DNA of 64,000 bases from Peribolospora baueri (lineage: Eukaryota > Basidiomycota > Peribolosporomycetes > Peribolosporales > Peribolosporaceae). The position numbers and the translations under genes are program-made. Numbering within the stretch: the stretch's first letter is position 1; each line of letters begins with the position of its first letter. This document shows positions 1-64,000 of the stretch, piece after piece. The notes below the pieces were generated by a model that was not told where the DNA came from, ran no database searches, and saw nothing but the letters and a program-made list of their open reading frames with translations. Where the stretch lies: NCBI GenBank assembly GCA_029717555.1, contig JAMDHS010000074.1:33881-97880 (forward strand), in the 5' to 3' direction.

Positions 1-181
1 AGCGTTCCCGTCTCCCGCGGCGGCGGCGGCGGCCGATGGTGCTGGCGGTGATAGTGGTGGTGGGTTCCAGCTGAGTGAGGAGGGGCCTGGGGCTGGAAAG
101 GAGACCGGAGAAAGGAAAGAAGAGGCGAGGGGAGACAGACACGAGGTCAGTGCGGGCATGGCTCGAGCATGCTCCGCTTGA
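1..181 (+). CDS. Possible C-terminal end of a gene entering from the left edge
   Basis: Frame 2 is open from the first bases to a TGA at 179-181 and would encode about 59 residues. It begins with an alanine run (after AFPSP), followed by a Gly-rich stretch and an acidic/Glu-Lys segment (QLSEEGPG, then KETGERKEEARGD). The composition resembles the low-complexity tails of proteins elsewhere in this window, but no domain is visible. If real, the gene would be convergent with PAT1. The open frame could equally be chance in GC-rich DNA. Confidence 0.25.
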   Translation, partial: AFPSPAAAAAADGAGGDSGGGFQLSEEGPGAGKETGERKEEARGDRHEVSAGMARACSA

Positions 182-807
182 CGGCGTGGGGAGGGGGATG
201 GGATGGGTAGCGCGGGTGGGAGTGGTATGTATCTAGTGTAGGCGTGAAGGCGGGAAGAGAGCGGGTGGATGAAACAGGGCAGGAACGCGATGGTTAAATG
301 AAGAGGAATGTTTGAAGAATGGATGAGGGGAGGAGGGAGAGTAGAAGAGGTGGCTGGTCAACACGGGGAACGACGCGACACTGCCGACGCGCACGTTCGG
401 ATTCAACATCTACCCCGCGCGACGGTCGCCGATCACCGATCACCGATCACCCTCGCACCATCGCCGCCCCGTCCCTCGTCGTCGCACCCCGCTCTCGTCC
501 GCCGTCACCGCTCCCGTTGACGTTGACCAAGTTGGAGGAGTGGAGCACAAGGCCAGGCTCAGAATCGTGAAAACGAACGGTAACCAGTGACAGTCATCTG
601 CTTTCAGGCGAGCCTCGGCTTACGCGATCATCGACGCGTTGGTCCGGCCGGGTGCGCACGTGAGGGAAGCAAGCCGAGCGAGCACACTGTCAAACACTGG
701 GTTCTCGCTCATCGGACAGGCGTAGCATTCGTACAAGAGACGACGACAACATGGGATAAACAACGGGAGCGTGATTCCGCTCGGACCTTTTGTACCAAAT
801 GCCATCT
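182..807. other. Intergenic region left of PAT1
   Basis: This stretch lies between the possible gene end at the left edge and the PAT1 stop. It has short overlapping open frames on both strands, but no conserved motif, convincing splice pattern or RNA gene. It probably holds the 3' UTR of PAT1. A short direct repeat (cgatcaccgatcaccgatcac) lies near 430-450. Confidence 0.4.
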
Positions 808-3800
808 TCAGACGACGATCTGCGACGAGTCGAGGTTGAGGGCGTGGACTGGACGCAGGTCGGTAAGGCGAATGGAGAGGAGGGCAAAACGGAAAGAACA
901 GACGCATCCCATCAGCCGCCTGCGGATCTCACTTTAAACCTTCTCGGCCCTGCACGGTGCTAAAACGGTCATAAAACAAAAACTCACGCAAAAGGTTGAC
1001 GTTGCGAATGCGCAGCGAGGCCGCCTCCTCGCCGCCTAACTTCTTGTTCCCGCTCACGACGGCCTCCAGGATCTTCTCCCTGAGCTCCTGCACAAGCGTC
1101 TGCTGCTGCTCCATGCTCGCGCTGACAGCCAAGGCTGCGAAAAACTGCCACACTGGCTCGTCCTCTCTGTCTTGGTTCATGTCCCCCCCCGCCGTTCCTC
1201 CCGCGCCGACGAGCGGATTGGCAAGGTAGAGAGACGTGCCGAAGGGCAGGCTGGCGCGTAGGCGTGTGGAGGGGAAGAGGGAGGAGAAATGGGGGTGGAG
1301 GCGCGCAAAGAGAAGGGAGAAAATTTGGCGCCTGGGGGTACGTAGATGGCAATGGACGGTGAATGGCAAGAGAAGCGTGTACAGCAGAGTGAAGAAACAT
1401 TGGCGAGTGAGTGACAAGCCGCTTCTTTCTCATTCCTACCGGTCTGCTCAGCCTCCGATGATGCCAAGCCGTCGATGCTCACCACTGCTCCAGCTCGGCG
1501 GCGTCAGGTCCACCACCTCCGCCGCCTTGCTTGAGGATCTCTGCGCGGCTGAGGAAGATGGTGAGAAAGGCGAGACCGGGCTGGGAGAGGAGAGAAGGAA
1601 GCAAAGAGGCGTGAAACAAAGGCCAATGACAGAGAGCAAGTTCAGTAAATCCGCCCATCCATCGCACATATCCCATCGTTCTGAACCAATACCGTCACTC
1701 ACCTTCGTCCTCGCGACCTTGACGATATCGTTTCTCTCAACAAAGAGCGCAAGCATGCCGCTGACGATCCTCATGTTGGCGCCGCTGACAAGCTGCAGCA
1801 TGGCGGGTACGATGGTGTTGAGGAACACATCTGTCTGGCTCTCCACCTCCTTCTTCGTCCTCCTTCCGTACAACCCCTCGACCTCCTTGTTTGGGCCGCC
1901 CTCAACGTCATCTAGCACGGCCGCGTCTTGCACCACGTCCAGCGACTCGAACGAGGCGACGATCATGGTGAGCAAAGTGAGCGTTTGTTCGGCCGAGAGG
2001 TGTCGGAGCACGCGCGGAATAAGCTTCTTGCCCTTGGAGACGGAGAGCAGGGAGATGAACGGGTGTGGGTACGAGATCTCCAGCGGAGCAAGCACGCGAA
2101 GAGAGGACCACATGCGCAATACCAGCGCGGCATGCTGCTCGGCCCTGTGAACGGGACAAGCGAAGAAGAGGTGAATGAAAGGTGACAAGGTGTAGAAATG
2201 GTCGGTGATCTCCGGCGCGAGCTATATTCCGGGTTATAGAAACACACGACTCACAGTTCGCGCGCCTGATCCTCCACCTCCGCTTGCTCCTGAGCTTGAC
2301 CCTCAGCTGCCGGCTGCGGAGGAGCGTTCCTCCTTCCCTGCTCGATCTGCATGACAGTGTCGTACGCATCCTCCAACACCGTGAGAACCTCGCGGCGCGT
2401 CAGGGGTTTCCTCCGTCCGTCAGCGGAAGCGCCCGTCATTCCAGCCGAGTTCAAGGCGGCGGCCGCAGCAGAAGCTTGAGCAGAGGCACCGCTGGTGGCA
2501 TTAGTGCCTGGTGCAGAGTTGCCGGACGAGGGAGGCGGAGTCGTGGGCTTGCCAACTTGAAGGAGCTGACGGGGGCCTCGAGAAGTAGAGAGTGAAATCT
2601 TGCCTAGTGCTCCTTCAAGGTTCACGGCTGAAGAGGGAACAGAGGACGATGACGATCATCAGCGACCGTGGAGAGAGCCAAGCTGATTTCTGGGTCGACA
2701 AACGTTTCGCGACAGGTGTCACTTCACACTACGCACTGCTCGCTTTCTCGCCGCGCTGTTTCGAATTGTTGACAATGCGCTCAACCTGTTGCTGCATACG
2801 AATCATGGCGTTCTCCCTCCTCGTAAGTCTCCTCTTCCCGCCTTGCGCCTGTGCGTTCTCGGTACCAGGGCCAGCACTGGTGGGAAGACCAGGCGTGCTA
2901 TTGGGCATAGCGGAGGGGGGCTGTCGGCCGCGCACAAAGTTGTAGATGTGCGCGTAGAAGTCGTCCACGTAGGGGTCCTTTGTGACGAGATGCGAGACTT
3001 GGATACGGGTGATGAAATCCTTGTCGGATTGGCTCATGAGGCCGTTGTACTTGGCCTAGTGCGAGGAAATGCAGGAGGGCAATATACAGGACAGGGGCTA
3101 ATCAGTCGGTGCGCTGTCAACCAGCTCCAAAACTTGGGAACGAATGAACGGATACCCACCATGGCGGCGATCTTGGCGCCTTTTCGCCTGCGCTTCTCCT
3201 CCATCTTCTCGTGTTCGATAATCCTAGCCTGAGCCTTCTCCAAGAGCACGACTGCCTCGGGGTCGTGCGGCACACCTCCGCCATGTCCACTCACACCGAA
3301 AGCCGGAAGAGGCGGCCACCTTCCAGGCTCGCCGGCGAACGTGCCCTGTAAGAAAGGAGGTGGTATGCCGCTCTGCCCGGGGGGGAAATTTCCGAGAGCA
3401 GCAGCTTGGGCAAGCAGCCCTCCGAGCTGGCCCTGCATTTGAGGATCAGAAGGGGGTGGGGGCTGCTGCTGAATGGAGCGCTGAGCAAGCATCTGGGCCT
3501 CCACTTCCTCCACTGTCAAGGGTCGGGCCTGCAGAGGAGGCTCGGTCCGCTGCGGTGGATGCATATCCACAACCGCCGCCGCGGATCGGGGTTGCTGCTG
3601 CTGGGTCTGTTGCTGAGCCCTCTGACGCAGCTCGGCTTCGATATCTTCGAGCGTGCGCATAGCCTGAGACGGCGCTTGCGGCCCGGACCCGAGTGCGGGA
3701 GCAGATGCGGGAGGTACAGTAGAAGGCGTAGAGGCGGTCAAGGATAGTGGAGGTGTGGAACGAGCAGGACCCGACAAGGCTGAGAGATCAATGTGAAAAT

Positions 3801-4440
3801 GTGCAGAGTGGAATTAGACAATATAGTTCGACAGAGTGTGAGTTCCGGGAGAGCGTAGCTCACCCGCATCCCAGATCGCCTCCTCCCGGGCGCTACGAAG
3901 CCCGCCGAAACCCCGATCAACCGACTTCTTCGACGACAGAGGCTTTGTGGGTGCGCCCCAAAAGTCTTCCAGAGAAGTCGTCGCAAAGGCGGCGTCATTC
4001 GCGCTCTTCTTCTTGGGTTCAGGCTTGGAAGGTCGCGGAGTAGCCGATAGGGTGGCACCGAAGTCAAAGTCCTTTCCTGCAGATCGAAAAGGAGCACGTT
4101 CAGCGCCACGCTACTGACATGAAGCTACTTGGTTAAGTAGGATCTACTCACCAATCGGCCCAGAGTCCCCGAAGGTCTCGTCATTGGCGTCATCTCCAAC
4201 CTCCTCTAAAATGTCACCTAAAGCGTCATACCCCCCTTGACCCCAGGTATAAATCTCCACGTCCTCCTTGGACCCGGCGGCGAGAGAGGCAATCTTGGCA
4301 TCGATGGCTGCATCCTCATCATCGAACACGTCAAGTGCTGAGGACGCCGTTGGGATGGACGAAGACGCCCTCCCACGGTCGTGGACGCCCTCGTCACGAC
4401 GATCGCGAGGAAGGCGGGTGTCAAATCCGAAGAAGGACAT
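808..4440 (-). CDS. PAT1: Pat1 family mRNA decapping activator / deadenylation-dependent decay scaffold
   Basis: Pat1 links deadenylation to decapping in P-bodies by bridging Lsm1-7, Dhh1 and Dcp2; that role is family knowledge. The protein starts MSFFGFDT, as Pat1 proteins do, and has the N-terminal NDETFG motif. A Gln/Pro-rich middle follows, then SQSDKDFITRIQVSHLVTKD, the EGALGKISLS...RGPRQLLQV segment and the helical C-terminal domain (HPFISLLSVSKGKKLIPRV, AFLTIFLSRAEILKQ). Nine exons fit all phases: 4440-4152, 4076-3864, 3779-3160, 3055-2737, 2627-2255, 2144-1703, 1580-1483, 1250-988 and 848-808, giving 885 residues. The last exon is only 41 nt and ends LHALNLDSSQIVV, matching the usual Pat1 C-terminus; reading straight through at 987 would lose it. 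It is divergent from SEC1. Confidence 0.9.
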
Positions 4441-5012
4441 ATGGGCGGGCTGGATGTCCCGAGTACCTGTCTTCTTCTTTCCTTCTTACAAGCCACCAGC
4501 CGTCGTCGTGGTCGTGGTCGTGGTCGTGGTCGTCGGTCGTCGGTCGTCGGTCGTCGGTCGTCGGTTGTTCGTCCTTTTCTTTCCTGGTCGGTGGGTTAAC
4601 GGTGAGGGTGGAGTGATCGGCAGAGCTTGGAACGACAGGGAAGACGGCGATAGGCGGCATTGGCCGGTACTGGCCGGCGCCCCCGCACGCGTGTGGCTAG
4701 GACGGCCCGACGGAGCGCGCGGGCGCTGGCCTGACGACCTTTAGGAGCAGGCGACACTTGCACGACTCTTCCTCTTCCTTCCACCCTTGCCCCCTCGTCT
4801 CCACCTCCCATTCGGCCTTCCCTCTTCTTCTTTCATGTCCTCTCACTTCCTTCCGACGTCTGTACGACCGTTCTCCCGTCTCTACGTCTCCTGCGCCCGC
4901 CGATTGGCGCTTTGAACGACCCCTGCACGGACCTAACGAGCCTCCGATTACCCTGTGATATCTCTGACACTTCCCGTGCCCTTCCCCTTCGCTACTCACG
5001 ATATTGCCTATC
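4441..5012. promoter_or_regulatory. Divergent promoter region of PAT1 and SEC1
   Basis: The two start codons face away from each other across 572 bp, so this region must hold both promoters and 5' UTRs. It contains a hexamer/heptamer tandem repeat near the PAT1 start and a pyrimidine-rich stretch (about 4760-5000) before SEC1, typical of fungal promoters. I see no clear TATA box. Confidence 0.6.
4501..4566. repeat. Tandem repeat, gtcgtg then gtcgtcg units
   Basis: About four gtcgtg hexamers run directly into about five gtcgtcg heptamers. The array lies 60-125 bp upstream of the PAT1 start codon, in its 5' UTR or core promoter. Confidence 0.85.
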
Positions 5013-8000
5013 ATGCCTCTGTCTCTCATTGAGACGATCCGCGAACGTATGTGCAGATCTGGCTTGTTTGAAACACTCGAAACAGTCGACCTGACTCTCT
5101 CTAACGAATGCTTATTGTCAGGCTACCTGAACGCCATTCGGTCGGTGCGGCCTCCGGGGAAATGGAAGATCCTCGTGGTGGACTCGCACACCAAAGTGCT
5201 CATTAGCAGTGTCATGAAGATGTATGACATTCTTCAGGAAAACGTGACGTGTAAGTCTGCGGCTCTTCCGGGAGCCACCGGTGCATGCGCCGCCATGCTG
5301 AGTGCATGCATATAGCGCCAGGATTGATCATATCCCGATTCGAATGTTTCAGTGGTTGAGAATATCGAGCAAACTCGAGCACCTCAGACCTCCTTCGAAG
5401 CCGCGTATATCCTCTGCCCGACGAGTCAGAATGTCGAACGCATCATTGCCGACCTGAGCGAGCGCGACGGCCGTCCCATGCAGTATGCCGCGGGGCACCT
5501 GTTTTTTGTCGACGGTGAGCTAGAAGCGAAGCATAGGCGTTTTTTAAGAAGCTATTATGGATGAATTTCTTTAAAAGGCTCATCAAGTCTATGGGCACGC
5601 CCGTTCCACATCGCATCTTTCTTCCCGTACAGCTGTCTCCAACCAGCTCCTCACCCGACTCACCTCCTCTCCCGCCGAGCCCCACCTCCGCCAGCTCATA
5701 GAGCTCTTCACCAACACGTGGCCGCTCGAAGGCCAAGTGTTTTCCATGAAACGACCCGATAGCTTTTTTTCACTTTTCAACCCAGCAGGTGGTCTTCTCG
5801 GCTTGGATGCACAGGAGGCTCAGGCTATAGTGGAAGACGAGGTGGAGATTGCGGCGCAGCATGTGAGTCTCCTCATGTTTGGGAAATGCCACCAAACGGC
5901 CGTATGATGCCCGAATGCGTGTTGAATAGCTGGCCATTCCACATACCCTCCCAGTTGTTCAACGTGTGCGCAACCTTCAGCGAATATCCACTCATCCGGT
6001 ACTACAATCCCTCCCATCCTCCTCTCGGGCCGCTTGGCCCGTCCGGTCCTGGCTCTGAACCGGCATCGACCCCGGCGACGACCTCCTCGCTTTATACGAG
6101 TGGCTCGGCACGAATGGCTCGTCTAGCTGGCGGCGGCTCCATTCCGCCGCCGAGCGGCCCGCACTTTACGAAGAAGTTGGCAGAGAGGGTTCAGAAGTTG
6201 TTGGATGATTGGAAGCAAGACAGCGATGTGGGTTGTTCTCGTCTTCGTCGTCATTGCTCGTTCTCCTACATGCGTCCATCCTTGTGCTCTAACACCCGTC
6301 CGCCTGCATTGTCCACCTTCAGCCGAAAATCGACCCTTTGAGGCCACGCTCTGTTATGTTCATTGTGGATCGCTCTATGGACGCTGCGGCTCCGCTCTTA
6401 CACGAGTTCACCTACCAAGCGATGGCGAATGATTTGCTCCCGATTAAGGACGGGTACAAATACCAGTAAGTACAGTGCGACCATTCTGCGTGTGACAGGT
6501 AGCTAACGGACATCGCTGCTATCAATGCAGTCTTGAATTCACGAACGCCGATGGCCAGCTAGAAGAGAAGGATGCCGTCCTTTCCGACTCAGACAACGTG
6601 TGGACAGATATTCGCCACGTCCACATTGCCGAGGCCATTGACCGCCTCACGAATGATTTCAGGAAGTATGCCGGCGAGCAGGCGGAATTCGGCGGGTGAG
6701 TGAAATGTCCGGTCGCGACCAGACGTGTGTGGAGACGGCGATTTCTGACAAGCAGGAGCTGACATTGTCGTCCGACCGATGGGCCGTCAGGGCCTCGAGC
6801 CTGAACGACATGCGGGACATGCTGGCGAGCTTGCCCCAAATGCAAGAGACGAAAGAGAAGGTATGTCAGGATGACCGTCTTCCACGATCCATCTCCATAT
6901 GAGCATGGATTAACTTATCTCTCTGCCCATCCGACGTGTTTCAGCTCTCCTTGCACCTGGGCATGGTGCAAGAATGCATGAACCTCTTCGAGAAGAAGAA
7001 GCTCACGCAGACGGCCAGCGTCGAGCAGGTGCGTATCCCATTTCCAAACGCGCGCGATCGAAGTATCATATTGGCACTCTGTCGGCAGGTGGCCGGCTCA
7101 AATTTGGTGCTGTTTATTGTATGACACAGAATTGCGCAACCGGACTTACTGCTGAAGGCAAAACGCCTAAGACGCTCGTCGAGGAGATGGTGCCGTTGCT
7201 GGATGACCGCTCCGTGAGGTCAGTGACTGTACAGTCTACTCGCCTTGCAGGGCGAGCGGAGGTACGAGTGCTCGATGGTGGTAGCTGATCATCTGGTCCT
7301 CACGCTTTCCGCGGGAAACACAGCAATATTGATAAAGTGCGCATGATCGCGCTCTACATCATGTACCGCGATGGCGTTCCGGAGGAGGACAGACGTCGGT
7401 TGTTCCAGCATGCGCACCTCAAGCTGCACGAGATGGACGCGGTGAACAATTTGGTCAATCTGGGCGTCAGGGTGGTCAAGGACCCGAACAACAGCAACTG
7501 GGATTCGTGGTTCAAGAAGGGGAAGCGGAAGCAGGTGCCCGGCGAGCAAGCATACGAGCTGTCTCGCTATCAGCCGCTGGTTAAGCTCATGTTGGAGGTG
7601 AGCAAGCGCGGTAGACGGTCGGCAGAGCAGAGAGTAAGCTGAATCATGTCGACGGGTTTCAGCTGACAAAAACCTTTCCGGGTGGATGGACTGGCAGGAC
7701 CATTTCTCGAACAAGCTCGACTCGTCGCTCTATCCGTACTTGCGTGATGCGCCCCCGGAACAGCCTTCCCTCATTTCCGCCTCCTCCTTCACCTCGACAT
7801 CGTCCAGCACATCGTCCCGCTCGACGCAGAGCCGAGCTCCGACAAGCTTGCGCAGCTCCAAACCAACGTGGCACAAGGGACCTCGCGCGGGCGCTGGAGC
7901 GGCGGACCGCAAGCAGCGCGTGCTCGTGTTCGTCGCCGGAGGGATGACATACTCGGAGATCAGGAGCGTGTATGAGGTCAGCAAGGGTTTGGGGAAGGAG

Positions 8001-8589
8001 GTCATCATTGGTGGGTGCCAGGGGTCATCGTCAAAGCTCCGGAGATACATACGTCCGATCATTTTCATTTGTGGCCAGCTTTCCTTGGGCACGTCTAACT
8101 TTTTGTCTATCCGTGGACCACACTTTTGCCTCAGGCTCAAGCCACACCTTCACCCCGGAAACCTTCATCGACAGTCTAAGAGCCATCGGCAAGCCGATCG
8201 GCGGCTCCAAATCCTCCGCCCAGCCAGCGCCCGAACCCGAAGCTGCGCCGACGTCGCTAAGGTCGTCGGCGCGGGGAGGAGGAGGCAAGTCGGGGAAATC
8301 CGGGGCGAGCGGGCACACTAATGGGCAGGGTGGGGATCACTACGAGCGCGGAGGGCCGTACGAGCAGTCGGCGTACGACAGAAGGTATGGCGCCCCTGCG
8401 GCGCCTTCCTCGCCAACCCACCATGCGCCGCCGTCGTCGGTGCGTTCGACCAACAGCCCCGCCGCCATGAACGCCCAGGGCAGCGCGGTGGGCAGGACTG
8501 AGAGTCCTGCGCCGGCCTTTGGGGGACATGGAAAGCTGGTGAAGGAGGGCAAGGAGAAGGACAAGAAGAAGAAGTTCTTCCGGTTCTGA
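5013..8589 (+). CDS. SEC1: Sec1/Munc18 family protein, exocytic SNARE regulator
   Basis: SM proteins bind syntaxin-type SNAREs and promote vesicle fusion at the plasma membrane. Recognisable segments are [80 protein letters not shown] and, near the end, [20 protein letters not shown]. Thirteen exons (12 introns) give consistent phases: 5013-5046, 5122-5250, 5353-5514, 5633-5862, 5955-6227, 6323-6465, 6531-6695, 6791-6860, 6945-7028, 7130-7218, 7324-7597, 7698-8010 and 8135-8589. The product is 806 residues, somewhat longer than typical. The extra length is a low-complexity C-terminal extension ending in a Lys cluster followed by FFRF, which may aid membrane contact (inference). Sequence features favour Sec1 over Sly1, Vps33 or Vps45. 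Confidence 0.9.
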
Positions 8590-9761
8590 GCCCGTCTCAG
8601 TTCAGCAGCAGCCGGTCCATTGCGATGGTCGATCGGTTGGTTGGTCGCGCTGGGAAGGAGGCGAGCTGAGGCGGAAGTGGGAGGAGGAAAGCGAGAATGG
8701 GCTAACGCGGGATGCGATCTGCTGTGGTTATTTCGGCCTGTCAGGTAGCTCCTACTCTGGAGGATACCAAGCGTGCGAATGGAGGTTGTGCACAACCTAG
8801 ATCCGCCGTCGCTTATTGCCGGGGAGGGGACGGATAGGGCGACTTAGGTTCGAGCAGAGGCCTCCTTGCTCCTCTTTGCAAAAGGGCTGCAGCGCGGTGC
8901 CGCTCGGCTGGCCGCTCCAAGTCGTCTTTGAGGGCGCCTCAAGCGACTCGTTTCTAGCGTCCATTCGTCCACCCACCCACCTATCCATCCATCCGTCCAT
9001 CTTCTCCCTCCCTTCGTCTCTACCTCCACGTGATCTGCTCCGGCAGTGGACAGAAGGCACCCTCTCTCTGAAGACGAAATGGTCGCTGTGAACAGGATGG
9101 CTCTGGGCGCCTTTTCTTCTTCCTTCCTTCCCTCCTTTCTTTCTTTCCCTCTGCTCTGTCTGTCGAGCGATCGACGCCGCGACCGGCGACGATGGCGGAG
9201 GACGTTGCCGCAGCTCTTTGGTGCTGCGGTCGGAGCTCGCGCGACTGGGAGGGTACTCACCGAGGCAGCCGCTTACGATTCCGCTGCCTTCCGTTGGCCT
9301 GGCTTTGGCGGTCGTGCGAGGGGGAGGCTGACTGGCGAGTAAGACAAGAGACAATTCCGCTCGATGGATGGGATGCGGCCGACGCAACCTCCTCCCATTT
9401 CCCCTCCTTCATCCCACCATCACCGACTCCTCTTTCCCCCGTCCTTGGCACTAGGGCCGCAACGACCGACCACCAGGGACCAGGGGCGTCTGCTTTCGTT
9501 CCTAGCTCGGGAGGAGAAAGGCAGAAGGGAGAGAGAGAAAGACGATCGAAAGTAGGTATATAGCGCTCGGCTGCCCTGATCAGAGGGCATACTTACATAG
9601 CGAGCGTAGTCGTGCAACGTCGCCCAGCTCGTCCTTACCTCCCCGTCTGCGCAACGAACCCTTCCTTGTCTCGGCGCCTCCGTCAGCACGAATGCCTACC
9701 GACGATCCTTCTCGTCGCCCTTCCTTCGTCCCTCGCCTCATCTTCCTACACCACGACCACT
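8590..9761. other. Intergenic region between SEC1 and the ZIP gene
   Basis: It holds the 3' UTR of SEC1 and the promoter and 5' UTR of the zinc transporter gene. Short pyrimidine runs occur near 8960-9010 and 9110-9150. No RNA gene or credible coding exon is visible. Confidence 0.5.
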
Positions 9762-12525
9762 ATGTCGGACGCCGCTTGCTCCTCCCCGCATTCTCAGCCA
9801 GCGCACATCCACCTGCGCATAGGCGCCATCTTTATCCTCTGGGCCACCTCCTCCTCCGCTACCCTCTTCCCTGTGCTCACCAGGCGCTGGCAAAAGCGCG
9901 GCAGCTTGTCAGGATTCCTATTCGTGAGTCGTCGTCTTCCATCGTCCTTTGTGCCGTCACTGTAACCACGGAGGGCACGCTTTTGTTGGCTTGTTGTAGC
10001 AAGCGGTTGTCAGCTAGCTAACTGTCTTACCAATCTCCATCTCTCTTCTGCCCTGCCTTCCGTTTCCCACCTCGGCACCCTAGGACTTTGCTAAATTCTT
10101 TGGCTCGGGAGTCATCATAGCCACCGCTTTCATTCATGTCAGTTTCTGCTCGTTCCTCTGTGGACGAAATGGATCCTTCGATGGCTGACCTCCATTGCTC
10201 CCTTCTCCTCCTCCTCCTCCAGCTCCTGGCCCCCTCCTTTGCAGCCCTCACGTCTCCCTGCCTGCCCGACGTCTTTTCCCTTTACCCCTTCGCCCCCGCC
10301 CTTTCTCTTTTCGCCGTCTTCGCCGTCTTCCTCCTCGAGCTCTTCGCCTTCCGATGGGGTCACGTTCACGCCGCCAAGCTCGCGTACGACTCGCATCTCG
10401 CCGCTCACGCCGGTGCGCACGGGCCTGAGGCGGGTTGCGTCGTGCACGAGCAGGAGAGGGATTGCCTGGATCGAAAGGCCTCGCATTCGCATTCGCACTT
10501 GCATCCGAATGCCTGCGCCCAGTCTGACGGACATGGTCACAAGGCCGATGTCAAGCAGCGACAGGCGCATCCTTGCAAGATCGTCCGATCGGACGCCGGC
10601 GAGTCCACTTCCTCCAAGCAAGCCCAGTTCGACGTTTCGCCGGATGACGAAGACGCTGGATCACTTCTGGACTCGACGGGGCGAGACGGGCGCCACGGGC
10701 GCCGAAACCATCGCCAGGTGTATGACCAACACGACCACTGCATCACCCATTCCCACGACCACTCCTCCCACGCCTCCGCCGCCCACTCCCACTCCCACAC
10801 CCACCATCACGGACGGCTGCAGTCGGCGCCAACGATGCAGCCCTCGGCCGCTAGCTTCTTTTCGCTCACCAATGATGGCGCGGCTGGCGCGGCTGGCGTG
10901 AGAGACGGTGGGAAGAGGAGGTATGGCGACGTCGGTGGTGCGGCGGCTGCGGCGGCGGAGGAGGGGGAAGGAGGAGGAGAAGGAGCAGTGATGGAGTCGA
11001 CACCGGCATTGTTGAAGGACGGCGGCGTCATCCCTGCCTCTTCTGCGATTCCTCCGGCGAAAGCAGCGGTGACGTCGCAGCAGGCCTCGTTGAAAACGAC
11101 CCTCTTCTCGGAGCCATCGGGCGTCCATGACGGCATCGTCCAGGGCCAGCGGCGGAGTCGGACGGGCGCGGACGTCGATGATGCCATCGCGCCTTGCGAG
11201 GCCGAGGTCGACGGCGAAGTCGATGGAGAGAGCTCGGCGATGGCGAATAGCAAGAGGACCTCTTTCTCAACTTCTTCTTCCACCTCCGCCTCTGCTCGCT
11301 CCTCTCCCGCCGGCGCTTCCGCCACACCCGTCGCCCAGCAAACTGCCACCGGCGGTCATGTCGCCGTTCCTCGTTCTTATCCCGCGGACAGCCTGAAGAG
11401 CGTGGACAGCGCGAAAGCGGACGCGGACGCTGAGCTCGAAGGTGTCGAGGGACAGGACGAGGACGCCGAGGAACGGAAAGCGAAGATGTCTGCGCCGCGA
11501 AAGAGGAGCACGACGTTTTGGAAAAGTGGCAGGGGCAGGAAAGGTGTCCTGAACGGCGGCCGAGCCCGAGTCGGGTTGGGGAGGAAGAGAAGCGATCCGG
11601 AGGGCGGACGTGGGAGCGATTCGGTAGATGACGTGCACGGGACCAACTCAGAGTCGGAAGAAGAGGGCGGTAGCGATCTCGATCTCGAACGACGAGCGGG
11701 AAGAGGCGTCGGTGGACCGGGAGGACACGACGCGGCGGCGACGGCGAAGACGGCAGAAGCGGCCGCGGCGCAGATCCTCGGCGTGCTCGTCTTGGAGTTT
11801 GGTATCGTGTTTCATTCTGTCATCATAGGCTTGACGCTGGGCGTGACCGATGGTTTCGTGGTGCTGTTCGTGGTCATCGTCTTTCACCGTGAGTGCGCTT
11901 CTCACTTGCTCATGTCACGTCCCTACCCTTCGGCCGTTGCCTTGCGTCGTCTCCGGCGTTCTCGTTTGTCCCGCCTTTCTCGTACGCGATTCGACTCGCT
12001 TACCCTTCATCCTTTTCAATCCGGCCGGCCTCCTACTTGCTCACAGAGATGTTCGAAGGCCTAGGTCTCGGCACCCGTCTCGCCCACCTGCCACTGTCGC
12101 CCATTTCCAAAGTCCCGCTGCTGGGAGCGCTCCTTTACGGCCTCGTCACGCCCTTGGGTCTCACTGTTGGCCTGGCGTTGAGATCGAGCTACGATCCCGA
12201 GAGCGCTACGGCGCAGATCGTCTCCGGGTGTTTGGACGGCTTCAGCTCGGGCATCTTGCTCTACTCTGGTTTGGTCGAGCTGCTCGCGTGAGTACGAAGC
12301 CGGTCGTCTCGACTCGAATTCCCCTCGTCACGTCACGTCTTCCTCTTCCTTCTACGTTCTCGCACGCCGAGCTGACCCGACCGCATTTGTCCTGCCCTTC
12401 GAAACAGTCACGAATTCATCTTCAACGATGCGATGCGGACGGCCCCCACGGGCAAGGTGCTCTTGGCGTGTGGCGAGATGGTCGTCGGCGCCGGCTTGAT
12501 GGCGCTCTTGGGGAGGTGGGCTTGA
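9762..12525 (+). CDS. ZIP family zinc/iron transporter with a giant histidine-rich cytosolic loop
   Basis: ZIP proteins import Zn2+ (sometimes Fe2+) into the cytosol across the plasma or an organelle membrane. Exons are 9762-9923, 10084-10137, 10223-11888, 12047-12287 and 12408-12525, giving 746 residues. N-terminal membrane segments include FGSGVIIATAFIHLLAPSFA. C-terminal segments carry the metal-pathway motifs HSVIIGLTLGV (TM4) and HQMFEGLGLG (TM5). The loop between TM3 and TM4 is about 465 residues (roughly 120-585), far longer than the usual 50-150. It has His clusters such as HSHSHLHP and HSHDHSSHASAAHSHSHTHH, then a long Ala/Gly/Ser/acidic stretch. The His clusters probably sense or buffer zinc. 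The nearest characterised relatives are Zrt1/Zrt2-like. Confidence 0.9.
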
Positions 12526-13343
12526 TGGGGTGACGGGGATGTGCTAGAGGCGGCGCGATTCCGCTCGCTTGCATTCTTGCTTCCCCCACCGCTTGGTGTT
12601 CTCGCTCGCTTTCCATTTATTTAATTGACGCGACCTCGATTCGTCAAGACTCTAGACCGCACGCGACTCTGACCATGACGCTGTTTTGCTTGTATGATTA
12701 TTCGGCATCTGGCGTGTGATAGAAGACGGGTAGCTTGATTGCGTTCGAATTGATCCCTCTTTTTCCGTCCATTCGCCGCCGGCCCTGTGTGGAAGCTGCT
12801 CACGACGAGTGCCTCCGCCGCGGCGATGCAACGTAGTGGGGCGCCGACAGAGATCTAATCTCGGTCTGGCACTCGAGTGCCGATCGGCACCGCAGCACGT
12901 CTTGTCCATCCACCTCGGCCTTGTCGGCGAAGAGGAAGAATTGGAACAAAGGAGATGGGCGACGGTTGGGGGAGTCTATTCGAGCAAGGGGCCGCTCGCT
13001 CCGACCCAATCGAGGCTAGTTGGGGTGAGCACACCACTGGAGGTTCCGGCGGGTAGATGGGTTAATGAATAGATATATATTGACGGAGGAAGGTCGGTCT
13101 TTCCTCTGCTGGGATTGGACTCGCATTTCTTTCCCCTGCCGAGTCATCGTCCTTCGCTCGCATCCACAAACAGCTCGCGTCCTTCCTCCCCTCGTCGCTT
13201 TCCTCCCGCCTCCAACTTCCATCGTCGAGCCGGCCGAGTCGACGATAAGCCGGTGCGCAGCGGCCCACCTGGCAATGACATCCCAATCGTATGTCTAGCT
13301 GACCCCGCTTCTTCGTCCCCGCCCCCCGACTCCAGGGAGCAAG
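12526..13343. other. Intergenic region between the ZIP and MFS genes
   Basis: This is the 3' UTR of the ZIP gene plus the promoter of the MFS gene. Small open frames on both strands show no conserved sequence. No repeats or RNA genes were recognised. Confidence 0.5.
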
Positions 13344-16274
13344 ATGGACGAGAAGAAGGACATATCGTCGTCACCTGCCCCGACCCCGTCACCGCTGGCG
13401 AGCAAACTGCCGTCCTCTTCGGCGCCGATGCCCTCCGATGCTGCGAGTCCGACGCAAGGCGGACACGTGGGTAACGTCGACGGACGTGTCGAAGTGCTCG
13501 ACATCGAAGGCCGGGGCCGGGGCGACGACGACGATAAGGCGCTTGAAGCAGGAAGAAAGGAACTGAAGGGGACGATGGAGAGCAGGCTAGTTTGGAAACT
13601 GGATTGGCTGGTGCGTACGTCGTCCCTCTCCCACTTTGGCCTTCGTTCATCCGGCCGGGATCGGATGAACGAACGAACGAATGAATGCTGGACATGGACG
13701 ACGACGACCGACCCCCATTCGATCCCTCCTCGTCAACCGCAGATCATGCCGCTCTCAGCTATCTTTTACCTCTTTGCCTGTCAGTTCTCCAGCCCAGCCC
13801 ACTCCCGCTCGTTGCCGATGATCGCCTCTTGACTGCTTACCCCGTTTCCTCCTCACAGACCTGGACAGAGGAAACATCGGAAACGCCAAGCTCCAAGGTC
13901 TTCAAACGGACGTCTTGGGATCCAGCTCGCAGCATTATGACACCGCCGTGTCCGTGTATTTGTGAGTGTTCGTTGCTTCGCACAGAGATCGTCTCGCGGA
14001 GTCGCCAAGGCCACGGTCGATATCCTTTGCTCACCTGACGCTCACAGTCTCGCTTGTCGTCTTTAAGCGCGTCTTACATCATTTTCCAAGGTCATTTCTC
14101 AACTCCTGCCCACTTTGACCCTTTATTTCACCGTTTAGCTCATTCATCGTCGTCTCTTCTCTTCACCCTCCTTGCCTTTCTCCGTCCCATTCTCTCAGTG
14201 CCCGCCAACCTGGCTGTGAAAAGGTTTCCGCCGAGCAAGTGGATCGGCTCGTGCGCTATTGCGTGGGGGACCATCAGCGTGTTACAGACGGTGAGTCGTC
14301 GTGGACTGGCTGGCTTTGCGAGGTTAGAGCGGACATGTTGTGTGGGTTGCTTTATTCGTTCCTTTTGTCTCCTCGCCCCGGTGCTTCGTTTAGGCGGCGA
14401 CAAACCCGGCTGGGCTTTATGTGCTGCGCATCATGCTCGGCTTAGCCGAGGTGAGTCGTCTTCTACAGCATCGGCCGCGGCCGCTCCAGAAGTCGCAATC
14501 CTTTCTCGCTCCTGACACGGCAGTCGTCTCTTCCCTACCCTTCGTGGGTCTCCCTAGGCCGGCTTCACCAGCGCCATGCTCCTTTATTTCTCTTACTTTT
14601 ATCGTCGTGACGAAATGGGCATGCGCACCGCCATATACGTCAGCAGCGCCGCTAGCGCCGGGTGCGTTTGGCTTCTATCCTCGTTCTGGCCTTCACGTCC
14701 TCTTAAACCCAGCCATGGGAGTCATTGGGTTCTATTACTGACCTGGGACGTCTTGTCTATTCGCTCGGCACAGAGCTTTTGGCGGTGTGATCGCGTACGG
14801 TACCGCGCTCATCAACAGCCACGTAGCAAACTGGAAGATCCTCTTCTTCGTCGAAGGGTTTCCGAGTGAGCCTTTCCGCTTTCTCTTCCCGCTTTTTTTC
14901 TTCTGCCTCAGCGGTGCTGTGCGTTCATCTGCTTTCTCCCCATTTATCACCGGTCATCGCAACGGTATAGCTATTCTCGTTGGCTTCATCGCTCTTTTCC
15001 TTCTTCCTGACCGGCCGGAGACGACACGATGGCTGACCGCAGAAGAGAAGGTTCTCGCCATCCAGAGGATCGGCCGGGAGACCGCAGTGGACAAGGCAGG
15101 CTACGTCGACAAGAAACAAATCTGGCCCGCCTTCAAGGAGCCGAAGATTTATCTCCAAGGTTTGGCCTTCATGGGGGCGGTGAGTCAAGTCGTCCCGAGA
15201 GTCGCTCGATGTGGAACTCGTGTGCGTTCTGAACGCTCCGTTTTCGGTAATTCAACAGAACGTGGCCTTGTCCTCCATCAACGCCTTCTTGCCGTCCATC
15301 ATCAAGACGCTCGGCTGGTCTTCTGCCAAGGCGCAGCTGATGACGGTAAGTTTCGCTCGTCCAAATACAAATGACTAGGTCAACTGAGGACGGTCACTTC
15401 TGTGTTCGCCCCCACCCTTCCCAGGTGCCACCTTATGCGTGCGCGTTTGTGGTCATGTTCATTAACGCTTGGTTCTCGGACCGATGGCGTACCCGAGGCT
15501 GGAGTATCGCCGCGTTTGCGACGGTTGCCATGGCGGGCTACATCGTGCGTTCGTCGCCTCTCTGTCCTTGTGCTCATGTCTTCCTGACGCTCGCTTTTTC
15601 CACGCCTTTTCGCTTCCCAAGATCTTGGACACGGTGCATTACAATAACCACGTCCGCTACTTTGCCACCTTCCTTATTACCCTTGGCACTTACCCTACCA
15701 TTCCCACTATCGTTTCTTGGGCGAGCAACAACGCGCTCACGGAGACGCAGAGGGCGGTCGCCATCGGAACGACCGTGTCAGTGGGCCAGGTGGGAGGGAT
15801 CATCGGTGCGTGACGTTTGCTCGACATTTTAAACATATTGATAGGACGTCGCTCCTTCCTTCCTTCCTTATTTATTTATATATTTATGTAACATTTTATT
15901 TCCTTCATCTCAAACCTCACAGGCGCCTTCATCTACCATGACAACGACGCGCCCATCTGGACGATCGGCTTCACCGTCTGCGCTGTTTTCGCCTTCCTCG
16001 TCGTCGCTGTCGCCATCGTCCTGCACTTCTGGTACCAACATGAGAATCGGATAAAGGACCGGAGAGCGCTCGGTGAAGGCGATGTTGATGCTGGGCTGGA
16101 GGCCGGGAAGGTGGGAGGCGAAATGGCGGCAGTGAAGGAGGCCAAGTTCCGGTGAGCGTCGGATGCGACTACGTGTCTGGATCGTCGGCCTCGGGCGACC
16201 GTCGGTTGGGCTCACACTCTGCTTTACGGAACACATTCCCACCCCGACTGACCTCGTGCAGATATATCACATGA
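13344..16274 (+). CDS. MFS permease of the anion:cation symporter (Dal5/Tna1-like) family
   Basis: This family imports organic anions such as allantoate, nicotinate, pantothenate or biotin with protons. Diagnostic segments are YLDRGNIGNAKLQGLQTDVL after TM1, FQVPANLAVKRFPPSKWIG, ILVGFIALFLLPDRPETTRW and the terminal AKFRYIT, which fits the family's usual FRY-type ending. Fourteen exons are phase-consistent and give 538 residues: 13344-13610, 13743-13779, 13859-13961, 14068-14090, 14199-14290, 14394-14450, 14558-14661, 14774-14865, 14971-15179, 15259-15345, 15425-15544, 15622-15805, 15923-16151 and 16262-16274. Exon 4 is 23 nt, and the last exon contributes only a partial Arg codon, three residues and the stop. 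The N-terminal ~85 residues are a disordered Ser/Pro/acidic cytosolic tail. Substrate cannot be inferred. Confidence 0.87.
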
Positions 16275-17272
16275 TGTTTCGTGACCGCATGCGTGCCCGC
16301 ATCTTCCTTTTCAGGTCGTTTCGCGAATCCGAACGTTGCCTGCTACGTCAAGAGTGGCAAAGATACGATACAGTCAGGAATTATGACATACCGTTGATAT
16401 CTAGAACCCAACCCGTCTTGGCTCGAACCGTGTAAAAGTAGACTCGACGACAAGAGCGCTTGAAACCATGGACGTTTGTTTCTACGACCACAGTCACCCG
16501 CCCCGCCCCTTGCCGAACGCTTAGCACGCCACCACGGTCAAAAGTCGTTCCCTTCTCCAACTGCATCAGCGGAGACACATCTCGGCGCAACCTCTTCCAA
16601 TCGATACGAGACTGGGTTCAAGGTGACTCCTTTTTACCACTTCTGAGCAAGTCAACGTTATGATTTGGACGGAGCATCGAGCGAGGACCGATGTCGATCA
16701 GAAGAAAGCGCTTCTGCAGATCTCCTTGCCTTGGATCGCTCGCTCGTGACGACGACGAGGAATCGACCGACTTCGGCGTCGGAAGACACCATCGCCCAGA
16801 AAAACAAAAGACGTCGTGTCGTGGCTCACAGCTTCAGGAGCCCTAGCTAGCTGCGAAACGCGATGCATTCGCAGCACAAGGGTGTGTGTGGGACAGGTAT
16901 GGTAAAAAGCTGAAGGTCTATCGACTTCGCTACAAGGCGGATGGGATATGCGTGTGCGTTTGTACAAGACAGGACGGTCCAGGGAAGGGAGTGGCGACGG
17001 CGACGGATGAGAAGAGGTACGAATGACGTGCTTCGATGATCAAAGGGATAACGGAGCGAGGGGTATCTAGGATCCGGCCGAGCGGATGGGCGAAGTGAGA
17101 AAGCGCACAACGGGAACGGGGCAAGAGACACACACGGGCGACGGAAGGAAGGTCGGGTAAAAACGAACGCACGTACTGTGAGAAAGAGGCAACAGAGGCC
17201 GCATATTCTACGGAGAAAGACGTAAAAAGTCAGGGAAGTACGGATGGACGCGGCTCGAACGACGGTGGCACG
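16275..17272. other. Convergent intergenic region, MFS and RA-PH genes
   Basis: Two genes point toward each other across about 1 kb, so this should contain two 3' UTRs. I found no conserved reading frame, tRNA or repeat here. Confidence 0.5.
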
Positions 17273-20200
17273 TCATCGCCGGCTTGAACCCAACGCTGCA
17301 GACGAAAAGTTGAGCAGAGGTTGGCCCTCGGCGCGTAACTTTCTCTGCTTGGCAGCGACGACCTCTTTTCTCGCCCCGGCGTCCAACTTTGCCCACGTCC
17401 TTGCGTCCACGCCTACCGCGCCGGCTGCTTGCTCCAGCGCAGCGCCCTTGAGGGCCGGAGGTGCGACGGCCGAGGTGGCCAACAGCGACCCCTCCTGAAA
17501 AGGGCCGTCGTTGAGCTTGCCGCCAAGGTGCCGGGGAAAGTCTGGCTGGTCGACGAGCCTCCGTTGGGGGCGCGACGAGACGGTGCCTCGGCGAGAGAGG
17601 CCGCCGCCACCGCCGCCGCCGGTGGAGGAGGAAGGGTCGGTGGGCCTGGGGGAAGCGCTTTCCGACGGAGAGGATGGCGGATTCGCCTCGGGCGGCGGGC
17701 GGAAAAGGGCGGCACGCTCTTGTCGCAGAATGTAGGTCTGCAAACAGCGGGACGAGCGAGACGGCAGGCGACCAAATCAGCGCCCTCCTCTATTGACGTA
17801 ACCAACGCGACCAAAAAAACAAAAAGTCTCCCCTCATACTCACCCTGGCGTTCAAAATAGCCCTTACCCAATCTCGATGAGCGGCGGGGTCACTCAACGA
17901 GAAATAGTGTACGTAATCCAGTTCCGGGTTCTCAAAGATGGTCACAGGGTCCTGCGAGCGCAGGGCGAACCCGTACGCTTTGGGGCCTTTCATGCCATCG
18001 CCAAAGATATAGACGTCAAAGTTGGACAAGGCGCAGACCGGCATTTCGTCCCTGCCCTTTTCGGACTTTGCATGGTAGAGGGAGTGGTCCCGGAGCTCGA
18101 GCCAACGCTTGGACCATTTGCCTTTGCGCACTTGCCAGTAAACCCAGCCTGCGAGGCGCGGGGAAGTAGCGGGGACGGACTGGAAAGGCCGGAATTGTCG
18201 ACGATCATCATGGCAGGGGAATTGAATATCTCAGCTGAAGCGACTACCAGAAAGAAAAACAAGGACGAAGAGCGCAGGCGAGACGACGGCGTGAGGACAC
18301 GCACCTTGAGAGTGAGGTATGAGGACAGCTCGGTCCTCTTAAGGATGAGGAAATCTTGTGCCGCCGTCCAGTTCTCCACAATCTCCGATACGATCTCGTA
18401 TTCTCTCAGCGGGCGCTCTGAACCCGCATGGAAAACGAAGGTAGAAGGAAGCCGAAACAAGAGAATTTTTTTAGTCCTGCCTTGCTCCCCCACCTCGCCA
18501 CATCCGGACGACGGAATCAACCCGAACAGAAACCTCCACCCCCCCAACCCCCCGGCCCAAAAACTCACCGATGCCGAGACTAAAAGAGCTCTCCCAGAGC
18601 ACCCACGCGCCAGCGGCGTTGGCCTGCGCCTCAGAAGGAGAGAGCACCTTGACCATCGCTTCTCTCACCACTTCTGCCGCCCTGGCGGAAGCCGAGGTCT
18701 CCACGACGGTGTACCGTTGTCGGTTGCCCACGTAGACGCGGTACTGGACTCGGCGAGCGGCGGAGAGATGGGGGGGTGCTGCGTCGGGCCCTCCCGTGCG
18801 GTGGCCAGGGACGCCACTGATCGAAGAATGGGGACTGAGCGCCGCGGGGTTCTGGCTCTGAAAAGAGTCCCCCCCGACCGGCGCACCGCCTCCCCCTCCT
18901 CCTCGGGCAGTAGCGGATGAGACGACCGAAGCGGCGGAGTGGGCGTCGAGGGAGTATTTGCGGTCCTGAGCCGCGTGCGGAGGAGGAGGGTTAGGGACTG
19001 GCATGCGCGGGCTGGGGGGAGCGGGAGGGATGAGGGTGGTGGTGGGCAAGGGAGGAGCTTCGCCAAAGAGCGCCATCGGTCTCGCGCTGGGGACGTCCTT
19101 TCCGCCGAGGGATCGACTCCTCCAGCGCAACGGCTGCACCGCCGACACGTCTTCCGGACTCAGGGCGCCAGAGGCGCTGGAAGAGGCGGGAGAGGAGGAC
19201 GACGGCATCGACATGCCCGCCAAGGCTGACACGGTCGGGTTGAGGTCCTGTCGCGTCTTCTCCAGCGCTGCCAATTCGCGCGAGCCGCTCGGTCTTCGCA
19301 TCGACGGTCCTGCGGCGGCGGCGGCGGAGGAGGAGGATGGAGACGGGGACGAAGAGGACATGAGCGCCTGACGCGCGTAGAGCTGCGCGGGCGTCAACAT
19401 CGCCAACGAAGAGGCGGGATCGCCCCTCGCGCCCGCAGGCCGTCGCTCCGTCATGCTTCGTACGAGCGCCGTTTGTTGATGGAGCATGTGCGCCTTCAGA
19501 TCCGCGGACGACGGGATGGGCATGGTGGCCTGACGAGTCGGATTGACCGGACGCGACGCCGCCGCCGCCGCCGCCGCGGCGTGAAAAGCCGTGAGGGGTC
19601 CGGCGGTGGGCATCGCAAAGGTGGCCACCAATGGCCGGCCATCCGGACCGGTGGGCAATGCCGGCGGACGGGACCGACCGCGGGAGAGACTTCTCGTAGA
19701 CGCCTTGGCGGTCAGTACGGAATGTTGGGACGGTTCTGGCGCTTCGTTGCGCACGCGGCGAGTCCTGCCCGCGCGCAAGGTGTCGGCGTACACGACGTCG
19801 TGATGATGATGATCGATGGCAGAAGGAGGGGAACCTTGGCTCGCTTGCACGGCGAGCAGACGCCTGGTAAGTTCGTCAGGACTGAGCTGGTACCCGCCGT
19901 CGAAATGCCCCCCGTTCAGCCCCTCCTCCGCGGCGGCGGCCGCTGCCGCGCCGGTCCGCCGCCGCTCCTCGAGGGCCATCTTGATGCGCTCCTTCTCCCT
20001 CGCCTCTTTCGCCAGACGCCGCGCGTCGCGATCTGCCTTTGCCTGGTGACGGATGCTCTTCTGTGCGGTCAACGCCCCAGGGATGCGCTTCGCCAGGGGT
20101 ACCTCGTCCGAATCGGAGCTTTCCTCCTCCTCTTCCTGCTTCTCCTCTTCTCCGTCTCTCTCCCCTCGTCGTCGGGACGTACTCGGAACGCGGGCGTGCT

Positions 20201-20748
20201 GCCGAAGAGACATGGGACGAGAAGACCCTTCAGTGGTGCCGTAATCGGAGACGGAGCGCGAGGCACCGCCGCCGCGGTCGTCCGAATCAGAGTCGGACGC
20301 GCTACCGTAAGGATCGGACGAGTCGGCGGACGACTCGTCCGAGGAGCGGTGGGTGTCGAAACTCTTCTTCTCGTCGGCACCCCATCGGACGGCAGTTCGG
20401 CCGTTTCGAGTGTTCTTCTGCCGCTGTTCTCGGCCACCGTCGTCCAATTCCTCCTCCTCTTCCTCCTCGTCGTCGCTCGATAGGTTCTCCTCTTCTTCGC
20501 TGTCCTCGCTTTTCACGGGACGAGGGTGCCCACGATCGTCCCCGCCTCCCCGTCCGTCTCCGCCCCCATTCCCTCCACCACCACCACCACCACTTCCTCC
20601 TCCTCTTCCGCCTCCGCCACCACCGGCGCCGCCCCAGTAATCATCCTCGCTCGAGCTCTCCTCCTCCTCCTCGCCGCTACCCTGCCCGCTCAACGGCCGC
20701 GAGTTGCGCCCGGACGCGACTCGGTTGGACGCCACTCGGTGACCCTTC

Positions 20749-20782
<34 letters not shown>

Positions 20783-22490
20783 GGTTGTTGCCGCTTTCTT
20801 TCAGAGAGATTTCACCACCGCGAAGGGCGTCTTCGTCGTCGTCGTCAATGCGCCTAGCCTCTTCAGAGGCGGTCCCGCGCACGGGGAAGACGGAAGACAA
20901 AGGTGAAGTCGGCAGAGAAGGCAAAGGATCCGTCGCAGTCCTGTACATAGCGGACAGGAGCGTGGCCTGACGGGCGAGAAGGACGGCCGATGATGGCTCG
21001 CTCGGCAGATGGGGAGGAGGAAGGGGGCAGACAGGGGATGGGGTGGGGACGGCGGGAGGCGGGCGAGAAGGCGGTGAGGGCCTGGCGTCGACGGTACATG
21101 CTCTCTTCCGACGCGGGGGGGAAGAAGACGTCGTAGCGGAGGACACGCCGAGCGACGAGTCGTCTGCACCGGACGACGACGACGGCGGCGGCGGCGGCGG
21201 CGGTACGCCGGGTAGCGGACGCGTAGGCTTGGCGGGGCGCGTCGCGGTGGGCGTGGAAGCCGGTGGGGCAGGCGGAAGAGGGAGGTTTGGAGGCGGGGCG
21301 AGAGGCGGGCGCGTAGCAGAAGGCGACGAATCGAGATCGTCTGGTCCGAGCGGGGTGGAGCGACTCCTCCTGAGCGGCTTGCTCTTCAGGGGAGACGAAC
21401 TTCTGACGGGAGATTTGAGCGGTTGCTCGGGGAACGTCGTCCCGTCGTCGGCCGCCGACGAGCACAGCCTGTCCTCGACCTCTGCCCAATGCAAGAGTTC
21501 GCTCAACTGCGACTCGAAGCCGGCGGAAAGGGTGGACGAGAGGCCAAAGGTGTCTATGCTGTCGGGGCGTGGAAGACACGTAAGGCCTGAGGCGACCGTC
21601 TTGAGTGATTCCGTAGACGGCGATTCCGTCGACGACGCTATTGGCAGCTCGCCCGCAGCCGCCGCCTGACTACCGTCCACCGCTTCTATGCCGTGTCCAG
21701 CGTCCGTTGACGGCGACCGTGCCGGCTCATCGACGGCAGCAGCAGTAGTCGTAGATCGAAAGCGAGCGTGGAATTGGTCGTTGGTCGAAGACAAATCGAG
21801 CCTGGGGGGAGCTCTCTTTCTCCGATACGCCGACATGGACGGCATATCGCTAGGCGCAGGTGACGACGAAGAAGAAGGGCCGACGTGCACGGGATCGTCA
21901 TGCTCATCATGCGCAGCATAGTGTGCGCCCGAGAGCGAGAGACCGAGGGAGGAGGATGGTTGAGCGTTTTGGTCATCGTCGCCGTCATCGTCCCGGGGCG
22001 GCACGACGTCCGCGCCCGCGCCCTCCCTGCGCAAAGTGGTGCTGCTGCCTCCGGCGAGCGCGAACAAGGGCGTGTCAGGCGTGCGCGGCCCAAAGGAGGT
22101 CACCGTGCTCGCCGGGCTCGTCAATGTGTCCAACACCAGCTTTGGCACCGCCGTCCCTGCTGCCCCTGCGCCTGTTCCTGCCCCTGCCCTGTTGCTGTCG
22201 CTGCGGCCTCGGGTGGAGCCATCGATGGCGAGGTCGAGGTCGAGGGTATTCCTGCCAAAGCGCCAGTCCTCGAGGCCGAGCATGCTAACGGACAACTTCA
22301 TGTCCTCTTCATCGCCGCCAGCAGCAGCAGCGATCGCGGCGGCGGCGGCGCCTCCTCGGACGAAGAGAGCGCGGCCGGCGGGGGAGCGCTTGGCGGAGGA
22401 GGGGGAGAGGTCAGGAAGAGATCGCGGGGGAGGCGAAGGGAAGGCGAACCCGCCGCGGCGGCCGTCAGACATGGGCATGGATGTCGACAT
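17273..22490 (-). CDS. Ras-association plus pleckstrin-homology (RA-PH) domain protein, large and disordered
   Basis: Four exons (22490-18569, 18417-18305, 18179-17844, 17737-17273) give 1,611 residues. Residues 1 to about 1240 are low complexity: Pro-rich tracts, acidic Ser/Asp/Glu blocks, a Gly-rich block and an Asn run near 568-583. An RA domain starts about 1245 (RVQYRVYVGNRQRYTVVE) and runs through SLGIERPLREYEIVSEIVEN. A PH domain starts about 1355 (GWVYWQVRKGKWSKRWLELR), with DYVHYFSLSDPAAHRDWVRA near its C-terminal helix. A conserved tail (KQRKLRAEGQPLLNF) closes the protein. The RA-PH order recalls the animal RIAM/lamellipodin and Grb7 families, which couple Ras-like GTPases to membranes and actin. 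A polarity or Ras/Rap-effector role is inference. The acceptor at 18180 was chosen because it keeps the frame into the PH domain. Confidence 0.8.
20748..20790. repeat. GTT/TTG trinucleotide run encoding poly-Asn
   Basis: A TTG/GTT microsatellite lies inside the RA-PH coding exon and is read on the minus strand as a run of Asn codons, interrupted once by His. Copy number could vary between strains. Confidence 0.85.
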
Positions 22491-23780
22491 GATCCAGCCG
22501 TCGTCCTGTTCTGTTCTCTAGCAGTATCGGACGCGAGAAGGCGAGGTGGGGGGAGCGGGGGAGGCTAGCGAGCAGGCAAACGAGCAAGCGAGCAACGCCC
22601 AAGCGAGCCGGTGCGGACCGCGGCGGGCGAGCGTTGGGGTCGTGCGGTGGGGAAGGGCGGTGGGCGAGAAGGAGAAGGAGAAGGAGGAGTGGGTGGAGTA
22701 AAATGGAAGAAAAAGAGTCGATGGCCGTCGATGGTCGTTGGTCGTCGCCCGTCGTGGACGCGGCTGGAGAGGGCGGCGGGGACGCGAGGGAGCGCGCGAT
22801 GCGCCGATCCGACGGTGCGGGCAGGCGAGGCGCCAGATGACGTCTGCGGGGGCCGGGCAGGGTGGCGAGGGGGCGGCGGCAGAAGGAGAAAAAAAAGGAG
22901 AAGAGGGGCGGGCGGTGGAGAAACGAAGATGAGGATGGAGGAGGGAACGAGAGGACGAAAGGAGGAGAGGAGAGGCAGGCCGAGGTGGCTGAGAAGAAAG
23001 TCTCTTTCTTCTCTCTTTCTTTCTTGCGTGCGACCCTGGCGCAATCCGCGACGATGCTTTGCCCCGCCGCCGGCGACTTGAATGAGTCTTTCTACTACAG
23101 CGACGAGCCGACACGCAGGGAGAGCAAATAAAAACGGAGGACTCGGCAGGAGAAGGAAGATGCATCGACGGGGCAGATCAGATAGATGAGAGATGGATAG
23201 ACAGACATACGGATCGGATCGACAGAGGATCGACAGACGGACTGACGACTGACATGACTGACTGACATGACTGACTGACAGACACATGACACACAGATCG
23301 ACCTCCTCCTCCTCCTCCTCCTCGTCGGTGACGATCGGGTAAGCAGAAAGGAGGCGATGATTGGATGATATGTTCGGCGTGTCTGTCGATGGGACGCGTC
23401 GTGCGCAACCAACCAACCAACCGGCGTGGCAGAACAGAAAGAGGGTCGAATCGAGGTATGGGCCAGGAGAGCGGTGTGTATGTATATGTCAGTCGAATCT
23501 CAGCCGGCCATTCGGGAATGCGAAGGACGAATGGCGGGCGGTGGACGGGGTCGGTCGACTGGACGTCGCCGCCGAACCGAACCGAAGGAGGGGCAAGCGG
23601 CGAGATCAGATCCGGTTCCACTTCTCGTGCGCGCCCAAGCCGTCGACATCATCATCGTCCACCACAACCAACGAGCGAGCGAGCGAGCGAGCGAGCGTTC
23701 CACCTTCCCTGGCCCCACCATCACCCAACCAAGGGGGGAGCATAGGCTAACCAGCAGCAAACGGAAGGAAACCTGACACG
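22491..23780. promoter_or_regulatory. Divergent promoter region of the RA-PH gene and SDHAF1
   Basis: The 1.29 kb between two divergent start codons contains purine-rich DNA next to the RA-PH start, a ctgacatgactga-type tandem repeat, a (gcga)n run at about 23672-23696 and no recognisable coding exon. The SDHAF1-proximal part may be a long 5' leader. Confidence 0.55.
23240..23292. repeat. Tandem repeat, actgactgacatg units
   Basis: Consecutive actgac/atgactg units repeat three to four times, within a broader tract of gaca-rich simple sequence (about 23195-23295). Confidence 0.75.
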
Positions 23781-24380
23781 ATGCCCAAGTTGTCCCCGAG
23801 CCAGCGCGAGGTGCTCGGCCTGTATCGGCGCCACCTCCGCATGGTCAGGAGTAAACCAGAGGTGAGCGATGCGAACGGAGGTTCGACGGGGGAGAGAAAG
23901 GGAAGAAAAGAAAGAAAGAAAAAAAGAAGGAATTGGGCCGGTCAGGACAGGACGGTCAAGCCACCTCGGACGGGCGGCGGATCGGATTCTCTCGTCTATG
24001 TAGGGTGTGGTGGGAAAAACGAACGACCAAACGGCGAAATAAGATAGACAGACGATGAACGCACAGACAGCAAGCAGGCTGACCAGACGACCGAACGTAC
24101 CTCCCCAACCCCCCAGGAAACTCGATCAAACTGGCTCGCCTTTGTCCGCTACCACTTCCGCCACCCATCCATGGGCGGCGGCGTCTCCCGTCGGGACATA
24201 GGGACGATCGAGTACATGCTTCGGAGGGGTAGGCGGATCCTTGAGGAGTACGGCGCGACGAGCGTCAAGGACGTTGTTTTACCTCCTGAAGCGCGAGAGA
24301 TGCAGCTCGGAAGTCCTAGGAGACCGGTGAGAAGGAGAGAGGCTCAGGAGGGGCAGGCGCAAGGACCAGCGGAGCGATGA
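23781..24380 (+). CDS. SDH6: LYR-motif succinate dehydrogenase assembly factor (SDHAF1/Sdh6)
   Basis: SDHAF1 guides Fe-S cluster insertion into the Sdh2 subunit of complex II in the mitochondrial matrix. The first exon gives MPKLSPSQREVLGLYRRHLR, with the LYR motif at residues 14-16, close to yeast Sdh6. The second exon adds ETRSNWLAFVRYHFRHPS and DIGTIEYMLRRGRRILEEYG, the family's second helix-rich block. Exons are 23781-23861 and 24117-24380, giving 114 residues, the normal family length. The last ~20 residues (Arg/Gln/Glu-rich) may be altered by a further intron starting at the GTGAGA after SPRRP; I could not settle that. It is convergent with APP1. Confidence 0.88.
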
Positions 24381-24604
24381 AGGTCGTGTAAATGAACAGA
24401 CGCTCGCCCCAGGCTGCTATATGCGAATTTCCAACTCGATCTTCGCTCGCTCTCCCAACTACACCTGTCAGGTCCACGAATCCCCTCAAGAAGAAAAAGG
24501 CCACCAGCTGAGCAACGTCGTTTTTCATATATATATCGATTCAGAATGCCCCCCGAACGTGGCGCTCTACCTTCGATCGACCCTTCCCCTCCTTCCTCTC
24601 GCTA

Positions 24605-27600
24605 TCAGACTCCACCCTCCTCTGCCTCGCGCTTCGACACCCTCTCGAGGATACGCACGCACTCCTCTACGTTCTCCCTCCCGTCCCGGAATACCTTCAA
24701 CGGGACGTGCCCAGGCACGATCGCCCTGGCCACCTCGAGGCGGTCGTAGAACGCCTGCACACGTCTCAGCTCCGCCTCGCTCAGTTTCCACGGGTCCGGT
24801 GCGGCGTGGTGGAATAGTTCCACCGCGGACGACGTCGTCAGCACCGACTGGACGCTCTGCGGCTGCGGCTGCGGGGACGAAGCGAATCGCGGACGAGGTT
24901 GGCTTGACGGGCTGGTCGATTCGGTAGTAGACGACGACGATCCGCTCCAGCTCTCCGCCCGTCCAGAAATCTCGGCTGGACGGTACGATCTACGTTGCGC
25001 CGACGACGACGACGTGGGAAACCCGCCAGAGACTCCATCCGACAGACTGAAATCCACCGCCGCGTCGCCGTCGCCGTTCCCGCTCGCGCGGCCGTTGTCG
25101 TACGAGACGGGCACGGGCCGGAGGACGTCCGGTCGGCGACGTTCGGAAACGTCTGGCGTCGTGACGTCTCGAATGTAAACGCCGACGACTTGGTCCGGAC
25201 GCTCGGCTGCCAGCTGCGAGTACAGCTCCAAATCGCGCTCGCCCGAGTCGCCGACCCTGGGAGGAGGGCCGTTGAGAACAGGGGAAAAAAAACGAGTGAG
25301 CCTTCTCGACCTCATGAAGGGAGGCGGGGGCGAGAAGCAAAATGAGGAGGACGGACGTGTCCAAACAAAGGCTGTGCTGCTCACAAGATGACTGGACGAC
25401 GCGAGGCGGAAGAGATGTCGTAACGGATGGGTGAGCGACGCACGGACTTTCGACGGAGCACGGTCGACAACCGGAGCGAGACGGCGGCAAAGACTGGACG
25501 CCGTCCTGCCACTCACACTTGCTTCCCGCAAACTGTCGTAATATCTCTGCAACGGCGCCCCTCTTGCGATCGTCCGCGGGCTCCCACAGGCGGTCCCAGA
25601 GCGTCCTTCCGGAGCCGTAGTCCTTGAGGATGTTCTGTCCCATCGGCAGGCCGGCCGCGTGGAGGAAGCCTCTCGTCACCGTGAGCAGTTCGATGGGGGC
25701 GTTGGAGACGTAGTGGAAGCGCGCGCCTAGAAGGGATAGGGTATTGTACCATGGTATCTTGCCAAAGAAAGAAAAAAAAAATGGGGGCACGTAACGAAAG
25801 ACGTGCACAGAGCGCAGTCAGCTCTCGGGTCTGTCGATCGTGACGAAAGGAGGAAGGCAGATGGGACGGATCGGCGGACGCACTCACCATTCCGGGTATC
25901 ACTAGCTCGGTAAAAGGCTTCACGAAAACGCCTTGGAACACGGACCGCTTGCCGAGGGACAAGCCCGTGTTCTTGACCGTGTCGTCGATGTCGCTGATGA
26001 CGCGCAGACCACGATCTCGCGAGATTTCTAACGTTAAAGAGTCAGTCGAGGAGATGGAAGAAGGTGCGATGCTGGTATGCGCTGGGTATTGCGAGGAGAA
26101 GAAATGTGGTACGCCATCGTTCGACCCGTCCAACGCTGTTTGAGGCACGAGCGCCCCTCTATTCGGCAGCTTGACCGTGACTTTGACGCCTGCTATCTGT
26201 GACCGTCGCTCGTCTTGCGTGCGTTGTATTCGACCATCGACGCACCGCTGAAGGGCCTCGCGAGGGACGACAATCCGACGATGAAACAGGCCTGCTGCAT
26301 CGCTGGTCATCACCATCCTCACCAGAACGTCCTCCTCCTCCTCTTCCCCCAGCTCCTTCATCCTCTCTCGCGCTTCTTCTAGCAGGCCCCCCTGGCCGTC
26401 GCCGTACACAGCACGAACTTCGACGATCACCTGCCGTCCTCCGACGCGATTCTGCCAGAACTCCTCGAGTCGCTCATCGAGCGTGGCACGGAGCTTGGCG
26501 AGCTGCTCCTCCGTCTTATCGCGCCATGCGGCGGAGGGGGTGCCGATACCAGGGACGTAGGCGGCGGAGGCGCCGGCTAGGGAGGAGATGGAGGAGCCGA
26601 GACGGGCGAGTCGTCCGCGGAAGGAAGAAGAGCTGGGGAGCGCAGGTCGGCCGAGCGCTCCTCGTCCGGACGCCTCCTCAAAGTCACCCTCGTCCATCGC
26701 GCGCTCGAGCGGCTCATCTACTTGCCAGGTCTTCTCATCCTCTGCACCAGATCGGTCCGTCCCAGGGCCGTTCAAGGAGCCCGACGAGGAAGAGTGGTTC
26801 GAAACGGGGCCTGCGTCCGACTCTGGGCCTGCGGAAACGGAGCGAGCCTTGGGCAGCCCAGCAAGGCTCTTGGCCATCTGGACGAAGATCCTCTGCCCTC
26901 GCGTCGGCGTCAAAGTCCGCTCGGTCACGACGCCGCTGACGAAGACCCAGACGTCCTGCTGCGACGATGGAGACGCGCTGGCGTTTTCCAGATTTTGGCG
27001 ATCGTGGATCGAAGCTTCCACCGCCCAACCGGGAACTAGGAGCACTCGTTCCATACCGGGAAGAGAAGTGGTCGCCCCAGAAGACGAGGAAAAAGAACCC
27101 GTCCGCGCAGGACGTACATGTTGGTCAAAGGCGGGAGGGACGGTAGAAAACGCTGCCGACTGGGATTGGAGAAAATTCGACGGCGCATTAGCGGGTGACG
27201 GCATGGAAAGTAGGCACAAGCCGTCGTCTCCCTTTGAGGAGGAACGTCGGCGTGGCGGACAAGCGCGGCCGCCGTCGTATGGACGCTCTAATTGGGAGGG
27301 AGAGAACGCAGCCGACGGCACCTGGCGCAGAGTAGGCTGCCCACGGAGCGTGGACTGGTACGCCATCGGTGTAGACTCCTTTTGGAACCCCGTGTATTCT
27401 GCACATTCAGCGCTGGTCCCTGGATTTGCGGGAAAATATTCCAGAGACTTTCTTTGGTTACCGAAGGAGGCGGCGAGAGACGACGGCGTCGACCGAGGCA
27501 AGGGCATGTCATGGACGTGAGCGGCGGCGGGCGCCGTAAGTGTCGGGATGAGCAGAGACGGGGCGCCTTCCGAAGTCGTCGTTGTCTTCTCCGTCGACGC

Positions 27601-27627
27601 TAACGTTGCGTTGTTGCCGTCTTGCAT
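24605..27627 (-). CDS. APP1: App1-type phosphatidate phosphatase (DUF2183) with a 7-nt microexon
   Basis: Yeast App1 is a Mg2+-dependent phosphatidate phosphatase at cortical actin patches, acting in endocytosis. The catalytic DxDxT motif is present as DIDDT at residues 546-550, in a context typical of the family (RVISDIDDTVKNTG). An upstream conserved block begins near RVLLVPGWAVEASIHD. Downstream are WYNTL and ARFHYVSNAPIELL. Exons are 27627-25888, 25757-25517, 25391-25385 and 25256-24605, giving 879 residues. The 7-nt exon joins the flanks into GSKFILVGDSGERDLELYSQ, the expected GDSGE block. The start is the first in-frame ATG; the frame stays open about 40 codons upstream without another ATG. 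The C-terminal ~200 residues are Ser/Pro-rich, with a final helical PWKLSEAELRRVQAFYDRLE segment. Confidence 0.88.
25385..25391 (-). other. 7-nt coding microexon of APP1
   Basis: On the minus strand, TCATCTT is preceded by CCAG and followed by GTGAGC. It supplies the last two bases of a Phe codon, an Ile codon and the first two bases of a Leu codon, between introns of about 125 and 128 nt. Without it the phases of the neighbouring canonical GTGAGT donor and CCCAG acceptor do not match. With it, the F-I-L-V-G-D-S-G-E sequence of the family appears. Confidence 0.78.
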
Positions 27628-28513
27628 CGGTGTTTGTTCCAGTCCACGTCGTGCATCCCGCTGGTTGGCAGGTTTGCGCAGACGAGTGTTGCGCCCGGCA
27701 CGTGACGTGTGAGCCCTGAGATAAGATCGACCGGAGATGTCGTCCACACGACCAGGCCAGACCCATCAGTTCCGAGGGCATTCCTCGTGGACATGCCGCT
27801 GATGAGAGGAGCACTTGGCTCGTGGAGCCTTTTGGCCCGGCATGGTCGTTCTTCGTTCCATTCCATGGTCGTCCTCCGTTCCACTTCATCGGATCTTCGC
27901 TCGATCCATTCACATGTCGTCGATCCGGCGTTGACACTTATTGCTTAGTCACGCACGTCCGCAGTCGGCTGCCGCAGCGTTTGTACTCACATTGACTGTA
28001 CCTGGCACGTGCTCGTCTCAGGCGCCTCGGATCGACAAGACGGCGACAGGAAGAGGAAGAACATTTCCGTAGAGAACGAGATTGCTGCTTCCATGTACTC
28101 GACGCCACCTTCAGCCTCCGTCGCGCTCACCATGTGGACCGCGCGGCCTCTCTCGCCCTGGTCTCGCCTCGGCGTGCTCGCGGTGCGAATCAAGGACGAA
28201 ATCCGATCGTGCAAGAAGAGCTTACGACGGATGCGGGTGCGTCCGGTGCAAAAGGAGTCTGTCTTTGACTCTCAGACATCATCGGCGACCTCTTTCCAAA
28301 ACAACTGCCTCCGCTCGCCAACCTTTGTTCTCTGACTCTTCTCTGGCTTCCATTTCGCCGGCTGCAAAACTCATCTTCCTTTTTTTTTTCCTCCTCCTCG
28401 TCCCCTCTTCCCGACTCTGTCTTCTCAGCTGATGCGTCTTGACTTCCCCCGCTAGTACCAGGGCCCCCACCACACGTTGAGCATCCCTTTGTCCCCTTCC
28501 TCTCCACCTCAGC
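27628..28513. promoter_or_regulatory. Divergent promoter region of APP1 and the amino-acid permease
   Basis: About 0.89 kb separates two divergent start codons. The APP1-proximal ~120 bp is open in frame with APP1 but has no ATG, so I treat it as 5' UTR. No repeat or RNA gene was seen. Confidence 0.55.
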
Positions 28514-30812
28514 ATGTCCAACGACTCGGACATCGAAAAGGAGCTCGGGGCGCGGCCCCATGACGCATTCAGCAGCTGGAACTACCCTGACGCTTTCGCA
28601 CAGGTCACCGTCAGCGAGCAGCCGGGTCCCGACGAGGAGAAGGCCGGTGTGGTGGGAGGAGACGTTGGTATCAAGGGGTTGGGCGGGAGTGGGGACGAGT
28701 CCGGCGTGAAGAGGCGACTCAAGCAGCGCCACCTGTCCATGATCGCGCTCGGCGGTACCATCGGCACCGGTCTCTTCGTCGGCGTAGGCGGAGCTCTCGC
28801 GCAGGCTGGCCCGCTCAACACGCTCATGGGCTACTCCATCATGGGCGCCGTCGTGTGGTCTATGATGGTTGCTCTGGGAGAGATGGCGACGCTCTTTCCC
28901 GTCGCCGGAGGATTCACTCACTACGCCACGCGCTTCATTGACCCCTCCATTGGTTTCGCCATGGGATGGAACTACTGGTACTCGTACGCGATCACCATCC
29001 CCACCGAGGTCGTCGCGGCGGCCATCGTCATCCAGTATTGGGACGTCAATCAGACGATTAACCCGGCCGCATGGATCGTGAGTCGCATAGGGTGTGGCGG
29101 ACGCAATACATCGAGCGAGCCAGCTGTCGGTCGCATTTTGATCCTCTCTCCCGTCGTCTCCCTCGTTATGCGTACGGATAGACCATAATGCTCGTCCTCG
29201 TTTTCGTCATCAACTTTTTCGGCGTGCGCTGGTACGGTGAGGCGGAGTTTTGGTTTTCCAGCATCAAAATCATCACCGTCATTGGCTTGATCCTTCTCGG
29301 CCTCATAATCGACCTCGGAGGCGGGCCCAACCATGACCGGCTCGGGTTCAGGTATTGGAAGCACCCCGGCCCCATGGCGCAAATGGACTACCAGATTGAC
29401 GGTCAAGGCAATATTAGTGAGCCTTCCTCGGCGAGGTACGCCTGTGCATGAATCGATTGCAAGGGCCAGGCTGATCTCCTCTTCGCATCGCCCCCCCTCC
29501 CCCCCTCCAGTCGACCCGGGCATCCCAGGCGCGAAAGGGCGCTTCCTCTCGTTCTGGAACGTCTTCGTCCAAGCCGCCTTCTCTTTCGCCGGCACCGAGA
29601 TCATCGGTGTGACGGTCGGTGAGGCGGAGAACCCGCGCAAGGCGGTGCCGAAAGCGATCAAGCGCGTGTTTTGGCGTATCCTGTTGTTCTACGTCTTGAG
29701 CATCTTCTTTGTTGGTCTCCTCGTACCTTACGTGCGTGTCCGTTTCTGGTACGAGACGAGGCGGGATTGCAGAGGATGGGCGGTCTGAGATGAACACGTC
29801 TTCGTCTTTTCTCCAGACGGACCCGCGCTTGCTCTCAAACACTAGCACCGCCTCAGCGTCTCCGTTCGTAATCGCGATTCAAGACGCGGGCATCAAGGTG
29901 CTCCCACACATCGTCAACGGCGTCCTCCTCATCACCGCCTGGTCCGCGGCCAACTCGGACATGTATGGTGAGCGAGGGAGTGGTGGGCGGAAGAGCGAAG
30001 TGCTGATGATGATAATGATGATCTTGCCGTCCCCTCAGCCGCCTCGCGAACAGTATATGCCCTTGCGCTCGAGGATAAGGCGCCCCGGCTGCTGCGCTAT
30101 TGCACCAAAGGCGGTCTGCCCGTCTGGAGCTTGGCGTTCACCGGCTCAATCGGCCTTTTGGCGTACATGCAGTGCGGAGCGGCGACGGCGGTGACGGTGT
30201 TCGGATATTTGTACGCCATCAGCTCCATCTCGGCCATCATCGCCTGGCTCGTCATCCTCGGCTCGTACATCCGCTTCTACCACGGCCTCCAGTACCACGG
30301 CATCAACCGGGACACGTTACCGTACAAGGCGCCCTTGCAGCCCTACGCGAGCTACTTTGGTTTCTTTTTTCTCATTCTTGTCATCCTCTTTTCCGGGTTT
30401 ACTGTCTTTTTGCAAGGACGTTGGAATACGGCGACGTTTGTTTGCACTTATATCACCATCCCTCTTTTCATCGTTGCCTGGCTCGGCTGGAAGGGTGAGT
30501 GAGCCATGATCATCATCTGGCCAAGCACGTCCTTACCTAACTGACCTAACTGACCTAACTGACCTAACTTGAACCGTCCATCCATCCCTTCCTCTCCCTC
30601 CATCTCTATCTACGCACACGCACACAGTATGGAAGCGAACAAAACTAGTCTCCCTCGCCGAGATGGACTTTGACACAGGCCGACGAAAGCTGGACGAAGA
30701 GGAAGAAGAAGAAGAGAAGAAGAAGAGGAGGGACGATGTGGAGGAGGTTGAGCGGCGTGGGGTTTTGCGGAGGAAGTCGCTTGTGCGTCGGTTCTTTGAT
30801 TGGCTTTTGTGA
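28514..30812 (+). CDS. Amino-acid permease, YAT/APC family (Gap1/Dip5-like)
   Basis: This is a plasma-membrane proton/amino-acid symporter with about 12 membrane spans. After a ~75-residue acidic N-terminal tail comes LKQRHLSMIALGGTIGTGLF, the family hallmark at TM1. Further family segments are FAMGWNYWYSYAITIPTEVV, FSFAGTEIIGVTVGEAENPR, AAWSAANSDMY-like TM7 residues and LPYKAPLQPYASYFG. Six exons (28514-29077, 29182-29416, 29511-29731, 29817-29967, 30039-30494, 30628-30812) give 603 residues. The C-terminal tail is rich in Glu and Lys/Arg and could be a ubiquitin-dependent endocytosis region (inference). Substrate specificity is not readable from the sequence. Confidence 0.9.
30536..30570. 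repeat. Four 9-bp cctaactga units inside a permease intron
   Basis: Intron 5 of the permease gene (30495-30627) contains almost four tandem copies of a 9-mer. Each copy carries CTAAC, the fungal branch-point consensus. Confidence 0.85.
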
Positions 30813-31555
30813 TGGGGGACGGGATGGGATTGATCGGCTGGATGCCGCCATCGTCACATGTCTCGTCGTCATCACATGTCTCGTCATCTCTCACGACTAT
30901 CTATACACCTCGCATGCAATTCGGTTAGCTTTGATTCGATTCGGTCGACACGGCCCTCAGGGTAAATTACCGCGACGTCCTTTTAGCGACGACGGGAGTG
31001 AGCCTTGCCTCGCGGGCGAAACGAGCGAACGAACGAACGTCTTGTCTACATACACGGGTGGTGGTCAGCGACGGCCCGATCTAGCCAAGCTAGGGGTAGG
31101 GGGCTCGGACGGAGGGGACGGAGGTGGGGAAGAGAGGCAAGGGAGAGTGATGAGAATGAACAAAGACAGAATAAGAAAAGAGGGCGGGGCGATAACAAAA
31201 AAAGGTCCGAGGGAATGGGAGGGAGCCATCTGGTAGAACGGACTGACATGAGAGGTAAAACGATGAAAAAAGACGTCCGGGGAGATAAAGACGAGGACCA
31301 TGACGAAACCCAACAAGGGAAAATGAGATCAGATCGCATACCGTACCGTAATGTTCCGAGGGGGCGAAGGAGCGAGGAAAAAAGAAGAAGAAGAAGAAAA
31401 AAGTGTCCGAGAGCGAGGGGAGAGAAAGAAAGGAGAAATGCATGCTTTTGGCGATCATGCCACGGTCGAAAGAAGTGAGAACGCTAAACAACAACGCCGA
31501 CGACGACGACCGAGTCCACGGGCGGGACCGAGAGCAGGATCAAAGGCGGACTGGA
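30813..31555. other. Convergent intergenic region, permease and acyltransferase genes
   Basis: This holds the 3' UTRs of two convergent genes. It is purine-rich on the plus strand (about 31120-31440), has small open frames only, and marks the left border of the putative polysaccharide locus. Confidence 0.5.
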
Positions 31556-33781
31556 TCACTTCCTGCCGAACGCCCACCTCCTCCCCGTCTTCTCGTCCCC
31601 ACCGGACGTGAGCTGGTACCCGCCCACGGGCGAAGGTCCGCTGCGGCGGGAGACGGGAGAGCCTGCGCCGCGGACGTATCCGTCCCTGTTCTTCGACGGC
31701 CCGCCCTTGGGGCCCCAGAGGCTCATGGGGAAATTGTCGGCCTCGAGGGCGTCGACGATGTGGTTGCCAAGCCACATGCTGGGGAGCTCGACGACGATGT
31801 GGAAGGCGATGGCCGTGGGCACGACGCAGGCCAGGCAGACGATCCAGCCGACGCCGAGCAAGGTGGACTGGCCGTCGCCGCTGTTGCTCTGCAGCGAGGT
31901 GGCGACGGAGGGGACGACGGTGTAGAGGTAGGCGGGAGGGAGAAGGAAGAGGCCGGCGGTGATCTGAGCGAGTGGTGTTGGAATGAAAAGTCAGCGAACG
32001 ACGGTTGGAAAGAGCGAGAGACAGAGCGAGAGAGAGAGAGAGAAACTCACCTTGCCGAGGGACCTCATGACGATATTGCCAAGGACGAGCTGGATGGGGT
32101 AGGAGAGCTCGACGGCGAGAAGAACGCAAATAGCAAAGATCTGGTCGCTAAAGGCCATCTCGTGGTATCCCCTCACGTTCCAAGCGGCGAAACCGGTGTT
32201 GAGGCCCTTGCGGATGACGGGAACGAGCTGGACGACGAGGGCGATGACAACAAGAAGGATAGACAGCACGGTGGCTCGGCGCGTGCGCTCGCGAAGGGCT
32301 TGGAGGTGACCGTGGACGGAGAGATCGGCGATCCAGAGACCGACGAAGAAGGGGAAGAGGTAACTCAAGCTGGCCCAGCTGAAGACGGCGAGAGCAAAGA
32401 GGACCCAGTAGCGGTTGCTAGAGCGTTGGCCGAGCATGATGAGCGTGATGTATACAGCGTACGAGCCGGTGAAGGCCCAGGGCATGGGCCACAGGTTGGC
32501 GCCGAACGTCCAACCGGCGAGCGTGTCGTCAAAGTAGTAGGTGAAGAGGTTTACGACGAGGGTGAAGTAGCCCTTTTCGTTCCTGATCTGGTCCCATGCC
32601 GGCGGAAGGAGGCCGGCGGCGGAGGAGGAGCCGGTGTGACCGGCGGCGGCGAGGCCCCACTGGAGACCGGCGATGACGAGCACGGGGAGGATGAAGCGGA
32701 AGGGGCGGACGAGCATGGCGCGGCTGAGGACAGCGTGGAAGAGGGAGGTGGTGCGCGCGCGAGGGTTGACGGGCTGGAGGAAGGGCGCGGCGAGGGCGCG
32801 TCCGGAGAGGAGGAAGAGGAGGCTGACGCCCAAGTGGGTGTTTCTCAAGATGTACAGCGGGCTGTTGCCGTCGATCCACGACGGGCCGTTGGTCGTGCCG
32901 GTCCTCTTGTCGAGCGGGCCGGACGGGCCGGGGGTGAGGACGTCGAAGAAGGTGCCGTTGAGGACGAGCATGGCGGCGAGGAACTTGAGACCGTCGAGGT
33001 AGCCGAGCCGCCCGTCCTTGGTGGCCGAGCGAGGGTCGGCGCCGTTGGGGCCCATGCCGGCGGCGACGGCGTCACCCTCGATGCCGCCGTCGGTGGCGGC
33101 GGTGAACTCGGGCCAGCGGCGAGACTGACGGCCGGGAAGGCTTGAAGGGCGATGAGCGGCAGAGGAGGAGAGGCCCTCGACGGAGGGAGCGTTGCTGTCG
33201 AATCCGCCGTGCTTGTTCCTCAAGAGGCCGGCGTCGGTGTCACCGTCGATCGAGTTGGTGGCCATGGAGGGCGCGTAGCTGTCGCTGTTGTGCATGTGGC
33301 TCAACGGGTGGGCCATCTGACCGTTGTTCACGTTGCCAGGGCCCTGAAAGAGGGCGGAGTGACGAGGGGAGGGGCCGAAAGAGGGAGGCGGGGAGTACGA
33401 GTCGGCGCGACCGGACCTGGCGAAGGGAGCGTTGGGGTAGGCGTAGTTGGCGGACGCGCCAGCGGGGGCAAGATCGGACCTGAAAGAGGAAGCAGGGATG
33501 GGGGAAGAAGAGGCGTCTTGTTGGGGTTGGGGCTTGGTGTCGCCGACGGCGATGCTCGAGTAGCGGAGGTTGTGCTGGGAGTCGTACCTTGGCAAGCTGG
33601 ACTGAGACTGGTAACCGAAGGGTTCGCCTTGGCCAGCGGGGCGAGGGGAAGCGGGGCCGGTGGCCATGTTGTCGTTTTCTTCAGAGCGAGAGTAGCGGTT
33701 GGAGTCGAGATGTGCGGCGGAGTGGGAGGAGTGGGAGGAGGGAGGGGAGGAGAAGGGTTGAGGCGGGGGCTGGCTGGTCAT
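31556..33781 (-). CDS. Acyltransferase-3 family membrane protein, active-site residues diverged
   Basis: AT3 proteins are polytopic membrane enzymes that usually O-acetylate sugars on polysaccharides or lipids. Two exons (33781-32051, 31963-31556) give 712 residues. Residues 1 to about 255 are a disordered Ser/Pro-rich cytosolic N-terminus. The AT3 domain begins at RLGYLDGLKFLAAMLVL (Y261) and contains about ten hydrophobic helices, including VSLLFLLSGRALAAPFL and LFALAVFSWASLSYLFPFFV. The family normally has DGxRG in the first helix followed by a His. Here the Arg is Lys266, and the two positions matching His-His in the neighbouring AT3-GT2 protein are Gly-Thr. Activity is therefore uncertain. 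The gene shares strand with the GH26-like gene, and the start is the first in-frame ATG. Confidence 0.78.
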
Positions 33782-35025
33782 GGATGGACGGGCGGAGGAA
33801 GGGAGCAAGGCGGGGGGCGATAGGATAGAGCGAGGGCGAGGGAAGAGCGGGGTAGGGGGGGAGCAAGAGGCGTGGATGTTGCGGAATGAGGTGGTGGTGG
33901 AGGACGGGGATGGAGGGAGATGGAGATGGTGGTGGTGGTGGTCGCCGTGTGATGGTGGTCGGCGTGTTGATGGTGGTGGTGATCGTCGTCGTCGTCTCCA
34001 TCCACTCTGGCTGTCGACGCCTGCTCTCCCTCCCACCGCGTCTCGCCATCCCCTTTGCTCCTCCCTCCTCCGCACGCAGCGCCCGCCCCGATCTTCGACC
34101 CCTCGTCCAAGCTCGCCGCAGTCGATGCTGTCCCATCTCCGCGAACGCCCGTGGATCGCCGCCAGCCAGCGAAGTGTGTTCGTGTCGTCGGCGGGTCACG
34201 CACGGCCACGTTCATTTGTTCGTTCGGCAGTGTCAAGCAATTCAGTCAAGCTGTCAATCGATGATCGATTGGCCCGACGCTATTTTTGCTCCCTCCCCTC
34301 CCCTCCGAGACAGCCGAGACAGGAGGAGACCCGCCTCGGGGACGACACAGCCCCGCCCGATAAGAAAATAAAAGAGGAAGAAAAAGAAAAAAAAAATGGG
34401 AGCTAGCTCGTGCCACCGCCCACACGAAGATCTTCCCCCGTGTCTCGCCTCCCGTGCCTCCAAACCCGCGCGCGCGGCAGCTCGCTTCGACGCGAGGGGG
34501 CGCGCCGTCCCTTCCGTCCGTCTTCCGGATGCCGCAGCACTGCCACGCGCCAAGAGGAGTTGTCGACACAACACATAGACAAAAAAGAGAAAGAAAAATT
34601 GCGACGCCACTTCCGGCGCAAGGAAGGCCCCAAGCGGTGGAAGAGAACCAAGTGTCAAATGTGCAAGCATGCAAGCAAGCGAATGAGGACGGACAGATAG
34701 GACATGTGCTGCGATGCTGCACGCCTCCTTGACCGAGCGAGGCCGGCCGTCCTATCCTTCCTTTCCATCTTTCCTTGCATCTTTCCTTGCTTCCATCTTT
34801 CCATCCTTCCTTTCCATCTTTCCTTGCTTCCAGCCAGCCAGCCTTCCAGCCTTCCTTCCTTTCTTCCTTCCAGCCAGCCAACCAGCCAACCAGCCACCCA
34901 CACATCAAATCAGATCAGGTAGATCAGACCAGTCCGAGCGAGCAAGCAAGCTAATGCGAAAGCAAAGTCGAAATCGTCTAGTCATGAAGGACTGCATGTG
35001 GCCCAAGGAGAAGGAGAAGAAGGAG

Positions 35026-35050
<25 letters not shown>
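35026..35050. repeat. A(25) homopolymer
   Basis: A run of 25 consecutive A residues follows a gaagga-rich stretch. It could be a length-variable nucleosome-excluding poly(dA:dT) element between two cluster genes. Confidence 0.9.
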
Positions 35051-35056
<6 letters not shown>

Positions 35057-35150
35057 TAGCACTGACGCGACGCGACGCGGGTCTGTCGATCGAAAAGAGT
35101 TCGGTATGAGTATGAGTAAGGTCCAGAGAACCTTGTCCGAGCGCGAGCGA

Positions 35151-35228
35151 GTCCGAGTCCGAGTCCGAGTCGGAAGGGAACGAAGACGACGAACGACGAA
35201 CGACGAACGACGAACGACGAACGACGAA
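35151..35228. repeat. Tandem gtccga hexamers and cgacgaa heptamers
   Basis: About 3.5 copies of gtccga (35151-35171) are followed, after a short spacer, by about six copies of a cgacgaa-type heptamer (35186-35228). Confidence 0.85.
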
Positions 35229-35837
35229 AGGAGGACGAATGGACGGACGAAAACAGTCTCATCGACCAAACACATCCATCGAGCAATCTCACACGACCCG
35301 GCCGAACACACGCTCGCACGAGCCTAGTCCCCACCCTCTCCACTCCACAGCAGAGAAGGGGACCGCGCAATTCCAAAGTCCATCAACAGTCCATTACAGC
35401 CGTCGTCATCGAATCGAGTCGAATCAGATCGGATCAGATCGGATAAAATCGGATAAAGTCGTGGGGAGATAAGCGTCCCTAAACAGAAGAAGAAAAAGAA
35501 AAACGCAGAATGGAGGGAAGGGGAGGAGGACGTGGGGGGAAGACTAAGAAAGGGTCGGGGTACGGGTGGAGTGTGGGGGACGTATGGACGAGTGCTAACT
35601 GACTGACTGCGAGAATGTGGGAGACAGCGCGGGATGGGACGGGGAGACTGCCTGACTGACTGATGCCTGAAGGGACCGAGGAAGATAGGCGAAAAGAGAA
35701 CGAACGGAAGAAGGAACGATGGCGCAAGGAAGGACGGCGAGTTCTACACGACAGAGGGACGGAACGGAACGGAAAGGAAAGGAAAGGAAACGTTCGAAGG
35801 ACGCGAATGGACGGAGGGACGGGGGACGGAGGATGGA

Positions 35838-37441
35838 TCACCGTGCCACGAGCTCCGCGCCGAGGGTGACGCCGACAACGAGCGCCGAGGCGACGAGGGC
35901 GACGGGCAAAGACGCTGTCCAGCGGGGCAGCGACCCTCCAAACAAGCTCGGCGGCGTCGGTCCGGTGGGCACCGACGAGGTCGGCGTCGACGGTGTCGAG
36001 CCGTCCGCGTTGGTGGGCAAGTTCGTCGGTTCCGCCGGCGAGGCCCACGCGTAGCGCGTGGCGACGGGGTCGAGGCTGTAGAGGAAGGATTGGAGAACGG
36101 CCGAGTTGTTCGTCAGGCGGTAGTCACGCAAGTCGTTCGGGTCCTCTGTAGGCGGCGCGGCGAAGACAAAAAAAATCAGCGGCGAGCTCGGTCCGGCGCG
36201 ACCGGTCGTCACTCACCGACTTTCTCAAACTCAAACATCATAAACATCTTAAACAGCGGGTAATAATCTAAGAAACTCGAGTTAGCAATTCCGTTCTGGA
36301 TCCAAGCCGTCTGCAGGGCGAGCTGGCCAGGGCCCGGGGGGTCGTTGACGTGCCAGGCGGATCCGGACTCGGAAAAGGCGCACGGCTTGCCGTACTGGAC
36401 GCAATAATTGTTGTAAAGGTCCGTGAACTGGGTCGTCGGTTGGGCCGCATTGGCGAGGGTGGGAAAGTTGACGCCGATGAGCGCGCCCCAGACGTCGCCC
36501 GGGTTGGAGAGGGTGTTGTCCAAAAAGGGAGACGCGGTGCCTTTGTAGTAGTACGAGATGGCGCACCAGTCCACGTATTCCTGTCCTGGCCAGAAGGGCA
36601 GATAGGCGTCGTCGGCCGTATCCAGCTGGCCGTCGTGGTTGGTGTCCAAGGCGGCGAACTCCTGCTGGGCGGAGTAGGCGTCGGTGGAGGCGTTCACAAC
36701 AGCCTGAATGGCGGGCATGCCGATGCCGTAGGGGTACCCGGGCGAGGCGTTGGGGGCCCAGACGATGGCGACACTGTCGCCGGTGATGTTTTTGACAATG
36801 TTGTACATCCTCTTCCACTGGTCGACGTACTGGAGCGGCATCGGCGACCACGCCGGGTTCCAGTTGCCGTTCATTTCAGGGGCCCAACGCAAGTAGACGC
36901 GGCGCTTGGCGTGGGGGTTGGCGGTCGTGTTGGCGATCGTGTTGGTCCATCCGAGGAGCTGGTTGCCGAGGTCAATGAGGTCCTGGTCGGCGATGGTCTG
37001 GTTGGTGATGCCTTTCATAGGATAGACGGTGAGAAAGATGCCGGCGTCGGTTTTGCTGTTGAGGATGCTGGACACGTTGGCGATGCCGCCGGCGCCAGTG
37101 TTGTAGTTGTATGGAGTGACGGGAATGTCCTGGCTGAGCTGGAAGACGCCGGCGTTGCGACCGAAGCGTTGATTGAAGGCGGACGGGGTATCCTCGTAGC
37201 CTTGTTGCATGTCGAGCCAGGCTCCGAGCCATAGCTGACCGTGGGGTGGAGCGCCGATGGCCGAATCGACGAGGGATTCTGGGTCTGCGACGGCCTGGCC
37301 GGCGACTCCTCGGGCGACTAGGCCGACGACGGTGGCGACAAAGGCGATGCGACAGAGTGCGGCGGACATGGAGCGGGGTAGGCGACGGCGACTGGGCCGT
37401 CGGCGAGACGGGGGTGGGGTCATATGGGAGGAAGGCTCCAT
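35838..37441 (-). CDS. Secreted, probably GPI-anchored GH26-like glycoside hydrolase
   Basis: GH26 enzymes are mostly endo-beta-mannanases, with some xylanases and lichenases. Two exons (37441-36217, 36145-35838) give 510 residues. A basic N-terminus precedes a signal-type hydrophobic segment (CRIAFVATVVGLVARGVAG); an internal Met25 would give a shorter, classical signal peptide. GH26-like segments are WLGAWLDMQQGYEDTPSAFN, LRWAPEMNGNW (candidate acid/base Glu189), GQEYVDWCAISYYYKG and CAFSESGSAW (candidate nucleophile Glu358). Residues 266-278 (DTNHDGQLDTADD) form an EF-hand or dockerin-like calcium loop. The C-terminus has a Ser/Thr/Pro-rich linker and a final hydrophobic segment, as in GPI-anchored proteins. 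Several NxS/T sites are present. It lies between two sugar-modifying membrane proteins, suggesting it trims the same glycan. Confidence 0.72.
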
Positions 37442-37540
37442 GGGAGCCGTTGGGGCGGGAGGGAGAAGGGGAGGAAGGGGTATCTAGCGATCTCGCCGAA
37501 GGAGTCGTCGAGTCGAGCACCCTAGCGGGCGACGGAGAGC

Positions 37541-37568
37541 GGTGGTGGTGGTGGTGGTGGTGGTGGTG
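37541..37568. repeat. (GGT)9 microsatellite
   Basis: Nine GGT units lie about 100 bp upstream of the GH26-like start codon. Confidence 0.9.
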
Positions 37569-37881
37569 ACGGGTGCCGAAAAAAGACGCGGGCTGTGTGT
37601 GGCTTCGTCTGGCCGTCGGTGTCGGAGACGGATAGCTGCGATCGTCGAGGTCGATGAAGAGCCGTCGCGTAGTGAAGGGTTTGGTCTTCCCCCTTTCTTT
37701 CTTCCTTCCTTCCTATCTTGCTTGCTTGCTTGCTTGCCCGCTTGCTCTCCTTCAGTCCTTCTTTTTCGCGGGCGGGTGGAAGGTGTGCTGGCGAGAGCGC
37801 GGTGGGTGGCCGGCGGTGGGGAGGGGATGGAAGGGCGGGCGGGAGCGGGAGCGCCCGGGGGAGAAGGAGGAGGAAGGGGGG

Positions 37882-37941
37882 GCGAGGGTAAGGGCGAGGG
37901 TAAGGGCGAGGGTAAGGACGAGGGTAAAGACGAGGGTAAGG
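37882..37941. repeat. Five 12-bp gcgagggtaagg units
   Basis: Three perfect and two slightly diverged 12-bp units lie in the divergent control region. They may be regulatory (a repeated protein-binding site) or simple slippage products. Confidence 0.88.
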
Positions 37942-38991
37942 GAGGTGGTCGGTGGAGGGGAAAGGGCGAGAGAAGGGAGTGGTGGCCCGCTCTCGATGAG
38001 ATCGACGAGGAGGACGTGTGCCGTGTGCGAGTGTGGCTGTGGGTGGCTGTCTGGCCCGCCCGTCCGCGTGTCAGTCTCCGTCGCCTCGCCTCGCCTCGCC
38101 GCGCGCTCGCACCTGCAAGCCATCCCTTCTCCTCGTCCATCTCCCCGACCACCACTGCCACGTGAGCGCACACGCACGTGACTCAGCCGCGCCCCGCTCC
38201 TTGGCGATCTACGGGAGTAGAAAATAAAATGGCAATCAGCGCCGGCCATCCGACCATCGTCCGCCATCGTCGGCTGTGCAACGTTTCGTGGTTTTTTTTT
38301 CCTCCTTCGATCCCAATCGATCTCCACGGCGCCTGCCCTACGTCAAGCGACACGTTAGTTTAGAGCGCGGTCCGGTGGGGCGAGGGACAAGGAGAAAGGA
38401 GAAAAAAGGGATGCGTTGCGCATCTTAGTGACATCCATAGTCACATACCCAAGTGCATCCGCCCGTCCTTAGTCCAGACACTTCCGGCGTGAGGTCGACG
38501 TCCTTCCGTCTCTTCTTGTCTGTTGTCGCAACCGCAGCCAGCCGTTCGAGCCGGCCGGATCGCCAAGCCACAGACGGCGACGCGACGTCCGAATCGAATC
38601 TCGCGCGACTGCATCTCATCCATCTATCAAATCTCCCTCCACCACCTGTCGTTCGTCTGTCTGTCAGTCAGTCGTAGTCGTACTCGTACTCGTACTCGGC
38701 CTCCGTCACCAGTCAGCAGTCCCATCCGCTGTCCCCTCTCCATCCCCTCCATCCCCTTGCGTCCTCGCCTCTTCCTCCGCCTGCCTGCCTGCCTGCCTCG
38801 TCGCCGCTCCACCCAACCATCGTCCCTCCCTCGCCTTCCTTCCTCCTCGCCCGCTTTCCATCCCCGCCACCACCACCAGCTCTCGTCGACGTCGTCGCCC
38901 AGACCAGACCAGACGAGACGACGACGACGACGACAACCCTTCGCTCCACCACCATCCACCCTCGCAGCCCCTTCGCGGGTGCCCCCCAGCC

Positions 38992-41900
38992 ATGTCCCAG
39001 CCCTACGACCGTCGCCAATACATACCCCCAGCCATGCCCCAGCACGGCCGCCCCGCCAGCCAGGTCGCCAGCCCGTCCTCGGCCAGTTACGACCATGGCC
39101 GCGATCTCGCTGACCATGACCTCGATCGCCAGTCCCTCGAGCTCCATCACCCCGCCGGCGCCGCCGACGCCTACGCACCCCTCTCGTCCCCCGCAGAGTC
39201 CGATGGCTTTCTTCCCCAGCCTCGCGCTCCCTTCGCCCAAGAGCATGGCAACTACCGCTCCATCCCAGATCGCTCCCCCGACGTCTCCGCCCCTCCCTCT
39301 CGCACCCCGTCGCCCAGCCACCACCCGCTCTCCGACGAATCGGCACAGGGGCCCATGGCCCCCTACCCCGTCCAGCTCAACCAGACCCGACGCGATACCG
39401 GCGGTGCCCAGAGCGACTATTCGGACGCCTACGCCTTTCCCACCAGCGACGCCAGCCACGTTCGCAGCACCAACACTTCTACTCTTGTCGGCGGCAGCGG
39501 CTCCGACGAGACGCCTTACGACGACGAAAAAGACGCCCGCGCCAACACCAACGCCAACGGCGTCCACGTCATCCACGCCGGCCTCGCACAGGCTCACCAC
39601 GGTCGCGACCTAGCCCCGCGTGCCGGCGGCAAGCCTCCTGGCCCCGATGACGCCCTCCCACCGCCTTCCAAAAAGTCCCAGGCCGCCCCGCTCGTCAAGG
39701 CGAACCGGACCGCCTGGATAGACGGCATTCGCGGCATCGCCTCCGTCGTCATCTTCACTCACCACTTCTCCGACCTCACCTGGAGCTCGATCATGCCCAA
39801 CACCCTTCCCCCCGGCTCCCTCGGCGGCCTTTTCAGGAATGGTCAGCTCGCCCTCGCTATGTACTACCTCCTCGGCGGTCGCGTCCTCGCTGTCAGCTTC
39901 CTCCGCAGCGCCTTCAAGGCCAAAGCCCTCGCCGAGGCTGCCTCCACCGAGCCCGGCGGCTTCGAGGGCGGCACCGTCCTCGCCACCATCCCCACCGGCC
40001 CCAGGGATTCCATCGTCGCCGACGGCTCCTCCGCTTACGGCGACCATGGCAGCCCCGCCTACCCCAACACGCCCCTCACCCCTACTTCGACCATCGGCAG
40101 GCACTCGGCCACCTCGGACGCACCCAAGGAGCACGAGAAGGGCCTCGTCTCACCCGCCTTCGTCGGGGTCCCCAGGCCGTTGGATCAGCCCCGTTGGGCG
40201 ACGTTGAGCAGCTCCATCTTCCGCCGCTCCATCCGTCTCGCCGTACCCGCCATGGCCGTCGGCCTCATCCAGTGGCTCCTCGGCGCCCACAACGCCCTCG
40301 GCGACAAGGCTATCGAGGCCAGCACCCAGTTCCTCCACCCCTCCGACCTCTGGGCCCCCACCTGGGGACAGATCGGCAGCTTCGCCGGCTTCCTCCGCTT
40401 CTCTCTCGGCCTCTTCACCAACCAGAACCACACCGAGATGCTCACCTTGGGCGCCCAGCTCTGGACCACCTACGACCAGTTCTGGGGCTCCATCATGGTC
40501 TACATCCTCGCCACCGCCGTCGCCTTCCTCCCCGCCCGCAGCAGGTACAGCGTCTACGCCGCCGTCGTCGTCGTCCTCTGGTGGATCACCAGTCCCAACT
40601 TTCTCTACGTCGTCGGACTCGCCATCTCCGACGCCTACGCCGCCGGCTACGTTCGCAAGATCCAGGACATGTGGCACCTCACCTTCCTCCTCGAGCTCTG
40701 CTTCATGACCCTCGCCCTGGCCTTCATCATCGGCGGCGGAACGGTGGCCACGCCCGCCGACTCGTACATCTCCCAAGTCACCGTCTACGCCGGCAAGTTT
40801 GGCTACGACCAGTCCACCACCTGGCCCCAGGAGATGTACATGTCCAACTGGATCCCCACCGTCATGGCCTTTTGCTGGGTCGAGCTCTCCCACGCCATGC
40901 AGTGGCTCTGTTCCTGGCGCATCTTCACCTGGATGGGCAAGGTCGCCTACGGCTTCTACCTCATGCAGTTCATTTCCCTGTATCTCATCGTGCCGCCCCT
41001 CGCCCTCTACTTCCATAACCACGGTCGCAGCTTCTGGGGCGCCATCATCCCGACGTACATCATCACCCTCCTTTTCAACTTTCTCATGGCCTGGCTCGCC
41101 TACCACATCTTCGACCGCACCGGCCTCAAGCTCGGCAAGGCGGCCTGGGACGGCCTCTTCATGTCCAAGGCCACCGGCGGCGGCGACTTTTTCCACATGC
41201 CCGCCAGGCTCGTCCGCTTCCTCGTCGACTACGTCATCCGCCTCCCCGGCCGCGTCGTCCGCGGCACCGCCAAGTCGTTCGTCCAAAAGGGCAAGGCCAC
41301 CAAGTCGTTCGTCCACACCGTCTTCAACTGGCGCACCCTCGTCCGTCGTCCCCCGCCGCGCATGCCGTCCACCCCGGACGAGCTGGCGGAACTCTACTCG
41401 ACCGCGTGGACGAGCGACCTGAGCAACGACAAGGAGGCGGTGCGCACCGCCAAGCTCCTTCGCTTCCAGTCCTACTCGTGGATCATCCAGATTTGGCTCA
41501 TCCCCGCCATCACCATCGTCTGGGTCTGGTTCCACCCCACGGGCAACTGGACGTGGGACGCGTTGACCATCTCGTCCCTCTGGCGTTTCATGTGGGTCCT
41601 CGCCGTGCCCAACTGCCTGGCCGCCTACCTCGGCTTCATCACGCCCGACACGTCGCTGCCCAAGAAGGACCAGGACAAGAAGCCGGTCCACCGCGAGTAC
41701 ATCCGCAACTTTTACATCGCCCTCGTCACCAAGGGCTCCAACGAGGTCGCCGTCCGCCGCGGCTACCAGACGCTGGAGAAGCTCGAGGTGCACCACCCGG
41801 CCATCAAGACATACGTCTTGACCGACGAGCCGTACGCTTACCCGGATCTCAAGAACATCGTCTGTCCCAAGTCGTACAAGTCGGCCCGCGGCCTGGCCAA

Positions 41901-42750
41901 GTACAAGGCGCGCGCTCTTGACCACTTCCGGGTGTTCATGAAGCTGAACGAGTTTGACTGGGTGCTCCACATGGACGAGGAATCGATCACCGACGCCGAG
42001 TCGGTGCGCAGGATGTTCGACCTGATCCGCTACACCCCGCACCACTACGCTCAGGGCATCATCCTCTACAACGGCGAGGGCTACTGGAAGAACTGGTACT
42101 TCACCGTCGCCGACGGTCTTCGCGTCGGAGACGACCTCGCCCGCTTCCACTTCCAAAACACCGTCATCAACCGGCCCATCTTTGGCGTCCACGGCTCTTT
42201 CCTTCTCATGAACGGCGAGGTGGAGAACAACGTCACCTGGGACTTTGGCACGCTCGCCGAGGACTTTGAGTTTTCTCAGGAGGCCTGGAGGCAGGGCTTC
42301 ACCGTCGGTCGCGTCCACGGCATCGTTCGGGAGCAGAGCCCGACGACGCTGCCCGACTTTCTCAAGCAGCGACGCCGTTGGTTCGTCGGCATCCAGGCCA
42401 TCAAGGGCGTTCACGGTTTCCCGCACCTGGCCATCAACCTGTGGATCGTCGGCGTGTTCTGCCTCGGCGCGACGCTCATCAACATTCCTTTTTCTTTTGT
42501 CGACTACTCCCTCACGCCCTTTTGGATCGCCGTCTGCGCCGACTTTTCCCTCGCCACCTTTGAGGTCCTCTACCTGTGGGGCCTCCTCTTCCAGGACATT
42601 GACGCCGGCGTGCCCTGGTACTTGACCGTCATCCACCTCCCCTGCGCCGTCGTCATCCAGCCCTTCGCCGCCATCTCCGAGGGCCTTGCGGCGATTTGGG
42701 GTATGGCCTCGGAGGGGTTGCACACGTTCGACGTCATTGTCAAGAAGTGA
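38992..42750 (+). CDS. Acyltransferase-3 / egghead-like GT2 glycosyltransferase fusion
   Basis: A single intronless frame of 1,252 residues. Residues 1 to about 240 are disordered. An AT3 domain starts at AWIDGIRGIASVVIFTHHFS (W242) and keeps the conserved DGIRG Arg and the following His; about ten helices run to about residue 715. From about 870 (YSWIIQIWLIPAITIVWVWF a little before) the protein becomes a processive-type GT2: IRNFYIALVTKGSNEV, the Asp motif WVLHMDEES (D995), NTVINRPIFGVHGSFLLMN, AEDFEFSQEAW (E1090/D1091) and LKQRRRW (1124-1130), followed by C-terminal helices. The GT2 half resembles animal egghead beta-1,4-mannosyltransferase. Likely role: polymerise or transfer a mannose-type sugar and acylate it, in ER/Golgi or plasma membrane (inference). 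Codon use is extremely C-ending, suggesting high expression. Confidence 0.82.
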   Translation: MSQPYDRRQYIPPAMPQHGRPASQVASPSSASYDHGRDLADHDLDRQSLELHHPAGAADAYAPLSSPAESDGFLPQPRAPFAQEHGNYRSIPDRSPDVSAPPSRTPSPSHHPLSDESAQGPMAPYPVQLNQTRRDTGGAQSDYSDAYAFPTSDASHVRSTNTSTLVGGSGSDETPYDDEKDARANTNANGVHVIHAGLAQAHHGRDLAPRAGGKPPGPDDALPPPSKKSQAAPLVKANRTAWIDGIRGIASVVIFTHHFSDLTWSSIMPNTLPPGSLGGLFRNGQLALAMYYLLGGRVLAVSFLRSAFKAKALAEAASTEPGGFEGGTVLATIPTGPRDSIVADGSSAYGDHGSPAYPNTPLTPTSTIGRHSATSDAPKEHEKGLVSPAFVGVPRPLDQPRWATLSSSIFRRSIRLAVPAMAVGLIQWLLGAHNALGDKAIEASTQFLHPSDLWAPTWGQIGSFAGFLRFSLGLFTNQNHTEMLTLGAQLWTTYDQFWGSIMVYILATAVAFLPARSRYSVYAAVVVVLWWITSPNFLYVVGLAISDAYAAGYVRKIQDMWHLTFLLELCFMTLALAFIIGGGTVATPADSYISQVTVYAGKFGYDQSTTWPQEMYMSNWIPTVMAFCWVELSHAMQWLCSWRIFTWMGKVAYGFYLMQFISLYLIVPPLALYFHNHGRSFWGAIIPTYIITLLFNFLMAWLAYHIFDRTGLKLGKAAWDGLFMSKATGGGDFFHMPARLVRFLVDYVIRLPGRVVRGTAKSFVQKGKATKSFVHTVFNWRTLVRRPPPRMPSTPDELAELYSTAWTSDLSNDKEAVRTAKLLRFQSYSWIIQIWLIPAITIVWVWFHPTGNWTWDALTISSLWRFMWVLAVPNCLAAYLGFITPDTSLPKKDQDKKPVHREYIRNFYIALVTKGSNEVAVRRGYQTLEKLEVHHPAIKTYVLTDEPYAYPDLKNIVCPKSYKSARGLAKYKARALDHFRVFMKLNEFDWVLHMDEESITDAESVRRMFDLIRYTPHHYAQGIILYNGEGYWKNWYFTVADGLRVGDDLARFHFQNTVINRPIFGVHGSFLLMNGEVENNVTWDFGTLAEDFEFSQEAWRQGFTVGRVHGIVREQSPTTLPDFLKQRRRWFVGIQAIKGVHGFPHLAINLWIVGVFCLGATLINIPFSFVDYSLTPFWIAVCADFSLATFEVLYLWGLLFQDIDAGVPWYLTVIHLPCAVVIQPFAAISEGLAAIWGMASEGLHTFDVIVKK

Positions 42751-43588
42751 CGTCCCTCCTCCCCTCCCTTTTCTTTGTTTCCGGGTTTTCTTTTCTTTTT
42801 CCCCGCCGCTCTGCCGGCTCTTTTCGTGGACCTTTGGAGATTTTCTCTTTGCCCTCGATACTACGATGGACGGACGGTTTCGGTTCCTTTTTCCATTTTT
42901 TTTCCGTCTTGTGTCACCCATTCTACCGCTTCTCCCCACCCGTACACTCGCGTCTTCTTCTCCTCATTCACCACATGTCTATCTATCGTCTATGTTTGTC
43001 TGTCTGGTGCCTGTTCGTTCGTCTGTCTGTCGGTCGTCCTTCGGCCCCCTTGCTTTCTTCTCCTCCTTCTGTCCCTCTCTACGTCCATCTCCTCCTTAAC
43101 AGAACACTCTCTCGTCCCTCTCTGAACCGGCTGCCGTATTTCCCTGTTTCTCCGTGTGTCGACCAATCGATCGATCGATCCGATCCTTGCATCTTCATGA
43201 TGTCAGATGTCAGATGTCTGTGTGTCTCCTTTGCCCTTGGCGAAATCGCTAAATGGGCCGTGGGCAGATCTGCGAAGCACACGAACGGTGTGGGAAGAAA
43301 GGGAGGGAGGGCAACTTGGACATGGCTTGAGCGGTCAATTGAACCGCTTCGCTCGGTCTCTCGCTCGCTGACTTGGACTTTGACTGTGAATGACTGCGGC
43401 GGAACATGATCGATCGGATGATGAGGCGCGAAACGTAACGTCGTCGGACGGACGGACAGACGGATGATCATCATCCGGATCGTCTGTCCTCCTCCTTTTT
43501 TTTTTTTCCACTCGACAAAATCGCAGCGGCGCCCACGAGCGAAGTAAGAAGGAAGGGCGCTTTGAAAAGGAAGTCAGAAGGAAGAAAG
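42751..43588. other. Intergenic region between AT3-GT2 and the G-patch gene
   Basis: This is the 3' UTR of the fusion gene (very T/C-rich, about 42760-43130) and the promoter of the next gene. A short (gatc)n run occurs near 43167. It marks the right border of the putative locus. Confidence 0.5.
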
Positions 43589-46500
43589 ATGTCCGGATCG
43601 TCGTCGACGACGGCGGCGCGCCTCTTGCGAAGGCTCGAGGACGCTGGTGCCGATGACGCGCGGTTGGCGAACTTGACGGAGAGCTTTTGTATGGTGAGCA
43701 AGTGCTGTGCGGTGCGGAAGGAAGAAGGAAAGGGATGCGCTCATTTATCTTTTGTCTCGTCTTTCTCTTCTATCCTTATTTCTATACTTTTCTTTCCTTT
43801 TATTTCCTTTTATTTCCTTTTATTTCCTTTTATCTTCACTAACGACGTACAGATTGGCACACCCCTCCCCGCCCTCGACTCGTCCAAACGAGACGCAAAC
43901 GAGTACGAGCCGATATGGAAACAAGAAGTCCGAGACGAGAAGGGTCGTAGGAGGTTTCATGGTGCTTTTACGGGCGGCTTTTCGGCTGGTTATTTTAATA
44001 CTGTTGGATCTGTTGATGGATGGACGCCTGCTTCGTTCAAGAGCTCGAGGGCTGACAAGAAGGACAAGGAGAGGGCGAGGGAGAGTGGGAGGGAGAGTGG
44101 GAAGGGAAAGGTCGGATCGAGGCCGGAGGATTTCATGGACGAGGAGGACCTTGCGGACTGGAGGGAGAAAAAGACCTTGGAGGCCACCGCCGACGACCGC
44201 GACCGCGACCGCGCTGGATCATCGGACGCCGACCGCCTCGGCTTTGGCACGCTCGGAGAGTTGCAGAGCAGAGCTGTTCGCGACGACGAGTGAGTCCGTC
44301 ATGGGTTGACAGGCGTCGTCGTCGTCGCTTCGCTTCTTTTTGACATCCTTCTTCCTCGCCGCCTTTTCAGGTCCCTCGACAACAGCCTCGCAGATATCGT
44401 CGCTCCCGTCTCTTCCGGTCTCGGCGTTCGTCTCCTCCGTCGCATGGGGTGGAGAGAAGGTCAAGGCCTCGGCCCTCGCGTGTCCGCCGCCAAGCGCACG
44501 GTCATGCGCCGTCAACTCGGTCTCCCATCCGACTCTGGAGAAGATGAACACGGCGAAGAGGAGAAGAAGCACCTTTTCGCCCCTCCCGACACCCCGCTGG
44601 TCGTCTTTACCTCCAAAGACGATGCCGTCGGTCTCGGTTACAACAGCGGCCCCCGCTTGGTCGATCTCGTCCGCGAGCCATCCCCTTCCCGCCCGACCAA
44701 GGGACCGGCTGGGGCTGGGTCCAGGAGAGGTGAGCTAGTGTCCACGTTCGCCGCCACCTTCATCCACTCTCCCCTCATCGCTTTCCTCTGGCTTTCCCGT
44801 CACTACCAGACGCGTTTGGACTGAGCGTATTCGAGGATGCATCCGACGATGAGGACATCTACTCGAGCACGGCTCGGCCGACGGACGTCACAGATCGTCT
44901 CGGCAGCGCCCCATACGGTCCAGGCATGTCCGTCGACGACGACGACGGCGACGTGCTTCGCTTCGGGCGTCATGGCAGACGAGATGGGGCCGAGCGAGGG
45001 AACCGGATGGATCGGGTGAGTCTCCATCGTAAATCTACGATTCCAGGTGTGTTTTCTTTTTTTTTTTTTTCACTCGACACTCATTCTGATCTCTTCCCTC
45101 CTCAACGCACAAGCACGGAGAAATTCCCGCAACGTTCCACGACGGTCGGCCCGTCTTGCGAGGCTTCGTACTCGCTTCCAAACCCGCACCGCAGCAACCT
45201 TGGTTTGAGCCACCGAAAATGCCCAACGGCTGGAGGCCGGATCCTCAGCGATTATGGGAGATGGCGAAAAAGGCAAGACGAGAGAAGGAAAACGTTGCGC
45301 CTGGCGTCGTGCCTGCGCAACGCGCCTCCAACGATCAAGCGTCTCAACTCGGTCCAGACGAGAGAGGCGCTATCCTCAGAGAGGCCAAGCTGGAAGCACC
45401 CCCTCGGTCCGTCTTTCAGTATCTTTCCCAGAAGGATAAGGACCGATTGGCCGCCTTGGGGCGCCCGTCGTCAACGCCGCCACGCGGCCGCGGGCATGGC
45501 CCGCCCGGACCGCCACCGCCACCGCCAGGGGGGGCCCGACAGCTCATCAGCCCCGCTGACGTGCAAGTACCTCGGACCGATCCTGCCACCGCTGCAGCTG
45601 CTCTGAAAGGCTATATGCCGTTCAGCGATGACTTGATCAAACAGGCACGATACAAGGCCTACCTCACCTCTCAGGCCAATCCGCCGCCCTCCGACCCGGA
45701 AACGGACAGGCCCCCACCGCTGCCTTTCTTCCCGCCCCCATCAATGAAGCTGGAAGAATTGCAGAGAGAGCTGTCCGACTTTGCCAAGAGCGCCGCCATG
45801 TTCCGGCCCATCAGCAGCATGATGGCCAGCCGATTCACGACGGCCACCACTGAACACGGAAACATGGACGGCAGAGTTCCCCAGGCGGGCCTTCACGTCC
45901 CTGATACCGCCGCCGAAGCTGCTCGTACGGCCACGGCTGATGGCAAGCCATCGGACCGGCTGCAGCCCGCGAAGGAGGAAACGCCGCGGGAGAAGGCGGT
46001 GCGCGAAGGAAACTTTGGCCCCCTCACCCGCACGGTCAAAAACATTTACCCGGTCCGACTCTTTTGTAAGCGCTTCAACGTGCCGGACCCTCATCCGGGA
46101 GGGCCTGAGGTGGAGGACGAGGACGAAGGCCCTGGTTTCCAGTTTGGAGGCGCCAAGGCTCAGGCGGCCAGTAAAGGCGGTGGCGGTCGAGGCGGTGCCA
46201 GACACGTGGACGATTGGAAAGGCGGCGTAGAGCGAGAGATGCAGATGGCCGCTGCCAACCGTAGTTGGCAGGCCGCGACGCCTTCGACGGGCATGGCTGG
46301 CCAACTCGGCGGCGGCGGCGCTCCATCTTCCTCAAGCGCGACGCCTTCCAAGGAGGGCACGCCGACTCTGCTGCCGACGCTCGCCAACGTCGGTCTCGGC
46401 GATGACGAACTGCAAGGGCGCGACATTCTCACGTATGAGAAGCCAAGCTTGGACATTTTCAAGGCCATCTTCGCCGACGAGGACGAGGACGAGGACGAGG

Positions 46501-47150
46501 ACGATGAGGACGACGAGGATGACAAAGACGAAGAGGAGAGGAATGAAAGATCTGCACGACAGGGGAGCCAGCCAGTTCAAGTCGCTGGAAATATCAACCA
46601 ACCCCTCAAGTCCCCCCACCCGCACCAGACGGACGACGAGCCGGCCGACCCTTCAAAGCCTTTCAAGCCGACCTTTGTTCCTCGCGCCAAGAGGCCCGTG
46701 CCCGCTGACGAAGATGGCGGTGGTGACGTATCGTTTGGACAGGCTGTTGGCGCGACGGCCAAGCGCGCCAAGGCGGCCGCTGAGGATGAAGAAGAAGGGC
46801 GGAGGCGGAAAGAGAAGAAGCGGGAGAAGAAGAAGAAGGAGAAGAAAGGGCGTGGCATGGTGAGCTTCGATCTTGAAGAGGAGGAGGAGCCGCAGGATGA
46901 TAGCGACAGGGTTTCGAAGCGAAGGAAAGCAGAATCGAACGGGAAGGATAGGCGGAAAGACGAGGATCTTCGAAAGGATCGGGCGCGGGAAGGGAAGGGA
47001 CAGGGCGAAGAGAAGGACAGGGCGCATGGGCCAACAGCGCATGCCGGCGATGGCGAGGACGCGCGGACATCTGCAGAAGCGGTCAGCAGCGCTACCGCCG
47101 ACGCTGGCCACCAGCACCGACGGAGAGCCAAGGCGGCGGATCTGTTTTGA
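43589..47150 (+). CDS. GPATCH1/TOUGH-type G-patch protein, spliceosome-associated
   Basis: GPATCH1-type proteins join the spliceosome and use a G-patch to stimulate a DEAH helicase. The conserved N-terminal block is present: [54 protein letters not shown] and [11 protein letters not shown]. The G-patch follows as [19 protein letters not shown]. Later segments are [20 protein letters not shown] and the [19 protein letters not shown] block. Five exons (43589-43693, 43853-44289, 44371-44729, 44810-45015, 45114-47150) give 1,047 residues. The C-terminus is acidic then Lys-rich, with [13 protein letters not shown] just before the acidic/basic tail, as in the family. An Asp/Glu run lies near 46477-46540. 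Nuclear localisation is expected. Confidence 0.9.
43791..43830. repeat. Tandem 10-bp tatttccttt units in an intron
   Basis: Three to four copies of a 10-mer fill part of the polypyrimidine-rich first intron of the G-patch gene (43694-43852). Confidence 0.85.
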
Positions 47151-47719
47151 GTTTGTTTTTTTCGCAAGGAGCACATCATGTACAACACAAGTCTCGTATT
47201 CGCCCTCTAGCACTCGAGCCATCTATCGACCTATATATCTCGCGAATAAAGCGTTAAGCGTAACCCCGACAAGAACATGTCGAAGTGTTATCTATGTATG
47301 GAAGCCCCGGAAAACAATGGAACCCAGTACTCTACAAACCTACCGAAATATCTGGATGCACAGGATGAAAAATCGTGAAGGAGAGGAGCAATGAAAACCC
47401 TTGGATTGAGAAAACAGATGTCACCCGGAAGGAAGCAGGGAAGAAAGGAAACAAGGAAAGACAGATTGTCCTGAGAGAGCCGATGCTAGGAGAGAAACGA
47501 GGGTGGGGGATGATACGGAGAGTCCAAGAGAGGAGCAAGGCAGACGCGAAAGAGCGAAAGAGCGTGTGACAAGATAAGGTATGAGCGAGGGAGTGACTCA
47601 GAACCTGTTAGGAGGTGGCGAGAGGAACAAGTAGCAGGAGAGTCAGTCAGTAAAGGTTAGGAAATTGGAGCTTGGATGATAGAAGACCGGCGACAGGACA
47701 TGTGGATTTAATGAATTAC
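47151..47719. other. Convergent intergenic region, G-patch and Prm10-type genes
   Basis: These are the 3' ends of two convergent genes. The sequence is less GC-rich than elsewhere and has aataaa-like AT elements near 47244. No coding or RNA gene was recognised. Confidence 0.5.
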
Positions 47720-50700
47720 TTACGAGAAAATGGCGCCGCGCATCTTGGGGATGGGATAGACCAGCAGGGAAGAGAAGAAAAGGCCGACTATATCGGACGC
47801 GAGACGAAATAAATATGTAAGGTAGGCGTTTGGTTAGCGCCGGCTTCGTTTTGTCTGAGACTTGATCAGATGGCTCAAGAATGGACTAGAGATGGCTGTC
47901 ACTTACCTGTGATGCCAATTGCAACTTGTACCATGCGCATACCAATCTGCAGGCCGGAAGAGAAGCTCTCGCCAGATGAACTGCCAGTGGTCATGGACAA
48001 ACCTCCAGCGACAGCAATGCCTAGCCATCATCGAAAGGGGAAGGACGACCCAGGACCCATAAGTATCGAGATATACTCAGGAAAAACGAGACAGATGCTC
48101 TTGAGCAGCTGCCTTGGCAGCTCTGAAACTCACCACTTGGCACAAGTACAAGCACAGCAGTGGCCATGGAAGGGAAGGCAGAGCCACGCCCAAAGCGAGA
48201 GTAAAGATTTCCGAGAATGCCGATGACGAAGGAGCCGACGGCGCTGACGATATCCGAGCGGTTGGGCAGCAGTTGAGTGACGCCAAAGTTAGCCGCATAG
48301 CCGGCACACGAGATGACGAGCATGACGGGGAGCTTGAAGGACGGAAATGAAAGGGGTGCATGGCACAGAGGTGTCAAATGAGGCTCGGCTACCACAAAGG
48401 TCCATGAACAGCGGACTGGATGGCATGCTCACCTGGCGAGACATAAGCTGCTGCTTGTTGAACAAGCTCAGGAAAAGCGCGAACATGGGAATGAGGATGA
48501 ACAAGAACCACCTCGAGACGCCTTGGTGGTACCACGGCCAACTGGGATCACGGAAGCAGACGACATTGCCAGCTTCGAGACCGGTATCAGTACCGTTCTT
48601 GAAGCTGAATATGCCGCTGCCCATGCCTCCAAAGGGGTTGACAGTCGAATTGTCCGGTGTGAAGGTGCCTTGGATGGTAACGGGTGCGCTGGAGCTCGAG
48701 AGCGCAGCCTGTTGGGCGGTGGGCGAGGTCAAGGACGCTGGATAGATGGCTCCAAAGACATCCGAGCCGATGGCCAGGCCGAAGCCGAGGAAGAGACTGT
48801 AAAAGATCGCGTAGAGCAGTCGCACGGAGCCGGATACTATGCTCTTCGAAGCCAGCTCAAGAGCGCCACACACTAAGAAACGTTAAAGCAAGACAGACTA
48901 CGTTAGCAACTCGCCACGAGCTTCCTCTGTGGACACTAGTCGAGATGCACTTACGAATGATGTAGCCGGGGAGGATCAAAACGACACCGCCGGCGACGAC
49001 GCTCTCGTAGCAGAACATGCCGGTGGCGGAAAGGCCTTTGGAGGCGAAGGAGACGAGGAAAGCGGCAGAGATCTCAAAGACGTTGGAGAAGAGCGGGTTC
49101 CGAGCTGCGAGCGTCATTTGCAGCACGACAACGCAAGCGCCGAGGGCGGAGGCCATGAACATGTCGATGAAGCTTCCGGAAAAGGCGAATCCGGAGACGA
49201 AGAAGCTGCAGAGCGCCCCGAAGACGCAGGTGAGCCAGATGGGATATGGGTCCTTGCGCTTCATGACCTCCTTAAGGGCCTCCGCACCCTCCGCGGCGTG
49301 CATCTTATCGTGAATTACCTTGCGATAGACTGTGTGGATCTCTTGGAGTCTGCCAAGGTCGAGTCCTCCGGAGGACTGCTTGACGAAGTGGGTCGAGCTC
49401 GTGTGCGTGTCCTGGTCACCAAAAGCGATGAGGAGTACGTTGGGCAAGTAAATGAACTGTGCGTCCAGCTCAAGCACTCTCGCCGTCGCCGCCAACTGCG
49501 CCTCGATGCGGTGGGTGGGAGCGCCGAACATCATGAGCGCCCTTGCGAGGCGGATAACAAAGTCATGTCGCTGGAGGATGGCAGCGATGTGCATGGTGAT
49601 GAAGATCTCTTGCTGCCTCTTCTTCGACTTGGACTTTGAGCCCTCTTCCGGAGTGTTCGCCCCCGAACGGCTCGGGTAACCGCCCGCCTTCTCGAGGTCC
49701 ACGGAAGAGGGCGCGTGTAAGCCGAACATCTTGTTCATCGGCCAGAGAAAATGGCTGCTACCCTTGTGCGCCAGCGGAGACCGGTGGTCACGCAAGCCAC
49801 TGCTGGCGCCTTCCGCAATGAGGGTGGGCGTGGCTGAAGCAAAGCTGTCTTTGGTCGAAGTCGGGTGCAAAGCGCGAGTGGCGGCGTGAGCCAGGTTGGC
49901 GACCGACTGCGAAGGCGAGAGCGAGCCGACACGAGCGTGACGTCGTTCTTCTTCTCCGGCGCCAGTGTCCACCGACGTCCTGGGCAGACCAAGTCGACTT
50001 GCGCGCTGAGTTGCAGTATCACCATACGAGTACCGGCTGAGCTTGTAGCCAGGACGTTTTGGGGCCGGTCCGACGCTGGATGCCGACGGGGTCGCAGGTC
50101 CACTGATGTTTCCGGTTGCCGCGATCAAAGCGCTCAAGCTGGGAGTGCTGGAATGCCGAGAATTCTTCAGACTGTGGGAGGCGATGTGCGCTACCTTGGC
50201 TCCCGCATGTTCTGCGTTCTCGGCCATGCCGGCGGCCGTGTGCACGATGGAGCGGGCGCCTTTGGCTGTGATGTCAGAGAGATCGGTCATAGATGGAGTC
50301 TTCTTGTGCAAGCCTTTTCGGCCGATCGCTGTCGCTGTCCCTTCGCCTCCCGCGTCTTCGCTGGTCCGGCCACGGTTGCCCAAGGGTAAAACGGCGGACA
50401 TGGGGCGCCGAGCGCGTTCCCTATTTGGCGTCTCAGCTGACGACGCATTCGGGTCGTCGTTGAAATAGTCGCCCGACGACGTCCCGCCTTCGGGGATGGG
50501 TGGCGTGGACGTCGGTGTCGTCGTGTTGCTCAGCAAGCCGCCGGTACTATCGACGCGTCTCAACGACGGCGTGTTGCCACCTCTGTTCGACGGCAGGGGA
50601 TACTTGGCCAAACGCTCGCGTTCGCGCTTCTGGGCGAGTTTACCAAGCGTCGTGACGCTGTCGCCTTCCGCGCTTCTGCTCCTGAGACCGGCCAAGCTGG

Positions 50701-52108
50701 GCCTCAGATTAGAGAAGGCGTTGCTGACGATGCTGGATGGCCGCTGTGACTTGCGCCGATCGATGGGAAGTGGCGGCGTGACCATGCCACCGTATCCAGG
50801 AGCGCCCAACACGAGACCTGGAGATAGAGCGCCTTGAGCGGACGACGACTGCCCATACAGCTTGAGAAGGCTGCTGAGCACACCGTCGCCTCCAGTGAAA
50901 GCGCTCTTGGAATGCTTGCTCTTGCGCTGAAGACGTTCGACACCCACACGGTCCACTTCGGCCTCGGCTTCGAGGGCGCGCCTCTCAAAGTCGGCCAGGT
51001 CGAGGTCTTCATGACGTTCATCCTGGGGACCGTCAGCGGCTCGGCCAGGCGGGACCAACCCTGGGGTGTCCGGAGGCGACGAATTGGCGCTGACCGTTTC
51101 GCTGGCCGGTTGACTGGACTCGGCCTTTGCCGCGTCGTAATCGGATCCTCGACCGTGCATGAGGCGATGAAAACTCTTTATCGAAAGACCACGAGGCAGG
51201 TTGAGGAATCGAACCTTCGGACGGTTGACGTCACTGGGGACCGAGTTGCTCCTCGAGCGCTTCTCAGCGTCCGACGCCGTTGCATCGAATGCCGTCGGGC
51301 TCGTCGGGCTCGGTAGAGTCGCCCTTTTGACATCCCGAAGGACGTCGTCTTTGGGACCCTTTCCGATGTCGTCCAGCGGTATTATGCTCAAATCGTTCTC
51401 TGCATCGCCCAGTAAGAGATTCCTGGGACCAACGACAGGACTGCTCCGCGCCGACTGAACAGCCGAGGCCGTTCCACTAGGCTCGGCCCGCTTGGAATCG
51501 GACGTGGAGGGAAACTGCACGGAGTCGTGGAAAGGAGATTCGGCAGGGGGAAGGCGGAGGATGGTCGGTGGTCCGTCAACAGAGGCTGGGCGTAAGGCGA
51601 TAGAAGGCGAGGGAGAGGCTGAAGATGGCGCCGGATCGGCGAAAGGGCTGCGGTCCTCGGCACCAAGGGCTGGGATCGGAGGAGAGGAATCGAAGGTGTC
51701 CACCGAAAGAAGGGTGGCTTGGTCGAGGTCCAACGCGCGCGTCGACTCATCACCCTCCTCGACGTCACCGAGAATGAAAAACTTGCCTCGCGAACTCGAG
51801 CCATGATTGTTGTTCCGACTAGGTTTCAAACCGCTCCTCGACTGTGCGGGCGTTCGACTGCTCGGTGTGGCGGCGGCGATGGAGGAAGTCGGACCGGCGC
51901 TAGAAAGAGAGGGCTGAATGGACATGGATGCCGGCGAGCGATCCGTTCTGATGGGCGGGAGGTTGCGAGGGTTGCCTAGAGACCGAGTGGCTCCACTTGA
52001 ACTTGAAGTCGAGGAGTCCTGTTGCGCCGATGAGGTGGACGCCTCGGCGTCGTCATCACCATACCAGTGCACCCGCGAGCGGGGGCGCGAGGGAGGTGGC
52101 CGATCCAT
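47720..52108 (-). CDS. Prm10-like membrane protein of the ThrE (DUF1212/DUF3815) family
   Basis: Relatives include yeast pheromone-regulated Prm10 and bacterial ThrE threonine exporters; transport in fungi is unproven. Five exons (52108-48955, 48872-48433, 48332-48134, 48020-47907, 47787-47720) give 1,324 residues. The first ~750 are a disordered Ser/Pro-rich cytosolic region. The conserved cytosolic module starts at HIAAILQRHDFVIRLARALM and includes FGAPTHRIEAQL and LPNVLLIAFGDQDTHTSSTH. About ten membrane segments follow (FGALCSFFVSGFAFSGSFID, SAVGSFVIGILGNLYSRFGR, GIAVAGGLSMTTG). All exon phases agree. The final TAA lies within a GTAAGT, so one more short intron and exon cannot be excluded. 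Confidence 0.87.
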
Positions 52109-54073
52109 GCTAAGGGACGTAGTCTAGGGGAAAAAGTGCGGTTGCCACCGCCGGTGGCAAGAAAGAATCTAGATGAAGAGAGGGCGAGGGCGGGTCGGGC
52201 TGCTGACCAGTTGTGCGAGAGTTGCGCGTCAGTTATACAAAAGAGGGAAAGTCATCGGCCTGGAGAAAGGGTGTCGAACAGGACGACGACAAAGAGCAAA
52301 GGGAACGCGGGGTCGAGAATAGAAAGCGAAGAGTGATAAGGTTGAGAGTGGCGAGTCGGCGACTACCGGCGTTGAAATGGAGTCTATCGTCTAGATGGGG
52401 TCGTAAGGTCGGTCGTCTAACGTCGGAGGAACTTGAGAATGTGGACGACCTAGAGACGAATTAGTCAGAGAGCGCAAGGCCCGGGGAATAAAAAACTGAC
52501 GACGACGGGGTCGTCGTTCAAGGTGGTGGTGGCGAAGAAGAGGGGAAGATGGACGAGAAAGAGCGAGAAAACGGCAAAATCATAAGTTGCCGTCAACGCG
52601 ACCAGCTGAGGATCCCGAGGGATGGAAGTATTAGCTGGGAAGGTTCCCATCTTCCGTTTTTATCGCCATAACCATCACCGCTAGCCGTAATGATCGGTCA
52701 AGCACGCTCCCGGCTCAGTAACGGACTGCAAAGTCGCCGGCGGGCGGATGCCGCCTAGCACGCACCCAAATATTCCTGCTAGATCTGGGCCGCCAGTGTT
52801 CGCTGGAACGGGGCGGGGGGCGGGCGGGCATCATAGGAAAAAGAAGACGATGAATACTGGAGGAACGTGACGGAAATTGATGGATGTAAGCCGTGGTTGG
52901 GTCGCCGCCAAGCAAGTTGAGACACCGTTCACGGCCGAAACCTGTGCGAGTGGAGCACAGAACAGGCTGTGACGACGGAAGGAAAGGGCAGGCGGCGACA
53001 GAGCCTATGAGCGCTAAGTGCGATCCGGTGGGTCCGTCGATCGAGCTGGGGAATGGCGGCGCCGGAAGTCGGACTGCTGACGACGGCGGTGACCGTTCGT
53101 CCATTCCTCAGGTCAAGATAGGTGGCTCTCGGACCGGCGGCCAGTATGTGACACGACTCGTGTACCTGACAGGGCCTGCGTGGATTGCCCTCGCAGATGA
53201 CAGGCATCCGAGGTGCGTGGCTGACGGGTGCGCATTGCGATCGGGCGGTGAGCGTGCCCTGCCCGTGCAGTGAGGCGATGAAAACAAGGTGCAGTATGTA
53301 TCGGAGATCGACTGCCGGTTGTCATCTTGTCGATAATCCCACGACGAGATCAGATCAAATCACGGCCGGATGTGAGTGGCTGCGATCCGATCGACTCGGA
53401 TTCTTCGGCCGGCCCTCGGCTCCCGTCTCCGTCTCCTTCCTGGCCGGCGTCTTTTCTTCTTGTCGATCTGGGCAAGCGCAGTTGCCGTAGCCGTAACTTT
53501 GTCCGCGCCCATCCTTAAAATTCAGAAATCCTTTCGAGCTCTCTTTTTCTTTCCTCCACTGTGCCGTTCTCGGCCGTGTGACTAATGCTCTCTCGCGTGG
53601 AACAGACATGCCAGCATGGAGAAAGCATGAAGGACGGAGCCAACGAGCAGGCGAGGCGAGTCGATGCATACAATACCGACTGGCGAGTTCCATCGAGACC
53701 TGGGAAGGAACACCGCTGTAGGGGATGCCTTCATCTGCTCAAAGAGTCAGCATCCCAGTTCAAGATGCATGAAGAGGCTTGCTTGGCTCTTGGCTGAGGC
53801 TGGATTGCACCGACGGAGGAAGAGAAAAACGGGGCCGACCTGTCCATGTCCTCTCGCCGCCGGCGAACACCTCGCCCCTCGCTGCCGCAGCCGGGTTGTC
53901 GGAGGCCGGGACGGAGGGAGAGCGTGGCCGCAGTCAACACTGACTTTCTTCCTCGCATCCTTTTCACCGTCCCTGGCTCCTCCATCCTCGAGTCGCACTC
54001 TTTATGCGTCGATAGATCGATTGACCTCTGCTTCTTGAAAGGTCTCCTTTCGCCACTTAGAGACCGAGCCCCT
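52109..54073. other. Long intergenic region between divergent Prm10-type and RIM2 genes
   Basis: Almost 2 kb lies between divergent starts. Several short open frames exist on both strands, but none has conserved motifs, matched splice sites or a convincing start. I looked for tRNA T-loop motifs and found none. It is likely promoters, 5' UTRs or an unrecognised non-coding RNA. Confidence 0.5.
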
Positions 54074-55957
54074 ATGTCCCATCCAGGATCGGCCACGCCA
54101 GGCCAAGGCAAGACGGACACGGTCGCCCCCATCCTCCCCTCCGCTTCCTCCCCTTTCGCCTCTTCTCATCGATCATTACGCGCCGCAGGGCTGCCCGACG
54201 TAAAGGCGGGCGCGGACTTGCGCGAGGTTGTATACGCCAAGCAAGATGCCGAGGTAAAGGACAAGGGGAAGAAGAAGGACACCAACTTCATGCCTGCCAA
54301 GAGCTGGCTGCACTTCGTCGCCGGGGGGTGAGCGTGACTTCGCCTTGATCTTTTCAGTTGAGCGATAAATAGGGAATGCGGGACGGCGCTAACGGTCGTA
54401 TTCTACCTTCTTTTTCTCGTCTTACAGTCTCGGCGGCATGTGTGGCGCCATCATTACTTCCCCACTCGACGTCGTCAAGACGCGCCTTCAATCCTCCCTC
54501 TACCAGCATGCTGGCTTTAAGGCCACATCTGCCTCCGCCTCTACCGTTACGCCAGCTTCAAGTTCATTAGCATCGGGGGGTGCTCCGGGAACAGTGCGAC
54601 GGCTTCTATATCATTTCGTAGAAACTGGCCAGATTCTAAGGGACATTCAACGGTATGAAGGTGCCAAGGCCTTGTTCAAGGGGTTGGGGCCTACGCTGGT
54701 GGGGGTGATACCTGCGAGGTGAGCCGCCCAAGTCACATCTACATCTACAGGGGTCGCTCGAGAGCAGATAGTGCTCTATGTCGCCTCCCTTTCCTCTTGA
54801 GCCCGAGCTGACTCACCCATCGTCTTCCTCACCGCCTGTGCAGATCGATCAACTTTTTTGCCTACGGTAATGGTAAACAAGTGCTCGCGCAGAAGTTCAA
54901 CGGCGGACGGGAGACACCGATCGTTCACCTCTCAGCAGCCGCCATGGCCGGTCTTATTACCGCTACTGCTACCAATCCGATCTGGGTCGTCAAGACGCGA
55001 TTACAACTTCAGTACAAGGAGAAAAAAGCTGCTGCGGAGAAGACGGCCTCGACTGGCGCGAGTGCGGCGAACAAGACCTCAGCTGCTGGCGCGGTGGCGA
55101 GAAGCGGTGGAGGCGCGTCCCTGGCTCTGCCGCAACGAGCATTGCACGCCGCCGCGGATGCCTCCACGGCGGCGCGACCGCCACGTTTCACCCCGTCCTT
55201 TTTCCCGGTCCAGCATCCAGCGACGGTGACGTACGCAAACTCGTTTTCGCTCACCATGCATATCATCCAAACCGAGGGTGTGCGGGGACTGTATAAAGGT
55301 CTCTCGGCGAGCTATCTTGGCGTGACGGAGGGGACGATCCAGTGGGTATTATACGAGCAATTGAAGCGTTGGGGAGGGGCAACGGGCGCAGCTGAGGTGG
55401 ATGGAGGGAGGAAGAATTCGGGCGGGAAGGTGAAGAGGTGGTTCAGCACCGTTGGGGCGGCTGGCGGCGCAAAGTTGGTCGCAAGCCTTATCACGTATCC
55501 ACACGAGGTAAGCAAACGAACTGGATCGCGCAGGGGTTATTTTCGCGTGCGGTTCGGAGAGGTTCGGTTCGATCCAGTCTGATCGCTCATGTGAACGTCA
55601 TCACCATGTTTTCACCCTTGTTCCTCTGACTGCGCAGGTCATTCGCACGCGCCTGAGACAAGAACCACCACCGCCCTCGCCAGGCGCACCGAAGCCACCC
55701 AGGAAGTACACGGGCTTGATGCAAACCGCCCGGTTGGTGATCAAGGAGGAGGGAGCGGCAGCGTTATATGGCGGGCTCAGCGCACATTTGCTTAGGGTCG
55801 TGCCGGTGAGTGTTGCACCGGATAATTAGTCTAGGATGAGCAGGCTTTTAAAAGTTATATCTCACCTCTCCGCCTTTCCTTCTTACCCCTTCCCTCACTC
55901 CAGAATGCTGCGGTCATGTTCTCAATTTACGAACTCGCCCTCCGTTTTTCCGGATGA
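54074..55957 (+). CDS. RIM2: Mitochondrial pyrimidine nucleotide carrier (SLC25 family, Rim2-type)
   Basis: Rim2/SLC25A33/36 exchange pyrimidine nucleotides across the inner mitochondrial membrane for mtDNA and RNA synthesis. Three carrier repeats are visible with signatures SPLDVVKTR, NPIWVVKTR and YPHEVIRTR. Other Rim2-like segments are HFVAGGLGGMCGAIITSPLD, LFKGLGPTLVGVIPARSINF, GLYKGLSASYLGVTEGTIQW and KYTGLMQTARLVIKEEG. Five exons (54074-54327, 54428-54718, 54844-55507, 55638-55805, 55904-55957) give 476 residues. That is longer than yeast Rim2 because of an ~85-residue N-terminal tail and an Ala/Ser/Thr-rich insert in the second repeat. All splice phases fit. Confidence 0.93.
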
Positions 55958-56835
55958 ACCAGTCGCGTTTTACGCGCTCGCTCATTTTTTCCTTCAACTA
56001 ATTCCTCCCATCGCCGCTTTCCCAACTTTCCCAACCTGCTCCTGTCCGCCCATTATCTCCGCTCTCTCCGCATGCTCATCGTTTCATTGTCGCCGCCTGT
56101 TCCGTAAGATACCCCACTTGCAGTACGACATTATCTGTCGTTGTTCTCTAAATTTACTTTCTTTGTCCTGGCTATCCTTGCATCGCTAAGAACTCCTTCC
56201 CCTCGTCCTCTGCTCGTTCGACTAATTTGGTGTATGTCTTCCGTACGGTTTGGCAGCTATTTTCCCCATTCTCCCTCAGCATGTATCTCGTTCCCCCGTC
56301 GCTCTCGCGCTCTCCCCTCTACTTCCCATCCCGTGCTGCCTGCTTCATCGGGCTGTCTTAGACTGAATCGGTTCAATCCCCGTAAGATCGGATCCCGGTG
56401 GGGGTGCCTATGAAATTTCTCTCACAGAACGGAATTACATGCCGACGTGACGTTCTGTTAGCTGCAGGCTAGCCGTCAGATGCCTCGCACGCACGGCGCC
56501 CGCAACAGCGATTGGTAGCGTGGCCTCCACCTTACGATTCCGAGGCTTGTGATGGAGATGTCGCTCCCGATGAAAGGGTCGAAAGCAGGCGAAACTTGCA
56601 AAGCAACGAGGAGCGCTCGGTGCTGCGGGAAGGAGGCCGTGCGATGGAACCAAACGTATAGAGTAGGCGCGTGCGTTCGCCAAACGCGTAAAGTGGCGCG
56701 CGTGGTGGACTCCGTGACGCGTCCGCCAGACAGGACTCACTTCCACCACCACGTCGGACGGACGAACGGGCGTGTCTCGTATCCCATCGCAAGTCTTTTT
56801 CATCTTCACATTGTCGCCTCGAGCGTACGCTCAGT
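55958..56835. other. Intergenic region between RIM2 and the J-protein gene
   Basis: It holds the RIM2 3' UTR, a T/C-rich stretch (about 55960-56340) and the promoter of the J-protein gene. A ttcaatcccc sequence near 56374 looks like a tRNA T-loop, but the surrounding bases do not pair. No gene was called. Confidence 0.5.
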
Positions 56836-58230
56836 ATGTCCGGAAACGACGACCCTGCGTCCCTCTTCTTTGCGCCGGACGAGGAGGTGGACTTGTACGG
56901 AGTGCTTGGGGTCAAACCCGAGGCGAGCGAGGATGAGATCCGCAAGGCGTACCGCAAGTGAGTGCCCTCTCCGATCCAGGAGCACGTCTTCCACGCTTGC
57001 CCGAGGACGCTTATGAATATCTCGTGTTTTGCATATGGCCTCAGGCTCGCGTTAAAGCACCACCCGGATAAACTTCGTGTGCAGACCTCCTCAGACGCGA
57101 CCGCACACGAAGACGCCGCGCACACGTTCCAGAAAATCAATTTTGCCTACGCCGTCCTTTCCAACCCGGCACGCCGCAAGCGGTTTGACAGCACGGGTCG
57201 TACGGACGAGATGTTCTTGGCGGAGGGTGATGAGGAGTTTAGCTGGGATGATTACTTTGCGGAGCTTTGGAAGGGCGAGGTGTCCGGGGAGGCGCTAGAT
57301 AAGGAGAAGCAGCGATACCAGGGTGAGTCGAGAGGGAGGGCGGTATGGCGGAGAAAGTGCCGTTCGTATATCATTCTGACACTGTACGGACGTTCCCCAT
57401 ATCTCTCCGTGTATCACGCTTGCGTACGGCCGTCCGTCCTCCTTTCAGGCTCCGACGAAGAGCTAGCGGAGCTCAAGGCTGCGTACTTGAACTCGTCAGG
57501 GTCGCTGGATTCCATTTTCGACCACATCCCTTTCTCGGAGGTTGAGGCGGATGAAGAGCGTTTCATCTCTATTCTCTCGGCACTCGTTGCATCGGGCGAT
57601 CTCCCAACTTTTGCGCAATGGGAGAAGGACATCAAGGACGGCAGGGCTAAGGAAAAGAGGAGAAAGCGGGCGCAAGAGGAGGCGAGACAGGCCGAAGAGT
57701 ATGCCAAGGAGCTCGGCGTGTGGGACGAGATGTTTGGAAGCAAGAAGAAGGGGAACCGAAGGGCAAAGGCCACGAAGGGCAAGACGGCCTCCGGCGACGA
57801 CAAAGCCGCCGCCGCCAATGGCAATGGCAAAGCGACCAAGGGAAAGAAGACGAAGAAGGGCGAGGAGGAGGAGGAGGACGTCTCCGCTCTCGCCGCGCTC
57901 ATCCAGAAACGCTCGGCGGGACGCTTCGACGCCATGATTGAAGGCTTGGAGGCTCGCTACGCCAAGCCGTCCGGTGGTAAGGCGAACGGCGGCAAGGCGA
58001 AGAGGAGGAAGAACAAGGGGGATGACTTTGTCGTCTCCGATGAAGAACAAGGGAACGAACCAGACGAGGTATCGGCGGGCAAGAAGCGCAAAGCCAGGGC
58101 GCCCCCGCCGCCGACGGAGGAGGAGTTTGAGAGGATCCAGAAGGAGATGGATGAGAGAAGAGCCAAGGCCAAGGCGAATGCTAGCAACAACGGCACCGCG
58201 CCCAGGGCGGGCAAGCGTACCAAGGCTTGA
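56836..58230 (+). CDS. DNAJC9-type J-domain protein
   Basis: DNAJC9 is a J protein that also chaperones histones H3-H4 and recruits Hsp70. The J domain spans about residues 18-90: VDLYGVLGVKPEASEDEIRK, the catalytic HPD at 47-49 and INFAYAVLSNPARRKRFDST. The DNAJC9-specific region follows: YQGSDEELAELKAAYLNSSG, KRRAQEEARQAEEYAKELG (residues in that order) and ALIQKRSAGRFDAMIEGLEA. Three exons (56836-56957, 57045-57322, 57449-58230) give 393 residues. Fungal additions are Lys/Ala-rich linkers and a basic C-terminus, probably nuclear targeting signals. Confidence 0.88.
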
Positions 58231-58612
58231 AGTGACGTCAGACGCGGGTCAGCGTGGATGTCGGATTCGCTCCTTCCCTGCTTCATTGTACCTCTTCGAC
58301 TTGTACAGTACCTCGAACTACATGTGTAATTTCGTATTTGTGACTTGGATCTGTACGTCGGGCTCTCCAGGCGCGAGAGGGAAACAGATACATTCTGGGC
58401 AGTGCCGGAAGCGCCGCAAGCTGGTGGGGTGTTCGGACGTGCACGATGATGGGCCGACGCCAACTCGCGTGGGCGGTGTCGACGCGCATACGACGATCGC
58501 GCGATGTCGACGTTGATCGCTGATCGGCCCGCGAGCGTCCACCACGTCGAACTTTCCCCTCAATACCTCTCTCACAGTTACGTCTCGAGCCGCGAGCTAG
58601 GACCGACTGACC
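58231..58612. promoter_or_regulatory. Intergenic region upstream of the F-box-like gene
   Basis: A 382-bp spacer between two same-strand genes holds the J-protein 3' UTR and a short promoter. No motif could be assigned. Confidence 0.45.
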
Positions 58613-61119
58613 ATGGCGGCGGGCTCTCTACCGGCAGAATTGCTCCTCGCCATCCTCTCCTCTCCCGACCTCTCCCTCCTCGACCTCGCTCGCTGCTCTC
58701 TCGCACACCCTTCCCTCTCCCGCGTCGCAAGCGCCGTTGCCAGCCAGAACCGGCAGGCGAGACTGCTCGAGCAAGTGATCGGCTTCGTCCCACAAGACGT
58801 GCTCAGCTCGGTCGGGTGGGAGAGTGCGGGCGTGCAGGCCTGGAAGGTGGAGAGGGTTTGGGAGGTGTTCAGCGAACATACGCAGGCCGACCTTACCATC
58901 GAGGTGAGCACTCCATGGCGGCGGACAGATGACGACTTTGTACTCATTCTGCGACCGACGGCAATCCATTCGTGCCCTTACGTTTGTAAACAGGACATCG
59001 TCTCGTTGGTCGACTTTTTTTCCCGCCTAGCCTGCGCAATTTTTCGGGCCCACCGCGGCTTTCCCGACTCGCAATGTGGAGCGCTGCCGTACGCTACATT
59101 TCCTCGAACGTGGCAGACGCAAGCGCAGCGGTCCCCAGCTCCCGCGTCTGCGTTTCCTGGAGGAGTGTGGGCCGAGGCGAGCAGCGGGACGGCCCTTGTC
59201 TTCCTGCACGCGCTCATCTACGCCGGCGTCAGAGGGGCGAGTCGGCGCGGAGGTAGCCGGTTCAGCGAGCGTGAGGCAGAGTTCGACGTCTCGGTTGTTG
59301 CGGACAGGAGGGAAAAGGAGTGGTGGCGACAATACGAGACTCTCCGAAAGGCGTTGAGGAGGACAGACCCGCTAGGTGCTCATCTGTGGAGGCAAGGCGG
59401 CTGCGAGGGCAACGAAGAGGAGAGATGCGCTTGCGCCTGTCGGAACCAGTCTTGGGCTAGTTGGTGGCTCGGTGCTCATCACCACCTGACGATGCGATAT
59501 CGGCGATTCTTCACTCGTGAGTGCATGCGCGCCTCTCCGAGCATCTTGGGTACACTAAGGGTGGGCAACGTAGCTGAAGAATCGTTCCCGCGTTTGCACC
59601 AGCCGCCGACATTCTTCATTTGTCGTATCGGGTCATCTACTACGCTGTTCCATCTTTCCCCCCAGACCTACATGCATCGTCTTCAGCCACTTCCCCGCCG
59701 CCCGTGTTCCGTCCACATTCCCAAGGACCGCCTCCTTTACAATCCTTCCTGCGAGGCACTGCCGCCTACGTCCCTCGCTTCTCCGCCGCGTCTCCCACTT
59801 CCGTTCTCCTCTCCACCCCTCTCAACCCTGACTCTGTCCTCTTCTCTCTCCGAGAAGGCCCCACTTTCTCGCAGACCAAGCGTTGGTTCAACCTCTCCGA
59901 GCACGCCCTGCCGGCAGGTCTTGCGCGCATCTGGGCCGGGTGGATAGGCTTCGGCTGGGGGGATGGCGGCGTCAACTCGTCCGCGCCTACTCAGCCGAAC
60001 GGGAAGCGATGGTGGTGGGGAGAGGAGACGCCTCCTCCGACTGCCGACGCTTTCGCTCCCGCCGCGCCTGAAACCATGGACGTACCCCATCCCGTCGATC
60101 TCATCCTCCTGGCCCACGCGCGATGGCGAGCGCGCACGCTCCGAGCCTACCCGCATTTGTCGTCCGCGCAGCGCGCCCGCGCGACCGCCTTTGACACGCA
60201 CTTTGTGCGTCGCGCGCTGCAGATACAGGGTTGGGCTCTGGCGGGCCCCGCAGGCGTCGCTGCTGCCGTGGCCTTTGTCAACACGGGCAACGTTGCCGCC
60301 GTCGACGCTTCGCGGGGCAGCGCGGGGAGTGTGAACGTCGGGAGCCATGGCACCGCCGGCAGTACGCTGAGGAGGGGCTGGGTATCTCCCGGCAGCCCGT
60401 TCCTCACGCTTAAAGAGGCGGTGAAGATGGCTCCAGGACTTGGCAGGCTGGATCGATTGCTCGAGACAGTGGGAGGTTTGCTCACGTTTTCCTCGCTGTG
60501 GGGACGGAGCGCCGGTGAGCGCGCGAGGATGTGTGCAGCTGCTCATGTTGTGAGAGAGCCGCTGCAGAGCATGGGGTGGGGTCGGGGACTCGTTTACGGT
60601 GGCGCTCGAGGGGACAAAACGGGAAACCTAGTCGGCGATGATGAGGTCGACGAGGATGATGAATTGAGCATGCTGGAGAGGGAACTCGGGGATCTTCACC
60701 AGGGCATCGACGACGAGTCGCTCGCCTCGATCCCCTTCCCAGCAGAGCTTTCAGACGCCACCTCACCGCCTCGCCTGCCTCTTTGTCTGGAGCGGCCGCC
60801 CCCTCCCGAAGAGGAGGAAAGCAAGGCGGCGGCGACATTGTCTTCCGAGTTAAGCTTTTCGTTTCCGCTCAACGCCGGCAACGCCAGGTCTCGACCAAGC
60901 GCCGCGGCGCCGGTGCCGTCGTCCGCGCACGTTGCCAGTATGCGCTCCATGGCGGAGCGAGGCGGCGATTTCGGAGCGTCGACGGACAGGCTCTTCATGA
61001 CGCTCGTGCACTTTGCCGCCATCTGCCTCGTTGTCGCTGTCGTCATGGCCTTGAAGCGCGGCGGCGTAGGATTTGACATCTCGTGGTTCGCTGGAGAAGC
61101 GGAACCTTTTGGAAACTGA
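58613..61119 (+). CDS. F-box-like protein with a C-terminal membrane segment (function unknown)
   Basis: The start MAAGSLPAELLLAILSSPDL with LLDLARCSLAHPSLSRVA looks like an F-box, the Skp1-binding motif of SCF ubiquitin ligases. Two exons are required: 58613-59516 and 59666-61119. The acceptor at 59665 has a strong polypyrimidine tract and its phase matches. An optional 90-nt intron at 58904-58993 keeps the frame whether or not it is removed, giving 755 or 785 residues. The middle holds REKEWWRQYETLRKALRRTD; the second half has LARIWAGWIGFGWG and VDLILLAHARWRARTLRAYP, and an acidic and Ser/Pro-rich stretch. The tail carries one clear hydrophobic span (FAAICLVVAVVMALKRGG). I do not recognise the family beyond the F-box; the internal exon structure could be wrong. 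Confidence 0.55.
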
Positions 61120-62092
61120 GGCACACCTTCCTTTCACAAGTTCGACCACTCGTCGGACCAGCACGCTACCGTAACTGCGGTGTTGGCGACACACTGGCTA
61201 GTGTAGTGATCGAGAGAAAGTCCAGGCAAGCACGGAGCCAGACCGACTTCCCAAGATGATCGTTCCTGCTGAGCGTCTTGCATATGCAAGGTAGTCGAGG
61301 AGTTGGATTTGATTTCCGCACGCGTATAACCCTACTATGATCGTGTTCCTAGCACCCCTTGTCCCAGATGCTTCCGGTGTCTTCCCCATTTGCCCCGCCC
61401 TAGAACTGTGGTGAGCGATGCTCAATATGCCACAAGTCCTGCCTGCCATTGGCGTCGTGCCGGAAGGCTCCGTAGAAAAGGCGAAAGCCATGACTTTTGG
61501 TGGAGCGACAAGGACCGAGTGAGGACGGGAGCCGGCCGGAGGTTGGCAGTGCGATACGAAAAAATGCACGGTCTGCCGTCAACGCAAGCAAGCCTTTTCT
61601 TCCTTCCTTCTTCCCTCCTTCCTTCTCTCCGCAGTCGTCTCCGCCCACCAGGGACGATCAGGTTCGTGCGGGTATCGCCTTGACGACGACGACGACGACA
61701 GACGGCTTGCAGCGTTAAGCCAGAAGTCTATCTCGGCACCACCTACCAGGAAGCAGGCCGAATCAAACGAGTCGCAAGTCTCATTGCCGGCACTCGCGTC
61801 GCCATGCCCGTCGACAGGATATACCTCGCGCGGTGAGCTGCCGAGGACGTGCGACCGCCTAGTTAGCGATCTATATATGCTGATTCTCCGGGGCTCCTCC
61901 TCCTTCCTCCGCTCCTCCTTCTCGCTATCCCGTAACGTCCTTCCCGCGCTCACCGCCTGCGCCGTCTTCTCCCTCTTCGCCCCTCCCCTGCGACGATATC
62001 AGCCCCTCTCCGCCCCGTCTTCTCGCCTGCACACCTCCGCACACTTCTTTTCACCCACAACAAAGGGCGGAGGAACAAGGGCAGACACAAGA
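61120..62092. other. Intergenic region and possible 5' coding extension of the M16 gene
   Basis: The left part is the 3' UTR of the F-box-like gene. From about 61784 the frame of the M16 protease is open without a stop. An in-frame ATG at 61877 would add 72 residues rich in Ser, Arg and Leu with few acids. A tatatat element overlaps that ATG. No other feature was seen. Confidence 0.5.
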
Positions 62093-64000
62093 ATGGACGC
62101 TCAGGCGCAGTCTTACGGCAACTTTGACCTCGTCAAGAGGATCGACGTTGACTATGTCAAGGGCATGACCGTCGAGAAGTGGAGGAGCAGGGTCACCGGC
62201 CTTCAGGTCATCAAGGCTGGCTTCGACGGTCGGTCTGCTTCCTCCTCGCATACGTTGCTCCTACTCTTCACATCGCTCACACCCCTTTCTTCCCTTCTAT
62301 CCTTCCTTTCCTGTCCATCCAGCCCCGATTCTGAACGCCTATTTCACTTTGGCCACCGAGATCTTTGAAGACTCCGGCGTCCCGCACACCCTCGAGCACC
62401 TCATCTTCCTCGGCTCGCAGGAGTACCCTTACAAGGGCGTCCTCGACAGCTTGGCCAACCGGAGCTTTGCGAGCGGCACCAACGCTTGGACCGCCACCGA
62501 TTATACTGGTTCGTTCTTTTCCCACCCATCGCGACCCGCCGCATTCTAGGCTGAGCTCGGGTCAGGTCAAGTTTGCTCACCGTGCTCACTCTTCCCCTTC
62601 GCTCAGCATACACCCTCGCGACGGCAGGCTCTGAGGGATTCCTTAAGATGATGCCCGTTTACCTCGACCACGTTCTCTTCCCCACTCTCACCTCCACTGG
62701 ATTCACCACCGAAGTGTACCACGTCAACGGAAAGGCCAAGGACGCCGGCGTCGTATACTCCGAGATGCAGGGCCGCGAGAACACAGTGCGGGACTTGATG
62801 ATGCTCAAGTGCGTTCCGTCACCCTCCATTCCGTCTCGGACATGTTCATCCTGAGCTTGACTGACGCCATTCAAAACCCATGTTTTCTTTCCTGATCTAT
62901 GTTCCCATCAGGGCCAAGCGCCTTCTCTACCCGCCTTCCTCCGCGTACCGTTCGGAGACTGGCGGCTTGATGAAGGCCTTGCGGGTGCTTACCATCGAAG
63001 ACATTCGCAAGTGTGAGTGCCGGCGACCTAGGCGCATACTCTTCAACACCGGCTCTGACCGCCCTTTTCGTGTCTTTTTAACGGCAGATCACTCCAAGTA
63101 TTACGTTCCGCACAACCTCTCGCTCATCATCGCCGGCAAAGTCGATACGAAGGACCTTCTTGACAGCCTCGCGTCCGTGGAAGCAAAGGCTGCCAAGATG
63201 GGATTCAACAAGGGTCCACACCCGCCTGGGTGGCAGCGCCCTTTCCTCTCCACCCCCTCCTCCGTGCCCCCCGTCATTCCGGCCCAAGGCCTCACCGAAA
63301 CGGTGCCGTTCCCGGAGCACGACGAGTCAGTCGGAAAGGTCGCCCTCACCTTCGTCGGGCCAAAGTTGGACAATTTCTTAGAGAACAAGGCCTTAGAAGT
63401 TCTAGACGTCTACTTGACCGACAGCACCGTCAGCGTGCTCCAGAAAGAGTTTGTCGAGCGCGAGGATCCGTTCTGCACTGGTCAGCAGGTGCATTTACCT
63501 CCGATCTTTCATGCTGGCCGACTGCTCATATCATCGACGGCCCATCGCAACTCGCAGAACTCCGTATTTACCCGACCGAGCGCGCCGGTTGCAACACCCT
63601 ACACGTTGACTTTTCATCCGTGCCCGTAGAGCACCTGGACACGCTACCTGACCGTTTGAAGGAGGTGCTCCAGAGGCTGGTGAAAGAAGGCGTAGACATG
63701 CAGAGGATGAAGATGGTCATTAGGAGGGAGAAACTGACGGTGCGTCGAGTCTGCAGGAGCTTGCGCTCGCCGTCCCTCGTCCGGGTTGATGTGCGAATCA
63801 CGTGTCCTCTCTGTGACGTCGGACATGCAGCTCCTCAACACGATGGAGATGTGGGCGCCTTCATCGATGGCGTACGCCATCATTGCCGATTCTCTGTACG
63901 GCGAGGAGAAGGGCGAACAGCTCGCCGAAGCGTTCGATGATATGGCGCGCTACAAGGAGCTCGATACGTGGGACGCCTCCAAGTGGGCCACCCTCATCCA
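62093..64000 (+). CDS. M16-type zinc metalloprotease, 5' part (cut by window end)
   Basis: M16 (insulinase/pitrilysin) peptidases use an inverted HxxEH zinc site, seen here as SGVPHTLEHLIFLGSQEYPY. Other segments are VYSEMQGRENTVRDLMMLK, LLYPPSSAYRSETGGLMKAL, YYVPHNLSLIIAGKVDTKDL and VALTFVGPKLDNFLENKALE. The pattern is closest to the large eukaryotic M16 group that includes yeast YOL098C and worm C05D11.1, whose substrates are unknown. Exons are 62093-62228, 62323-62508, 62607-62808, 62912-63012, 63088-63480, 63558-63739 and 63831 onward; about 456 of an expected ~1,000 residues are present. I chose MDAQAQSYGNFDLVKRIDVD as the start because homologs begin near FDLV, but an upstream in-frame ATG (61877) would add a mitochondrial-type presequence. 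Confidence 0.88.

Follow-up and report, generated by a model that had tools for sequence, protein, structure and literature searches.

The block under study occupies positions 31556-42750 of the window (the whole 64,000-nucleotide stretch of DNA that was analysed), where three genes, here called A, B and C, are placed as the initial annotation had described them. Gene A (31556..33781, minus strand; 712 aa) encodes an AT3-like multi-pass membrane protein, recognised by its relatives and by a profile match to the AT3 half of C, and consists of two exons (33781-32051 and 31963-31556). Gene B (35838..37441, minus strand), also with two exons (37441-36217 and 36145-35838), encodes a GH26-fold protein of 510 aa, or of 486 aa when counted from the second Met, while gene C (38992..42750, plus strand) is intronless and encodes an AT3+GT2 fusion of 1252 aa. 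The introns of A and B have GT-AG borders and were placed by reading frame and homology rather than from RNA. All three genes are coding beyond chance, because each has clearly similar best relatives (49% identity over 86% of the part searched for A, 42% over 93% for B and 59% across the 1023 aa searched for C). As their coordinates and strands show, B and C lie head to head, and the 1550 bp between their divergent starts (37442..38991) may be a shared promoter.

The block is flanked by an amino-acid permease gene (ORFs 28481-29188 and 29972-30502) on one side and by a gene for a DUF1604 protein (ORF 43439-44293) on the other. Both are unrelated to A, B and C, as had been noted initially, and the carbohydrate theme then ascribed to the block also stands, C being a GT2+AT3 fusion and B a GH26-fold hydrolase. 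When the organism's own genome was searched, the first exon of B and the whole C protein each found only themselves, part of the first exon of A found itself and C, and the GT2 family model alone found C plus seven other, weaker places; the GH26 family model found nothing at E ≤ 1, B included.

Gene C encodes a GT2 domain fused to an AT3 domain

The GT2 domain of C scores 95.1 bits (Pfam cut-off 27), and its D, ED and QxxRW motifs are invariant in all 39 rows of the family alignment. The AT3 domain scores 18.7 to 22.5 bits, under the Pfam cut-off of 31 (PF01757), and the same profile is matched at E ≤ 0.001 by 34 of the 39 aligned family members. Judged by the extent of the profile match, the AT3 half covers approximately residues 234-728, and judged by the extent of the structural matches, the GT2 half covers approximately residues 827-1245. 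C carries both R412 and R415, forming the RxxR motif that is a hallmark of AT3 proteins, and the AT3 Arg and His (R247 and H258). The corresponding pair in OafB, R14 and H25, is described as essential for AT3 acyltransfer in the excerpt of that work consulted (PMC9833829). Pfam matches and residue counts thus bear out the description of C as a fusion of a GT2 glycosyltransferase with an AT3 domain whose Arg and His are in place. The AT3 His is absent from Calocera and from two Paraphysoderma rows of the family, and therefore acylation cannot be general across it.

With known AT3 proteins (PF01757; OafB, OatA) the N-terminal half of C shares homology, the OafB-like spacing of Arg and His, and RxxR, but it is fused to a GT2 domain and not to an SGNH domain, and its paralogue A has Thr in place of the His. 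In structure comparison the predicted GT2 half resembles cellulose synthases, hyaluronan synthases and a mannosyltransferase, and all matches listed for the model cover this half. C shares the predicted GT2 fold, the C-terminal helices and the D/ED/QxxRW motifs with BcsA, CesA, hyaluronan synthase, CslF6 and PcManGT, but is just 8-13% identical to them and has the additional N-terminal AT3 half. A search of the C profile against the sequences of solved structures gave no match at E ≤ 10, and an NCBIfam search gave no useful one. Among the open-licence papers listed for the fused enzyme or the exopolysaccharide genes, no title or abstract opening describes an AT3+GT2 fusion.

Relatives of C were found in Pucciniomycotina (rusts included), one dacrymycete, one smut relative, chytrids and Blastocladiomycota. 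None of 30 candidate stretches on viral contigs encodes a C relative, and of the 36 such stretches from a collection of prokaryote genomes 2 do so, for the GT2 half only: one is a cyanobacterial stand-alone GT2 of 433 aa (L014, 38% identical), on whose 8.1-kb contig no AT3-like ORF was seen by eye, and the other (L015) is 26% identical.

Gene A encodes a likely pseudo-acyltransferase

Window A has no Pfam hit, just 2 of the 22 aligned rows of its family match the Pfam AT3 profile at E ≤ 0.1, and the A profile yielded no match at E ≤ 10 among the sequences of solved structures. Aligned directly with the AT3 half of C, the A profile gave an hhalign probability of 100 (E 1e-41, 397 columns), and at the level of sequence profiles A is an old paralogue of that half. 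A search for A relatives returned 28 hits, of which 7 were left unaligned. The place of the AT3 His is held by Thr in 22/22 rows, within an N-G-T that is itself present in all 22, and that of the AT3 Arg by Lys in 20 rows, window A among them, and by Arg in 2. Both R359 and R362 (the RxxR pair) are invariant across the 22 rows, and H490 is conserved in every one of them. Because the AT3 His has been replaced by Thr and the Arg mostly by Lys, A is likely to be a pseudo-acyltransferase. What had been called an acyltransferase-3 protein is therefore one by homology, and the replaced residues speak against an acylating enzyme; an ordinary AT3 enzyme is ruled out by the Thr in 22/22 rows.

Gene B encodes a GH26-fold hydrolase that is probably surface-anchored

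B has a hydrophobic signal-type segment near its N-terminus, and its C-terminal part consists of a Ser/Thr/Pro-rich region followed by a hydrophobic end, an arrangement that appears GPI-like by eye and because of which B is probably anchored at the surface rather than freely secreted. For window B Pfam gives no GH26 match, and 10 of the 18 aligned rows of its family match GH26 at E ≤ 0.1. Glu189 and Glu358 are present in all 18 rows and would be the acid/base and the nucleophile, respectively; residues 266-278 form an EF-hand-like loop. The protein modelled was the relative P0052, 43% identical to B and standing in for it, and the predicted structure has a GH26 fold: the structural matches ranked 1 to 9 are GH26 by title or name, and the tenth, 6zpl_C, is a complex entry with a title silent on GH26. 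Of the 'secreted GH26-like hydrolase' proposed initially, the fold is thus upheld by the relative's model and by the residues, and free secretion is made less likely by the GPI-like tail.

The folds nearest to P0052 are those of a mixed-linkage xylanase, a lichenase and a beta-1,3-xylanase. AlXyn26A, Xyl4 and CtLic26 match B best in structure as well as in sequence and share both catalytic Glu, B being set apart by its EF-hand-like insert, its GPI-like tail and its fungal origin. A His directly preceding the acid/base Glu is a hallmark of GH26 beta-mannanases; it occurs in 6hf2 and 6q75, two chains named simply as GH26 that we take to be of the mannanase type, and 6hf2 is the fourth-ranked match of B (5.3e-6), just behind the xylanases. 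Pro holds this position in 18/18 rows of the B family, whereas Xyl4 and AlXyn26A have Tyr. A plain beta-mannanase is ruled out by the nearest xylanase and lichenase folds together with the Pro at the place of the His. The earlier argument that GH26 implies a mannanase, and hence the linkage made by egghead, is not borne out, since the enzymes nearest to B act on mixed-linkage or beta-1,3 xylan and on mixed-linkage glucan. B points to a mixed beta-1,3/1,4 linkage, which a red-yeast mannan or a mixed-linkage glucan would fit; the enzyme type, as judged from homology, fits a beta-1,3/1,4-mannan, yet does not single out mannose. None of 14 candidate stretches on viral contigs encodes a B relative.

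A candidate system for an acylated surface polysaccharide

We favour, with slightly less than even confidence, a reading in which C is responsible for the synthesis, extrusion and O-acylation of a beta-linked surface polysaccharide that B trims, with A as a non-catalytic partner. C would be a bifunctional membrane synthase, whose cytosolic GT2 domain (a cellulose-synthase-like core with membrane helices) would processively polymerise a beta-linked glycan and pass it across the membrane, and whose AT3 domain would carry an acyl group taken from acyl-CoA, most probably acetyl, to the outer or lumenal face for O-acylation of the emerging chain. B, putatively GPI-anchored at the cell surface, would be an endo-beta-glycanase of the GH26 branch for mixed beta-1,3/beta-1,4 linkages and would act jointly with C by trimming or remodelling its product. 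A, having kept RxxR and lost the His and mostly the Arg, may serve C as a dimer partner or as an acyl-CoA-binding subunit. The product would most likely be a mixed beta-1,3/1,4 surface polysaccharide, with beta-mannan as the favoured candidate.

Alternatively, the neighbourhood may be due to chance or be a relic, A and C being close through an old duplication with B in between and no single pathway uniting them, a reading that we regard as somewhat unlikely. Co-location was inferred from equal sizes of the longest contigs, in species picked by name from the alignment rows. Relatives lie on equal-sized contigs in 2 of 7 species for B and C, 3 of 10 for A and C, and 0 of 3 for A and B, so that by this measure the conserved co-location anticipated for the block is found in part and fails elsewhere. 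The contig sizes differ in 5/7 species (B-C) and 7/10 (A-C), which counts against a joint system, although such misses are weak where a cluster combines several strains (R. toruloides, P. graminis) or contigs are short (Austropuccinia). By their locus names the A and C relatives of R. toruloides (RHTO0S01e13850g1 and RHTO0S04e02630g1) are on different scaffolds, and those of Microbotryum are 60 locus numbers apart (MVLG_00037 and MVLG_00097), which likewise favours chance; against chance stand the B and C relatives of Calocera, whose contigs are both 89,913 bp in size, the head-to-head arrangement of B and C, and the low probability that genes would lie so close together by chance in a genome of 22.1 Mb.

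It is also conceivable, though unlikely, that the same machinery makes a mixed-linkage beta-1,3/1,4-glucan or another glucose-rich polymer, with B as a lichenase-type enzyme. The exopolysaccharide of R. toruloides, a species that has a C relative (P0009), is reported as 88.8% glucose in the part of the study retrieved (PMC12628781), and this composition counts against fixing the sugar as mannose. In the same excerpt the candidate genes were chosen by keyword and sequence similarity (PMC12628781); a second source, also consulted in part, has the sugar make-up of Rhodotorula exopolysaccharides differing by strain (PMC12153088), and the terms GH26, GT2 and egghead do not occur in the retrieved part of a third (PMC8355462).

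Quite unlikely, in our view, is that C is an egghead-like non-processive enzyme for an acylated glycolipid or lipid-linked oligosaccharide, on which B acts or to which it is unrelated. PcManGT is non-processive and has a minimal cellulose-synthase-like fold; it ties for the top structural match to predicted C, which counts against regarding polymerisation as shown. C relatives occur across many fungi, and one of them, P0002, is called 'egghead protein' by one source, the sole link to egghead here. The QxxRW motif, the GT2 core and the C-terminal helices of C resemble those of BcsA, hyaluronan synthase and CesA and speak against a glycolipid, though a motif of the QxxRW type is no proof of processivity. 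That A is instead a working acyltransferase in which other residues replace the AT3 Arg and His is very unlikely despite its conservation (28 hits), its retained RxxR pair and its conserved H490, given the Thr at the profile-aligned place of the His in all 22 rows.

The favoured synthase, hydrolase and partner set has a parallel in the bacterial ica locus, which comprises the GT2 IcaA, the AT3-family protein IcaC and the surface deacetylase IcaB. The roles are similar (a GT2 polymerase, an AT3-type protein and a surface enzyme that modifies the polymer), but GT2 and AT3 are separate there and form one polypeptide in C, and IcaB is a deacetylase whereas B is by homology a glycanase. The ustilaginomycete mannosylerythritol lipid cluster shares the theme of mannose and acylation, with enzyme types unlike those found here. 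If the favoured reading is true, the locus offers a deletable candidate gene for the enzymes behind the mannan-type exopolysaccharides of red yeasts, a wall or surface glycan system that rusts and red yeasts share with early-diverging fungi, and a natural synthase-acyltransferase fusion with a conserved pseudo-enzyme partner.

A bolder version, which we consider improbable as a whole, would make these genes the core of a new fungal pathway for acylated mixed-linkage beta-1,3/1,4-mannan, with a fused polymerase-acylator, a dead AT3 subunit and a GPI-anchored GH26 enzyme; the B-C pair would have existed before the basidiomycete subphyla diverged, the synthase would be older still (chytrids, Blastocladiomycota), A would have joined in Pucciniomycotina, and the set would since have scattered in most lineages. 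Rusts, which to our knowledge are not known as exopolysaccharide makers, retain C relatives, a point against the interpretation given initially. In quick trees, window C branches outside the other Pucciniomycotina by its AT3 half (support 85) and groups with Calocera by its GT2 half (support 95).

A candidate three-gene carbohydrate locus

Gene models assembled from sequence place three protein genes at 31556-42750, within a genome of 22.14 Mb in 178 contigs, fungal judging from its relatives, and, together with homology, uphold the carbohydrate grouping of the initial annotation, whose coordinates and domain readings are correct in outline. Gene A (33781-31556, minus strand; two exons, 712 aa) encodes a membrane protein akin to acyltransferase-3 (AT3), gene B (37441-35838, minus strand; two exons, 510 aa) a GH26-type protein and gene C (38992-42750, plus strand; one exon, 1252 aa) an AT3-GT2 fusion; the introns of A and B are GT-AG, predicted from sequence alone. 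B and C lie head to head, with 1550 bp between their starts, the A start is 2056 bp from the B stop, and the block is flanked by an amino-acid permease (left) and a DUF1604 protein (right). Elsewhere in the window, a long minus-strand ORF (48857-52123; 1088 aa stop to stop) carries a C-terminal ThrE threonine/serine-exporter domain. The most striking solid points are (i) the widespread AT3-GT2 fusion, (ii) the mixed-linkage affinity of the GH26 protein and (iii) the conserved substitution at the catalytic His position of A.

Affinity of the GH26-type protein

A search with B gave 17 matches, the named sources being Pucciniomycotina, Calocera and one Chytridiales isolate; PF02156 (GH26) was reached at E <= 0.1 by 10 of the 18 aligned rows, and 2 of the 17 matches carry it as precomputed annotation. 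Against solved chains, the B profile ranked the beta-1,3-xylanase Xyl4 first (1.6e-8), AlXyn26A second (6e-7) and below it 6hf2 (5.3e-6), named only GH26 and presumably a mannanase, while mannanase-named chains appeared only at 0.017 or weaker. The fold predicted for P0052, a relative 43% identical to B, scored 24.2 with AlXyn26A, 23.2 to 22.0 with lichenase entries (the first of which we take to be a lichenase), 22.8 with Xyl4 and 20.2 with the best entry named mannanase. The residue preceding the acid/base Glu is Pro in B and all its relatives (18/18 rows), Tyr in Xyl4 and AlXyn26A, and His in 6hf2 and 6q75. These rankings and this residue place B closer to GH26 enzymes that act on beta-1,3 or mixed linkages than to those of the mannanase branch, which corrects the initial annotation. 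Of the two xylanases, AlXyn26A acts on mixed-linkage xylan and also on beta-1,3-xylan oligosaccharides, and Xyl4 cuts continuous beta-1,3 only (PMC12706835).

The C-terminus of B is Ser/Thr/Pro-rich, then hydrophobic; by eye, this recurs in most aligned rows and looks like a putative GPI signal. Inside the GH26 domain, shortly N-terminal to the conserved PGxxYVDW motif, residues 266-278 of 510 (encoded in the first exon, 36217-37441) form an EF-hand-like DTNxDGxxDxxDD loop, to our knowledge not described in other GH26 proteins. Two Asp residues of the loop, the first and that at position 12, are conserved in 18/18 rows, Pfam EF-hand matches are weak, and the loop is possibly a calcium-binding site. 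P0055, a 753-aa relative from Chytridiales sp. JEL 0842, has a tandem pair of GH26-type units, each with such a loop.

Gene A and the AT3 half of gene C

A Pfam search with A returned no match, and the AT3 family was reached at E 0.1 by just 2 of 22 A rows (the window's A plus 21 of 28 matches). Profile comparison with the AT3 half of C gave an unambiguous match, and a genome search with part of A found, besides A itself, only C (E 9.6e-9). In the profile alignment all 22 A rows have Asn-Gly-Thr in place of the Thr-His-His of C, and Lys replaces the AT3 Arg in 20 of 22; R359 and R362 are invariant across the A alignment. An AT3 tree (quick method, midpoint root) separated the 22 A rows from 38 C rows with support 100 and a long branch between. 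Homology, replaced residues and tree split thus make A an ancient and conserved paralogue of the AT3 half of C, one that is probably non-catalytic. Named A relatives are from Pucciniomycotina, as far as names were recognised. Three database records of A relatives (P0069, P0082 and P0090) contain Ras/Rho-type domains, perhaps through merging of gene models with an adjoining Rho3-like gene.

Among C relatives, the AT3 His is Ala, Gln and Ser in P0029 (Calocera cornea), P0037 and P0040 (Paraphysoderma), respectively, although their GT2 motifs are intact; judged from these residues, inactivation of the AT3 half may have happened repeatedly. A cyanobacterial MAG contig encodes a stand-alone protein of the same GT2 family (L014, 5206-6507; motifs HLDEES, EDYEFS and QRRRW).

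Co-location across species

Co-location across species, a check proposed in the initial annotation, gave a mixed result. Judged from equal contig sizes of the relatives' records, B and C are apparently on one contig in 2 of 7 species: Calocera cornea, at 89,913 bp, and Meredithblackwellia, where a contig of 3.96 Mb makes the evidence weak. The same holds for A and C in 3 of 10 (Microbotryum, R. paludigena and Mixia); the contig sizes differ in 5/7 (B-C), 7/10 (A-C) and 3/3 (A-B) species. Locus numbers of A and C differ by 60 in Microbotryum and 180 in R. paludigena, placing them on the same contig but not as neighbours. The grouping fits an ancestral neighbourhood that is mostly dispersed and tight in the window; chance proximity is a possible alternative to such an ancestral neighbourhood.

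Proposed mechanism and product

BcsA-type GT2 synthases assemble the chain at the cytosolic face and extrude it, and the union of AT3 and GT2 in C would allow the chain to be acylated while exiting. The ica locus likewise pairs a GT2 with an AT3-type protein, and bacterial cellulose and plant KORRIGAN systems are precedents for a synthase accompanied by a glycanase at the surface or in the periplasm. For AT3 proteins, acyl-CoA is proposed to gain the outer face via the membrane domain, the site of His25 (PMC9833829). Published work mentions a mannan with beta-1,3 and beta-1,4 bonds for R. mucilaginosa (PMC9315203) and reports a glucose-rich EPS for R. toruloides (PMC12628781). The beta-mannan initially proposed is a possible product of the locus; the results favour polymers of mixed linkage in general, with no particular sugar singled out.
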